A DNA stretch of 64,000 bases from Tupaia tana (Eukaryota; Chordata; Mammalia; Scandentia; Tupaiidae): positions 86,998,139 to 87,062,138 of the forward strand of contig JAKSZU010000009.1 in the NCBI GenBank assembly GCA_026018925.1, in the 5' to 3' direction. This document shows, in pieces, positions 1 to 64,000 of this stretch. Within the stretch, counting starts at the first letter, position 1, and each line of letters starts with the position of its first letter. A model generated the notes under the pieces. The model had not been told where the DNA came from. It made no database searches and saw only the letters and a program-made list of their open reading frames with translations. The position numbers were made by a program, and so were the translations under genes.

Positions 1-90
1 ATCCCCCCTCTGGGGGGGGGGGGGTTAGATTTCCTGTCTCTCTCTGTCTCTCTGGTGAGCACATGTGCTCTATAGAAAAAAAAAAAAAAA
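1..90 (+). mobile_element. CYN-like SINE, 3' part only
   Basis: The end of a SINE copy: C/G run, TCTCTGTCTC tract, GTGAGCACATGTGCTCTATAG and an A-tail. The 5' part lies outside the window. The next SINE is inserted just after its tail. Confidence 0.8.
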
Positions 91-98
91 ACTCTCTA

Positions 99-361
99 GG
101 GACCAGCAGTTAGCGTAATGGCTATGTTGCTGGACTCCCATGTAGTCGACCGCGGTTCACGTCCCGGACGAGGTGGCTTAAAAACTCACACCAGGTGCGT
201 GTGCGTGCGTGCCCAAGAGGAGAGTGGAGGAGAAGGGATTGCAGCGTGGCCATCCCCCCGGGGGGTGATTTCTCACTTTCTGTCTCTCTGTCTCTCTCTG
301 TCTGTCTGGCGAGCGCATGCGCCCTATAGCAAAAACCTCTAAAAAAAAAGAAAGAAAAAAG
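99..361 (+). mobile_element. CYN-like tRNA-derived SINE, full length
   Basis: Starts GGGACCAGCAGTTAGCGTAATGG, with intact box A (TAGCGTAATGG) and a box B-like GGTTCACGTCC. It has the TCTCTGTC tract, CCCTATAGCAAAAACCTCT and an A-tail. The TSD is ACTCTCTA at 91-98 and 362-369. Confidence 0.93.
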
Positions 362-584
362 ACTCTCTAAAATAAAATACCAGAACACTTCATAGGTACA
401 TTACACAATAAAATAAGCAATAATAACGTACATATTTTTGCAAGCATAAACATTCATATACTAATGACAATCATGTGGGTATAAAAGGTATATATTCATA
501 AAGAAATAAGTCAAAAAGTAAGATGTATTAATGTATATCACTATGGCTGCTAATTATGTGCACCTAGATTTAAAACTTGGGTCA

Positions 585-856
585 CTGGGTCAGCCCTTAG
601 ACCTGGTGGTTATGGGCAGCTATATCTCACATGGCCACAAGGTTCAAGTTCCAGACCTGGCAGCTTGAGAAACACACTGGGTGTATGTACATACATGCCC
701 AAAATCCCGAAAAGAGGGAGAGATGAAGAAAAAAGGATTGTGGTGTGACCGTACCCCTTGGGGAGCAGAGTACTTTCTCCTTTCCCTCTTTATCTGTCTC
801 TCTGTCTCTCTATATGGAAAGTGTATGTGTCCACTATCTAAAATAAAACAAAACTT
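585..856 (+). mobile_element. CYN-like SINE, older diverged copy
   Basis: GGTCAGCCCTTAGACC head, GGTTCAAGTTCC box B, AAAATCCCG middle, TCTCTGTC tract and AAATAAAAC tail. It is clearly more diverged than the copy at 99-361. Confidence 0.8.
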
Positions 857-1139
857 TTGGTCATCTGAACTATCATGACAGACAAACTAAGGTTTTTGAA
901 GAGATTGATCAACGACTGTAATGGGTCATGACTGTATATGCAGTCACCGTGAGAGCCAACATTCCAAGAAATTTTATCTCTCACAAATGCAGATGTAAAA
1001 AAAAGAGTATTACATCATTGACTGAGGAAGTTTCAACATTTTTACATACATAAATGATGCTTTCACAAAAAGTATTTTTGTGGACTCAAATTTGTAAAAA
1101 AAAAAATGCATAAAATAAATTAGAGCTCTCTAAAAGTCT
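857..1139. other. Intronic sequence, nothing recognised
   Basis: AT-rich ZDHHC15 intron DNA. I see no gene, RNA or repeat family here. Confidence 0.5.
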
Positions 1140-1745
1140 TTATACAATGTGTACTTCCAGTATTGGAAATGATACGAACATTAAACACATATCAAAACAC
1201 TCAGTCAGAAAGACATTTGCACATCCATGTTTATTGCAGCATTGTTCACAGCAGAATCAGTTTAAGTCCCCAACAACTGATGAACAGGTTTTTAAAATGT
1301 GGCACACATACTCAGCTATAAAGAATAGCAGGACTCTGTCATTTGATACAAAGTGGATGAATATAGAAGAATTAATGCTAAGTGAAATAAACCAGACTAT
1401 AAAAGACAAACACTGTATATCCTCACTCAATATATACCAGATAGCTACACTTTAGGGAAAAAAATGAAATATTTGAAGACATAATAGTAGAGAGGGACTA
1501 ATGTAGATACCAGAGGCTGTATAGGAAGAGAGTTAGTGGTGGAGAGCGGGTGGGAGGGGCTCAGGAAAAAAGGACTTAACAGACATAAGAATGTAAGGTT
1601 CTTTGTTGAAAAGATGTACATGCTAATAGTCTTGATTTTATTATCACATACTGCATGAGTGATCTGAAAAACTGTATTGTATGCCTTAAGGATCCACAAT
1701 GAAATGTAAATAAGAAATTACAAAATAGAATTTAAAAAATAAATA
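1140..1745 (+). mobile_element. L1 3' end (ORF2 C-terminus and 3' UTR), sense
   Basis: Contains the familiar L1 ORF2 end: CATCCATGTTTATTGCAGCA, then GATGAACAGG, CTCAGCTATAAAGAATAGCA, GTGGATGAATATAGAAGAA and AAGTGAAATAAACCAGAC. A 3' UTR and an A-rich end follow. The open frame at 1147-1455 is only the decayed ORF2 tail. The element is 5' truncated. Confidence 0.88.
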
Positions 1746-2580
1746 CATAAACCATTTTTAAGACAAAAAACATAGCATAACAAATTGTAAAAAGTAATGC
1801 TGATAATTTAAATTAGTAGGGAATAAAATTTAAAACATGTCAAAATAATTATAAAATTGACATGTGAAAAAGTGTATTACAGGAATAGATTATGGGCAGT
1901 TGTACAAAGGTGGTCCATTAGAGCTGGCCAACTTTCACTATCATTAACTATACAGTATTTTGAAGTAATACATCATGATGAATAGCTATGTTTTGTCTTT
2001 TAGGGTATGGTTCTTCTTAGAGAATATATTCACATTTTCTGGGAATTGTGATTTTTCAGGATTTCAGCTTTCAAAATTTTAATATTCAGGATTTTAATCT
2101 TTCAGGATGGTGACTTTGGGGATTTTAGACCTTAAGGACTTTAATCTTTAAGGATTTAAACATTTGGGATTGTATCTTTCAAAATTATAATCAGCACCAT
2201 TCCTGGGCTGTTCTGCTCCCACATAAATTTCACCCAAATTTCCTCTCAGCTGAAAGCATCTGACTGACTAATTTTCCCTTATCTTCAGCTTTCAAATATA
2301 TGCACCCTGGGCAATCCCAATATTTTTGTACATAAAAGTAAATAAAAATATCCTCTCAGAGAAGAGAAAATCTAAACTATCCAAGCTTGCCAAGTGTTGC
2401 CTTCCAAACTGGATTAGAACCAGATCATTTGAAAGTGAAGGTCCACTCCCCTTAATAATGACTTTTAAGGTAGGATATTAAAAAATTCTACCTATGTGTT
2501 TTAGCTTCCTACATATATTAGTGTGATATTTTCAACATAAATATGTCCAAGGAAATGTGACATATAAAGAATTTCAGAAT
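1746..2580. other. Intronic sequence with a degenerate short-period repeat
   Basis: Mostly unassigned AT-rich intron. From about 2040 to 2185 the motif TTTCAGGATTTTAATC and variants recur imperfectly about every 20-30 bases. I do not recognise the source. Confidence 0.4.
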
Positions 2581-2803
2581 TGGGCCAACCTGTAGCATGG
2601 TAGTTAAGGTGGCTGAATCCCCCATGGCTGGCTACGTGGTTTGAGTTCCTAACCCAGTGACTTGAAAATCAGGCTGGACATGCATGCATGCATGCCCAAA
2701 ATCCCTAGAGGAGACCAGAAGTGAAGGGATAATGGAATGGCCATCCCCCTAGGGGATAATTTCTCACACATGCCCCTATAGCAAACAAAACCAATGACAA
2801 AAG
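2581..2803 (+). mobile_element. CYN-like SINE, diverged
   Basis: GGGCCAACCTGTAGCATGGTAGTTAAGG head, GGTTTGAGTTCC box B, CCCAAAATCCCTAGAGGAG middle, and CCCTATAGCAAACAAAACC end. The C/T tract is shortened to a few bases. Confidence 0.8.
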
Positions 2804-3239
2804 AAAATTCCAGGATAGCCTACCTTTAGTCAAGAGGATAAATTACATAAAGATTGCCTCTTGAAAAAAAGAAAAAATTGTCTCTAGCCAATGATTCATA
2901 ATCCTCAAAGTAAATGGAGTATTAACTTTAACAGGCTACATGCCAAGTATGGCCTTAGTATACCCTTTTCACATTACCCTTTTCTAGTTAGTTTATTATA
3001 TACTCTATGGTATACTGAACTGCACTCAAGTAAATATCCATTTTAGGCTCTGTAGGCTGAGAATATATCCATAATAAGGCATTGTCATCAACAGAAAAAA
3101 ACATTCTGTAAAATTTGTTATGAAATCTAATCTTTAAATCACAGCGAGACATTTTATACATGTGAAAAACTACTAACCTATTTCAAAAATCTAGCCAAGC
3201 TTTGCTGCTTTAATCTTTTATTTATTATTTCTTTTCTAG

Positions 3240-3372
3240 GGGGAATTACCCAGTGTTCGCTCTAAGTTCCATGTCCTTTTTCTCCTCTTTGTGGCCTGCA
3301 TGTTTTTTGTCAGCCTTGTGATTCTCTTTGGTTACCACTGCTGGCTTGTCAGCAGGAACAAAACCACCTTAG
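3240..3372 (+). CDS. ZDHHC15: ZDHHC15 coding exon (last transmembrane segment and TTxE motif)
   Basis: The gene product is a palmitoyl (S-acyl) transferase of Golgi and other endomembranes that moves fatty acyl chains from its own DHHC cysteine to substrate cysteines. This exon follows a pyrimidine-rich tract ending in AG at 3238-3239 and ends at a GTAAGA donor. It starts in phase 0 and leaves one base. Its 44 codons read GELPSVRSKFHV, then a hydrophobic membrane helix (roughly residues 12-33 of the exon), then FGYHCWLVSRNKTTLE, whose end is the TTxE motif that follows the last membrane span in DHHC enzymes. The sequence agrees with human ZDHHC15 as I recall it and differs from the paralogue ZDHHC2, which has GLPDTQAKFHIMF here. 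The DHHC catalytic exons are upstream of the window. Confidence 0.96.
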
Positions 3373-3576
3373 GTAAGACTATTAAGACTAGAGGAAAAAA
3401 CATATTAATGTGTATCAAACTGACCCATACATTGTTCCCAAGGAAGTGAAAAACTTTCAGTGAAACATTTTAGCTCCAAACTGAGACAGATGAAAATGGA
3501 AAATGAGTAGAAAAAATGAGCAATTTTCCCTGTTAGTTACCCTGTACTCTAGGCTGTTATTTGGAGAACTATATTT

Positions 3577-3589
3577 TTCTTTTCTTTTC

Positions 3590-3621
<32 letters not shown>

Positions 3622-3843
3622 AATTATCAGAGGGTGTGTGCACTCATGAGACAGAGGGAGAAAGCATTACTCACTGTATGTGGTCATGCCACAACCCTTT
3701 CTCCATGTCTTCATCTGGTCATGATTGAGGCATACACCCACACAAGCCAAGCATGTTTCTTGAGCCTCTGGAGTTGGAATTTTAACTGTGGGTGGCCATG
3801 TGGGATCCAGATCCCTTAATCACTAAGCTATGAGGCCGGCCCA
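3577..3843 (-). mobile_element. CYN-like SINE with (TTTTC)n tail, antisense
   Basis: It lies 205 bp after the exon at 3240-3372. Its A-tail has become (GAAAA)n, seen here as TTTTC repeats at 3577-3612. The TSD is 14 bp, GGAGAACTATATTT, at 3563-3576 and 3844-3857. Confidence 0.88.
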
Positions 3844-3857
3844 GGAGAACTATATTT

Positions 3858-4240
3858 CTTTTATTTTTCAGATTTTTTTTTCCTTTCATTTATTTATTTT
3901 TACATTTTTCCACAAACATTTACTTTACATAGCAAAAAATTTTAGCTCATACTCCATAATTCTTGACAGTTTACGAACAACTTTCAAAATTTCAAAATAC
4001 TGAATTTTAAAGATAATGTTCAAAATATGCCTTATAATTTTGTATAATTTTATGACTCTATAACAACAGAAGCAGTATATTTCTAATGGATTCCAACACA
4101 ACAATTTTTTCATCTACAGTGATACAAATATTTACATAGTATACAGATTAGTATACCAGGAGCAAGAAGAAAGTGTCAAAGTGTTGAATGTTTAATTAGG
4201 ATAGATTTGAGGGATATTTAGTGTAAAAGATCACTACATT
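3858..4240. other. Intronic sequence, nothing recognised
   Basis: AT-rich DNA between two SINEs. The open frame at 3925-4113 (-) has no recognisable protein features. Confidence 0.5.
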
Positions 4241-4494
4241 GGGGGCCAGCAGTTGGTGTGATGATTAAGTGACTGGACTCCCACATGGCCTACCATGATT
4301 TGAGTCCCTCACCCAATGTCTTGAAACTCAGGCCAGGTGAATGTGTGTGCGTGCCAAGATCCTGAGAGAAAAATGGAAACAGGATTGCAAAGTGGCCATC
4401 ACCCTATGCAGAGTGCTTTCTCACTTTCCTTTTCTCTGTCTCTCTCTGCCAAGTACATGTACCCTATGGCAAAAACCTAAAAGAAAAAAAAAAG
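4241..4494 (+). mobile_element. CYN-like SINE
   Basis: GGGGGCCAGCAGTTGGTGTGATG head, CATGATTTGAGTCCC at the box B position, TCTCTGTCTCTC tract and ACCCTATGGCAAAAACC end with A-tail. Moderately diverged. Confidence 0.85.
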
Positions 4495-4776
4495 TTACAA
4501 AAAACCACAACACTTTGGGAATTCATTTGCTAATACTAACAGGTAAAGAAGTATTTGGACACATTTTCTAAAATAAATATATATTTAGAGTTCAGTTGTT
4601 AAGGTAGTAGATTAACATTTTGAATTACAGATCAGCTACAAAGTAAAAAGTGCTAAAAGCTTCATGATAACAGTCTGAAATTAAGATCAAATCAGAAATG
4701 GTCAGATGCAGAAACAGTCCAACAGTAAAAGTATTTGCTTAATGGGATAAATGTGTGTCTCAAAATAATGTGCACT

Positions 4777-5043
4777 TGGGACCAGCAGTTAGCGTAATGG
4801 CTATGTCGCTGAACTCCCATGTAGTCGACCGCAGTTTGTCCCGGACCAGTGGATTAAACTCACGCTGGGTGCATGTGCATGCATGCCCAAGATCCCAAGA
4901 GGAGAATGGAGGAGAAGGGATTGTGGCTTGGCCATCTCCCTTGGGGGGAGTGATTTCTCGCTTTTTGTCTCTCTGTCTCTCTATGTCTTTCTGGCGGGCG
5001 CACGCACCCTGTAGCAAAAAAAACTCTCCAAAAAAAAAGAATA
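4777..5043 (+). mobile_element. CYN-like SINE, full length
   Basis: GGGACCAGCAGTTAGCGTAATGG head with intact box A. Box B is damaged (GCAGTTTGTCCC). The TSD is 12 bp, ATAATGTGCACT, at 4765-4776 and 5044-5055. Confidence 0.92.
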
Positions 5044-5055
5044 ATAATGTGCACT

Positions 5056-5612
5056 AACATGGTCAAATTCCTCATAGTCTTTGAAGTGATTATAGTTCAC
5101 ACATAAACATTTTATCTAGAGTAAAATTCAGTTGCTTACACTGCAGCCTTCCGTGTGAACATCTTCATTTCTGCAATGTTGCAAATCCAAATCAATGTCA
5201 TTACCATCTCTTTATGTCTCATTACATTGGTTCCAGCTATAAAGATGGAGGCAATTTGGCTGTTGCTGCACTTAGATTCAAGTAAAGTGCTGTTAAATCT
5301 GCTCCTTCAATATTTAAATCCAATAGTACAAAATATATACTACCCCCATAGCTGCTTAATTATTTCTACCATTATATATGTTACCCCCTGACTTTTTTAA
5401 AAAGAATGTTCTAATTCAAGCTTGCCTTGTATTAAGTGGTTAAACTAGATTTTACTGAGTAATTTAGCAATAACTAAAAGTGAGGGGACTGTGCTACCAT
5501 GACAAAAAATATCAACCATAGAACCAAGTCACATTCATGAAGAACTGTAAAATCATGACTGTGCTGAAATGTGTTTCTTTATTGCTTTCTTTTCTTCAAC
5601 TCCCCTTCCCTG
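5056..5612. other. Intronic sequence, nothing recognised
   Basis: Unique-looking intron ending in the T/C-rich tract of the 5619 acceptor. No repeat recognised. Confidence 0.45.
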
Positions 5613-5618
5613 CACTAG

Positions 5619-5745
5619 AGGCCTTCTGTACTCCAGTGTTTACAAGTGGCCCAGAGAAAAATGGGTTCAACCTTGGTTTCACCAAGAATATCCAGCAAGT
5701 ATTTGGAGATAACAAGAAGTTCTGGTTAATACCTATTGGGTCCAG
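5619..5745 (+). CDS. ZDHHC15: ZDHHC15 coding exon (PaCCT motif)
   Basis: The acceptor is a T/C-rich tract ending CACTAG at 5613-5618, and the donor is CAG|GTAGGT. The exon enters with AG, which completes the Glu codon begun at 3372, carries 41 codons and leaves two bases. It encodes AFCTPVFTSGPEKNGFNLGF followed by TKNIQQVFGDNKKFWLIPIGS. This is the PaCCT (palmitoyltransferase conserved C-terminus) region; its Asn-Gly-Phe and QVFG residues are present. Two residues differ from the human protein as I remember it (IKN to TKN, GDK to GDN). The reading frame is open and splice sites are good, so the exon looks functional. The preceding intron is 2246 bp. Confidence 0.96.
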
Positions 5746-5807
5746 GTAGGTAATTATTACCAATGAAAGAAATTGATGCAGGACTATGCCTTGGGGCAGC
5801 ATATTCA

Positions 5808-7868
5808 ATTTTTTTTTAATTGTTGAAAAGCTGGCATTTTTTTATTTCAAGTTCTTTTATACATTCAATCACATTATTTAGCTTGCAAAGCAGATATTCC
5901 AACATGTGTACATTTCTCCCCAATTCCATTGATAATACTATAAAGTTATCTTCAATGATAATACCCCATTTCTTTGTTCCATTAATGCTTTGCCTCTCTC
6001 TTTTTCTTCTAAATGTCCTTCCTCAGACCCTACTCCTTCACCCACCCTCTTCCCAAGCTGTATCTGGTATTCAAAACTGTTCACTGAGTTTCTATATCCT
6101 TTAGTTATTCAGTTTTAGTCATAGAATGTGGACAGCCGGTATATATTAAGTGGAGATTACAATGTCTCTCCTACATAGCCTGGCTTGCTTCATTCAGCAG
6201 TAAATCTTTCATATTCATCCACTTTCTGTCAAAAGCCAGGTTCTTGTTGTTTTTTATGGCTGACTAGTATTCCATGGAGTATATTATATGTGCCACTGTT
6301 TTTTGATCCATTCATCGTGGTCAATGGGATTGGTTTTATGTCTTAGCAATTGGGAATAATGCCACAAGAAACATCGATGTGCAAGCACTTTTCTGATTAA
6401 GAATTCTTCTGTCCTTTGGGTAGATACCAACGAGTGGGATTGCTGTATCATATGGTAGTTCTATTAGTAGATTTTTTAAGAATCTCCAAATCGTTCTCCA
6501 CAGTGGCTGGACCAATTTACATTCCCACCAACAGTATAAGAGAGTTCCGCTTTCACCACACTCCGACCAGCACTTATCATTTTTTTTTCAATCTTAGTCA
6601 TTCTGATTGGGGTTAGGTGGTATCTCAATGTTTTGATCTGCATTTCCCTTACAATGAGGGATGTTGAGCATTTTTTCATATGCCTTTTGGCTATTTTTAT
6701 GTCATTTTTAGACAGCGTTTTTTTCTATTCATTCTCCAATCTTTTAATAGGGTTGATCGTCTTTTTCAAGAACAGCTGCTTGACTTACTTGTGAATTCTG
6801 GTTATCAGTTCCTTATCTGATGCATAGTTTACAAAAACTATTTTCCCATTCTGAAGGCTTTCTATTCACACTGATTACTGTGTTTTTTGCCATACAGAAA
6901 CTTTTAAGTCTGATGTAATCCCACTTGTCTGTTTGGGGGATTAGTGACTGTGCTTTGGGGGTCTTATTTAAGAAGTCTTTGCCTACCCCAATGTCTCCTA
7001 GATTTTCTCCAGTGTTTTCCAGGAGCAATTTTATACTTTGAGGTCTTAGGTTTAGATCCTTGATCCACCTTGAGTTGATTTTTGTCAAAGGTGAGAGGTA
7101 GGGATTCAGATTCATCTTTTTGCAGGTGGAAATGCAGTTTTTCCAGCACCATTTGCTGAAGATTGACTGGTACCCTTTGTCAAAGATCAGTTGACTGTAT
7201 GTTTGGGAGTTTATTTCTGGGGACTCTATTCTGTTACATTGGTCCACCTGTCTGTTTATGTGCCGGTACTATGCTGTTTTGATTATCACAGCTTTGTAGT
7301 ATATTTTTCAGTCAGGGAGTGAGATGCCACCCACTCCACTCTTCTTGTGCAGAATTGCTTTAGGAATACGAGATCTTTTATGATTCCAGACAAATTTTAT
7401 GATTGTCTTTTTCTAGATCTGTGACGAATGTGTCTGGTACTTTGATTAGGATTACATTAAATACATAGATTAATTTTGGTAGAATTGCCATTTTGATTAT
7501 ATTAATTCTTCCAATGCAGGAACATGGGTTGTCCTTCCACTTTTTTGTGTCATTTTCAATTTCTTTTTTTAGCTTCTTGTAGTTTTCCTTGTGGAGGTCT
7601 TTAACTTCTTTGGTTAGATTTATTCATAGGTTTCTTATACTTTTTGTGGCTATGGTCAATGTAATTACTTTTTTCAGGTCTATTTCAGTCTGCTGTTCAT
7701 ATATAGAAATGCTATAGATTTCTGTATGTTGATTTTGCATCCTGCAACTTTAATGTATTCATGTATTACTTCCAGGATTTTTTTCATGGAAACCATTGGG
7801 TCTTCTATGTATACAATCATGTCATCTGCAAATAGAGAGAATTTCACCTCTTCTTTTGATTGTAGTAT
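5808..7868 (-). mobile_element. L1, 5' truncated, antisense (3' UTR and part of ORF2)
   Basis: Begins with a T-run, then the L1 3' UTR, then antisense ORF2 landmarks: TTTTTATGGCTGACTAGTATTCC, CATTCATCGTGGTCAATGGG, TCTCCACAGTGGCTGGACCA, and CCACCTGTCTGTTTATGTGC. The open frame at 6813-7247 (-) is a decayed slice of ORF2. Stops and frameshifts make it non-coding. It ends without a 5' UTR. Confidence 0.92.
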
Positions 7869-8188
7869 GTAGCAGGTGTCAGTCTATTGTGAAACTTTAT
7901 TACCCATATGTTTCATTTCTGGGTTAGTAAGACAAATCAAGAGGCAAGAGTATGGTAAAAGAAACATTCTTATGCTTTGTTACAATTTAAACTGGTGCCA
8001 ATATTCTATAAGTAAATTTGGTATTATGTATCAAAAAATTATAAGAATCTATATGTCCATTGTCTCAATAATTCTATTTCTGGGAATCTGTTCTAAAGAT
8101 AGAGACAAACTATGAACAAAGCATTCATCATGGTATTATTTAAAGGCAATAATTAGGAAACAGCCTAAATACTCAACAATATGAGAAT

Positions 8189-8225
8189 GTATGTATGTGT
8201 GTGTTTGTGTATGTGTATGCATGTA

Positions 8226-8273
<48 letters not shown>

Positions 8274-8305
8274 CACATATATATATACATATATATATAT
8301 ATATG
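8189..8305. repeat. Compound microsatellite (TG)n(TA)n
   Basis: GTATGTATGTGTG runs pass into TG repeats, then TATATA and ACATATATA runs. The open frames reading His-Thr and Tyr-Ile repeats here are artefacts. Confidence 0.95.
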
Positions 8306-8361
8306 GATGGAAAATTGGTAACAAGTAAGTAGAATATAGAAGTAAAAATTATGAAGGCTAT

Positions 8362-8560
8362 ATCAGGCCAGCTGGTCATATGGTGGTTAGGCTGGTTGGA
8401 TCCCACATGGCTGACTGCACAGTTTGGGTCTCAGACCCAGCGACCTGAGAAACATGCTGGGCATGTGTGCATGAGTGCCCAAAATCCTCAGAAAAGAGTG
8501 GAGGAAAAGGCACTGTGGTATGGCCATCTCCCCTAGGAGAATGTTTAAAAAATAAAGTAA
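8362..8560 (+). mobile_element. CYN-like SINE, 3' truncated
   Basis: GGCCAGCTGGTCATATGGTGGTTAGG head, GTTTGGGTCTCAGACC at box B, CCATCTCCCCTAGGAGAATG, then straight into an A-rich run. The C/T tract is missing. Confidence 0.8.
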
Positions 8561-8561
8561 A

Positions 8562-8837
8562 GGGCAAGCAGGTGGCAAGTTGGTTAAGATGCTGGATTCC
8601 CACATGGCTGACCATGGTTCAAGTCCCAGACCTGGAGGCTTGAAAATCAGGCCAAGCACGTGTGTGGACATGCTCAAAATCCCAGGAGGAGAAGGAGAAG
8701 GGATTGCAGTATGGCCATTGCCCCTGGGAGATGGTTTCTTACTTTCCCTCTATTTTTTTTTCCCTCTCTGTCTCTTTCCTAAAAGCACATACACCCTATA
8801 GCAAAAACCCAAAACAAAAATAAATAAAATAAAAATA
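8562..8837 (+). mobile_element. CYN-like SINE, full length, diverged
   Basis: GGGCAAGCAGGTGGCAAGTTGG head, GGTTCAAGTCCCAGACC box B region, TCTCTGTCTC tract, CACCCTATAGCAAAAACCC end and AAATAAAATAAAA tail. Confidence 0.86.
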
Positions 8838-9110
8838 AGGGCTACATTTACAATAAGGAGAAATACACATTATATTTGAAGTGAAAAATGTAGAATCCAA
8901 AATGGTATACTCTGTTAATAAAAATATGAATGAATATATACAGTAGAAAAACAACAGAGAAAAAATATGCCTAAAACTGCTAAAAGTGATAAGGGCAGTA
9001 GTCTTAGAAATTATTTTTCTTTTCTTCAGTTTTTATATTCTGGGGTGAAATGCTAATATTATTTTTGTGAAGGAAAATTAAAATAAAAAGCAAAACAGAT
9101 TAATTCAGAG

Positions 9111-9604
9111 ATTGTGTGTAATTCTTAGGACTGTAGTAAGAACGCAAGAAAAGCAGTAAACAAGAAATGAGCAGAGCCAAGATTCTGTTCTCTGAGTGAC
9201 TTTATGAACCAGATGGACTGACCAGTAACTAATCTAGTTCTGCAGCAGAGCTGATTTACAGCCTTCTTGCAACTCCCCTTAGGTCCACTCCTTAGACAGG
9301 GATTCATTCATGTTCACTTATTTTAGGAAACTTGTTGGCATAGGGTGGTAATTAAGGAAAATTTTCTCCTCCCCTTCACTGGTTGATTGCCCTGATAATT
9401 CCTCTGTGCCAGATAGTGTTTTACAGGCTGATTTATTTAAAAGATATGGTATATCCTACTATCTCAATTATATATCACAAGACAACTATGTCGGGGTAAC
9501 TTTGATTAATAACTATTGCCAGCAATCATCTGTACCCCATTCACACATGCGCCCACACACACACACACACACACACACAAAGATGCATACACCATCACCA
9601 CATC
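9111..9604. other. Intronic sequence with a (CA)n tract
   Basis: No gene or known repeat recognised apart from the CA repeat at about 9553-9580. Confidence 0.5.
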
Positions 9605-9622
9605 AAAGGGAGGTCTTAAATG

Positions 9623-9884
9623 GACCAGCAGTTAGCGTAATGGCTATGTCGCTGGACTCCCATGTAGTCAACCGCCGTTCGCGCCCCGGACCCGGTGGCT
9701 TAAAATTCACGCCGGGCACATGTGCGTGCGTACCCATGATCCTGAGAGGAGAATGGAGGAGAAGGGATTGCGGTGTGGCCATCCCCCCTGGGGGGTGATT
9801 TCTCGCTTTCTATCTCTCTGTCTCTCTCTGCCTGTCTGGTGAGTGCACGCGCCCTATAGCAAAAACCTCTCAAAAAAAAAAAAA
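9623..9884 (+). mobile_element. CYN-like SINE, young full-length copy
   Basis: GGACCAGCAGTTAGCGTAATGG head, CGTTCGCGCCCCGGACCCGG box B region, full C/T tract and A-tail. The TSD is a perfect 18 bp (AAAGGGAGGTCTTAAATG) at 9605-9622 and 9885-9902, so the copy is young. Confidence 0.95.
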
Positions 9885-9902
9885 AAAGGGAGGTCTTAAA
9901 TG

Positions 9903-10297
9903 AGTCTTCTCTGGAATAAAGAACAAAAACAAACAAACAAAAATCAAAGCCTATTCACTTAAATCTTTTAACTTTCAATTAGCCACATTCATGAACAGGA
10001 AAAAAGACATAGGTAATAACAAACAAATAATCCAAAAGTCACTCATATTTAAATTTGATATGCATTTAGGTATAAAGGCTCAAATGTTCAAATTGTAACC
10101 TGCACTAGGCAGGGCCAGCTCAGTTACCTCCAATGCATTCCAGCTGCTAATGGCCAGCAATTCAACAGGGAGATGACTCTGGCTTACCCACAATATCCAC
10201 AAAGTAGATCCCACATGTAAATAATTGCACTCAAAATCTGCACTCAAGAGACAATCTACTTTTGCTCTTTCCCCTAGTTCCTAATAACCTTTCTGCC
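9903..10297. other. Intronic sequence, nothing recognised
   Basis: No repeat family or coding signal seen. Confidence 0.45.
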
Positions 10298-10311
10298 ATA
10301 TAAGCCAAATA

Positions 10312-10562
10312 GGGACCTGCAGTTGGCATAATGGTTACATCACTGGACTCCCATGTAGTTGACTGCAGTTCAAGTCCTGGACCTGGTGGCTTAAAACTCA
10401 CGCCAGGTGTGTGTGCATGAGTGCCCAAAATCCTGAGAGGAGAATGGAGAAAGGATTGCAGAATTGCTATACCCCTTGGGGGGGTGATTTCTCATTTTCT
10501 GTTTGTCTCTCTCTGTCTCTCTGGTGAGAGAAATGCCCTATAGCAAAAAATCTCTCAAAAAA
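10312..10562 (+). mobile_element. CYN-like SINE, full length
   Basis: GGGACCTGCAGTTGGCATAATGG head, GTTCAAGTCCTGGACC box B region. The TSD is 14 bp, ATATAAGCCAAATA, at 10298-10311 and 10563-10576. Confidence 0.92.
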
Positions 10563-10663
10563 ATATAAGCCAAATAAATAACAGAGTGCTCAGACATCAT
10601 CTATCACCAATTTATGGCAGCTTATCTTCACCGTATTTCCTGACTCTAAGTATGCTAATCTTG

Positions 10664-10908
10664 TTTTTTTTTTTTTTTTTCACTATAGGGCATGCGTGCT
10701 TGCCAGAGAGACAGAGAGACAGCGAGTAATTGCCCCCCCAGAGAGGATGGCCATACCACAGTCCCTTCTCCTCCATTGTCCTCTCAGGATTTGGGGCACA
10801 CATGCACATGTGCCTGGTATGAGTTTTAAGCTGCCAGATCCAGGACTCCAACTGCAGTTGACTACGTGGAAGTCCAGCAATGCAACCATTATGCCATCTG
10901 CTGGTCCC
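10664..10908 (-). mobile_element. CYN-like SINE, antisense
   Basis: Begins with a T-run and CACTATAGGGCATGCGTGC, and ends CCATCTGCTGGTCCC. It lies about 370 bp upstream of the 11278 exon, in reverse orientation. Open frames on both strands here are SINE artefacts. Confidence 0.9.
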
Positions 10909-11277
10909 CATCTTTCTTGAAAACTTAGAATCAAAGCAGTAAGATAATGGTATATAAATTGGGAGCATCATTATTAAATGATATTTATGAAGCTTGCTGT
11001 GTGTGCATATTGACATATTGGGATTGTGGGAAGCAAATTAAATAGTTGCTTACAAACAAAAACAGTCAACACTGATACAGAGAGACAAAATACAGAAATT
11101 GAGAGCAGTACAGCAATTAAATTATGCTATTATAAGAGCCTATTCCACCATTGTTTTAGACAAAAAGCCTAGATATTCCTAAGGACACCCCCCCACCTCC
11201 TATTTCTAAGAAGATACTTACCTTCACAAAAGCTCTATGTAGGCTGTAAGAGTTTACTGCCTTCCTTTCCCCACCAG

Positions 11278-11381
11278 CCCTGGTGATGGACACTCCTTCC
11301 CCATGAGGTCTATGAATGAGTCACAGAACCCACTGCTAGCAAATGAAGAACCCTGGGAAGACAACGAGGATGACAACAGAG
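11278..11381 (+). CDS. ZDHHC15: ZDHHC15 coding exon (cytosolic C-terminal tail)
   Basis: The acceptor is CCTTTCCCCACCAG at 11264-11277 and the donor is a strong GTAAGT at 11382. The first base completes Ser (AG|C). It then reads PGDGHSFPMRSMNESQNPLL and ANEEPWEDNEDDNR, leaving one base. The tail is acidic and polar, as expected of the cytosolic C-terminus. The last full codon is AGA (Arg), where the human protein has Gln, as recalled. The preceding intron is 5532 bp and the next is 19345 bp, the latter loaded with repeats. Confidence 0.96.
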
Positions 11382-11882
11382 GTAAGTAAGCTCAGAAGGA
11401 AGTATTTTCTTCACCCAGTAGATGAAATACTATAAACTCCATTTTAATACAACCAATATAATGTGGTAAGGAAATAATGAGAAAGAATTTATAAGCATGC
11501 CGACCTCATAAGTTCCCTCTGAATACAGGAGAGCAAATACGGCCAGGTTTGTTTAGCAAACATGGATAGCTTAAGTAGGATTAGATGGCAGCTTGAGAGG
11601 TTCCTTACCAGCCTTGAGATACCGTAATTTATTACCAGCCAGATAAATCAGAAATTATAATAAAAAGTGCTATATAAATTTGTAAATAATCCTATCTGTC
11701 AATCATAGTAGTCACTCATAGTGCTTTGCTTGAGTCCAGGGCTTTAAGTCCAGTTCAATCAATGGTCAGCAGTTCCTTTCTCTACCCTTCTTCATTCACA
11801 TTGGTTAAGTTTTCTTTTAAATATTTTATTCATTCTCCTTTAGAATGGCTTAAATACTCTAAAGAATAAAAGATAGTATATG

Positions 11883-11976
11883 GGGGCAAGGAGGTGGCAT
11901 GGTGGTTAAAAGCACTGAACTCCTACATGGCTAATTGTGGTTCGAGTCCTGGGCCTGGCAGCTTGCTTTTTCACTT

Positions 11977-12018
<42 letters not shown>

Positions 12019-12078
12019 CCTCTCTGGTCAAATTAAAATAAGCAAATAAAGTTAAATAAAATAATTATTTTAAAAATA
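11883..12078 (+). mobile_element. Short-form CYN-like SINE
   Basis: GGGGGCAAGGAGGTGGCATGGTGG head, GGTTCGAGTCCTGGGCC box B, then directly a (TC)n tract at about 11981-12015, and the short-form end CTCTCTGGTCAAATTAAAATAAG with a TAAATAAAATAA tail. It lacks the CCCAAGATCCC...CCATCCCC middle of the long form. Confidence 0.87.
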
Positions 12079-12564
12079 CAGTGTACGGGAGAAAACCTAC
12101 ACAAGAATGGAGTCTACTTTTCTAATAGGCAGAGAGACAAAAGAAAAATAAGGACATAGAACTTTGCCCTTCCAATTTTCTCATGCCAGATAATTGGGGT
12201 CATCTTCAGACTTTTTGTGAAGAACTGAAAGTTAAGTTCTCATGTGTCCCCATTGCCAGCCCTATTCTTTGTCTTCACCTGTTGCTATGACTACTTCTGT
12301 GCCTCCATCATTTGCTTATATTGCTGATACCAGCCATCAGGAAGTAATTTTTAGGTACTAGTCCCAATAACGCAGAGTCTGGCAGCAGTTTTGAGTAGGA
12401 ACTTGTAATAGTTATTACAAACTGCACATGGAGTAAATGAGGCTTAATGGCAAAGCATTGAGTTGGGCAGCCACTGGAGAAAGCAAGCCTTTCTCCATTT
12501 TTCACCCAGTTAAATTATCTAAGCACAGGTTCTTTAACTGGAAGTCCAGTTCTTGAGGAAAGCA
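12079..12564. other. Intronic sequence, nothing recognised
   Basis: No repeat or coding signal recognised. Confidence 0.45.
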
Positions 12565-12769
12565 GAATCCCACATGGTCAACTGTGGTTGGAATCCCAGC
12601 CCTGGCAGCTTGAAATACACACCAGGCACATGTACATATGTGCCTAAGGAGATATGGAGAAAAAAGGAATGCAACTGAGACCACACTCAGTTGGTGCTTG
12701 TGCTCTCTCTCTCTCTCTCTCTCTGGTAAGTGCATACACCCTCTGGCAATAAAAATAATTTAATAAAAG
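12565..12769 (+). mobile_element. CYN-like SINE, 5' truncated
   Basis: Starts near AGAATCCCACATGGTCAACTG, so box A is missing. It continues through CTTGAAATACACACCAGGC, a (CT)n tract and CACCCTCTGGCAATAAAAATAA. Confidence 0.8.
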
Positions 12770-13024
12770 GGACCAGCAGTTAGCATAATGACTATGTCGC
12801 TGGACTCCCACGTAGTCGATCACTGTTCGCGTCCCGGATCCGGTGGCTTAAACTCACGCCAGGCGCGTGTGCGTGCACGCCCAAGATCCCGAGAGGAGAA
12901 CGGAGGAGAAGGGATTGCGGTATGGCCATACCCCCTGGGGGGTGATTTCTCGCTTTCTGTCTCTGTCTCTCTCTGTCTGGCGAGCACATGCGCTCTATAG
13001 CACAAACCTCTCCCCCCAAAAAAA
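12770..13024 (+). mobile_element. CYN-like SINE, young full-length copy
   Basis: Inserted in the tail of the previous SINE, giving a near-perfect TSD TTAATAAAAG at 12760-12769 and 13025-13034. Head GGACCAGCAGTTAGCATAATG; box B GTTCGCGTCCCGGATCCGG. Confidence 0.92.
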
Positions 13025-13060
13025 TTAATAAAAGTAAGTTCTTTTTTCATTTTTAAGACA

Positions 13061-13286
13061 TATTTTTGCTATAGGGCACATACATTTTCTGGAGAGACAG
13101 AAAGTGAGAAATCACCCTCCAGTGGGGATGGCCGTGCTGCAATCCCTTCTCCAATCTCCTCTCAGGATCTTGGGCATGCACGCACACATACCTGGCATGA
13201 GTTTTAAGTTACCAAGTCTGGGACTAGAACCATGGTTGATGACTTGGGAGTCCAGCAACGTAACTGTTATGCCATCTGCTGGTCCC
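13061..13286 (-). mobile_element. CYN-like SINE, antisense
   Basis: TTTTTGCTATAGGGCACATAC at one end and GCCATCTGCTGGTCCC at the other. It is the third SINE in a row within 730 bp. Confidence 0.87.
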
Positions 13287-13834
13287 TAAAAATAAACTGT
13301 TTTTTAAAAAGGAAAGCAAGTTAATAGAACTAAGGAAGAAAAAAAAGCCCCAAATTCATAGTTACAAAAGGAAACAGTTCTTGCCCAGCCCAAAGAACTT
13401 AGAACAAAAGCAACTCCTACCTCCTCCTATTGACTATTGGAAAATAGACTATATTTTGATCTACCTTGTTTTAGACTTTAGCCTTTCTAAATGGACTTTC
13501 TTATAGCAAGTCACAAGAACTTTTATTTTGGTATTAAAAAATCCAAACTCTGATAAAAATAAGAGACCTATCAAGTCTTAACCTGGATTGACATAACGCT
13601 CTTAAAAACAAAACAAAAAAAAAAGCTATTGACTCAAAGAAGCAACTTAAAGTGACCTGTATTTCTCATGTTGGGGTCCTTCCATGGAAAAGCCTAAACT
13701 GATCTCATAATATGTGACTGATCAAGCCACTTCTTTAACACTCTCTCATGAATTTGCTATCTTGGGTGTGGATTTGCCCATGCTATAAGAGAACCACGTC
13801 ACCTGATCCCTGGATAGTAGCTCTGAAAATTCTT
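13287..13834. other. Intronic sequence, nothing recognised
   Basis: No repeat or coding signal recognised. Confidence 0.45.
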
Positions 13835-13849
13835 AAAGAGTCTAGCCTT

Positions 13850-14109
13850 GGAACCAGCAGATGGCATAATGGCTATGTTGCTGGACTCCCATGTAGTCGA
13901 CCACAGTTTGAGTCCCAGACCCAGCGGCTTAAACTCACGCTGAGTGTATGTGTGTGTGTGCCCAAGATCCTGAGAAGAGAATGGGGAAGAAGGGATTGCA
14001 GTGTGGCCATCCTCTGGGGGATAATTTCTTGCTTTCTGTCTCTGTCTGTCTCTGTCTGGTGAGCCTACGTGCCCTGTAGCAAAAACCTCTCAAAAAAAAA
14101 AAAAAAAAA
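13850..14109 (+). mobile_element. CYN-like SINE, full length
   Basis: GGAACCAGCAGATGGCATAATGG head; TSD AAAGAGTCTAG at 13835-13845 and 14110-14120. The A-tail is more than 20 bases long. Confidence 0.9.
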
Positions 14110-14120
14110 AAAGAGTCTAG

Positions 14121-14961
14121 GCTTAACCCTGATAGACAGGGTCAGAACTTTCCACAGAAAGGTTGTCACAGGGTTCACAGAGAATTTCCCAGTTCCCCCT
14201 ATTTTCTAGGACAAACCTAAACCTGCAGTAATCTGCCTTTCATTGACTCTCCCTCAACCCAGACTCACAAATTGGAGTCTTCAAGAAATGATTATCAAGA
14301 GTATCTATTTTTTGGTTAATTGACAGGAACTTAATTAAGTTTTGGCTTTGATAAAAGTGTCAACATTAGCATCTGTAGTTGTAGTTACATGACTTCTATT
14401 CATTAGGTTTGGTTTCTTTATTTCCAGGCAAAGAAGTGAATCCAGTTTCTTTTCTCCTTCTCACCCAGCTCTTCCATCAGTCTGGTTTGAAAATACAATG
14501 GAGAGCTTTATGTAAGGATCAAGTCCCAGGGTACACAAAAAAGTATGCACATACTATTCCAATTACTCAATATCATGTCCTAACTATGACTAAAAAATAC
14601 ATTCTAAAAACAATCCAGCAATAAAAGTACTGAACTTTCCTTAAGTAGCCAAAACTGTTTTTTTTGTTATAGCTAATAAGACTGGAAACTGACTTTTTAA
14701 CTTATTTGGATAATTTTTAATAGACTGTATCTCAGAAGAGATTTTTTTTCCTTTAATACAAAAACAAAAATTTTCTTGAGTTTGTCACCACAGCATTCTA
14801 ATGATAATGATAACCAGGGCTTAGAGGAATTATTCTCCTTCCTGTCAAATGATAGATGGCTATTCAGAAAAATATTGACTCATACTCTAGTACAATATAT
14901 TAAGTATTTTACATACAGCCAAATTCTCTACTCCTTTATTTGGGTAAAATTTTCTTTGTAT
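14121..14961. other. Intronic sequence, nothing recognised
   Basis: AT-rich, with short open frames that have no protein features. No repeat family recognised. Confidence 0.4.
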
Positions 14962-14970
14962 AATACCCAT

Positions 14971-15228
14971 TTGTTGGAACCAGCAGTTGGCATAATGACT
15001 ATGTCACTGGACTCCCATGTAGCCGACCGCGGTTCAAGTCCCGGACCCGGTGGCTTAAACTCACGCCAGGTGCGTGTGTGTGCGTGCCCAAGATCCTGAG
15101 AGGAGAATGGAGGAGAAGGGATTGCGATGTGGCCATCCCCCCTAGGGGGTGATTTCTAGCTTTCTGTCTCTCTCTGTCTTTACGGAGAGCGCACACTCCC
15201 TATAGCAAAAATAAACTCTCAAAATAAA
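14971..15228 (+). mobile_element. CYN-like SINE, full length
   Basis: GGAACCAGCAGTTGGCATAATG head, GGTTCAAGTCCCGGACCCGG box B region. The TSD is AATACCCAT at 14962-14970 and 15229-15237. Confidence 0.91.
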
Positions 15229-15464
15229 AATACCCATGAGTACTGCTCAAGGTAGATGTTTCTGATTTCTTTCCTTTTTTTTTTATTTTTTTCTTATTTT
15301 TGCAAGCAATCACTGTAAACCTGATTTATTTTTAATCTGGTAGTTTCTTCTGCCATGCCAGATAAACTGATAGGAAAAATAATGGAAGTAAACTAGTATT
15401 TTCTGAGAGCATATTGAGGTTATAATATATGACCATAGAAGCTTTATACAGTATATTTTTTAAT

Positions 15465-16035
15465 TTATTTAGGGAAATAAGACACAAAAAGTTGCCTAAT
15501 GAAACATAATACAGGTTATGTTATTGACCAAATGAGTAGAACCATAAAGTTCATGCTGTACAAATTCAAACAAATATCCTATGGGATAGGCTAGTCAGAA
15601 AAGACTTTACAGAGAAGGTAGAATTTGGGTCTTAAATATTAAATAAGAACTGAATTGGTGGCAAGGAATGAAGAACCAGAAGATAGACAGTAAGTCAAGG
15701 CTGTAATGCAAAAGACCTCAAACTAAGTAAGGGGTCATGAAGAAAGTAGCCTGGCTCCAGTAAAGAGAGAGGGAAGTAAGGGACTAAAAGGGAGATCACT
15801 GAAATCAGAAACCTTGTCACCTTCATTTCAAAATTCCCTACTTTTGCACAATTGAAAACAATTTTAATTTTAATAGAAAAAATTATTGGTCAATTAATTC
15901 AGCAGGTAAATTGATATCAAATTGGGTGGGATCTTAGATATAATACTAAAAACTGTATTCCATGGGTGCTGGGGAACTACTGAGCGTTTTTGGGCAGGGG
16001 TGTAATGTGAAAAAAATGTTTTATAAAGATTATTA
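15465..16035 (-). mobile_element. L2 fragment, antisense (member 1 of a duplicated pair)
   Basis: Shows the reverse-strand L2 pattern: CTTTACAGAGAAGGTAGAATT, GGGTCTTAAATATTAA, and later TTTTGGGCAGGGGTGTAATG. The part at about 15600-15835 recurs at 17025-17540 with high similarity. Confidence 0.7.
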
Positions 16036-16364
16036 AATGATAATCCTATCAAAGCAAACTTCTAGCATATATCAGAGATTGCTGTAATCTCTGGATCTTC
16101 TGAGAAGATTGGCGAGAGCCCTTTTCCTCCTCAGAACTCAGATTCTCCAAGTACATCCTGTATTCAAGAGCTCTGGTTCAGAGACAAGAGACCTTTCACA
16201 TCACAAGCTTTGTTGCTTATAAGTTTCTCTGGGTGATATTCTGTACAATCACCTCCCAATCAGAGATGGCCATTGAATCTTGCTTGAAGAAAAAACATAA
16301 TAATTTTATCACACTTCTTCAGGCCTAACAAGTTCTGTATGATTATGCCTGAATAACTTTTTAA

Positions 16365-16565
16365 AGTTTATTATTTGTTTCTTCTATTTATAGAGAAATA
16401 TGCAGTGAAAGAGAGACAGAGAAAGGCACCTCCTAACAGGGTTCTGCTACCTTAAATCATGAAGTTGCACATGCATGCACAACACACACAGGGAAATCCC
16501 AAAGTGAAAACCTAGGGCCATCTCCTGTGGGTTCAGTTGTGTTACTATTATGCCACCTGGCCCCT
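16365..16565 (-). mobile_element. CYN-like SINE, old antisense copy
   Basis: GAGAGACAGAGAAAGG and CACCTGGCCCCTGAG mark the family. The TSD is imperfect: GAATAACTTTTTAAA against GAGGAACTTTAAAA. Confidence 0.65.
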
Positions 16566-16579
16566 GAGGAACTTTAAAA

Positions 16580-16954
16580 CACTGCCACAGGACTTAGATT
16601 GGATCTTAAGTTAAATTTATGCTTTCTACTGCAAACAATGTATTTCTTCAAGGGTACCAGATTGCCCATTTATTCCCATGCATATTGGCAATAGGTAGGG
16701 CTAGCTATGAAGGAGTCTTTAGACTTAGTTAACTTTTTACACACTTTCTGTAAAGGAATGTAAGATATATTGGACTATATTAAAATTTGATCAAACTGGT
16801 CTTACCATTAACCCTTATGATTACGCATTTCTTAAAAGGCTATTTTCTCTTATTTCTACATATGGGAGGCAGTACCATTCAGGTGTAAGATGTCTGTCTG
16901 GTTGACTAAGCATATATAGAAAAAGGAGGAGGAATGGTAGAAATTAACATTTGT
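16580..16954. other. Intronic sequence, nothing recognised
   Basis: Spacer between the two L2 blocks. No feature recognised. Confidence 0.45.
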
Positions 16955-17540
16955 TAAATTTATTTGGGGAGATAAGACACTTAGGAATTCAAAAGAAATG
17001 GTAGTTTCCTGTTTTCTTAGATACTCAGGAAAAGGTTCACAGAGGAGGTAGAATTTGGACCTTAAAGATTATATAGAATCTGGATCAGTAGCAAGAAATG
17101 AAGAAACAGAAGATAGAAGGAAAGTCAAAGTTGTAATGCACAAGACCTCAAGCTAAGTAAGGGGACATGAAGAGAGTAGTCTGAGTCCTTTAAAGAGTTA
17201 GGACAGAGCCAGCAGGTAGCATGTTGGTTAAGGTGCTGAATTCCCACATGACTGACCACAGTTCAAGTCCCAGACCTGGCAGCTTAAAAATCACTGGGTG
17301 CATGTTTATGTATGTTCAAAATCCCAGGAGAAGAAAGGGGGAGAAAAAAAGGGATTGCATTGTGGCCATCCCCCCAGAGGGTGATTTCTCACTTTCCCTC
17401 TCTCTGTCTCTCTCTTTCTCTGATGAGGGCACACACCTTATAACCAAAACAGAGAGAGAGAGATAGTTAGGGGACTAGATGAAAACTCACTGAAGTCAGA
17501 AACTTCATAACCTTCATTTCCGTATTTCCTGCAATTTTAG
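16955..17540 (-). mobile_element. L2 fragment, antisense (member 2 of a duplicated pair), split by a SINE
   Basis: Repeats the 15465 block almost motif by motif: ATTTGGGGAGATAAGACAC, GTTCACAGAGGAGGTAGAAT, GTAATGCACAAGACCTCAAG, CTAAGTAAGGGGACATGAAG. The SINE at 17205-17463 interrupts it. Confidence 0.7.
17205..17463 (+). mobile_element. CYN-like SINE, full length, diverged
   Basis: GAGCCAGCAGGTAGCATGTTGG head, GTTCAAGTCCCAGACC box B region, and a (GA)-rich tail in place of pure A. The TSD is AGTTAGG at 17196-17202 and 17465-17471. Confidence 0.86.
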
Positions 17541-18122
17541 CAAAACGAGGTTGCTCATAGAAAATGATTCTTATTGAAAGGGAGGCCCATACTGAGATGG
17601 AAACTGAACTTGAGCTGTGAAATATTGCTTTCATTGACTAAAAATAAAGATCTTCTGCTGAGACTTCTCCCTCCAGATTCATTTCTAGTGGCCTCCACAC
17701 ACTGAGTGTCTAGACAGGTCCAAGTGAACAGTCTCCAAACATCTAAATATACTTAGAGTCAGAATATTCCTCAATTCCCACTGAATCTGATGCACAAAGA
17801 GTGAAAAATGGAATGGAAGAGAGATTGCAGGTCACCTCCTCTTGGACGCCTCTGAATGCTCTGAATGAACTTCAAGAATTAGAAAGAAACGCACAATCCA
17901 TCAGATGACCAGAAATCACCAAAGATCATAAGAAATATGGGAAAACAAGAAAATGCCTCTCCTCCTAGGGAAATGAATAACTCCTCTTCATCCTCAGACA
18001 GTACAATGAAATTCATGGAAATGTCAGATAAAGAAATTAGAGTATTCATAGTGACTAAGCTAACAGATGGAAGAGCAGAGAGACAATTAACTGCAGAAGA
18101 GGCAGGAGAAAGGAGACTATGA

Positions 18123-19213
18123 GTTCTTTTTTTTTAAATTTCACTTTTATTTCTTTTTAAAATTTATTTATTATCATCATAATCTTGTTTATATTACATT
18201 GAATTGCATATAACTTTACAGTGTATTACATTGCTTTTCCCAGAGGGAATGTCATGTATGTCAGTCAGTACAGAGACATTAAAATTCTCCACTTCATCAT
18301 TTAATATCTTTTCATTGTTTTTCCCGATCATTATTATTATTATTATCCCAATTATTTTTTAACCAGTCAATCACTATTTCTCATTTTGCTTGTAAAAAGA
18401 CTTTACCCAACTTTAAATACTTCTCAGACCAATCCAGTTGAGAATACTATACACGTCATCATCAACAGGTAATAAACCATATCTGTGTCCTACTAATGTC
18501 ATGCCTCTCTATTTGTTCTCTTGCTATCTTTCTCTGTACTCTTCTTTTCTCCCCCCCCCCATTCCACACTGTCTTATCCTCATTAAGGATTTTCACTGTT
18601 TTTATGTCCTCCAATATTTTGCTCTGTACCATAGAGTGCAAATAGTCGGTATATAATAAGTGGATACATACAATATCTTTCTTTCATAGCCTGGCTTCAC
18701 TCAGCAATAGATCCTCCATAACCGACCACTTTCTATCAAATGCCAGGGTCTTGTTATTTTTTATGGCTAAGTAGTATCCATAGAGTATATATACTACACT
18801 TTCTCAATCCATTTATTCGTTTGTGGACACTTAGGTCGGTTCCGTGTCTTGGCAATCGTGAATAATGCTGCAATAAACATTGATGTGCAAGCATCAATGA
18901 GCATTATTCTGTCCTTTGGGTAGATACCTTGAAGTGGGATTGCTCGATCAAATGGTAGTTCTATTTGTAGATATTTGAGGAACCTCCATATTGTTCTCCA
19001 CAGTGGCTGAACAAGTTTACATTTCCACCAACAGTGTAGGACAGTTCCCTTTTCACCACATCCCCACCAACACTTATCACTTTTTATATTCTTAATCTTT
19101 GCCATTCTGACAGGGGTTAGGTGGTATTTCATTGTCGTTTTTATCTGCATTTCCCTTATGATGAGGGATGTTGAACATTTCCTTCTATGCTTTTTGGCTG
19201 TTTATATGTCTTC
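18123..19213 (-). mobile_element. 5'-truncated L1 3' end nested in the ORF1-only element
   Basis: Begins with a T-run after GAGTTC and shows antisense L1 3' UTR and ORF2 landmarks, including TCCACAGTGGCTGAACAAG and TTTTTGGCTGTTTATATGTC. The host ORF1 sequence is continuous on either side. I find no clear TSD. The open frame at 18794-19150 (-) is a remnant of the ORF2 C-terminus. Confidence 0.88.
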
Positions 19214-20654
19214 CTTGGAGGTGAGGAAATTCTTGCAAGTTCTGAAAGAGGAAATACACACCATAAAAAAGAATTAAATGGACCTGTTAGAGATGAAGGC
19301 TATAATACAAGATATCAAAGTCTCCCTTGAAAGTATTGAAAACAGTCTAGATCATACAGAAAATCAAATCTCAGATGTAGCAGATAGAATAACTGGCCTA
19401 TAAAAAATCCACCATAAACACTGAGAAAATTGCCCCCCCAAAAGATAGAATAATATACGAGAAATACTAGATACCATCAAACGTCCAAACATCTGGATAA
19501 TTGGTATCCCAGAAGGTGAAGAGACTCATAAGGGAATTGATAATCTATTGCATGAAATCCTGCAAGAAAACTTTCCAAACCTAGAGAGGTATTCAAAGAT
19601 CCAGCCCCAACAAATGCAAAGGACTCCAAATAGAATCAACCCAAGAAGATCTTCTCCAAGACATGTTATAGCCAGATTGACCAAAACCATGGGCAAAGAC
19701 AAGATACTAAGATTGGCAAGAATGAAACATCAAGTTACCTACAAAGGATATCCCATCAGGCTAACAGTGGACCTCTCACCAGAAACTATGGGAGCAAAGA
19801 AAGAATGGGATAATATATTCAAAGCATTAAAGGAAAAGCAATTTCAACCAAGAATACTGTACCTGGCAAGATTATTCTTCATATGGGAAGACAAGAACAT
19901 TCTCATATAAACAAAACCTGAAAGAATTTACCAACACCAAACCAACTCTCCAAAAAGTTCTGAAGGGATTACTATACCAGTAAAATTAAATATAGACACA
20001 CATAAATAGGAGTTCAAAAACTAAGAATATGATCAACTTAATTGTAGGGACAAGTCTGGAGTTGAATATTATATCCAAGAATTTAATTGGGAAGATCGAA
20101 CCAGAACAGAAGATAAAGTACATGAGACTGAACTGGTAAAATAGAATCCTATGACTTTTGACTAAAACATTGCTGATTTTCTTCTAGGCTTTTTTTTCCC
20201 AGTTTTAAGGATTTTTGTCCTGTCTTGAGCTGCTGATAGATTCATGTACCTACTGTTTGAACAGAATCCTAACCTGTTTCCTGGCTTTAAGTTTTAAGCA
20301 AAGCTCTCTTAGCATTTCTTTTATTTTGATTTATTAAAGCTAAAATTGCTTTTCTTGAAATTAAAAAAATATATTAAAAAACACCCATTTAATGACCATA
20401 GTAAGCTATATAGCATCAGCTAGGTGCTACTTTATAGTTAAATTCATTCTACTCAGTTTCATGCCCAAAATCAGACAGGTACTCACAGATATGTATATAT
20501 CAGCTGAACTTGCTATTGAAAGTAGTTAGATTATTTAAGAAATTTTGTGAATCAATAAAATTTAGGGGAAAAAAAGGAATGAAAAGCAACTGTAGACAAC
20601 AGAGATAGTGTGGGAGGAGGGTGGGAAATGGCAGAGGGTGAGAAATAGGAGGAA

Positions 20655-20660
20655 AAATAC

Positions 20661-20698
<38 letters not shown>
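20655..20698. repeat. (CA)n(TA)n microsatellite in the half-L1 3' UTR
   Basis: ACACACACACACATACATATATATA run, internal to the 3' UTR of the element at 17640-20855. Confidence 0.9.
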
Positions 20699-20964
20699 GA
20701 AACTAGAAATGGAAAATTATCAATGGTAACATGTATGACTAAGCCACTATGCAATATATTACTAATGGAAAATCACATTTTGTATGCTGTGACGATACTC
20801 AGTGAATGAATGTAAAATTAATTAAATTTTTTTAAATTAAGAAAAGAAAATGAAAATATATAGAGACATAATTTACCTATATTTAAGTTTTAAATATATT
20901 TAAAATATTAAATATGTGAAGTAATTTCCTAAAAAAAATTAATGAAAGGATACAGCTTAACATA

Positions 20965-21170
20965 TTTGAATGTCTATTATGTGCCAGGTGATTTACAGGC
21001 TTTGTTGTATTTAATAGCCATAATCACTTTGTGAGTTGTAAATATTAAAAAATAACTTATAGATGAAGAAATACAAGCTCAGAGAAACTCAAAAGCACAT
21101 TGCTAAGAAATGACACATACTGGATCTAAGATGTAAATCCTTAATCACTGTACCACCCAGTATCTCTCCT
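20965..21170 (-). mobile_element. MIR, antisense
   Basis: TATTATGTGCCAGGTGATTTAC, TAATAGCCATAATCACTTTG, ATAGATGAAGAAATACAAGC and GCTCAGAGAAACTC match the reverse MIR consensus order. Confidence 0.8.
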
Positions 21171-21274
21171 TTGATCCTATTTACTTTTTAGTTTATAGAC
21201 ATTTTTTAAGGTTTATTTAAAACACAATTTTCTCAGTTCTTGTGCCTCTTTCACCATAAGTAAAAAGATGAAAA

Positions 21275-21420
21275 AACATGGATAGAGCTCTGGCATGGGA
21301 AACATCTCCCAGCTTTGCCACTAGGTTCAGTATGTGGCTTTTGGAAAGTCTTTTCTCTCTGTAAACCTCAGTTTCAATTCCATTATCTCTGAGCTATCAT
21401 CAGCCCTAAGGTGTGATAGT
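21275..21420 (+). mobile_element. MIR fragment, sense
   Basis: AGCTTTGCCACTAGGTTCAG, then GGAAAGTCTTTTCTCTCTGT and AAACCTCAGTTTC match the sense MIR core and 3' part. Confidence 0.7.
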
Positions 21421-22009
21421 TTATGATCCTGTCTGATACTGAGGGGTCAGAGTCAAACTATAATAAATAGCAATATCTGATCTCTTTCACCAATGGCCCC
21501 TTTCCTTTTATTGAACAAATACTACTATAAATTAAAGGCCACTTTAAATTTATTTTATTAATATACTTTCCACATTCTGGAACCAATTTTTTTCTTCATG
21601 TATTTGCTCTCTATATATCCAGTTACTTCTCTTATTGACTCTACCTAACATTTTTGTCACCATCCTATAAGCAACATATTTACCTTTGCTCAAGAGTAGA
21701 AATCCTGGGACTCATCACTGAAAGCATCAAAAATACCTTGAGTTAGCAAATGACTACTCCTTTGGGTAGCTAGGCATTTCTCAAGTTATTTGTTCCCCAT
21801 GTTTCTATAATAGATATGAGAGGAGTATCCATGCCCTCAGCTCTTGGAAAACTAACCTCATGTAGTAATATCATAAATGTTCATTTTATTGCTTTACTTA
21901 CATTGTCCAATCCTGAGCTCTGAACTGGTATGAAATAATTCAAGTATCCAATCAATTAGTTCAATTCAGAAAGTATTTCCTTGAGGGTACAGATGTTCCT
22001 TAAGGGTAC
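21421..22009. other. Intronic sequence, nothing recognised
   Basis: No gene or repeat family recognised. Confidence 0.45.
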
Positions 22010-22960
22010 ATCTCAAAGTACTGTGTCAAAATATAAGAATAGGTAGTCTTTGCTTCAAGGAATTTTAAAATTCAGGGAAAGTAAGAAAAGCACATAAGAC
22101 TTATTCATACAAGACTTGGTGTGTTCATTGCCATAAAAGTGATGCTAGCAATTATATATCTAATATAGGCTTAGCCCTGTGCTAAGCACTGTTGAGATGC
22201 ACATGGTAAGTGTATGATTGTTAGTGCTTAAACATTGAGTATATCAGTATAGGGGGAAAATGTGTGTTCTGTTCTGGGAGTTTTGTGGAAGAGACAGAAG
22301 TAAAGCTAGATTTTATTAGAGTGGGTAATGTCAGGAGAGATGCTTTAAAGAAGGAAATAAAATTTCAGGGAAGTGGTATGACATGAACGTGGTAAGAACA
22401 CTGACGGGAATATCCATTCTGAAGCATAAGGTAGGTGCTGTAAGTTATGGACTATAGTCATAGAGAGGTAAGATATGGCCAGATGGTAGAGGGCATTGTA
22501 AACTTGATACAATTGGAAATGGTCATTAATTTCATGGTCTTTAGTGATATATTGATGTAATGAAAGATACATTTTAGAAAGACTAGACAGTTATTGATAT
22601 GCAACATATATTGGGATTTAGACAAGAATTGGAAAGAGCAGCAGAAAGCTGAGTATGTGTCAAAATGGCTTTGTGTGTGGTGATAACACTAGAAATGGAG
22701 AGAAAAGATAAAAGCCAAGATACATGTTAAATAACTAAATAGACCGACTGACTAGAAAGATCTGGAAGTCATTTGTATAGAGATGGCAGTTAAGTAAAGG
22801 AGCTAATCAAGAAGTGATTAAAACTAGAGAAAGGGGATAAAATAAAATTGAGAATCACCTAAGCAGTGTTGATATGCATCCATATAGACAAGGAAATAAA
22901 TGGTGAAAGAGAATGTGAGAGGGTCAAGTATAGAAAATGAGAGGACACTTATAGTTTGGG
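22010..22960 (-). mobile_element. L2 fragment, antisense, old
   Basis: CTTTGCTTCAAGGAATTTTA, GAAGTGGTATGACATGAAC, TTTTAGAAAGACTAGACAG and GGAAGTCATTTGTATAGAG follow the order of reverse-strand L2. Strongly diverged. Confidence 0.6.
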
Positions 22961-23039
22961 GGAGAGTATCTCCAAAATATTGTGAAGGATAGAATATTGC
23001 CCTATTTTACAGATGAAAAAGCTAAAGACTGAAACAAAC

Positions 23040-23475
23040 AAACAAAAAAGATCTCAGATATGGGAGAGATCTGCACTCCCATGTTCATTGTAGCATTATC
23101 AAGATATAGAAATAACCTACATGTTTATTCATGGCTTAATGGATGAAACAGTATATACATTCAAGGTCATATTATACATCTGTTAAAAGGAACGTTGTCT
23201 TACCATTTGCAGAAACAAGGCTGAATCTGGAAGACTTTATGTTGACTGTAATAACCAAACATAGAAAGATTAAAACTCCATGTTCTTATTTTATGTGGGA
23301 TATAAAATAATTAAACTCACAGGAGCAGAGAGAAATGATGATTGCCAGAGACTGAAGAGAGGGAGAAATGGAGAGATTCTGGTCAAGGGTGCAAAGTTTT
23401 AATTATACAGAAGAAATGCATTCTGGAGATCCACTGCATAAAAATTTAAACAATTAAAGCATTTACACATGAAAA
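23040..23475 (+). mobile_element. Old L1 3' end, sense
   Basis: CTGCACTCCCATGTTCATTG, AATGGATGAAACAGTATATA, ACATCTGTTAAAAGGAACG and TGATTGCCAGAGACTGAAG follow the distal ORF2 and 3' UTR of L1. Confidence 0.8.
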
Positions 23476-23686
23476 TAAAAACTATAGTTAAATGTTAATG
23501 GTAGAATCTAGGTAAGGGTTTTATTTTAAAGTTTTCAAGTTTAAAAAAAAAAAACTATGAAAATTATCACATCTTACAGTATTTTCCTAAACTGTAAATT
23601 ACCTATATCCTACTTTTTTGCTGAAAAAAATCAATATCATTTAGATTTATTTTTCCATTTTGAAAATTTTTATAAAGAAGTTTTGA

Positions 23687-23919
23687 GGACCAGCAGATAG
23701 CATAATGGTTACATCACTAGACTCCCTTATAGTCAACCACCCCAACCTGGCAGCCTAAAACTCACACCAGGCGCATATGCATGTGTGCCCAAAATCCTGA
23801 GAGGAAACTGGAGTAGAAGGGATTGCAATGTGACCAACCCTCTATGGGGGTGATTTCCCGCTTTCTGTCTGTCTCTCCAGCGAGGTCATGTACCCTACAG
23901 CAAAAACCTCTTTAAAAAA
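23687..23919 (+). mobile_element. CYN-like SINE with an internal deletion
   Basis: GGACCAGCAGATAGCATAATGG head; the box B region is shortened (CAACCACCCCAACCTGG). The TSD is AAGTTTTGA at 23678-23686 and 23920-23928. Confidence 0.88.
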
Positions 23920-23928
23920 AAGTTTTGA

Positions 23929-24205
23929 TATATTATGGAATCAAATCAAAAATGTAACTGCATTTCCATGACTAAACAGGATACTTCAAAGATGGTAAAG
24001 TCTTACCCAAACCTTAGACCAAGATACAAATCTAGGTTTCAAAGCTGGCTAGCTTCCAGTTGTACATTGCAAGATGTCAAGTAAGATGTCAGCATTTCTA
24101 AATTATTCACTGTATTCTTGGTACAAACTTATATTTACATCATCCCACAGAAGTGTATGCTTGTGTTCTTTTTAGTTGGAGGCTATTCTGTATAATAAAA
24201 ATAGA
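23929..24205. other. Intronic sequence, nothing recognised
   Basis: No feature recognised. Confidence 0.45.
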
Positions 24206-24590
24206 GAACAAAACTTAAGGAAACTGGGATGATGGTGTCTGCTACTCCATCCCCACTGCTGGGTCATCTTGGACAAGTCTCTCTCTGTATATTTCTCTCT
24301 CTTGAATTGCTAGAGAGCACACGTGCTTGCAAGAGAAACACAGAGAGAGAGAGAGAGAGAGACAAGTCCTTCCTCTCACCAATGTAATATGGTTGTGCTA
24401 CAATCCCTTCTCTTATAGTTCTCCATCCTGTCAGGATTTGGAGCATTCAGGCACCAACATGTTTTCCAACCCACCATAGTCAGGACTCAAACCAGAATCT
24501 GTCATGTGGGGTCCATTACTCTTAACCATTAGGATACCGGACCAATCACACCATGGGCAAGTCTCTTAACCTGTTTTGCCTCCTTTTTTT
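24206..24590 (+). mobile_element. MIR, sense, split by a SINE
   Basis: GGGTCATCTTGGACAAGTCTC before the SINE and GGGCAAGTCTCTTAACCTG after it are the MIR core. The SINE's TSD duplicates part of this motif. Confidence 0.65.
24283..24554 (-). mobile_element. CYN-like SINE, antisense, diverged
   Basis: A (GA)n run, ATGGTTGTGCTACAATCCC and AACCATTAGGATACCGGACC mark the family. The TSD is GGRCAAGTCTCT at 24271-24282 and 24555-24566. Confidence 0.82.
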
Positions 24591-24602
24591 TATTTCCAAA
24601 AT

Positions 24603-26429
24603 GACTTTTTTTTCCCCATTCCTTTTTCCCCAACATTTCATTGATTCACAAATGTCTTAAATAATCTAACTACTTTCAATAGCAAGTTCAGCTGGTATGT
24701 ACATATCTGTGAATACATGTCTGACTTTAGGCATGAAACTGAGTAGAATGAATATACTATAAGGTAGCACCTACTGATGCTATATAGCTTACTATGGTCA
24801 TTAAATAGGTATTTTAATGTATTTTTTAATTTCAAGAAAAGCAGTTTTAACTTGAATAAATCATAGAAATGCTAAGGAAATTTGCTTAAAACGTAGAGCC
24901 AGGAAACAGGTTAGGATTCTGTTCAAATAGCAGGTACATGAATCTATCAGCAGCTCAAGACAGGACAAAAATCCCTAGAACCAGAAAACAAAGCCTAGAA
25001 GAAAATTAGCACTTTTGGACAAAAGTAATAAAATTCTATTTCACCAGTTTAGTCTCATGTACTTTATCTTCTGTTGTGGTTCGATCTTCCCGATTAAATT
25101 CTGTGATATAATATTCAACTCCAGACTTGTCCCTACGATTAAGTTGGCCATTTTCTTTTATTTGAATTCTTATTTCTGTATGTCTGTATTTAATATTCCT
25201 GTTATAGCATTCCCTTGATAACTTCTTGAAGATCTGGTCTGGTGTTGGTAAATTCTTTCAGGTTTTGTTTATCTGAGAATGTTCTTGTCTTTTCTTCCCA
25301 TATGAAGGATAATCTTGCCAGGTACAGTATTCTTTATTGAAATTACTTTTTCCTTAAGAATTTGAAAATATTTTCCCATTATTTCCTTGCTCACATTGTT
25401 TCCAATGAGAGGTCTGCTGTTACCCTGATAGGATATCCTTTGTAAGTAATTTGCCGTTTTTCTCTTGCCAATCTTAGTATCTTGTCTTTGTTTGTGGTTT
25501 TGGTCAATCTGGCTATAAAGTGTGTTGGAGAAGATATTCTTGGGTTGATTCTGTTTGGGGACCTTTGTATTTCTTGGAACTGCCTCTCTAGGTTTGGAAA
25601 GTTTCCTTGCAAGATTTCATGGAATAAATTATCCATACACTTATGAGTCTCTACAACTTTGGAGATACCAATTATCCAGATGTTTGGACGTTTGATGGCA
25701 TCTAGTATTTCTCGCATATTATTCTCATTTTGGGGGCAGTTTTCTCAGTCTTTGTGGTGGATCTTTTTAGGCCAGCGATTTTATCTTCTACATCTGAGAT
25801 TCGATTTTCTGTATAATCTAGTCTGCTTTTAATATTTTCAAGGGATATTTTGACTTCCTGTATTGTAAACTGCATCTCTAACAGGTCCATTTGATTCTCT
25901 TTTATGGTGTGTATTTCTTCTTTTAGATCTTGCAAGAATTTCCTCACCTCCTGGAACTCGTCAGCTTCTTTCTCCTGTGTCTTCTACAGTTCATTGTCTG
26001 TCTTCTCTTCCATCTCTGTTAGCTTCATCATTATAAATATTCTAAATTCTTTATTAAACATTTCCATGATTTCCATTGAACTGTCTGTGGGTGAAGGGGA
26101 ATTATTCTTTTCCCTTAGAAGAGAAGTATTTTCTTGCTTTCCCATATTTCTTGTGACCTTGTGGTGATTTCCAGTCATCTGATGGATGGTGTGTTTCTTC
26201 CTAATTCTTGAAGTTCAATCTGAGCATTCAGGAGCATACAGAAGGAGGTGATCAGGAATCTCTTTGCAGTTCCATTTTTATCCCTTTGTGCAGCAGATTC
26301 AGTCTATATTGAGTGATATGTTAACCCAAATAGTATTTAGATGTTTGTCTATGGTTCCCTTAGATCCCTCAAGAAACACAGTGAATGGAGATTGAGGAGC
26401 AGAGTGATGAGGTATAAGAAAAAGAAAAG

Positions 26430-26488
<59 letters not shown>

Positions 26489-26944
26489 AAATGAAGAAAG
26501 AGAGAGAAAAGGAAGGAAGGGAAAAAAGAGAAAACACAATAAAAAAAAAATGTGCTGCGCGCTCACACACTGCATAAGCACGCCACAAGAAATCACTAAT
26601 TCTCAGCAGCCATGGAGGAGTCTTCTTCTGAAGGTCTGCCCCTTGCCTCTCCTGGAGGTGAGAGGGAAAGGGGATTATTAGCAAGATAAGGAGGGGCTGA
26701 AAGTCAAGGGAATATTATACCTTAAAAATTTTTAAAAGGGAAAAATTATAAAAAAATAAGACAGAGAGAGAGGCAGAGAGAGACAGACAGAGAGAAGGCT
26801 AAAGAGGCTCCCTACCACTTGACTTTGGGGCTGGAGGCTGAATTATCAGTAGAAAAATCTTCATTTTTCTTTTTTCCCTGAAATCACTAGTCCTCAGCAG
26901 CCATGGAGGTGTCTTCTGAAGGCCTGCCCCTTGCCTCTCCCTCT
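24603..26944 (-). mobile_element. ORF1-only half-L1 (HAL1-type) element, antisense
   Basis: Read on the minus strand: 5' UTR with two promoter-monomer pieces (about 26944-26810 and 26660-26590), ORF1 starting at ATG 26178, ORF1 end near 25200, then the 3' UTR to about 24603. No ORF2 is present. ORF1 is broken into pieces at 25984-26178, 25702-25947 and 25391-25717 by frameshifts and stops. The pieces still show the coiled coil, the PNIWIIGI strand and the RNA-binding C-terminal part. Confidence 0.87.
26429..26484. repeat. (GA)n microsatellite in the half-L1 5' UTR
   Basis: Uninterrupted GA repeat of about 55 bases, flanked by A/G-rich sequence that also occurs, shorter, at the same place in the copy at 42620. 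Confidence 0.93.
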
Positions 26945-26965
26945 ATACTCTTCTTTCATGTAGAA

Positions 26966-27150
26966 TTATTTTATTTAACTTTGTTTATTTATTTATTCAT
27001 TTATTTATTTATTTTTATTTTTCCAGAGAAGGATAGAGCAAGAAAGAGAGAGAGAGAAAATAAGAATGCTAGCTGCCAGGTCCAAGACTCAAACTGTGAT
27101 CAGCCATGTGGGAATCCAGCACCTTTAACCATCATGCCACCTGCTGGCCC
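26966..27150 (-). mobile_element. Short-form CYN-like SINE, antisense
   Basis: TTATTTAACTTTG with TTTATTTATTT tail, AGAAAGAGAGAGAG, then CAGGTCCAAGACTCAAACTG and CATGCCACCTGCTGGCCC. The long-form middle is absent. Confidence 0.85.
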
Positions 27151-27304
27151 AAATCACCAATATTCTTGTAAAAATCAGAATGGATAGATGATTTGTGGCA
27201 CATTAACAGAATAGAATACCATAAATAAACCATCACTTACAACCCAAGCATGAATAAATCTCATCAGCAAAATGTAAAACAAAGACATAAAAGTATACAC
27301 TACA

Positions 27305-27750
27305 TGGGGCTGGCAGGTGGCATGGTGGTTAAAGTGCTGGATTCCCACATGGCTGACCATTGTTCAAGTCCTGGACCTGGCGGTGTGCTTTCTCACTTTC
27401 TCTTTGTTTCTCATTTCTCTCTGTCTCTCTCTGGTCAAATTTTTAAAAAATGAGGGAACCAGCAGTTAGCGTAATGGCTATATCGCTGGACTCCCACGTA
27501 GTCGACTGCGGTTCGCGTCCCGGACCCAGTGCCTTAAAACTCACATTGGGTGTGTTTGCGTGCGTGCCCAAGATCCCAAGAGGAGAATGGAGGAGAGGGG
27601 ATTGCGGCGTGACCATCCCCCCTGGGGGGTGATTTCTCGCTTTCTGTCTCTATGTCTCTCTCTGTCTGTCTGACGAGCGCATGCGCCTTATAGCGAAAAC
27701 CTCTCAAAAAATGATAATAATAAATAAAGTTAAATAAAATATTTTTATAA
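27305..27750 (+). mobile_element. Short-form CYN-like SINE, split by a long-form SINE
   Basis: GGGGCTGGCAGGTGGCATGG head, GTTCAAGTCCTGGACCTGG box B region, CTCTCTGGTCAAATTTTTAA end. Its tail resumes after the inserted SINE as TAATAATAAATAAAGTTAA. Confidence 0.87.
27454..27705 (+). mobile_element. CYN-like SINE, young full-length copy
   Basis: Inserted in the tail of the short-form SINE. TSD AAAAAATGA at 27445-27453 and 27706-27714. Intact box A, and box B GGTTCGCGTCC. Confidence 0.93.
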
Positions 27751-28574
27751 AAGTTGTATATTATGTGATTATATTCTGTAATATAAAACCAGGAGAAGTT
27801 CATCTATTTTATAAGTCAATATATTATTTAACTTTGTGATCAGTATACATAGTAACTTGGAATGGAGTTTGTCAGGTTGCTGCTATATTGCATTTCTTGT
27901 TCTGGGTTCTGGATTCATAGATGTATTCAGTTTGTGAGAATACATTGACCTGTGCACTTTAGTATATGCACTTGTCTGTTATTATGTATTAATAAAACGT
28001 TAAAATTGAAAGAAAAAAGCTAATGTAACTTATGTAAAACTTATAAAGCAGTCATGACTCAACCTAAATTTTTCCAGATTCCACCTTGTGTCCTTTTCTC
28101 TACTCTTCCCAATATCTGAGCACCAAAGACTAGAAATAAGTGTATATACATTGCCATGGTAATTTCACATAGTGTAAAGGGTCTATGTGGGAACTTGGAA
28201 TTTTAAAGGAAAAGTGCAAATCTAGAAAAAGACGATAGCTGAGCTAACATGCACTGAGACTAAAATGATAGCATTCTTGTTTCAAGTACACATGTAGTGA
28301 ATAATGGTGAAATCACTACTGCATAGGCAGCAAGAGCAGGTGAGGTTGTAAATTGCAGTATAGGTACAGACAGTAGAAAAAGGTTAATAGGCTTCCTAAA
28401 TTCTGCATTTGTCTTTATGCAGAGTCTGATTTTTTGAAGTATCTGCAAAGGTAGGCTCTAGGTGAGCTTTAGCTTAATCTCACCCTGGGAATGAAAACCT
28501 GAAGAAAGTTGATAATTGTTTTTTTAGCTCAAGCCTCAGTGTTTTTGAGAATGTGATTTTCATTCATACTTAGA
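27751..28574. other. Intronic sequence, nothing recognised
   Basis: AT-rich unique-looking intron. No coding or repeat signal recognised. Confidence 0.4.
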
Positions 28575-28585
28575 AGTGTTTTGTG

Positions 28586-28864
28586 GTGACCAGCAGTTGG
28601 CATAATGGCTGTCGCTGGACTCCCATGTAGTAGACAGCGGTTCGAGTCCCAGATCCAGTGGCTTAAACTTACACCGGGTGCACGTGTGTGTGCATGCCCA
28701 AGATCCCAAGAGAATAATGGAGGAGAAGGGATTGTGGCATGGCCATCTCCCCTGGGGGGGGGAGGGGTGATTTCTTGCTTCCTATCTCTCTCTCTTTCTC
28801 TGTCTTTCTGGCGACCACACATGAGCACACACACCCTATAGCAAAATCTTGGCTAAAAAAAAAA
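28586..28864 (+). mobile_element. CYN-like SINE, full length
   Basis: GTGACCAGCAGTTGGCATAATGG head, GGTTCGAGTCCCAGATCC box B. The TSD is AGTRTTTTGTG at 28575-28585 and 28865-28875. Confidence 0.9.
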
Positions 28865-28875
28865 AGTATTTTGTG

Positions 28876-29536
28876 CCAAATAAAAGTGTGAGTTGCAGTG
28901 GAAAAAAATCTACCTAACATAATCCCAAAAGCCAACTTTTGGAAAGGTTCATTGCCAAGCCACATCTAACTACACAAAATTCAGATATCCAGCCATCTTC
29001 AAGGAGTGAACTTCAAAACAATTAGCATCACTTCTCTGGCACAGCAAGGCAGGAAAGTTTATTGCACTTCCAGCATTGTCTTTCACTCTTTGTCATTTGC
29101 CTTCTTGGTAGAAGTGTTGGATAGATGAGATAAGACATATGCTTAAGTATTTACTGCTTCTTTCTCTCTTTTGTTCAACATGAGTTTTCTATATAACCAT
29201 CATTGAAACCCAGGCCAATACTGCTGCTTTCTTTACAGACTGTAAGGGCAAGAATACCCTAAAGCTTGGATTTCAGACATGATAGAATGTTGTGCTCACC
29301 ATGGGGCCATGATTCCAAAAACATTCACAGAGCCACTTGTACTTTTTCACTTTTCCTGGAGGAAAGGCAGCCTCATGTCTAAAATATGCCTGGTCAACTC
29401 AGTGGCATGAGAGTTTACCAGCCAATTATGGCAAGGTCAGTCTCTGTCTTCAAGGATCCAAACTTCATACTTGATGGAAGGTACTCTGAATGGCACTTTA
29501 ATTTCATAAAAGTATATGTTCTAGGCAGAAACTGTA
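28876..29536. other. Intronic sequence, nothing recognised
   Basis: No repeat family recognised over about 660 bp, unusual for this window. Short open frames carry no known motif. It could be unique or conserved non-coding DNA. Confidence 0.35.
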
Positions 29537-29550
29537 AAGAACAACCACTG

Positions 29551-29826
29551 GGACCAGCAGTTAGCGTAATGGCTGTGTCACTGGACTCCCATGTAGTCGA
29601 CCGTGGTTTGGGTCCCGGACCCGGTGGCTTAAACTCACGCCGGGCACGTGTGTGTGCATTCCCAAGATCCGGAGAGGAGAATGGAGGGGAATGGAGGAGA
29701 AGGGATTGCGGCGTGGCCATCCCCCCTGGGGAGGGGGGTGATTTCCTGCTTGCTGTCTGTCTCTCTCTGTCTGTCTGGCAAGCCCATGCGCCCTATAGCA
29801 AAAACTTCTCCAAAAAAAAAAATAAA
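29551..29826 (+). mobile_element. CYN-like SINE, full length
   Basis: GGACCAGCAGTTAGCGTAATGG head. The TSD is AAGAACMACCACTG at 29537-29550 and 29827-29840. A 10-base duplication GAATGGAGGG lies in the middle. Confidence 0.92.
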
Positions 29827-29840
29827 AAGAACCACCACTG

Positions 29841-30155
29841 TCAGCTTTTTTATCTCAAAGTGCCCAGTACATTATTATGCAAGGAGTATGAAAAAGGTGA
29901 TTATCTGTAAATTAAGCAAGCTGACTCAGAATGTACTTTGCTCTCCAAAAAGGCTGAATGTCAGAAGCAAAAATATTAGTACCATAAATGATGTTGTTTG
30001 TTAATCCCAAAGCCTCTTGCTTTCTGGATAACACATTCCTTTTCAGAAACACGCCGACACCTAAAGTACTAGAATAATGATCTCAATTATGTCCAGTAGA
30101 TTCACACAGCAAGACAGAGTAATTTGGTGAGTAGCAAGACCCAAAACATTGCATT
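29841..30155. other. Intronic sequence, nothing recognised
   Basis: No feature recognised. Confidence 0.45.
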
Positions 30156-30172
30156 AAAATCAGATGATGTTG

Positions 30173-30430
30173 GGACCAGCAGTTAGCGTAATGGCTATTT
30201 CGCTGGACTCCCACGTAGTCAACCGCAGTTCGAGTCCCAGACCCGGTGACTTAAACTCACGCCGGGCGCATGTGCATGCGTGCCCAAGGTCCCAAGAGGA
30301 GAATGGAGGAAAAGGGATTGCGGTGTGGCCATCCCCTCTGGGGGGGTGATTTCTCACTTTCTATCTCTCTGTCTCTCTCTGTCTGTCTGGTGAGCGCATG
30401 TGCCCTATAGCAAAAACCTCTTCAAAAAAA
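30173..30430 (+). mobile_element. CYN-like SINE, young copy near the last exon
   Basis: Perfect 17-bp TSD AAAATCAGATGATGTTG at 30156-30172 and 30431-30447. Head GGACCAGCAGTTAGCGTAATGG; box B GTTCGAGTCCCAGACCC. It lies 296 bp before the terminal ZDHHC15 exon. Confidence 0.95.
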
Positions 30431-30726
30431 AAAATCAGATGATGTTGAGTTGTCATCACTACTATTTAAGTCAAATTCCAGTCAGTATAATAGATCAGGT
30501 AATCCTGATAAATAACATAATCTTAGTTCATATTATAGTTGACTACTCTTGGACTATGAGTATCTGGACTAGTTACAAATGCTTCTGCATAGCACATCAG
30601 TCATTATAGATTTGCAGATATCTGCTGCCTTCAGGGATTGAACAGACAGGAAAAATGCCAGTAAATGAATATTTACCTATATAAGGCACAGGGACAATTT
30701 ATCACTTTCACTTTTCAACTTTGCAG

Positions 30727-30773
30727 ATTATCCAGAAGGCTCATCATCTCTTGCTATAGAAACAGAGACGTAG
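30727..30773 (+). CDS. ZDHHC15: ZDHHC15 terminal coding exon with stop
   Basis: The acceptor is TTTTCAACTTTGCAG ending at 30726. The G left at 11381 plus AT gives Asp, and the exon reads DYPEGSSSLAIETET followed by TAG at 30771-30773. This is the known ZDHHC15 C-terminus apart from Val to Ile. The four exons in this window total 411 nt, exactly 137 codons including the stop, with compatible phases at all three junctions. A young SINE (30173-30430) sits only about 280 bp upstream of this acceptor. Confidence 0.95.
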
Positions 30774-31337
30774 CAGTTTTCACATTTCCTGCATCTATCA
30801 GACAGGTCAGTATTTTGAAGGAGGCATATACAGAGACACCTGGACTGCTAAGAAGCAGCTGTGGGAGCAGAACTAGAAATGGAGTAAGCTCTTATCCTGG
30901 TGAACAAGATGTTAAATTATTCACTCTTGTACCATGCACATAAGCAGAAATTTTATACATAATTTCTCTGTGCAATGTACTTGAAAAGATGTCCTTATTC
31001 CCTACAAACTCACATTTATGTCACGTGCTAAAAGACCCCAGAAGATCCAGAAATAGCCAACTTTCTGTTCAGTTTACTTACTTTAATACTGTGAATTATA
31101 AACCTTGTACTGATGCATTCCAGATTTCTAAAATGATTATAAATAGGCTCTTTTTGCTTCACTCTATTATGTCGGTTAATAACCTACTCTCACCCACTAA
31201 CAAGCAAAGAGTACCACTCCAACCCTCCTAAAATGCTAATTTGTTAATCAATGGCAGGCAGTTTTACACATAGTATTCTCTTTGGCCTCCTGAAAAGCTA
31301 AACAGCCTTTTCCTTGTGACTCTTATGGGTAAATAAA
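30774..31337 (+). other. ZDHHC15: ZDHHC15 3' UTR, minimal extent
   Basis: This is the non-repetitive sequence directly after the stop codon. The first canonical AATAAA I find downstream is at 31332-31337, which would give a UTR of about 0.6 kb. Later A-rich AATAAA matches exist (for example near 32720), so a longer UTR that includes the MIR at 31555-31770 is possible. The end is inferred, not seen. Confidence 0.45.
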
Positions 31338-31554
31338 GCCAGTGTAATTCAGTACTGAGAGGACAATTTTAGTAATATAAATACCATGGCTCTGGAAACT
31401 CTGATCTGATAAGAGTTCCAGTTCTATTCCCATGAAAAAGCTAGAAATTATTCAGAAGTCTATAAATATGTTTGTGGTTCTTAGGTCTTAAATTCTTTCT
31501 CTCATAGAATTTTTGCTGTTGACAAGTATAGATACTGTAAAAGACCTTGTATAT

Positions 31555-31770
31555 GCAAGCCACTTTGCTATATACTTCATATATGTTATTTCATTTAATC
31601 CTCATATGAGCTCTGTGAGGTAAATGCTGCTACTCCCCTTTTACTTATAAGAAAACCGAAGTGAAGGTATGTTACACCACTTATCCAAGGTTACTTAGCT
31701 AGTAAGTGGCTAACCTAGGAATGTCACCCTGCAGGGTCTGACCTCAAAGCAAGCTATTCCCACTATCACA
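31555..31770 (-). mobile_element. MIR, antisense
   Basis: TTATTTCATTTAATCCTCAT, ATGAGCTCTGTGAGGTAAAT, CCAAGGTTACTTAGCTAGTA and AGTGGCTAACCTAGG follow reverse MIR well. Confidence 0.88.
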
Positions 31771-32375
31771 CTATATTTAAAAACCTGACTTGGGCTATTT
31801 ACTATGCAACTTCACTTATAATCATGGTTAAAAAAAAGTAAATATTCATTCTGCTTTTTTTATCCAAAACCTTGATGAAATGTTTGATGTTCAAATAAGA
31901 CAATTTGTATGGTAGTAGTATCTAGAGTTCAGTTATTCACAATGCTCATCTCTCATTTTCTTATTTTAATATTTCTCTGAAGTTATTCTATGAAATACTA
32001 ATACTTTGACAGGTTAATGGATGTTAGAAAACATATTCTCTGGCAAATATGTTTAGGAAACCCCCTATAAAATTAAAGAATAGTCTATAGTGTAGGAATT
32101 CTCAGAGTTTTTGCCATGCTAATGAGTTTTATGATTCAACAAGAGGAGGTTGTAGTAGTCCCCTGAACTTATTTGATTGTTGGATCCTTTCTTTTGGTTG
32201 GCTCATGAAAGCTCCTCCGTACTATAGTACTTATCAGGACTTTTAATATGTTAAGGAACTTTGCAAATCCCCAAAAGTAGATTAAGTTCATTCCAAAAAC
32301 TACATGATCATGTAATCCCCTCCCCTTTTCCCCCAGAATGTCTGGAGTGAATAGTGAACCACGAAATATATTTTT
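31771..32375. other. Flanking sequence, nothing recognised
   Basis: Downstream of ZDHHC15. AT-rich, no coding or repeat signal recognised. Confidence 0.4.
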
Positions 32376-32386
32376 GAAATGCTTCC

Positions 32387-32658
32387 CTAGGGCTAGCCAG
32401 GAGAATGGTCCAGGTGACAAGAACCCACATGGCTGACCATGAGGGTTTGTGTCCTGGGCCCTGAAACTTGAAAGACACACCAGGCACATGTGCATGCATA
32501 CTCCAAATCCTGACAGGATGGAGACATGGAGGAAAAGAGATTGTGGCATGATCATCCCTCATGGGGGAAGAGGTGCTTTCTCTCTTTCTCTCACTCTCTT
32601 GCCCTCCCACCCAAAGCACATGCACCCTCTGGCAAAAAATTTTTAAAAAAGAAAGAAA
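32387..32658 (+). mobile_element. CYN-like SINE, diverged
   Basis: GGGCTAGCCAGGAGAATGG head, CATGGCTGACCATGAGGGTT, then CATGCACCCTCTGGCAAAAA end. The TSD is GAAATGCTTCC at 32376-32386 and 32659-32669. Confidence 0.86.
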
Positions 32659-32669
32659 GAAATGCTTCC

Positions 32670-33021
32670 ATAGAAAAGCACAATTGCCTTTAATCAATAC
32701 CTTTTTCCAATGAACTCAGTTCAAATAAATTAACTGATTGGTTTTGTGGGAATGACAAAGTCATATTCTAATAATAATATAAATGTTTGGAAACACAGAG
32801 TGAAGAGTGGGGGAAGGATTTAAAATCTTAAGTTAAAAACTTACCAATAAAAATGGTACTAAACCAGAAATCTGAGCTCTGAGTGTGCCTGGGTGATGCT
32901 GATGTGACCATTCTTGGGACATCTCTGTAGTTAGTTGGGGTATAGGTGGAATATTTACTCAGATAGCTAATGCTGCCTTAGAAGAAACTGGTACTATAAA
33001 AAGGAGTGTACCACTCAGGAC
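32670..33021. other. Flanking sequence, nothing recognised
   Basis: No feature recognised. Confidence 0.45.
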
Positions 33022-33031
33022 CTTGACAGGT

Positions 33032-33422
<391 letters not shown>

Positions 33423-33534
33423 CCTGACAGGTGTAGTTCTGATCCAATGTCAGTGTTTTGGTTAAAAGCAAAAATAAATTAAAAGAAATAAAAACTTACC
33501 AAGATATGAATAACATTTTTAAATGTATATATAT

Positions 33535-33610
33535 TGGGTTGTCAGAAAAGTCATGACATATTTTTCTATTTTTCTATGCAGAAATGTGTCATGACTTTTC
33601 AGATGACCCA
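33535..33610. mobile_element. Mariner-like palindromic MITE
   Basis: A 76-bp element with 23-bp terminal inverted repeats: TGGGTTGTCAGAAAAGTCAT on the left against TGGGTCATCTGAAAAGTCAT from the right end on the other strand, with a T-rich core of about 30 bases. The size and ends resemble mariner-derived MITEs. It encodes nothing. Confidence 0.75.
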
Positions 33611-33625
33611 GTAATTACTACAGCA

Positions 33626-33898
33626 GGGCCAGCCAGTGGTGTGATGGCTAAAGAAGCTGGATCCCACATGGCTGACTACATGGTTTGAGTCTCAGACCTG
33701 GAGTTTCAAAACATGCTAGGCGTGTGTGTGTGTGTGTGTGTGTGTGTGTCCACACGCTCCCTCAAAATCCCAGGAAGAGAATAAAGGAGAAGAGATTGTG
33801 GCATGCCAATCCCCCTTGGGGGGTGTTCTCACTTTCTCTTCCTCTACCTCTCTCTCTCTCTCTGTTCTTATCTGGCTAGTGCACTGGTATACATGACT
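33626..33898 (+). mobile_element. CYN-like SINE, diverged
   Basis: GGGCCAGCCAGTGGTGTGATGG head, GGTTTGAGTCTCAGACC box B, and an internal (TG)n at 33721-33750 where the long form has its CGTGTGCGTGCG tract. The 3' end is eroded. Confidence 0.82.
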
Positions 33899-33919
33899 TT
33901 TTCTTCAAAATGAAGACAA

Positions 33920-34455
33920 GCTTGAAAAAACATTTGTGAAATACAAAACACACAAAACTTAACATCCTTAAGTTACAGAACTCCTGCAAATCAGAAACCA
34001 AAAGAAAAAAATATCAGTTTATAAAATAGGCAAAGGTTATGAATAATCAACGAAATCAAAATGAAGAAATAAACATAAAAAAAGTTCAACTTTATTGTAA
34101 AAAGTACAAATAAAAATAACCCAAAATATCAACTTTAGTCTATTAAATCAACAAATTTTTACAAATTATAGCACTTAGTGTTAGCAAACATATGTTGAAA
34201 CAGGTATTGTTACACTGTTATCGTAAATTTAAACTCATAAATTATTTTTTGAGGAAATTTGACAATATATATAAAAACAAATGTTTATAGAATTTTATCT
34301 GGTAACTATTCCATTTGAGGAATGGATTTAATGAAGTATTCAGATATCTGCACAATTATTATCAACTTATTATAATAGAAAATGTGGAACAAAACTAAAA
34401 TAATTATTTTGAAGAATAATTAACAGGGTTATGAAAAAGCCATTTGAGAGCAGTT
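33920..34455 (+). mobile_element. Old L1 ORF2 C-terminal fragment, sense
   Basis: CTGCAAATCAGAAACCAAAAG, TAAAATAGGCAAAGGTTATG and ATTCCATTTGAGGAATGG follow the distal L1 ORF2 order. Strongly diverged and non-coding. It is the target into which the 34472 L1 inserted. Confidence 0.6.
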
Positions 34456-34490
34456 TAAAAAGTACATTTTTTTCTTTGTTTTACTTTCTT

Positions 34491-34764
34491 TTCTTTTTTT
34501 TTTTTTTTTTTTTGTTCTTGGAGAGGTTTTTGCTATAGGGCACGTGCGCTCACCAGACAGAGACATAGAGACAGAAAGCGAGAAATCACCCCCCAGGGGG
34601 GATGGTCACGCCGCAATCCCTTCTCCTCCATTCTCCTCTTGGGATCTTGGGCATGCACGCACACGCGCCCATCGTAAGTTTTAAGCCACCGGGTCCGGGA
34701 CGCGAACCACGGTCGACTATGTGGGAGTCCAGCGACATAGCCATTACGCTAACTGCTGGTTCCC
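34491..34764 (-). mobile_element. CYN-like SINE, young, nested in the L1
   Basis: TSD TTGTTTTACTTTCTT, 15 bp, at 34476-34490 and 34765-34779. The body is close to the family consensus (CGGGTCCGGGACGCGAACC on the plus strand). Confidence 0.94.
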
Positions 34765-35660
34765 TTGTTTTACTTTCTTAATTTTACATTCTGTCATGGA
34801 CATCTTTATACATACAAAATGAATTTTCCCAGCATCAATGTACTGTGTATTAGTCCAGTCCAAAATATTACAATACACATCAACAGATAATTTTCCATTT
34901 CTGTGCTCATTAAATATTTTGCTTCTTTTTCTCCCTTGATTCCATCCTTCCCACCCACCACTTCATTTCCTACCCTCCTCCCACACTGTCTCTAGTATCT
35001 AGTTACCCTCCATGTTTTTATACCTTCCTATCTTTCAATTTCTGCCAGAGTGCTGACATTCAGTATATATTGAGTGGAGACATACATACAATGCCACTCT
35101 TTCATAGTCCAGCTTGCTTTGCATACTATTAAATCTTCCATATTCATCCACTTTATATCAAATGTCAGGGTACTATTGTTTTTATGGCTGAGTAGGAGTC
35201 CATAGATTATAGGTGCCACACTTTTTCTATACAGTCATCTATTCTTGGACACATTTGAGTTGATTCCATGGTTTAGCAATTGTGAATAAAGGTGCAATAA
35301 ACATGAATGTGCAAGTTTTTCCAACTGAGTGTATTCCTATCTTTTAGGTAGATACCCAGGAGTGGAATTGCTGGATCATATGGTAGTTCTATTTGTAGGT
35401 CTTTGAGGAACGTCCATATTGTTCTCCACAGTGGCTGTACTAATTTACATTCCCATCAACACTGTAGGAGAGTTCCCTTCTCACCACAGCCTTGTCAGTA
35501 CTTAATCATTCTTTAATTTTTTTTCTCTTAGCCATTCTGACAGCTCCCTTATGATAAGGTATGTTAAGCATTTTTTTCATATGGTTTATGGCAGTTCATA
35601 TGTCTTCCCTAGAGAGTTGTCTGTTCAGCTCATTAACCCATCTTTTAATTGGGTTGATTT

Positions 35661-35927
35661 TTTTTTTTTTTTTTTGGAGAGGTTTCCGCTATAGGGCGCG
35701 TGAGCTCACCAGACAGACAGAGAGAGACATAGAGACAGAAAGCGAGAAATCACCCCCCGGGGGTATGGTCACGCCGCAATCCCTTCTCCTCCATTTTCCT
35801 CTCGGGATCTTGGGCATGCACGCACATGCACCCGGTGTGAGTTTTAAGCCACAGGGTCTGGGACGTGAACCACGGTCGACTATGTGGGAGTCCAGTGAAA
35901 TAGCCATTACGCTAACTGCTGGTTCCC
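35661..35927 (-). mobile_element. CYN-like SINE, young, nested in L1 ORF2
   Basis: Body near consensus from GGAGAGGTTTCCGCTATAGG to GCTAACTGCTGGTTCCC. The host reads GGGTTGATTTTT before and GGTTTTTTTTGTT after, so the TSD is T-rich and not exactly defined. Confidence 0.93.
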
Positions 35928-36640
35928 AGGTTTTTTTTGTTATTTGTTTGTCTGTTTGTTTCGTGGTAAGCTGCTTGCATTCCCCATATATTTTGATTAT
36001 CAATCACTTATCTGAGGAGGATTTTGAAAATACATTCCCCCACACTGAGGGTTGCCCCCTCACTCTGATTATTGTTTTCTTTTGATATGATCCCATTTGT
36101 CAATTTTGGGGATTATTGCTTGTGATTTGGGGGTCTTATTTAAGAAGTCTTTGTCTACTCAGATGTCTCCAAATTTTTCTTTTGTGTTTTTCACCAATGG
36201 TTTTTGTAGTTTGAAATTTTATGTTTAAATCTTTGATCCATATTCAGTTGATTTTTATAATTGTGAGAGATAGGGGTCCAGTTTTATTTTTCTGCAGATA
36301 GATGTCCAGTTTTTCCAGCACCATTTTGAACAGATTTTCTTTTCCCCACTGATTATCTTCTGCCTATTGACAAAAATCAGTTGGCTATATTTTCATGTTT
36401 ATTCCTGGGTTCTTTACTCCGTTCCATTGGTCTATCCACCTGCATTTGTGCCAATACCATCCTGTTTTGATTATCACAGCTTTGTAATGTTTTGAAGTCA
36501 GGAAATATGATACCTCCTACTTTGGTCTTTTTGCACAGTATTGCTTTGGGCCTTTTATTATTCCAGACAAATTTTACAGTTGCTTTTTCTATTTCTCTGA
36601 GGAATATCTCTGCTAGTTTGATCAGAACTGAATTGAATTT

Positions 36641-36894
36641 GGGACCAGCCATTATCATAATGGCTATGCCACTGAACTCCCATGTAGCTGACCACAGTTC
36701 AAGTCCCGGACCCAGTGGCTTAAACTCACGTTGGGCGCGTGTGCATGCATGCCTGTGTGTGCCCAAGATCCCGAGAGGAGAATGGAGGAGAAGGGATTGC
36801 AGCATGGCCATCCCCCCCTGGGGGGTGATTTCTTGCTTTCTATCTCTCTATCTCTCTTTCTGGTGAGCACATGCGCCCTATAGCAAAAACCTCT

Positions 36895-36934
<40 letters not shown>

Positions 36935-36935
36935 A
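36641..36935 (+). mobile_element. CYN-like SINE with a long A-tail, nested in L1 ORF2
   Basis: TSD GAACTGARTTGAATTT, 16 bp with one mismatch, at 36625-36640 and 36936-36951. The A-tail is over 30 bases. Confidence 0.94.
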
Positions 36936-38105
36936 GAACTGAGTTGAATTTGTAGATTAATTTGGGTGGAATTGACAGTTTGATTATGTTAACTCTTCCA
37001 ATCCAGGAGCATGGAATGTCCTTCCAGATATTTGTGTTATTTTCAAATTATTTTTTGGTTTCTCATACTTTTCCTTGTAGGAGTCTTTGACTTCTTTTGT
37101 TAGGTTTATTCCTAGTTATCTTATAGTTTTTGTGGTTATTGTAAATGGGATTGCTTTCTTCAATTATTCCTCAATCTGTTTATTATTGGTCTATAGACAC
37201 GTTATAGATTTTTGTATGCTGATTTGTATTCGTCACTTCCAGGAGTTTGAATGTGTGCGGAGTGTGTGTGTGTGTGTGTGTGTGTGTTCTTTTGGATTTT
37301 CTGTGTATATAACCATGTCATCTACAAATAGAGATAATTTCATTTCTTCTTTCTTTACTCGAATACCTTTAATTTTATTCTCTTGTATAATTGCACTGGC
37401 TAGGACTTCCCATACTCTTATTGAAAAGGACTGGAAAAAGTAGGCAGTCTTGTCTTGTTCCACTTTTTAGTGCAAAAGTTTCAGCCTTTCCTCATTCAGT
37501 ATGATGTCAAATATGGGTTTGTCATAGATGGCTTTTATTGTGTTTAGGAACATCCCTTCTATGCCACTTTTTCTGAGAGTCTTACTCATGAAGGGATGTT
37601 GTATTTTATCAAATGCCTTTTCTGTACCAATTGTTATCAGTATGTGTTTTATCTTTCCTTCTGTTAATACATTCTATTACATTGATTGTTTTTCATATGT
37701 TGAACCACCCTTGAATCTCTGGAATAAAGCCTACCTGGTTATGGTGTATAATCTTTTTAATGTGTCATTAAATACAATTTGCTGGTACCTTGTTGATAAT
37801 ATTTGTATCTATATACATCAGAGATATTAGTCTGTAGTTTTCTTTTTGTTGTTGTTGTTATGTCCTTTTCTGTTTTAGAGGTGAGGGTGATGGAGGCTTC
37901 ATAAAATGCATTTAGAAGGGTTCCTGCCTTCTGGATCTTTAGAAATAATTAGAGTAGAATGGGGGTTAACTCTTCTTTAAAAATTTTGTAAATTCAGAAG
38001 TGAGGCTGTTGGGACCTGGGCTTTTCTTTATTGAGAGGCTATTTATTATTGATTCAGTCTCATTCCTTTATATTGATCTATTCAGGCTTTTAAATTATTT
38101 AACCT

Positions 38106-38287
38106 TGGGACCAGCAGGTGGCATGGTGGTTAAGGTGCTGAACACTCCCACATGGCCGACCATGGTTCAAGTCCTGGATCTGGTGGCTTACTTTCTCATT
38201 CTCTCTCTCTCTCTCTTTCTCTCTCTGGTTCAATTAAAAAATAAATGAATGAATAAATAAAATTAAATAAATAATTATTTTTAAAAA
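38106..38287 (+). mobile_element. Short-form CYN-like SINE, nested in L1 ORF2
   Basis: GGGACCAGCAGGTGGCATGG head, GTTCAAGTCCTGGATCTGG, (TC)n, CTCTCTGGTTCAATTAAAA end. TSD ATTMTTTAACCT at 38094-38105 and 38288-38299. Confidence 0.91.
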
Positions 38288-41200
38288 ATTCTTTAACCTC
38301 AGTAGATTATATGTGTGCAAAAATTTGTCCATCTCATCCAGGTTTTCTCTTTTTTTAGCATATAATAGCTCATAGTATTCTCTGGTGATCTTTTGTATTT
38401 ATGTTATATCTATTGTAATATTACCTGCTTCATTCTTGACTAGATTTATCTAGTTCCTTTCTCCATTCCTGTTCATTAGTCTAGCTAACACTGTGTTCAT
38501 TTTATCTTCTCAAAGAACCAACTTTTGGTTTTATTTTCTGTATAGTTTGTTTATTCTCTATTTTATTTCTTTCTGCTCAAATCTTTACTATTTCTTTTCT
38601 TCTGGTATTTTCAGGGATTTTTGTTGTCGTTTATCCAGTTCCCTGAGGTGTGTTAGGTCGTCTATTTGCCACCTTTCAGTTTTATCTTGTGAAAACTAAT
38701 TCCTATGAACATACCCCTTTATGACTGCTTTTGATATGTCCCATAAGTTATGAAAATTCATGTGTATAGTATCATTAGTTTCAAAGAAATTTTTTATTTC
38801 AGTCTTAATTTCTTCAGTGTTGTGAAATCATTCAGAAATAGGAGGTTTAGTTTCTATATTTTCATGGCTTTGTTTTTCTGCCATTAGTTTCAAGTTTAAT
38901 TCCACTGTGGTTGGAGTAGATGCTGGATATAGTTTCTATATCTTGGAATTTATGAAGACTTGTTTTGTGCCCTATCATGTGGTCAGTTGTAGAAAATGTT
39001 CCATATAAGGGTGAAAAAAATGTATATTTTATGGTTATTGGTAGAAAATTCTAGATGTCTGTCAAGTTCATTCGGTGTATGGTATCATTTAAATCTTGTA
39101 AGTCGTAGCTTAATTTTAGTCTAGATGATATGTCCAAGAGGAGAAAGTGGGGCATTGAGATCCCCAACAATTATTGTGCTGCAATCTATCTCTCCATTTA
39201 GATCTACCAAGTCTTTCTCATATTTGGTTACTCCAGTGTTGGGTACATAGATATTTATAACTATTATATCTTCTTGGCAAATTAGCCCTTTTAGTACTGT
39301 TTATTGTCCTTGTCTCTGAAGATTTTTGTATTTAAGTCTATTTTGTATTATATAAGTGTTGTGACTCCAGCCCTTTTCTGATTTCTGTTTGCATGTAATA
39401 TCTTTTTCCAGCCCTTCACTTTCTTTCTATGTGTGTCTTTACCCATGAGGTGCATTTCTTGGAGGCAGCAGATAGAGTGCTCCTATTTTCTATCCATTCA
39501 GTCAGTCTGTGTCTTTTAACTGGATAATATAATCCATTCACATTCAATGTTATTATTGATATTTACAGATTTATCCTTGTCATTTTGTTAGCCATTTTCT
39601 TCATTGTTTTTATTCTCTTATTTCTGTCTGTCTCTAATTTTTCTAATATAGTACTCCTTTCAGTACTTTTTGAAGAGCTGAATCAGTGTCAATGAATTCT
39701 TTCAGTGTTAGTTTATCTGAGAATTATTTTATTTGTTTTTCCCACTTGAAGTTATAGTATTCTTGGTTGCAGTTATTTTTCTTTTAATGTTTTAAATATT
39801 TCTTCATATTCTTCCCTTGCCTGCATTGCTCCAATTGCAAGGTCCTATGTCAGCCTATTATGATAATCTTTGCAATCTTTGTTTCTCTCTTGTCATTTTG
39901 AGAATCTTGTCTTTGTCTTTGATTTAGACCACTGTGGCTATGAAGTGCTGTGGAGAGGATCTTATGTTGATTCTTCTTGGGGTCCTTTGTATTTCTTGGG
40001 TCTGGATGTCTGGGTGTTTTTCTTCATTTGAAAAGTTTTCTGTACCTATTTCAGGGTCCACATTCCCTATGCCTTAGATTCTTCACCTTCTGGAGTACCT
40101 ATTATTTGGATATTTGGACACTTAATGGTGTCTTGTATTTCCTGTATGATGTCATCATTTTTATGTTTTAATTTTTTGGTTTTTTTTTTCATTGTTTTTG
40201 GTGGTTTTTGTCTATGTCTGAGATTTTGTCTTCCACATCAGAGATTCCATCTTATGCTTGGTCTAATCTGTTATTAATACTTCCAAGAGAGGTTTTGATT
40301 TCCTGCATTATAGTCTCCATCTCTAGAAGCTGTGTTTGATTCTTTTGTTTTGTTTTGTTTTTCATTTTATTGTATCAAATTATTTTTTTATTTAAATTTA
40401 TTTATTTGCATTCATTCACTGTACATCATTACAGCATACAAAATGAGATTTTCCATCCAGAGTACACTGTATATTGTCTCAATCAAGCACATCAACAAAC
40501 ATGTTATTGTCAGCAAATAATTTTCCATTTCTTGTTTTCTGTATGTTTTGCTTTTTTCCCCCCATCCTTGGTTCCCTATCTCTTACCCTCTGCCATCTAC
40601 CACTCTCCTCCCACACTGTCTCTGGTATCTATGTTTGCTTTCTATACTGTTTCCCCCCCCACATTTTATTGAATTACTAAAGACCTTAATTAAGCTAAAT
40701 ATTTTTATAGCAAACACAGCTGATATATACATTTCCATGAACACAAGTCTAACTTTATGCATCTTATAAAGTAGCACCTAGCTGGGCTATATATCTTACT
40801 TCAGTCATTGAATAATTTTTTTTCTGAAACTTTTTTTTTGTAACTTAATTTGTATTCTTTCCCTAAGCATCATCACAGCATACAAAATGTGATTTCCCAT
40901 CCAGAATATACTGCATAGTGACTTAATCATGCATATTATTAAAAATTTTCCATTTCTAGTTCTTAGAATTATTTTTACCCCTCTTTCTGACCCTCTGTTC
41001 TTTCCCAACCTCTTCTCAAACTATCTGTGGTGTCTACAATTGTCCTCCATTCCTTTCCCACCCACATTGTATTGATCACACAATTTCTTACATAATCTAA
41101 CTACTTTCAATGGTGAGTTCACTCATTATTATTAAGAAAACCAGTTTTAACTTAAATCAAGGAAATGCCAAAGAACTTTGCTTAAAGCCAGGAAACAGGT

Positions 41201-41377
41201 TAGGATTCTTTTCAAATGGTAGGTGCATGAACCTATCAGTCTCATGTACTTTATCTTCTGTTCTGGTTCAATGTTCCTGATTAAATTCTGGGATATAATA
41301 TTCAACTCCAGACTTGTCCCTACAATTAAGTTGACCACTTTCTTAATTTTTGAAGACTTATTTCCATGTGTCTGTAT

Positions 41378-42406
41378 TTAATTTTCCTGATATAGCACAC
41401 CCTTGAGAACTTCTTGGAGATCTGGTCTGGTCCTGGTAAATTCTTTCAGGTTTTGTTTATCTGAGAATGTTCTTGTCTTTTCTTCCCACATGAGAGATAA
41501 TTTTGCCAAGTACAGTATCCTAGGCTGAAATTGCTTCTCTCTTAACACTTTGAATATATTTTCCCATTCTTTCCTCACTCGCATTGTTTCCGATGAGAGA
41601 TCTGCTGCTAGCCTGGTGGGATGTCCGTTGTAGGTAGCTTGATGTTTTTCTCTTGCCAATCTTAGTATCTTGTCCTTGTCTGTGGTTTTGGTCAACCTGG
41701 CTATAATGTGTCTTGGAGAAGATCTTGTTGGGTTGATTCTATTTGGGGTCCTTTGTATTTCTTGGGACTGTATCTTCGAATGCCTCTCTAGGTTTGGAAA
41801 GTTTTCTTGCAGGATTTCATGGAATAGATTATCAATGCCCTTATGGGTCTCTTCACCTTCTGGAATACCAATTATCCGGATGTTTGGACGTTTGATGATA
41901 TCTAGTACTTCTCGTATATTTTTCTGAAATTTTTGGGCCATTTTCTCAGTCTTCGTGGTGGATATTTCTAGGCCAGCAATTTTCTCTTCTACGTCTGAGA
42001 TTCTATTTTCTGAATGATCTAGTCTGCTTTTAGTACTTTCAAGGGAAATTTTGACTTCCTGTATTATAGACTTCATTTTTAACAGTTCCGTCTGAGTCTT
42101 TTGTAAAGTGTGTAATTCCTCTTTTAGATCTTGCAAGAATTTCCTCATCTCCTGGAACTCGTCAACTTCTTTCTCCTTTCTCTTTAGCAGTTCATTATCT
42201 CTCTTCTCTTCCATCTCTGTTAGCTTCGACATTATGAATGCTCTAAATTCCTTATCAGATATTTCCATGATTTTCACCAAACTGCTTGTGGATGAAGAAG
42301 AGTTACTCTTTTTTCCCTTGAAGGAGAGGTATTTTCTTGCTTTCCCATATTTCTTGTGATCCGGTGGTGATTTCTTGTCATCTGATGGATGGTGTGTTTC
42401 TTTCAA
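41378..42406 (-). pseudogene. Half-L1 ORF1 gene (L1 ORF1p-like RNA-binding protein), nearly intact
   Basis: ORF1p of LINE-1 is a trimeric RNA-binding chaperone that coats the element's RNA. This frame encodes 342 residues, close to the 338 of human ORF1p. From residue 50 to about 165 it is charged and heptad-rich (EMEEKRDNELLKRKEKEVDE), a coiled coil. At 173-186 RPNIRIIGIPEGEE starts the RRM-like domain, RPRHIIARL-like residues at about 231-237 continue it, and 250-335 is the C-terminal domain ending FTRTRPDLQEVLKG. Compared with sister copies (canonical start ATGACAAGAAATCACC), a net +2 change in an A-run near 42311 puts the first ~33 residues out of frame; after that the frame is clean. So it is one indel from an open canonical ORF1. 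It lies in the element at 40347-43404. Confidence 0.85.
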
Positions 42407-43005
42407 ATTTTTGAAGTTCAGTCTGAATGTTCAGGAACAAGCAGGCAGAGGTGATCTATAATCTCTTTGCCATTTTGTTCTGATCGCTGGTGCAGCAGAT
42501 TAAGTAGATATTGAGGAATATTTTAACCCTAGTAGTATTTGGATGTTTAGCTACCATGCTCTTAGATCTGTCTAAAAACACATTAAATGGATATTGGAGA
42601 GTGGAGAGACAAGAAAAAGGAAAATGAAAGAGAGAGAGAGAGAAACAAAAGGAAAAAAAGACAAAAAAACGAAAATAATTGTAATTACGGTTTTTCTTTT
42701 TTTAAAAAAAATCACAAAATAAAAAACCGCACAGCACGGTGTGTGCCGCGCAAAATACCTAGTTCGCAGGAGCCATGAGAAATCTTCTTCTGAAGGCCTG
42801 GCCTCTCCTGCCTGGGTGGGAGGACCAGAGTGATAATTAACTAGCTAAAAGGTGGAGCTGAGAGTAAGAGAAAAACTTTATCTTTAAAAAAAAATGTAAA
42901 AAAGAAAAATTACAAATAAAATAGGAAGACAGAAGCAGGGAGAGACAGAGACAGAGACGCAGAAACAGAGATAGAAGGCCAGGCAGTGGGGGGCTGTCTA
43001 CCACA

Positions 43006-43404
43006 CTAGCTTATTTGCTGGAGGCTGAATTATCAGTAGAAAATCTTCATTTCTCATGTGCCCTGAAATACCTAGTTTGCAGGAGCCATGAGGAATCTTC
43101 TTCTGAAGGCCTGGCCTCTCCTGCCACGCTAGCTTGTTTGCTGAAGGCTGAATTATCAGTAGAAAATCTTCATTTCTTGTGTGCCCTGAAGTACCTAGTT
43201 CGCAGGAGCCATGAGGAATCTTCTTCTGAAGGCCCAACCTCTCCTGCCTAGTTCGCAGGAGCCATGAGGAATCTTCTTCTGAAGACCTGGCCTCTCCTAC
43301 CACGCTAGCTTGTTTGCTGGAGGCTGAATTATCAGTAGAAAAGCTTCATTTCTCATGTACCCTGAAATACCTAGTTTGCAGGAGCCGTGAGGGATCTTCT
43401 TCTC
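43006..43404 (-). repeat. Tandem promoter monomers of the half-L1 5' end (123-bp type)
   Basis: CTAGCTTGTTTGCTGGAGGC recurs at 43006, 43129 and 43305. The period is 123 bp; the 176-bp step contains an extra 53-bp partial copy (GTTCGCAGGAGCCATGAGG). Each unit also holds GAATTATCAGTAGAAAATC and AATCTTCTTCTGAAGGCC. As in mouse L1, such 5' tandem units are probably the promoter. Confidence 0.88.
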
Positions 43405-43573
43405 TTTGATTCTTTTTTATAATGGCTATCTCCTTCATGTCATGGAAGGACTTCCTCATCTCCTGGAGTTGGTTGTTTTCTCTTGTATCTCATTTATTTT
43501 TGCCACTATGATTATTCTAAATTCTTTTTTTTTTTTTTTTTTTTTTACATTTTGGTGGTTTTCTGGTTTTTTT

Positions 43574-46223
43574 CCCCTCTTTTTTAGAATTAATTTATTT
43601 ATATACATTCACTGTATATCAATACAGTATACAAATGAGATATTCCATGCAGAATACATTGCATATTGGCTCAATCAAGGATATTACCATACATGTTATT
43701 GTCAATGAGTAATTTTCTACTTCTTGTTTCTTATATATTTTGCTTCCCCCCGCCTTGATTCCCTACCTTTCACCCTCTGCCATTTCCTCCCCTTCTCCCA
43801 CACTGTCTCTGATATCTACAGTTGTTTTCCATGCCTTCTTTCACATTTTATTGATTCACTGAATATCCTAATAAATTTTAAAATTTTCAATAGCAAGCAC
43901 AGCTAATATATACATATCCATGAACATATGTCTGACTTTAGGCATAAACCTCAGTGAGTAAAGTGAACATACTATAAAGTGGCACCTAGCTGGGGCTATA
44001 TAGCTTATTGCAGTCATTAAATAGGTATTTTTAAAAAATAATTATTTTTATTTAACTTTATTTATTCGCTTATTTTAGAGTGACAGAGTGAGAAAGAGAG
44101 AAAAGTGAGAAAGTAAGCCACCAGGTCCAGGCCATGTGGGAGTTGCCATGTGGGAGTCCAGCTCTGTTAATCACCACACCACCTGCTAGCCCAAATAGAT
44201 ACTTTAATGTATTTTTTAATTTAAATAAAAACAATTTTAGTTTTAATTGACCAAAATAAAAAAATGTTGGGATAAATTTGCTTAAAACTTAAAGCCAGGA
44301 AAAAGGATAGGATTCAGTTCAAATAGTAGGTAGATGAACCTATTAACATGTCAAGAGAAGACAAAATCCTTAAATACAGAAATCAAAGCATCAAAGAAAA
44401 TCAGTAATGTTTTAGTCTAAAGTAAAAAATTCTATTTCACTAGTTCAGTCTCATGTAATTAATATCTCTTCTATTAATTTTGCAGTATTACTATGGTCCA
44501 ATCTTTCCATTTACACTCTGGAAGTTAACATTCAACTCCAGACTTGTCCCTACCATTAGGCTGGCCAGTCTCTTGGCTGTTTTTTGTACTCTTATTTCTG
44601 TGTGTCTGACTTTAGTTTTCTTAGTATAGCACTCCTTTCAGCACTTCTTGTAGAGCCGTTCTGGTGGTGGTAAATTCTTTCAGGTTTTGTTTATCTGAGA
44701 ATATTTTTGTCTTTTCTTCCCATATGAAAAATAATCTTGCTGAGTATACTATTATTTGTTGAAATTGTTTTTCAATTAACATTTGGATATATTTTCCCAT
44801 TTTTTCCTTGCTTGCATTATTTCCAATTAGAGGTCCAATGTTTGCTTTATGAGATATCCTTTGAAAATAACTTGATGTTTCTCTCTTGCCAAATTTAGTA
44901 TCTAGTCTCTGTCTGCGGTTTTGCTCAATCTGGCTATGATGTACCTTGGGGAAGATATTCTTAGGTTGATTCTATGTGGAGTCCTTTGTATTTTTTGGGT
45001 CTAGATATTTGAGTGCCTCTCTAGATTTGGAAAGTTTTCTTCCAGGATTTCATGGAATAGATTATCCATGCCATTATTAGTTTGTTTACCTTCTGGAATA
45101 CCAATGATCTGGATATTTGGGTGTTTAATGGTATCTAGTATTACTCATTGTTTTGGGTTATTTTCTCATTCTTGGTGAATTTTTCTAGGTCAGAGGTTCT
45201 ATCTTCTACATCTGAGATTTGATCTTCTGTATGATCTAATCTGCTTTTGGATATTTTCAAGGGAGATTTTGATTTCCTGTATTACAGGCTTCATCACTAG
45301 CAATTCCGTTTGATTTGTTTTTATGATGTGTATCTCCTCCTTCAGGTTGTGCAAGAACTTCCTCACCTCTAGAGTCCATTGTCTCTTTTCTCCTGCATTG
45401 TATGGAGTTCATTGTCTCTCTTTTCTTGCATCTTTGTTAGCTTTGTCACTACGAATATTCTAAATTCTTTATCGGACATTTCCACGAGTTCCCTTGTATT
45501 GTCTTTGCAGGATGAGGAGTTATTCTTTTCCCTTGGGGGAGAGATATTTTCTTGGTTTTTCATATTTCTTGTGCCTCTGTGGTGGTTTCTGATCATCTGA
45601 TGGATTATACATATTTTTCTAGTTTTTGGAGTTAAATCTGAGCATTCAGAGGAATGCAGGAAGAAGTGACCAGCAGTTTCTAAACAGTATATTTTTTCTC
45701 CCTTTGCACAGCTGATTCAGTGGAAATTGAGGATTAATCTGACCTTAAAAGTATTCAGATATTTTGCTACTGAGCACCCAGACCTGTCTAGAGAATTAGT
45801 ATGCAAAAGCCAAGCAGATGAATGAGAAAGGTAAAAAGAAAAGGAAAAGTGAAAAAAAAAAGAGAACAAACAAGACAGAAACTATAAAAAATTTTTTTTT
45901 TATTGAGCAAAAAAATGAGAGCTGCCTGGTACACAAGCACACCGCACAAATGCTGTTGCTCACAACTGAGATATAGATTGCAGCTGATTGGTTTGTCCTA
46001 TGGGTGCAGGGCGACAGGTAAGAATTATCAAGACCAAAGAGCAGCAGAGAGCTAAGGAGTTTAAAAATTTTAAAAATAATAATAAAAGAGAGAGAGAGAG
46101 ATGGAGAGAGAGAGAGAGAATAAATAGGGTGTTTTAACCTGGCTCCTGTCTAGATCTGGGGGCCAGGAGGGTGAAGTCTGGGCAGAAGGTCTTCAATGAT
46201 CCTAATCCCTGAATGGTGCCCCA
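43574..46223 (-). mobile_element. ORF1-only half-L1 (HAL1-type) element, antisense, second copy nested in the same L1
   Basis: On the minus strand: one partial 110-bp-type promoter monomer (near 46223-46140), 5' UTR with a (GA)n run, ORF1 from about 45596 to about 44640 (frameshifted, with stops), then 3' UTR to 43574. The imperfect TSD is GTTTTCTGGTTTTTT at 43558-43572 against GTTTCTGTTTTTT from 46224. The L1 host sequence joins across it: comparison with the sense L1 at 62490-62580 shows the same order. No ORF2. Confidence 0.85.
44036..44191 (-). mobile_element. Short-form CYN-like SINE, nested in the half-L1 3' UTR
   Basis: TTTATTTAACTTTATTTATTC tail, AGAAAGAGAGAAAAG, CAGGTCCAGGCCATGTGGG, CACCACCTGCTAGCCC. 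Host AAATAGGTATTTTTA and AAATAGATACTTTAA flank it. A 10-base unit (CCATGTGGGA) is duplicated. Confidence 0.83.
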
Positions 46224-46245
46224 GTTTCTGTTTTTTATTTTTAAT

Positions 46246-46513
46246 TCTTTTTTTTTTTTTTTGAGAGATTTTTCACTATAGGGCGCGTGCGCTCGCCAGA
46301 CAGACAGAGAGACAGAGAGATAGAAAGCGAGAAATCACCCCCCAGGGGGGATGGTCACGCCACAATCCCTTCTCCTCCATTCTCCTCTCAGGATCTTGGG
46401 CACACACGCACACGCGCCCGGCGTGAGTTTTAAGCCACCGGGTCCGGGACGCGAACCGCGGTCGACTACATGGGAGTCCAGCGACATAGCCATTACGCTA
46501 ACTGCTGGTTCCC
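46246..46513 (-). mobile_element. CYN-like SINE, young, nested in the L1 5' part
   Basis: TSD CTGTTTTTTATTTT, 14 bp, at 46228-46241 and 46514-46527. The body is very near consensus. Confidence 0.94.
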
Positions 46514-46808
46514 CTGTTTTTTATTTTGTTTTTCTTCCATAGTTCAAGACCAGTTATTGTGTTCCCTTGGTGGAGATGTATTTCCCGACTTTCTCATAGT
46601 TGAAGTTCCTCTGCAATTTTTAGTCATTTGGTGATGTAATTACTTGTTGATAATTCTTTGGAGTCGATTTCTGTAGCTGTATGGTCATGTGCTTCCATTT
46701 GTTGTGAATTAGTTCTGTGCCAATTTCTCTCTTCTACCATGTTTTGCAATGTGGTGTCCACATGGGGAGTCTTGGGTTCAGATTTATGAACAAGTGTTTC
46801 TTCTTTTT

Positions 46809-47068
46809 TTTTTTTTTGGAGAGGTTTTTGCTATAGGGCGCGTGCGCTCGCCAGACAGACAGAGAGAGACAGAGAGATAGAAAGCAGGAAATCACCCCCC
46901 AGGGGGGATGGCCACGCCGCAATCCCTTCTCCTCCATTCTCCTCTCGGGATCTTGGGCACGCACGCACACGCGCCCGGCGTGAGTTTAAGCCGCCGGGTC
47001 CAGGACTCGAACCACGGTCGACTACGTGGGAGTCCAGCGACATAGCCATTACGCTAACTGCTGGTCCC
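46809..47068 (-). mobile_element. CYN-like SINE, young, nested in the L1 5' UTR
   Basis: TSD AAGTGTTTCTTCTTTTT, 17 bp and perfect, at 46792-46808 and 47069-47085. Confidence 0.95.
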
Positions 47069-47190
47069 AAGTGTTTCTTCTTTTTACTGGTGATTCTCTC
47101 AGGGGAGAGGATTCCTACAGAGCCTCACAGTGTTCAGATGTTTGGCTACTGTATACCTAGACCTTTCTTGTCCCTGTGTGAGTAGGGCTT

Positions 47191-47638
47191 CTAACTCTGA
47201 AACTGCAGGATCAGGTTGGAGTTCTGGGGTTGTCTCAGCCCTCTTTCTGGGCCCTAGGCTGAGCAGGGGGCTTCAGGTGGGGAGTGGCTGCTTAAGAGAG
47301 CTGAATTTCTGTCTAACTCTGAAACTGCAGGGTTAGGATGAAGGTCTGGGACTGGCTTAGCCCTGCCTTCTGGATCCTAGGCTGAGCAGGGAGCTTTAGG
47401 TGGGGAGTAACTGCTTAAGAGGCCTGCTTTATTTCTCTGTCCTTCTAACTCTGACACTGTAGGATTGGGTTGGAAGGTCTAGCACTGGCTCAGCTCTGCC
47501 TTCCAGGTCCTAGGTTAGTCAGGAGACCTCAGGTAGAAATGGGCTGCTTAAGAGGCCTGAGATTTCTCTGTCATTCTAACTCTGAAACTGTAAGATCAGA
47601 TAGGAGGTCTGGGGCTGGCTTGGCCCTGCTTTTCAGAC
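47191..47638 (-). repeat. Tandem promoter monomers of the full-length L1 5' end
   Basis: CTAACTCTGAAACTGCAGG or close variants start at 47191, 47313, 47445 and 47576, a period of 122-132 bp. Units also share GGCTTAGCCCTGCCTTCTGG and CTAGGCTGAGCAGGG. The repeat abuts the TSD at 47639. It is G/C-richer than the rest of the L1, as expected of an L1 promoter. Confidence 0.9.
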
Positions 47639-47654
47639 TAAAAAGTACATTTTT

Positions 47655-47925
47655 ACTTAACTTTATCAAAATATAATTTACATACCATGTTATTTGACCA
47701 CTAAGACTGTGTAATTAAGTAGTTTTTACTATATTCACAAATTTCTGCAACCTCACCATTCAATTTTAGATAATTTTTATTAACCTTAAAAGAAACCCCA
47801 TATGCTTTAACAGTCATTTCCATTCTCCCCACTCTCTACCTAGGCAATCACTGTCTTTTCCATCTCTATAGATTTGGCTATTCTATATATTTTATATGAA
47901 TAGAATCATATAATATAGCCTTCAG
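47655..47925 (-). mobile_element. Old L1 3' fragment, antisense
   Basis: ACTTTATCAAAATATAATTTACATACC, GCAACCTCACCATTCAATTTTAG, AAAGAAACCCCATATGC and TATGAATAGAATCATATAAT match a common old mammalian L1 3' region on the reverse strand. Confidence 0.75.
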
Positions 47926-48897
47926 GGAGAAAATGTTTGCAAATCAAATATCTGATAAGAGACTTGTATACAGAATTTATAAAGTTTTAAAATTCAATAA
48001 TAAAAATGACCCAATATTTAAATGAGCAAAAGATCTGAATAGACACTTTTGCAAAGATGATATACAAATGACTAACAGATACATGTAAAGTTGTTCAACA
48101 TCATTAGAAATTAGAGAATTAAGGGAACCAGCAGTTAGCGTAGGGAACCAGCAGTTAGCGTAATGGCTATGTCGCTGGACTCCCACATAGTCAACCGCGG
48201 TTCGCGTCCTGGACCCGGTGGCTTAAAACTCACACCGGGCGCATGTGCGTGCGTGCCCAAGATCCCGAGAGGAGAATGGAGGAGAAGGAATTGCGGCGTG
48301 ACCATCCCCCCGGGGGGTGATTTCTCGTTTTCTTTCTCTATGTCTCTCTCTGTCTGTCTGGCAAGTGCACGCACCCTATAGCGAAAACCTCTCCAAAAAA
48401 AAAAAAAGAAAGAATTACAAATAAAAATCCCAATGAGATATCACTTAACTTCCTACAGTGGCTATAATCCAAAGGTAAATGGTAACGAGAGTTGGCAAGA
48501 ATGTGAAGAAATGAAAACTCTTGGACCTAGGAGAATGTAAAATGGTATAGTTACTTTGGAAGCAGTTCGGTAGTTTCTCAAAATGTTAAAGATAGAATTA
48601 CAATGTGAACCAGCAGTTCTACCCCTAGGTATATAACCAAGAAAAATGAAAACATACATCTAATCAAAAATGTGTACATGAATGTTCATTGCATTATTCA
48701 TAACAGCCCAATATGGAAACAATCCAAATGTCCATCTACTGATGAATAGATCAGTAAAATATACATTCATATAATGAAGTAGTGTTTGACAACTAAAACA
48801 TGTATGTTACAAAATGGGTAAATCTTGAAAATATTATAAAATTACATTTTAAATTTTAATTTAAAATATTTAAATATTTAAATGTATCTACATATAT
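47926..48897 (+). mobile_element. Old L1 ORF2 distal part, sense, split by a SINE
   Basis: GAGCAAAAGATCTGAATAGAC, CCAATGAGATATCACTTAAC, GTTGGCAAGAATGTGAAG and CATTCATAACAGCCCAATAT are in L1 ORF2 C-terminal order. Non-coding. Confidence 0.82.
48123..48408 (+). mobile_element. CYN-like SINE with a duplicated 20-bp head
   Basis: GGGAACCAGCAGTTAGCGTA occurs twice in tandem at 48123-48142 and 48143-48162; the second leads into the complete SINE. The flanks are GAGAATTAAG and AAGAATTAC, a weak TSD. Confidence 0.92.
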
Positions 48898-48909
48898 AGA
48901 AAAACACTG

Positions 48910-49091
48910 TGGGGCCAGCAGGTGGTGTAGTGGTTAAGGTGCTGGACTCCCACGTGGCTGATCATGGTTCAAGTTTTGGACCTGGTGGCTTTCACTTTCT
49001 CTCACGTACCCTTTCTCTCCTTCTCTCATCAAATTAAATAATAATAATAACAACAAATAAAAATAAATAAATAAATATTTTTAAAAAGAAA
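48910..49091 (+). mobile_element. Short-form CYN-like SINE
   Basis: GGGGCCAGCAGGTGGTGTAGTGG head, GGTTCAAGTTTTGGACC, CTCTCATCAAATTAAATAAT end. TSD AGAAAAACACTG at 48898-48909 and 49092-49103. Confidence 0.92.
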
Positions 49092-49103
49092 AGAAAAACA
49101 CTG

Positions 49104-49495
49104 AATGTAAATATACCAAACATATAAGTTAAAACAATTTTACATGGGTTACCACTTTTTCTACCCAGCCTAGACACTTCAACTTCTCATTTACTGATAT
49201 TCTTGTCTCAGTTGCCCTCCAGCAAAAACTGATCACAATAGTCATTTGTATATTTTTTCCATAGCAAGCAAAACTCAAATATCAGATTCAGTTCAACTGT
49301 CTGCTTTCTTCATTCCTGCACCCAGGCTGCTGAGAACTACTCAAAAAATAATAAAACTTATTACAAATCACATAACTGAGATTACAAATTTGTAGTCTCT
49401 CACTTGAACTGCCCTGTTGAGTCTTTATTACTTACCTACTTAGTGGTAGTTTTTTCCTCCATTAACCAAAACTTCATACGCTATTTCATATTACT
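49104..49495. other. Intergenic sequence, nothing recognised
   Basis: No coding or repeat signal recognised. Confidence 0.45.
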
Positions 49496-50461
49496 CATAT
49501 TCCATATCATAATGAAAGTTCTAACATACACAGTAAATTTAGAAAAAGAAATAAAAGGAACTCCAAATGGAAAGAAATAAAGCTATCTTTGTAGATAACA
49601 TGATTGTGTATGTAAATAATCCAAAGAAAGTACAAAACCTCCTAGAACTAATAAATGAGTTTAGCAAGTTCACAGCACGCAAGATTAACACACAAGCATC
49701 TGTTATGTTTCTACACACTATATCAATGCACATTTGGAAATCCAGACTTAAAAACACAATACCATTTATATGAACTCTAAAAAGTTAAATATTTAAGTAT
49801 AAGTTTAATGAATCACATAAAAGAACTGTATTCTGACATTTACAAGACACTGATTAAAGACACCATAGAAGACTTAAATAAATGGAGAGACAAACCAATA
49901 TATGGGTAAGAAGACTCGATGTAGTATCAATTATCTCCAAATAGATATACAGGTTTAATGCAATCCAAGTGAAAATTCCAAAAAGATTGTTTTGGCGATA
50001 TAGACAAGATGATTCTTAAATTTATATGGAAAAAATAACATAACTAGAATAGTCAAAAACAATTCTAAAAAAGAAAAAATAGCCTGAGGACTCAATCTAT
50101 CCAATTTTAAGACATATTATAAAGCTATAGTAGGCAAAATAGTGTCTTATTGACAAAAGGGTAGATCCATAAGCCAGTGAAACAAAAAAAAAGTAAAATA
50201 CTGAAACAGACCCACATAAATATGGTTAACTGATCGTTTACATAAAGATGTAATGGCAATTCAATGGAGAACATACAGAATCTTCAATTAATGGTTCTGG
50301 AACACCTGGACATCCTCAAAACATGTACAACATATATACCTCACTACATAAACAAAAATTAACACAAAATGGATCATAGACCTAAATGTAAAGTACAGAA
50401 CTCAGAAAAAGAGAAAAAGTCTTCATCACCTTGAGTTACACAGAGTTTCTTTCTATGATGT
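49496..50461 (+). mobile_element. Old L1 ORF2 middle part, sense
   Basis: AACATGATTGTGTATGTAAA, CAATGCACATTTGGAAATCC, CATATTATAAAGCTATAGTAG and CTGGAACACCTGGACATCC follow L1 ORF2 order. Stops throughout. Confidence 0.85.
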
Positions 50462-50605
50462 TAAATCCCAAGAGGAGAATGAAGGAGAAGGGATTGTGGC
50501 ATGGCCATCCCCTCTGGGGGTAATTTCTCAATTTCTGTCTCTGTATCCCTCTATCTCTTCATGAGCACATGCACCCTATACCAAAAATCTCTCTCTAAAA
50601 AAAAA
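50462..50605 (+). mobile_element. CYN-like SINE, 5' truncated
   Basis: Starts at AAATCCCAAGAGGAGAATG, so the whole tRNA-like half is missing. It ends GCACCCTATACCAAAAATCTC and an A-tail passing into (CA)n. Confidence 0.86.
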
Positions 50606-50610
50606 GAAAA

Positions 50611-50611
50611 A

Positions 50612-50656
<45 letters not shown>

Positions 50657-50726
50657 TGATTCCATTATATTCTTATAGGAATAGGTTAAATATATATGGA
50701 AAAATAAAGTAACTAGAATAGTCACA

Positions 50727-50764
<38 letters not shown>
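50611..50764. repeat. (CA)n and (TG)n tracts in inverted arrangement
   Basis: (CA)n at 50611-50650 and (TG)n at 50728-50764, separated by about 77 bases of old L1 sequence. The two can pair with each other. Confidence 0.9.
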
Positions 50765-50768
<4 letters not shown>

Positions 50769-50866
50769 CCAAGTGCTGATAAAAATGGAGAAAAATCAAA
50801 ACTCATACCTTTCTGTTGAGACTGCAAAATAGTAAAACCACTATGAAAAACACAGGGCAGTTTCTT

Positions 50867-53542
50867 TTCTTTTAATTTAAATTTATTTATTTATATTCAT
50901 TCACTGTACATCATTACAACATACAAAATGAGAATTTCCATCAAGAGTACACTGTATATTGGCTCAATCAAGCACATCAGCATGCATGTTATTGTCAATA
51001 AATAATTTTCCATTTCTTGTTTCCTATATGTTTTGCTTTTTTTTCCTCATTCTTAATTCCCTATCTCTTACCCTTTGCCATCTCCCACTCTCCTCCCACA
51101 CTGTCTCTGGTATCTATGTTTGCTTTCTATACTGTTTTCCCCCACATTTTATTGAGTCTCTAAAGATCTTAATTAATCTAAATATTTTCTTTTTTTTTTT
51201 TTTTGGAGAGGTTTTTTGCTACAGGGCGTGTGCACTCACCAGACAGACAGAGAGAGACAGAGAGACAGAAAGCGAGAAATCACCCCCCAGGGGGGATGGC
51301 CACGCGGCAATTCCTTCTCCTCTGTTCTCCTCTTGGGATCTTGGGCATGCACGCACACGCGCCCGGCATGAGTTTTAAGCCACCGGGTCCGGGACGTGAA
51401 CCGTGGTCGACTACATGGGAGTCCAGTGACATAGCCATTACACTAACTGCTGGTCCTGGTCTAAATATTTTCATAGCAAGCACAGCTGATAAATACATTT
51501 CTATGAACACAAGTCCAACTTTAGGCATAAGCCTCAATAAGTAGAATGAACATCCTATAAAGTAGCACCTAGCTGGGGCTATATATCATACTGCAGTCAT
51601 CAAATAGGTATTTTTTTTCTGAAACTTTTTTCAACTTAATTTACATTCTTTCCCTAAGCATTGTCACAGCATACAAAATGTGATTTCCCATCCAGAATAT
51701 ACTGAATAGTGGCTTAATCATGCATATTATTATTATAAATTTTCCATTTCTAGTTTCTAGAATTTTTTTACCCCTATTTTTGACTTCTGTATTTTCCCAC
51801 CCTCTTCTCACACTGTCTCTGGAGTCTACAATTGTCTTCCATTCCTTTCCCACCTACATTGTATTGATAACACACTTTCTTAAATAATCTAACTACTTTC
51901 AATAACGAGTTCACTTGATACTATTAAGAAAACTAGTTTTAACTTAAATCAAAGAAATGCTAAGGAACTTTGCTTAAAGCCAGGAAACAGGTTAGAATTG
52001 TGATCAAATGATAGGTGCATGAACCTATCCATATCTCAAGACAGGACACAAATCCTTACAACCACATAGCAAAGTCTACAAGAGAATCAGCAATATTTTA
52101 GTCAAAAATCATAAAATTATACTTCACCAATTCAGTCTCATGCACTTTATTTTCTGTTGTGATTCAATTTTCCCGATTAAATTCTGGGATATAATATTCA
52201 ACTCCAGACTTCTCCCTACACTTAAGTTGGGCACTCTTTTAGTTCTTAAACTCTTATTTCTGTGTGTCTGTTTTTAATTTTCCTGATGTAGCACTCCCTT
52301 GAGAACTTCTTAGAGATCTGGTCTGGTGCTGGTAAATTCTTTCAGGTTTTGTTTATCTGAAAATGTTCTTGACTTTTCTTCCCACATGAAAGATAGTCTT
52401 GCCAGGTACAGTATTCTTGGCTGAAATTGCTTTTCTCTTAACACTTTGAATCTATTTTCCCATTCTTTCCTCGCTCGAATTGTTTCTGATGAGAGGTCTG
52501 CTGTTAGCCTGATGGGATATCCTTTGTAGGTAACATGATGTTTTTCTCTTGCCAATCTTAGTATCTTGTCTTTGTGGTTTTGGTCAGTCTGGCTATAATG
52601 TGTCTTGGAGAAGATCTTCTTGGGTTGATTCTATTCGGAGTCCTTTGTATTTCTTGGGACTGGATCTTCTAATGCCTCTCTAGGTTTGGAAAATTTTCTT
52701 GCAGGATTTCATGGAATAGATTATCAATGCCCTTATGGATCTCTTCGCCTTCTGGAATGCCAATTATCCAGATGTTTGGATGTTTGATGATATCTAGTAG
52801 TTCTCGTATATTAATTTCAAATTTTTGGGCAATTTTCTCAGTCTTTGTGGTGGATTTTTCTAGGCCAACAATCTTCTCTTCTATGTCTGAGATTCTATTT
52901 TCTGTATGATCTAGTCTGCTTTTAATACTTTCAAGTGAGATTTTTGACTTCCTGTATTATAGTCTTCATCTCTAACAGGTCCCTTTGATTCATTTTTAAA
53001 GTGTGTAATTTCTCTTTTAGATCTTGCAAGAATTTCCTCACCTCCTGGAACTCCTCAACTTCTTTCTCCTTTCTCTTCAGCAGTTCATTGTCTCTTTTCT
53101 CTTCCATCTCTGTTAGCTTCGCCATTATGAATGTTCTAAACTCTTTATCAGATTTCCTTTAAACTGCTTGTGGGTGAAGAGGAATTATTCTTTTCCCTTG
53201 GAGGAGAGGTATTTTCTTGCTTTCCCATATTTCTTGTGGTCCTGTCATCTGATAGGTGGTGTGTTTCTTCCTAATTCTTGAAATTCAATCTGAACATTGA
53301 GTAGCAAGCAGAAATAGATGATCTGGAATCTCTCTGTCTTTCTGTTGTGATCACTTTGTGCAGTAGATTCAGTAGATATTGAAGAATTTGTTAACCCTAA
53401 TAGTATTTGGATGTTTAGCTACAGTGCCCTTAGATCCATCAAGCTAGCTTGTTTGCTGGAGGCTGAATTATCAGTAGAAAATCTTCATTTCTCTTGTACC
53501 CTAAAATGACTATTTCACAGGAGCCATGACGAATCTCACACT
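50867..53542 (-). mobile_element. ORF1-only half-L1 (HAL1-type) element, antisense
   Basis: 12-bp TSD GGGCAGTTTCTT at 50855-50866 and 53543-53554. On the minus strand: one promoter monomer of the 123-bp type (53540-53440), 5' UTR, ORF1 (53160 region to about 52290, broken; pieces at 52931-53125 and 52310-52555), then the same doubled 3' UTR as the copy at 40347. A SINE sits in the distal 3' UTR module. No ORF2. Confidence 0.92.
51190..51459 (-). mobile_element. CYN-like SINE, young, nested in the half-L1 3' UTR
   Basis: TSD TCTAAATATTTTC, 13 bp, at 51177-51189 and 51460-51472. The body is near consensus. Confidence 0.94.
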
Positions 53543-53659
53543 GGGCAGTTTCTTATAAAGTTAAATAAACACTTACCTTGTGACCCAGTAATCCCTCTAC
53601 TGAATATTTCTCCTACAGAAGTAAAAACCTGTGTTCACTCAAAAATTTATATATGAATG

Positions 53660-55647
53660 GCTTTTTTATTTTTCCACAATTTATTGATTCACAAAAGATC
53701 TTAATCTGAAAACTTTCAACAGCAAGTGCAGCTGATGTATATATACATATGAACACATATCTGACTTTAGCCATAAAACTCAGTGAGTAGAATGAACATA
53801 CTATAACATACCTCTAGCTGGGGCTCTATAGCTTACTGCAATCATTAAATAGGTATTTTTTATGTATTTTTAATTTCAAGAAAAACAGTTTTTGTTTTAA
53901 TAGATCAAAATTTTAAAATATTAAGAGACATTTGCTTAAAGCTTAAAACCAGGAAAAAGGTTACGATTCAGTTCAAACAGTAAGTAGATGATCCTATCAA
54001 TACTTCAGTAGAAGACAAAAATCCTTAGGTCTGGACAACAAAACAGAAAAAAATCAGTAATTATTTAGTCATAAAGTTCTATTTTGCAAGGTAAACTCTT
54101 ATGTAATTACTCTCTCTTCTGTTGAATTTACAGTGTAACTGTGGTCAAATCTTTCCGTTTAAATTCTAGAAGTTAAGATTCAATGTTATTATTGATTTTC
54201 CAGCCATTCCTACCACTAAGTTAGCCATTGTCTTGGTTATTTTTTGTGTGTCTGGCTTTAGTTTTCCTGGTATAGCACTCCCTTCAGCACTTTTTGGAAA
54301 GCTGGTCTGGTGTTGGTAAATTCTTTTAGGTTTTGTTTATCTGAGAATGTTTTTATCTTTTCTTTCCATATGAATGATAGTCTTGCTGGTTATAGTATTT
54401 TTGTTTGAAATTGTTTTTCACTTAACACTTTGAATATATTTTTCCATTCTTTCTTTACTTGCCTTGTTTCCGATGAGAGGTTCGATGTTTACTTTATGGT
54501 ATATTCTTTGAAAGTAACTTGATGTTTCTCTCTTGCCAGTCTTAGTATCCAGCCTTTGTCTGTGGTTTTGGTCAATCTGGCTATGATGTGCCTTAGGGAA
54601 GATCTTCTTTGGTCGATTCTATATGGGGTCCTTTGTATTTCTTGGATCTGGATATTTGAATGCCTGTTTAGGTTTGGAAAGTTTTCTTCCAGGATTCATG
54701 GAATAGATTATCAATGTCCTGATTAGTTTCTTTACTTTCTGGGATACTGATGTTCCAGATGTTTGGGTGTTTAATGGTATCCACTATTTCTTGTATATTA
54801 TTCTCATTTGGGGGGATTATTTTCTCAGGCTTTTTGGAATTTTTCTAGGTCAGAGGTTCTGTCTTCTACATCTGAGATTTGATTTTCTGCATGATCTAAT
54901 CTGCTTTTAATACTTTCAAGGGAGATTTTGATTTCTTGTATTACAGCCTTCATCTCTAACAATTATGATTCTTTTTTATGGTGTGTATTTCTTCTTTCAG
55001 ATCATGTAGGAACTTCCTCACCTCCTGGAATGCATTGTGTCTTTTCTCCTGCATCTTCTGGAGTTTGTTGCCTCTCTTCTCTTACATCTCTGTTAGCTTT
55101 GTCACTACGAATATTCTAAATTCTTTATCTGACATTTCCACCAATTCCATTGTATTGTCTATCGAGGATGAGGAGTTATTCTTTTCCCTTGGAATAGAGA
55201 TATTTTCTTGGCCTCTCATATTTCTTGTGCCTCTATAGTGGTTTCTGGTCATCTGATGGATTTTATGTTTTTTCCTAGTGTTTGTTGTTAAATCTGAGCT
55301 TTCAGAGTCATGCAGGAGGTGTTCTAGAATCTCTCTGCAGTTTCATTTTGCCATTTTTGTGCAGCAGATTCCATGGGAATTGAGGATTACTCTGACCCTA
55401 CTACATCTTGGGATCAAGAGGGTGAAGTCTAGGGAGAAAATTTTCAGTTTTCCTAGTCCCTGAAATAGGACACTCAGAGCTCAAATGTAGATAGCTTGTG
55501 ATTGGCCTTTCTAGATCTTGGGGTTAGGAGGGTGAAGTCTGGGCAGAAAATCTTCAGTTGTCCTAGTCCTTGAAAGGGGCCACTCAGAGCTCAAATATAG
55601 ATAGTTTGTGATTGGCCTTCCTAGATCTTGGAGTCATGAGGTGAACC
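53660..55647 (-). mobile_element. ORF1-only half-L1 (HAL1-type) element, antisense, 110-bp monomer type
   Basis: 10-bp TSD TATATGAATG at 53650-53659 and 55648-55657, in an old sense L1. On the minus strand: two 110-bp promoter monomers (55647-55401), 5' UTR, a decayed ORF1 (about 55240-54290), then a single 3' UTR. No ORF2. Confidence 0.9.
55401..55640 (-). repeat. Tandem promoter monomers of the half-L1 5' end (110-bp type)
   Basis: The CTAGATCTTGGGGTTAGGAG unit starts at about 55401, 55511 and 55621, exactly 110 bp apart. Each holds GGGTGAAGTCTGGGCAGAAA and GATAGCTTGTGATTGGCC. Unrelated by eye to the 123-bp units at 43006. Confidence 0.88.
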
Positions 55648-56048
55648 TATATGAATGTTTATAGGAGCTTTCTTCATAATAGCCCCAAACTGGAAAAAAG
55701 AATAAATATCTTTCAATGGATGAATAGTTAAACAAACTATGCTACTCAGAAAAACAAAAAAGAATAAATGATTGATACAACAACATAGATAAATTTTGAA
55801 ATCATTATGCTAAGTGAAAAAATAGTATCAAAAGGCTACATCCTATGATTCCATTTGTATGACATGTTGGAAAAGGCAAAAATATGTAAGGGAGAGAAAA
55901 CACATAAGTGGTTGCCAATATAAGGAGGTTCTGCATTCTCTTTGTGATGAGTACAAGATTCTATGTATTCACCAAATCTCACAGAACTGTACACCAAGCA
56001 AAAGTTAATTCTACTGTATTTAAATTTTATAATTAAAAACTAAAGAAA

Positions 56049-56297
56049 GGGGCCAACAAAAGGCATGGTGGTTACATTGCTGGACTCCCACATGACTGAC
56101 TGTGGTTTGAGTCCTGGACCCAGTGACTTGAAACTCACGTTGGGCATGTGTGCGTGCATGCCCAAGATTTGGGAGGAGAATGGAGTAAAAGGGATTGCAG
56201 CATGGCCATCTCTCCTGGGGGGTGATTTCTCATTTTCCCTCTCACTGTCTGTCTCTCTGTGGTGACCAAAGGCAAAAAAAAAAAAAAAAAAAGAAAA
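56049..56297 (+). mobile_element. CYN-like SINE, diverged
   Basis: GGGGCCAACAAAAGGCATGG head, GGTTTGAGTCCTGGACCC, GCATGGCCATCTCTCCTGGG, eroded 3' end (GGTGACCAAAGGCAAAAAA). Confidence 0.85.
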
Positions 56298-56542
56298 CCC
56301 TTCTAAATAAATAATAAAGACAATAAAGACTTGCATTCATGTCTTTATAAAAAATAACTAAAGAAAAAATAAAACACGTTTCTCACCTTTATCTCAAACT
56401 TCTTACACCCTTATTTCCTTCTCTCTATTACTAGAGGTCTCTTTACAATAGTGTCCTCCAAGACTTGGTTAAGTTTTCTCCTGACCATCACTCTACTTAT
56501 TCCTTAGGTAACCTATCCATTTTTTCGCTAAAGACCATATAG

Positions 56543-56675
56543 GAGGGGACAGGTCTTTCAAAAGTTCATGGAAAAATGCATAAAATAAACAAAGTGCACA
56601 GATTTCAAAATTTTTTGCATCAAAGTAAACTCGTATTTTAATTTCACTTTTCCATGAAACTTTTGAAATTCCCTC
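56543..56675. mobile_element. Palindromic DNA-transposon MITE
   Basis: About 133 bp with inverted ends: left GTCTTTCAAAAGTTCATGG and right CCATGAAACTTTTGAAATTC. The centre has TTTTTTGCATCAAAGTAAAC. The same ends recur in other mammals as a short non-autonomous DNA element. It encodes nothing. Confidence 0.7.
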
Positions 56676-56866
56676 ATCTATACTGATAACTACCAAATAT
56701 GTATCTCTAGCTCAGTACTCTTTCCTGAGCTCAAGACCAGAGTAGCTGAGTGCCTTTCAACCTTACCCCTGCCCTTCAAAAAATCCATTTCCTGTTTTAC
56801 TTTCTCTCCTTCACCACACTCACGTCTAATTAATCACCAATATGTGTTGATTATATATTTTTAAAT

Positions 56867-58523
56867 TTTAAAATAAACTTTAATTTTAAGAAAGGCAGTT
56901 TTAGCTTTAATAAATCAAAATAAAAAAATGTTAAGAGACTTTTGCTTAATACTTAAAGCCAGGGAACAGGTTAGGATTCTGTTTGAATAGTAGGTACATA
57001 GACTTGTCCACAACTTAAGAAAAGACAAAACTCCTTAACACTAGAAAACAAAGCATAGAAAGTCAGTAATGTTTTAGTCAAAAGTCATAAAATTCTATTT
57101 CACCAGTTCAAGGTCATGTACTTTATCTTCTGCTGTGGTCTGATCTCTGTTTAAATTCGGAAGATAACATTCAACTGTGTACTTTTCCCTACCATTAAGT
57201 TGACCATTTTCTTAGCTGTTTTAGAACTCTTATTTTTGTGTGTCTGACTTTAACTTTCCTGGGATAGCACTCCCTGCAGAACTTCTTGGAAAGCTGGTCT
57301 GGTATTGGTAAATTCTTTCAGGTTTTGTTTATCTGAGAACATTCTTGTCTTTTCCCATATGAAGGATATTCTTGCTGGGTATAGTATTCTTGGTTGAAAT
57401 TGTTTTTCACTCAACACTTTGAATATATTTTCCCATTCTTTCCTTGCTTGCATTGTTTGCAATGAGAGGTCTGCTGTTAGCCTGGTGGGATATACTTTGT
57501 AAGTAACATGACATTTCTCTCTTGCCTGTCTGAGTATCTTGTCTTTGTCTATGTTTTTGGTCAATCTGGCTATAATGTGGCTTGGAGAAGATCTTCTTGG
57601 GTTGATCTTATTTGAGGTCCTTTGTATTTCTTGAGTCTGGATCTTTGAATGCCTCTCTAGCTTTGGGAAGTTTTCTTCCAGAATTTCATGGACTAGATTG
57701 TCAATACATTTATTAGTCTCTTCACCTTCTGGGATACTGATTATCCGGATGTTTGGATGTTTAATGGTATTTTGTATTTCTCATATATTATCTTCATTTT
57801 TGGGGGGCTATTTTCTCAGTCTTCATGGTGGATTTTACTAGTCCAGCGATTCTGTCTTCTACATCTGAGATTCTATTTTCCGTATGATCTAGTCTGCTTT
57901 TAATACTTTCAAATAAGGTTTTGACTTCCTGTATTATATAGCCTTTATCTCCAACAGTTCCATTTGACTCTTTTTTATGGTGTGTATTTCCTCTTTCTGC
58001 TCTTGCAAGAAATTCCTTACCTCCTAGGATACATTGGCTTTTTTCTTCTGGTGTTCATTGTCCCTCTTCTCTTTCATCTCTGTTAGTTTTGTCATTGTGG
58101 ATACTCTAAATTCTTTATCAGAAATTTCCATGATTTCCATTGTACTGTCTGTGGACGAAGAGGAGTTGTTCTTTTCCCTAGGGGGTGAGGTATTTTCTTG
58201 GTGTTGCATATTTCTTGTGACCCTGTAGTGATTTATAGTCACCTGCTGGATTATCCATTTCTTCCTAAATTCTAGAAGATCAATCTGAGTGATTAGAGGC
58301 ACACAAGAGGACGTGGTCTGCAAACTCTTTGGTGTTGCATTTTTCTCCCTTTGTGACACAGATTCAGTGGGAGTTGAGGAGTATGAGGACCTAAATAGTA
58401 TTCAGATTTGGCAATTTTTCATTTAGACTTGTCTAGACACTCAGTAGGTGGAAGCAGGGTAGATTTTCATCTTCATTGCTCTTGTCTCTGAAATCACTAG
58501 ATCTCAGCTCTCATGGTGGACCA
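56867..58523 (-). mobile_element. ORF1-only half-L1 (HAL1-type) element, antisense, short 3' UTR
   Basis: TSD TGATTATA(TA)TTTTTAAAT, with one small indel, at 56848-56866 and 58524-58541. On the minus strand: partial 5' UTR, ORF1 (ATG region near 58228 to stop at about 57250, frameshifted; the longest clean part is 57250-57564, the C-terminal domain), then a 3' UTR of only about 380 bp. It lacks the distal 3' UTR modules of other copies. Confidence 0.86.
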
Positions 58524-58579
58524 TGATTATAATTTTTAAATGTTTCTGGAAACTGTGAATTTTTTTCTATGCTATAATT

Positions 58580-59224
58580 CCTGCCATAGCCTCTCCGTTG
58601 GTTCTCCTGTTTCTAATATTGTCCCCCTTTCAGTCCATCGTCCATATTGCAACTAAAATGAAAATTCAAATTTATATATGGCTCTTTCATTGGCCCCAGC
58701 ATAGTTTGAACTCCTTAACACAGTTTGCAAGCTCTTTCATTATCTGGTTCCTACTCATCTCTCCAAGCTCATCTAAAAATTCTTAACTCTGAAACTTCCT
58801 CTCCACCAATTAATTATTCCATCATGAATCCCCACTCTCTATGCTTGAATTACACTCCACTTCATCCAGTCTTCCTCAAACATGCTTTCTATTTCTTATT
58901 ACTAGAATGCTTTCTTAGCAACCTCTTATTTCCTCCATCCCAGCCTCTTCAGCTGGCTAGATAATATTTATCCTCCAGGTTTCAGCTTCTACATCACTTA
59001 TGCAGGGCATTACTAACTGACCTGACACCTAATCTACATGATCCTTCAGGTTTGACAATAATACTGTTACAAGGCACTTATTCTGTGTTATAATAGTCTA
59101 TTTGCTTATCTGTATCCCACACTAGATTGTAAACAGCTTGAGGGTAGTGATTATGTCTTGTTCACATTTAGTACACCCCTAGCATAATACCATACCAAAT
59201 ATTTATTTAAATAAATGAATGAGA
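58580..59224 (+). mobile_element. L2 3' end, sense
   Basis: CTCTTTCATTATCTGGTTCC, CTTCCTCAAACATGCTTTC, GGTTTCAGCTTCTACATCAC, GATTGTAAACAGCTTGAGGG and ATATTTATTTAAATAAATGA follow the L2 3' end in order. Confidence 0.85.
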
Positions 59225-59339
59225 AGGAAAATGGAAATAAATCTCCAACATTATAGGTCATTATTATTTCTTATTCCTTTCTATATTTTCTAAGTATTAT
59301 GTGATTAAATATGCAATGTTTTTGTAATCATAAAATAAT

Positions 59340-60815
59340 AATATATGTTAGAATTAATTTTATATATGTTATTATCATTTTATATATTCAATCACTATAT
59401 ATCTTAACATGCTAATTATCCCATTATGAATCCACTGTATATTAGCCCAGTTAAAGATATTATCATACACATTATCAATAGACAATTTTCCAATTTTATG
59501 ACCCTTAAATGTTTTGTTTCTTTCTTTTCCTTCTTAATTCCCCTCCTCTCACCCTCCCCTGTTTCCCACATACCTCCCACACTGTTTGTAGTATCCTCAA
59601 TTGTTCTCCATGCTTTTATATCTTCCAGTCATTCAGTTTATGCAATCAGTATATACTGAGTGGCAACATATAATACCTCTCTTTCACCATCCAACTTGCT
59701 TCAATTAGCAGTAAAACTTCCATATTCATTCACTTTCTATCAAATGCCAATGTCTTATTTTTTATGGCTGAGTAGTATTCCATAGTGTATAGGTGCCACA
59801 CTTTTTCATTCCATTAATGTGTTCTTGGACATTGAGTAATTGTGAATAATGACACAATAAACATGGATGTTCAAGTACTTTTCCAACTGAGTGTATTCCT
59901 ATCCTTTGGGTAATACCCAGTAGTGGGATTCCTGGATCATATAGCAGTTCTATTTGCAGGTCTTTAAGGAACATCCATATTGTTCTCCACAGTGGCTATA
60001 CTAATTTACATTCCCACCAACAGTGTAGGAGAGTTACCTTTTCACCACAGCCTCATCAGGACTTACTTTTTATTTTCTTAATCTTAGCCATTCTGACTGT
60101 GGTTAAGTAGTATCCCATCATGGCTTCGATTTGCATCTCTCTTATGAAAGATGTTGAACATTTTTTCATATGCTTTTTGGCTGTTCATATGTCTTCCTTA
60201 GAGAGTTGTCTCTTCAACTCAGTAGCCCATCTTTTAATTGGGTTGATCTTTTATTTTTTTTTCCCCAGGGTACTTGAGTTCCCTGTATATTCTGGTTATC
60301 AGTTCCTTATCTGAGGCATAGTTTGCAAATATATTTTCCCATTCATATGGTTGACAATTTACTGTAATTATTGTTACTTTTGCTGTGCAGAAGTAACCTG
60401 ATGTATTCCCATTTGTCTATTTTTGGAACTATTGTCTGTGCTTTGGGGGTCTTGTTTCAAAAGTCTTGCCTACTCCAGTGTCTCTGAAATTTCCCGTGTT
60501 TTCCACCAGTAGTTTTATAGTTTAAGGTCTTAGGTTTAGATCAATGATCCATTTAGAGTTGATTTTTTGTTAATGGTGAGATATAAGGATCTAATTTTAT
60601 CTTTCTGCAAGTGGATACCAAGCTTTACCAGCACCATTTGCTAAAGAGATTTTCTTTTCCCCACTGGATTGACTGGTGGCCTTTGTCAAACATAAATTTG
60701 CTGTATGTTTTGGGCTTTATTTCTAGGGTCTCTATTCTGATCTATTGGTCTACATGCCTGTTTTTTGTTCCAATGCTATGCTGTTTGATTATCAAAGCTT
60801 TGTAATATATTAATT
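59340..60815 (-). mobile_element. L1, 5' truncated, antisense
   Basis: 3' UTR, then TTTTTATGGCTGAGTAGTATTCC, TGTTCTCCACAGTGGCTATAC and TGCTGTTTGATTATCAAAGC in antisense ORF2 order. It stops in ORF2 at about 60815. Confidence 0.9.
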
Positions 60816-61162
60816 TAAAAAGTATACTAAATGCACAAGAAGCCCATGTGCAGTCTAGGGCCTGGAAGGCAAAGCTGAGCCAGCCCCAGACCTCCAACCT
60901 GATCCTGCAGTTTCAGAGTTAGGACGACAAAAAAGTAGCAGGCCTCTTAAGTAGCCAATCCCCACCTAAAGCCTCCTGCCCAGCCTAGGGCCTGGAAGGC
61001 AGGGCTGAGTCAGACCCAAACCTTCCAACCCTATCCTGAAGTATCAGAGTTAGAAAGACAGAGAAATAAAGCAGGCCTTCTAAGCAGCCACTCTTCACCT
61101 GAAGCTCCCTGCTCAGCCTAGGGCACAAAGGAAGAGCTGAGCCAGTGCCAGACCTCCATCCT

Positions 61163-61422
61163 TTTTTTTTTTTTTTTTTTTTTTTGAGAGGTTTTTCACT
61201 ATAGGGCACATTCACTAGCCAGACAGACAGAGAGAGACAGAGAGACAGAAAGTGAGAAATCACCCCCCAGGGGGGATGGCCATGTCACAATCCCTTCTCC
61301 TCCGTTCTCCTCTCGGGATCTTGGGCACGCATACACACGCACCCGGCGTGAGTTTTAAGCCACCGGGTCCAGGTCGACTACGTGGGAGTCCAGCGACATA
61401 GCCATTACACTAACTGCTGGTT
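61163..61422 (-). mobile_element. CYN-like SINE, young, nested in the L1 promoter monomers
   Basis: 15-bp TSD CCAGACCTCCATCCT at 61148-61162 and 61423-61437. A 14-base deletion removes part of the box B region (CCGGGTCCAGGTCGACTAC on the plus strand). Confidence 0.94.
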
Positions 61423-61483
61423 CCAGACCTCCATCCTAATCCTGCAGTTTCCGAGTTAGAAGGACAGAATATCAGCTCTCTCT

Positions 61484-62055
61484 TTTTTTTTTTAGCTTCA
61501 TTGATTTATTCTTTCTATTCTTTCTTTCACAAAAGATTTCTCTGTGATATACAATACTGTTTGATAACATTTTACCCACCATGGAATTTCTTTCAATATT
61601 TGAGTGAATTCTCAACCTATGCCACTGTAGTATGTTTGTATAATATTCTACTTCCTTTGTAGTTTGTCATTTTAACAATCTTTACAGAATCTTCACCAGG
61701 AGTGGATTCATTTCAACCAAGCAGTTTCTTCACTCATTCATAATAAACAGTTCATCTTTCTTTTTCTTCTTTTTCTCTTTTTTCATTTCATTTTCTTTTA
61801 TACATTCAATCACATTATTATTTGGCTTACAAAATGGGTATTTCAACAGGTGAACATTTCTCCCCTAGTACAGTTGATAAAACTACAAAATATCTTGAAT
61901 GGATAATACCACATTTCTTTGAGCCATCAATGCTTTGCCTCCCTATTTTTCTTCTACATGTTCTTCGTCAGACCCTCCTCTTTCACACACTCTATATCTG
62001 GTATTTACATCTATATACTGTGTTTCTATATCCTTTAGTCAATTAGTTTCAGTTA
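61484..62055 (-). mobile_element. L1 3' end fragment, antisense, nested in the L1 promoter monomers
   Basis: T-run, then an L1 3' UTR like that of the copy at 5808 (CATTCAATCACATTATTATT, TTTGCCTCCCTATTTTTCTTC). No ORF2 landmark beyond the 3' UTR. No clear TSD. Confidence 0.8.
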
Positions 62056-62835
62056 AACTGCTACTCCCCACCTGAAGCCCCCTGCCCAGCCTAGGGCCCA
62101 GAAGGCTTGCCTGAGACAGTCCCAGAACTCCATCTTGATCTTGCAGTTTCAGAGTTAGAAGCCATACTCACATAGGGACAAGAAAGGTCTAGGTATATAG
62201 TAGCCAAACGTCTGAACACTGTCAAGCTCTGAAGGAATCCTCTCTCCCCAGAGAATCACCAGTAAAAAGGGAGAAACACTTCTTAAATCTGAACCTAAGA
62301 CTCCCCCTGTGGATACCACATTGCAAACCACAGTAGCAGAGAGAAATTGTCATGGAACTAATTCACGACAAAACACATGACTACACAGCTACAGAAATCT
62401 ACTCCAAAGAATTAGCAACAAGTGACTACATCACCAAATGACTAAAAATTGCAGAAGAACATAAACTATGAGAAAACCAGGAAGTACATCCCCATCAAGG
62501 GAACACAATAATTCATCTCCAACTATGGAAAAAAAAAAAAAAAAAAAACAAGAAGATCACCAAAGCGTCAGAAAAAGAATCCGGTATATTCATAGTAGCA
62601 AAAATAAATGAGATGCAAGAGAAAATAGACAACCAACTCCAGGAGATGAGGAAGTCCTTCCACAAGTTGGAGTCACCATAAAAAAGTATCAAACAGAACT
62701 TCTAAAGATGAAGACTGTAGTGCAGGAAATCAAAACCTCCTTTGAAAGTATTAATAGCAGATCAGACCACACAGAAGATGGAATCTCTGATGTGGAAGAC
62801 AAAACCTCAGACATGGATAAAACCACCAATAAGGA

Positions 62836-63045
62836 CCTCCAGAGGCCAGGTGCGATTCCTTTGGCTTCAAGCTGACCCTGGTTAGGGCGGTGTTGTCTCA
62901 GCAGTGCTGCAGAGACCCCCAGCCAGGATGGCTCACCCTCCCTGGGCCACTCCTCTCTGTCCCCCAAGTCCCCTCGCTTTACAGGCCTATCAGTTCTGAT
63001 ATTGTAGGGTGAGGTGAGAGCAGGCCCAGGGAGGGTGATTACCGG
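62836..63045. other. GC-rich block of unknown origin
   Basis: About 210 bases (GACCTCCAGAGGCCAGGTGC to GGGTGATTACCGGCC) far richer in G/C than anything around it. It lies between the broken L1 ORF1 and the cyclin G1 pseudogene. The 158-residue open frame on the minus strand (62689-63165) spans three unrelated units and is not credible as a gene. It may be part of the same retrocopied transcript or another gene's fragment. Confidence 0.4.
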
Positions 63046-63054
63046 CCAGCAGCT

Positions 63055-63440
63055 TGCAGTCCTTATCAAGATAAAGCCCAAGCACCTTGGGTGTGTTGGG
63101 TGTACGGAGTTGCTTCTATTTGGCTGTAAAATCAATAGAAGATGAGAGGAATATCCCATTGGCAACTGACTTGATCTGAATTAGTCAATATAGATTCATG
63201 GTTTCAGATTTGATGAGAATGAAGAAGACTGTATTGGAAAAGGTGTATTGGCAAATCAAAGCTAGTAGTACCTTTCAGTTTCTGCAACTCTATTATTCAC
63301 TCATTCAAGAGAACTTGCCATTTGAAAAGAAAAATAGCCTTAATTTTGAAAGACTAGAAGCTCAACTTAAGACATGTTACTGCAGAATCATGTTTTCTAA
63401 AGCAAAGCCTTCTGTGTTGGCATTGTCTATTACAATGAAC
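63055..63440 (+). pseudogene. CCNG1: Cyclin G1 processed pseudogene, partial
   Basis: The parent encodes an atypical cyclin induced by p53. The copy begins at about KPKHLGCVG (63074 on), shifts frame, then reads CFYLAVKSIEDERNIPLATD and LI, a stop (TGA where the parent has CGA, Arg), then ISQYRFMVSDLMRMKK. It goes on clean through FQFLQLYYSLIQENLPFEKK, NFERLEAQLKTCYCRIMFSK and AKPSVLALSI, and diverges at about 63425. It covers the second half of the cyclin box region and more without an intron. No N-terminal or C-terminal third is present. The stop, the frameshift and the lack of introns mark a dead retrocopy. ATG at 63198 is internal and not a real start. Confidence 0.88.
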
Positions 63441-64000
63441 AATATGAACAATAGTATTTAGACAGATTTCTGGTAAGGGTTTTTTTATTTGTTTGTTTAT
63501 TTAAGTAGATTAATGCAGTAACAAAAAAACAAGTTCTCTTGAGCTTGCTTTCTGAACCTTGACCTATGGGATTCAGTGTTGTAACAGATTTAAGCTATGT
63601 AGCCTCAAAACAGCACAATTGGATTTGCATGATGTTACCAAACTTAGGAAAACTGCTGCCTGATTTGTAATACTGTGGTATTATATATACATTTGGATTC
63701 ATCTGTGAAGCATCCAAATCAAAACTAAAATCATAAATGTGAAACACTAATAACAAGTCTGGGAAAACTAACAGTGAATCTTCATTTGTAACATTGATCT
63801 AACTTTCTATATTGGACCAATATGTTGTGTTGAGGTGGTAACAAAAATGGTAACCTACTTAATTTAAATATTAACTTTTAAATTATGAGGTTTACATCAA
63901 AATCATTTCATAAATGCACTTCGAAGGCATATTGAGGATTATGGGCAGTATATATGGTTTCTTGGTACCCATAATACAAGGAATATATAATCCAGAGACA
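63441..64000. other. Sequence after the cyclin G1 pseudogene, unassigned
   Basis: AT-rich, no repeat family recognised. It could hold retrocopied 3' UTR of the cyclin G1 transcript joined after a deletion, but I cannot confirm this from the sequence. Confidence 0.35.

Follow-up and report, generated by a model that had tools for sequence, protein, structure and literature searches.

HAL1 families are already known from mammals (Bao and Jurka 2010, via PMC5753468, PMC5322556, PMC3627910 and PMC3183009). They are described there as elements of L1 origin that carry ORF1 only, end in a poly(A) or A-rich tail, are bounded by TSDs and are presumed to use the L1 reverse transcriptase and endonuclease in trans. 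They have also long retained the coding capacity of ORF1, for ~29-44 Myr in guinea-pig HAL1 (PMC3627910). This description fits a family with seven copies in the 64-kb window, i.e., the whole stretch of DNA that was analysed (Table 1). We consider it very likely that the focal element belongs to a mammalian HAL1 family, in other words that it derives from L1, has a 5′UTR, ORF1 and 3′UTR of its own and lacks ORF2, which would make this another such family. The 53/70-bp repeats of its 5′UTR and its two tandem 3′UTR units resembling the L1 3′ end may set it apart from the named HAL1 families.

Table 1. Features of the focal element, of its relatives and of the L1 into which it inserted (window coordinates).
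Feature	Position	Strand	Remarks
Focal HAL1-like element, 3,058 bp	40347..43404	-	Bounded by the 12-bp TSDs
TSD copy, 3′ side of element, TTTGATTCTTTT	40335..40346	.	Exact match to 43405-43416
TSD copy, 5′ side of element, TTTGATTCTTTT	43405..43416	.	Exact match to 40335-40346
5′UTR tandem repeats	43001..43403	-	Units of ~53 and ~70 bp; a pair forms a 123-bp monomer; one additional 53-bp unit
Solitary 53-bp-type unit, 5′UTR	42758-42798	-	Repeat analysis
ORF1 region, family ATG to stop	41378..42348	-	2-nt frameshift in A-run soon after ATG in focal copy
342-codon open frame	41378..42406	-	TTG opener in 5′UTR; first in-frame ATG at 42268; L1 ORF1p RBD-like and dsRBD-like domains
3′UTR and A-rich tail	40347..41377	-	Two tandem units related to L1 3′ end: ~40384-40705, ~40831-41121
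L1 E, downstream of insertion	34765..40346	-	Taken as a single L1 on the basis of order, strand and spacing; SINE-like inserts
L1 E, end of ORF1	39617-40346	-	Flank alignment
L1 E, ORF2 pieces	39416-39562, 37467-37673, within 36377-36811	-	Match ORF2 endonuclease and RT regions
L1 E, 3′UTR	34765-35211	-	Assigned by order, strand and spacing
L1 E, ORF1 part upstream of insertion	43417..43532	-	Flank alignment
Copy B, TSD-bounded, ORF1-only	50867..53537	-	TSD 50850-50866 / 53538-53554, 16/17 matching
Copy C	17703..20829	+	Interrupted at ~18127-19216 by a 5′-truncated L1 (minus strand)
Copy D	24616..26929	-	5′UTR, ORF1, 3′UTR
Copy F	43533..45790	-	ORF1 and 3′UTR
Copy G	53674..55403	-	ORF1 and 3′UTR; ORF1-adjacent part via MAFFT, 30% different from focal; BLAST match further on
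Copy H	56880..58331	-	ORF1 and beginning of 3′UTR

The initial annotation described a complete ORF1-only element framed by a perfect 12-bp TSD. The TSD holds, with 12/12 bp identical on the two sides. When the flanks are joined at this repeat, an L1-type ORF1 can be aligned to them across 816 columns, of which 558 are identical, with a total of 51 gap positions; the junction is gap-free and the closest gap, of 3 nt, lies 12 nt away. The focal copy thus sits in a clean empty site inside the ORF1 of L1 E, and the ORF2 pieces of this L1 come after that ORF1. Three ORF2-like pieces of the window were identified as L1 ORF2p by a PDB search, and Pfam returned nothing for them. The flanks being themselves L1 ORF1, similarity between the two ends is less surprising than it would be in unique DNA, and one could imagine that the two 12-bp sequences agree by coincidence and enclose a rearranged piece of L1 that was never inserted. 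We regard the probability of this as negligible: the joined flanks restore the ORF1 alignment through the junction, and the inner ends of the segment are the 5′ end of the family and an A-rich tail. Moreover, the 5′ start of copy B agrees with that of the focal copy to within ~10 nt, and its TSD is a different one. Insertion as a unit, with its own TSD and A-rich tail, was found for both the focal copy and copy B.

Read on the minus strand, the inserted element presents a repeat-built 5′UTR, an ORF1 frame, a 3′UTR and an A-rich tail. The 5′ monomers announced by the initial annotation are present as tandem 53/~70-bp units; they occupy the place of the promoter and constitute a putative one. 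The 342-codon frame matches Pfam Transposase_22 (7.9e-29) and Tnp_22_dsRBD (2.2e-19), and its PDB matches are chains of L1 ORF1p (1.7e-58 for the best); the focal copy therefore encodes an L1-type ORF1, with a frameshifted start. Indeed, the first in-frame ATG of this frame is codon 47. The ATG at 42348 (minus strand) is conserved in all seven family copies; in the focal copy, the only one of the seven with two extra A in the A-run, this ATG is out of frame and translation from it stops after 24 codons because of these two nucleotides. In addition, ~100 bp of 3′UTR near 41236 are missing from the focal copy and present in B, C, D, F and H (G is less cleanly aligned). The ORF1-only design of the initial annotation stands, as does its open frame with ORF1p domains, but "complete" is too strong since the start of ORF1 is frameshifted, for which reason the focal copy itself is probably a dead end. 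A pattern search for relatives of this ORF1 (300 residues) yielded 5 matches in viral contigs and 37 in genome contigs, none of which was confirmed.

The 3′ end of the family shows homology to the 3′ ends of L1 and contains two tandem copies of this sequence. Between the distal 3′UTR of the focal copy and the 3′ end attributed to L1 E, identity is 68.9% in an alignment of 251 columns (E 9.5e-17); for copy B, the match is with a different L1-type 3′ end (E 3.7e-22). We compared the focal copy and B, as family members, with five L1-type 3′UTRs of the window: three of them resemble the family 3′ end at 66-70% along more than 100 nt, and the other two along just 27-30 nt, far below the 84-91% identity between the focal copy and B. 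Derivation from L1 with a shared 3′ end is therefore apparent for both of these copies. L1 E resembles the family to a similar degree in ORF1 (69% identical where aligned) and at its 3′ end (~69%), but it differs from the HAL1-like copies by its pieces matching the ORF2 endonuclease and RT, which were not found in the copies. A translated check against the window's own decayed L1 pieces brought up no ORF2 remnant in the focal 3′UTR, in agreement with the initial annotation of a 3′UTR and A-rich tail without a reverse-transcriptase region. The focal element thus lacks the ORF2 with endonuclease and RT of an autonomous L1.

The family numbers seven copies in 64 kb; one ORF1-like fragment (62638-62804), assigned to neither type, was excluded from the counts. 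Copy B is 91.5% identical to the focal copy in aligned ORF1 and its 3′UTR is broken at ~51190-51460 by SINE-like sequence. The window also contains SINEs that look tRNA-derived, which together with L1 and the HAL1-like copies suggest mammalian DNA; a SINE core pattern gave no match in viral contigs, and an Rfam search of the 64-kb window at the gathering threshold gave none either. Based on spacing and alignment, ORF1 leads directly into the family 3′UTR in 7/7 copies of the window, leaving no space for ORF2. The worry that no other copy would show this join can be set aside, because all seven are joined and two of them, the focal copy and B, each have a TSD of their own. The initial annotation also called for a count of full-length copies with TSDs: among the focal copy, B, C, D and F, a TSD was found for the first two, none was found for C and F, and the end pair of D (12 bp with one mismatch) was not accepted as a TSD because both search stretches were long.

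Alternatively, each copy could have arisen separately, by deletion or splicing, from a full-length L1 with the same ORF1 and 3′UTR, and there would be no family that propagates itself. In that case, selection on ORF1 would be that of the parent L1 and would yield equal dN/dS. Spliced L1 RNAs do retrotranspose in humans, and these SpIREs are, like the focal family, retrotransposed L1 RNAs without a part (PMC5860796). According to the same paper, SpIREs lose parts of the 5′UTR or of the 5′UTR and ORF1 and are generally evolutionary dead ends, whereas the focal family gave rise to seven copies or more, whose branch lengths differ. SpIREs probably keep ORF2. The deletion or splicing alternative seems very unlikely to us: the ORF1-3′UTR junction and the sequence after the stop (≤33% pairwise difference) are common to 7/7 copies, L1-type 3′UTRs are much more distant than the focal copy and B are from each other, and the 3′ parts of the focal copy, B, C and D (4/7 copies) presented no ORF2 remnant in the translated check. 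Leaving aside the stretch with homology to the L1 3′ end, the strongest translated ORF2 match had an E of 0.002 and lay on the opposite strand, with the window's decayed L1 pieces as reference. Partial discordance between ORF1 and 3′UTR among copies also speaks for the deletion or splicing scenario. Distances in the two parts are correlated (r 0.66, exact permutation p 0.008, 7 copies), as expected if both travel together. In the ORF1 tree, B is the clear sister of the focal copy, unlike in the 3′UTR, where D and C are equally close (difference from the focal copy: D 11.4%, C 12.9%, B 12.2%). Since the correlation is moderate and this sisterhood is seen in ORF1 only, there may have been some exchange between lineages.

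As the initial annotation had proposed, we estimated dN/dS of ORF1 across copies, using for each pair the codons that are free of gaps and stops in both members. Point estimates were below 1 in 28/28 pairs of eight copies, and the bootstrap interval was below 1 in 27/28 (the exception is C-D, 0.48-1.18); focal-B gave 0.30 (0.18-0.49). In shifted-frame controls, conducted on the seven focal pairs only, the interval included 1 in 13/14 cases, with focal-D at shift 2 as the exception (0.52, 0.35-0.83). We then assigned changes to branches using the 241 codons without a gap in any of the eight copies, omitting the branch of E and the root branch; codons before the A-run were dropped from the dN/dS, focal-branch and branch tests. 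On internal branches, 35/81 changes were synonymous (43%), relative to an expectation of 27% (p 0.0013 against 0.271, the value for random changes in the focal frame with ts:tv 2:1). Terminal branches presented 81/289 synonymous changes (28%, p 0.38), and the two shares differ (Fisher p 0.014). The focal branch alone showed a weak synonymous excess (15/38, p 0.066), and three changes touching stop codons were assigned to internal branches. Because the excess is found on internal and not on terminal branches, these counts suggest that ORF1 was under selection in the source while the family spread and decayed after insertion.

The broken start of the focal ORF1 might instead indicate that this frame is an unused relic and that movement of the copies depended entirely on ORF1p and ORF2p of L1, acting in trans. 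ORF1p supplied in trans in culture does lead to low-level mobilisation of an L1 RNA that itself encodes an N-terminally truncated ORF1p (PMC5860796). We find a relic very unlikely, considering the internal position of the synonymous excess and the dN/dS of the two closest copies.

In the HAL1 reading, RNA of the element would be transcribed by Pol II from the repeat-built 5′UTR and coated in cis by the element's own ORF1p. The L1-like 3′ end and A-rich tail would draw L1 ORF2p, which would nick the target and, acting in trans, use target-primed reverse transcription to copy the RNA; the shared L1 3′ end and the TSDs are consistent with such use of ORF2p. ORF1 would persist because transcripts made by Pol II require ORF1p besides ORF2p, as reported from cell culture (PMC2666806), and because ORF1p supplied by the element itself would be most effective on the RNA that encodes it. 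The initial annotation left the reason for ORF1 retention open; a proposal has been published for guinea-pig HAL1 (PMC3627910), and our internal-branch test agrees with it.

More tentatively, and with less than even probability, the family could be a HAL1 lineage of long standing whose evolution was separate from that of the resident L1, with its own repeat promoter, a doubled L1 3′ end and an ORF1 under its own selection, i.e., a separate parasite of L1 and not a recurrent by-product. Its ORF1 is ~31% different from that of L1 E. If the lineage is separate, the doubled 3′ end perhaps allows it to compete better for ORF2p.

ORF1-only copies and an L1 of the type on which they probably rely lie here side by side, one nested in the other, which makes the locus a compact natural case. 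From the difference between internal and terminal branches, selection seems to be what preserves the RNA-binding protein of a non-autonomous element. This favours a model in which ORF1p acts chiefly on the RNA that encodes it. Finally, the doubled L1 3′ end offers a testable idea on how parasites may compete for the L1 enzyme.

The ORF1-only, HAL1-like element (a half-L1, that is, an L1 derivative with ORF1 and without ORF2) lies on the minus strand between two copies of the target-site duplication (TSD) TTTGATTCTTTT, which is perfect as the initial annotation had stated and which grows by just two bases per side when one mismatch is allowed (the sequence was inspected directly over 40200-43600). 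When joined at the TSD, the flanks gave a single alignment to an L1-type ORF1 (816 columns, 558 of them with identical bases; 51 gap positions in total). Since this alignment is gap-free at the junction, with the closest gap 12 nt away, the focal element is a clean insertion into an older ORF1 and, as far as its marks show, it arrived by target-primed reverse transcription. Downstream of the interrupted ORF1 we found small pieces of L1 ORF2, one from the endonuclease N-terminus (E-value 1.4e-05) and others from later regions (E-values 1.6e-17 and 2.7e-10), followed by an L1-type 3'UTR. From their order, strand and spacing, we infer that these parts form one L1 (E), and the focal element therefore sits within the ORF1 of an L1.

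Features of the window discussed in the text
Feature	Position	Strand
Focal element (3,058 bp)	40347-43404	-
Focal TSD copies	40335-40346; 43405-43416	
Tandem L1-3'-end-like units of the focal element	40384-41121	
Copy B	50867-53537	-
Copy C	17703-20829	+
L1 inside copy C	18127-19216	-
Copy D	24616-26929	-
Copy F	43533-45790	-
Copy G	53674-55403	-
Copy H	56880-58331	-
L1 E, downstream part	34765-40346	-
L1 E, upstream part of its ORF1	43417-43532	-
L1-type 3'UTR of E	34765-35211	
Isolated ORF1-like fragment	62638-62804	
SINE with tRNA-like head (examples)	9622-9889; 27456-27730; 46248-46509; 48128-48418	
8-bp tandem repeat arrays	8176-8332; 33005-33155	

The 5' part of the focal element is built of 53-bp and ~70-bp units in mixed order, one pair making a 123-bp monomer. 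Its ORF1 strongly matches both L1 ORF1 domains in Pfam and six distinct L1 ORF1p-type sequences in PDB, L1TD1 among them, and an A-rich tail closes the ~1-kb 3'UTR. These parts agree with the initial description of a complete element, but completeness does not hold throughout: ~100 bp of 3'UTR found in other copies are missing, and an A-run carries two extra A, absent from the other six copies, that shift the frame from the family ATG at 42348 (found in all seven copies) and lead to a stop after 24 codons. Because of this shift, the 342-codon frame opens with a TTG within the 5'UTR, its first ATG being codon 47; the domain-bearing stretch is open.

ORF1 similarity was detected at nine places: the focal copy, B, C, D, F, G, H, L1 E and an isolated fragment that is 73% identical to the focal ORF1 and was counted with neither L1 nor HAL1. 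Leaving out E and this fragment, all seven copies carry the same 3'UTR directly after the ORF1 stop, so the junction is not peculiar to the focal copy, in line with the family proposed initially. Over 200 to 255 aligned positions this 3'UTR differs from the focal one by 11 to 30%, with G, whose placement relies on the MAFFT alignment, the most divergent. The spacing between ORF1 and 3'UTR is too short for ORF2 in every copy; a translated search of the focal copy, B, C and D, with the window's own decayed L1 pieces for comparison, detected no ORF2 remnant. Copy B is a second unit, flanked by a TSD of its own in which 16 of 17 bases agree; the 5' end of B falls at most ~10 nt from the focal position. 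TSD searches found none at C and F and one weak candidate at D. Copy C is interrupted by a 5'-truncated L1 (ORF2 C-terminus and 3'UTR), a nesting opposite to that of the focal element.

Just ahead of the tail, the terminal ~240 nt of the family 3'UTR align with the 3' end of L1 E (68.9%, E-value 9.5e-17), and in copy B the corresponding segment aligns with a different L1-type 3' end (69.6%, E-value 3.7e-22). Three of the five L1-type 3'UTRs compared with the family 3' end match over >100 nt and two over just 27-30 nt. A second, upstream unit is related to this terminal segment, indicating that the L1-like 3' end is doubled; the two units stand in tandem in the focal copy, B and C. All this fits descent from an L1 that lost ORF2, as it fits the presumed use of L1 ORF2p in trans.

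Other repeats include a SINE that has a tRNA-like head and is present in many copies, a related second SINE type apparent by eye, and an 8-bp tandem repeat whose two arrays fall into one repeat family.

Comparing ORF1 across copies, as had been suggested, gave dN/dS below 1 in all 28 pairs that eight copies, L1 E among them, form within the window. For 27 of these pairs the whole bootstrap interval stays below 1; the focal-B value is 0.30 (0.18-0.49). Out-of-frame controls, run on the seven focal-copy pairs, had intervals spanning 1 in 13 of 14 cases; only focal-D, at shift 2, stayed below 1 (0.52, 0.35-0.83). A maximum-likelihood ORF1 tree was built with L1 E as the root, and its nodes have support of 89-100. 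Of the 81 changes that fall on internal HAL1 branches, 35 are synonymous, more than the 27% expected (p 0.0013), compared with 81 of 289 (28%) on terminal branches (p 0.38; Fisher p 0.014 between the two). Such a contrast is the pattern that a selected source lineage, whose copies die upon landing, would leave. The synonymous excess on the focal branch by itself (15/38, p 0.066) is only suggestive. The moderate agreement between ORF1 and 3'UTR distances (r 0.66, p 0.008) argues against L1 ORF1s having been joined afresh to the family 3'UTR time and again, while being compatible with some exchange.

HAL1s have been described as L1 derivatives with ORF1 alone and several origins within mammals (PMC5753468), bearing TSDs and a poly(A) tail and needing L1 RT/EN (PMC5322556), and young families are tabulated for guinea pig and marmoset (PMC3183009). 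Why a non-autonomous element keeps ORF1 was initially considered open. It is not wholly so: ORF1 coding capacity in guinea pig HAL1 is reported as maintained for ~29-44 Myr, which was read as a need for both ORF1p in cis and ORF2p in trans (PMC3627910), and our data agree with this proposal. In cell culture, a Pol II transcript required ORF1p besides ORF2p (PMC2666806). Most likely, then, the family is a HAL1, a kind already known, made mildly interesting by its doubled L1 3' end, its repeat-built 5'UTR and an insertion site within an L1.
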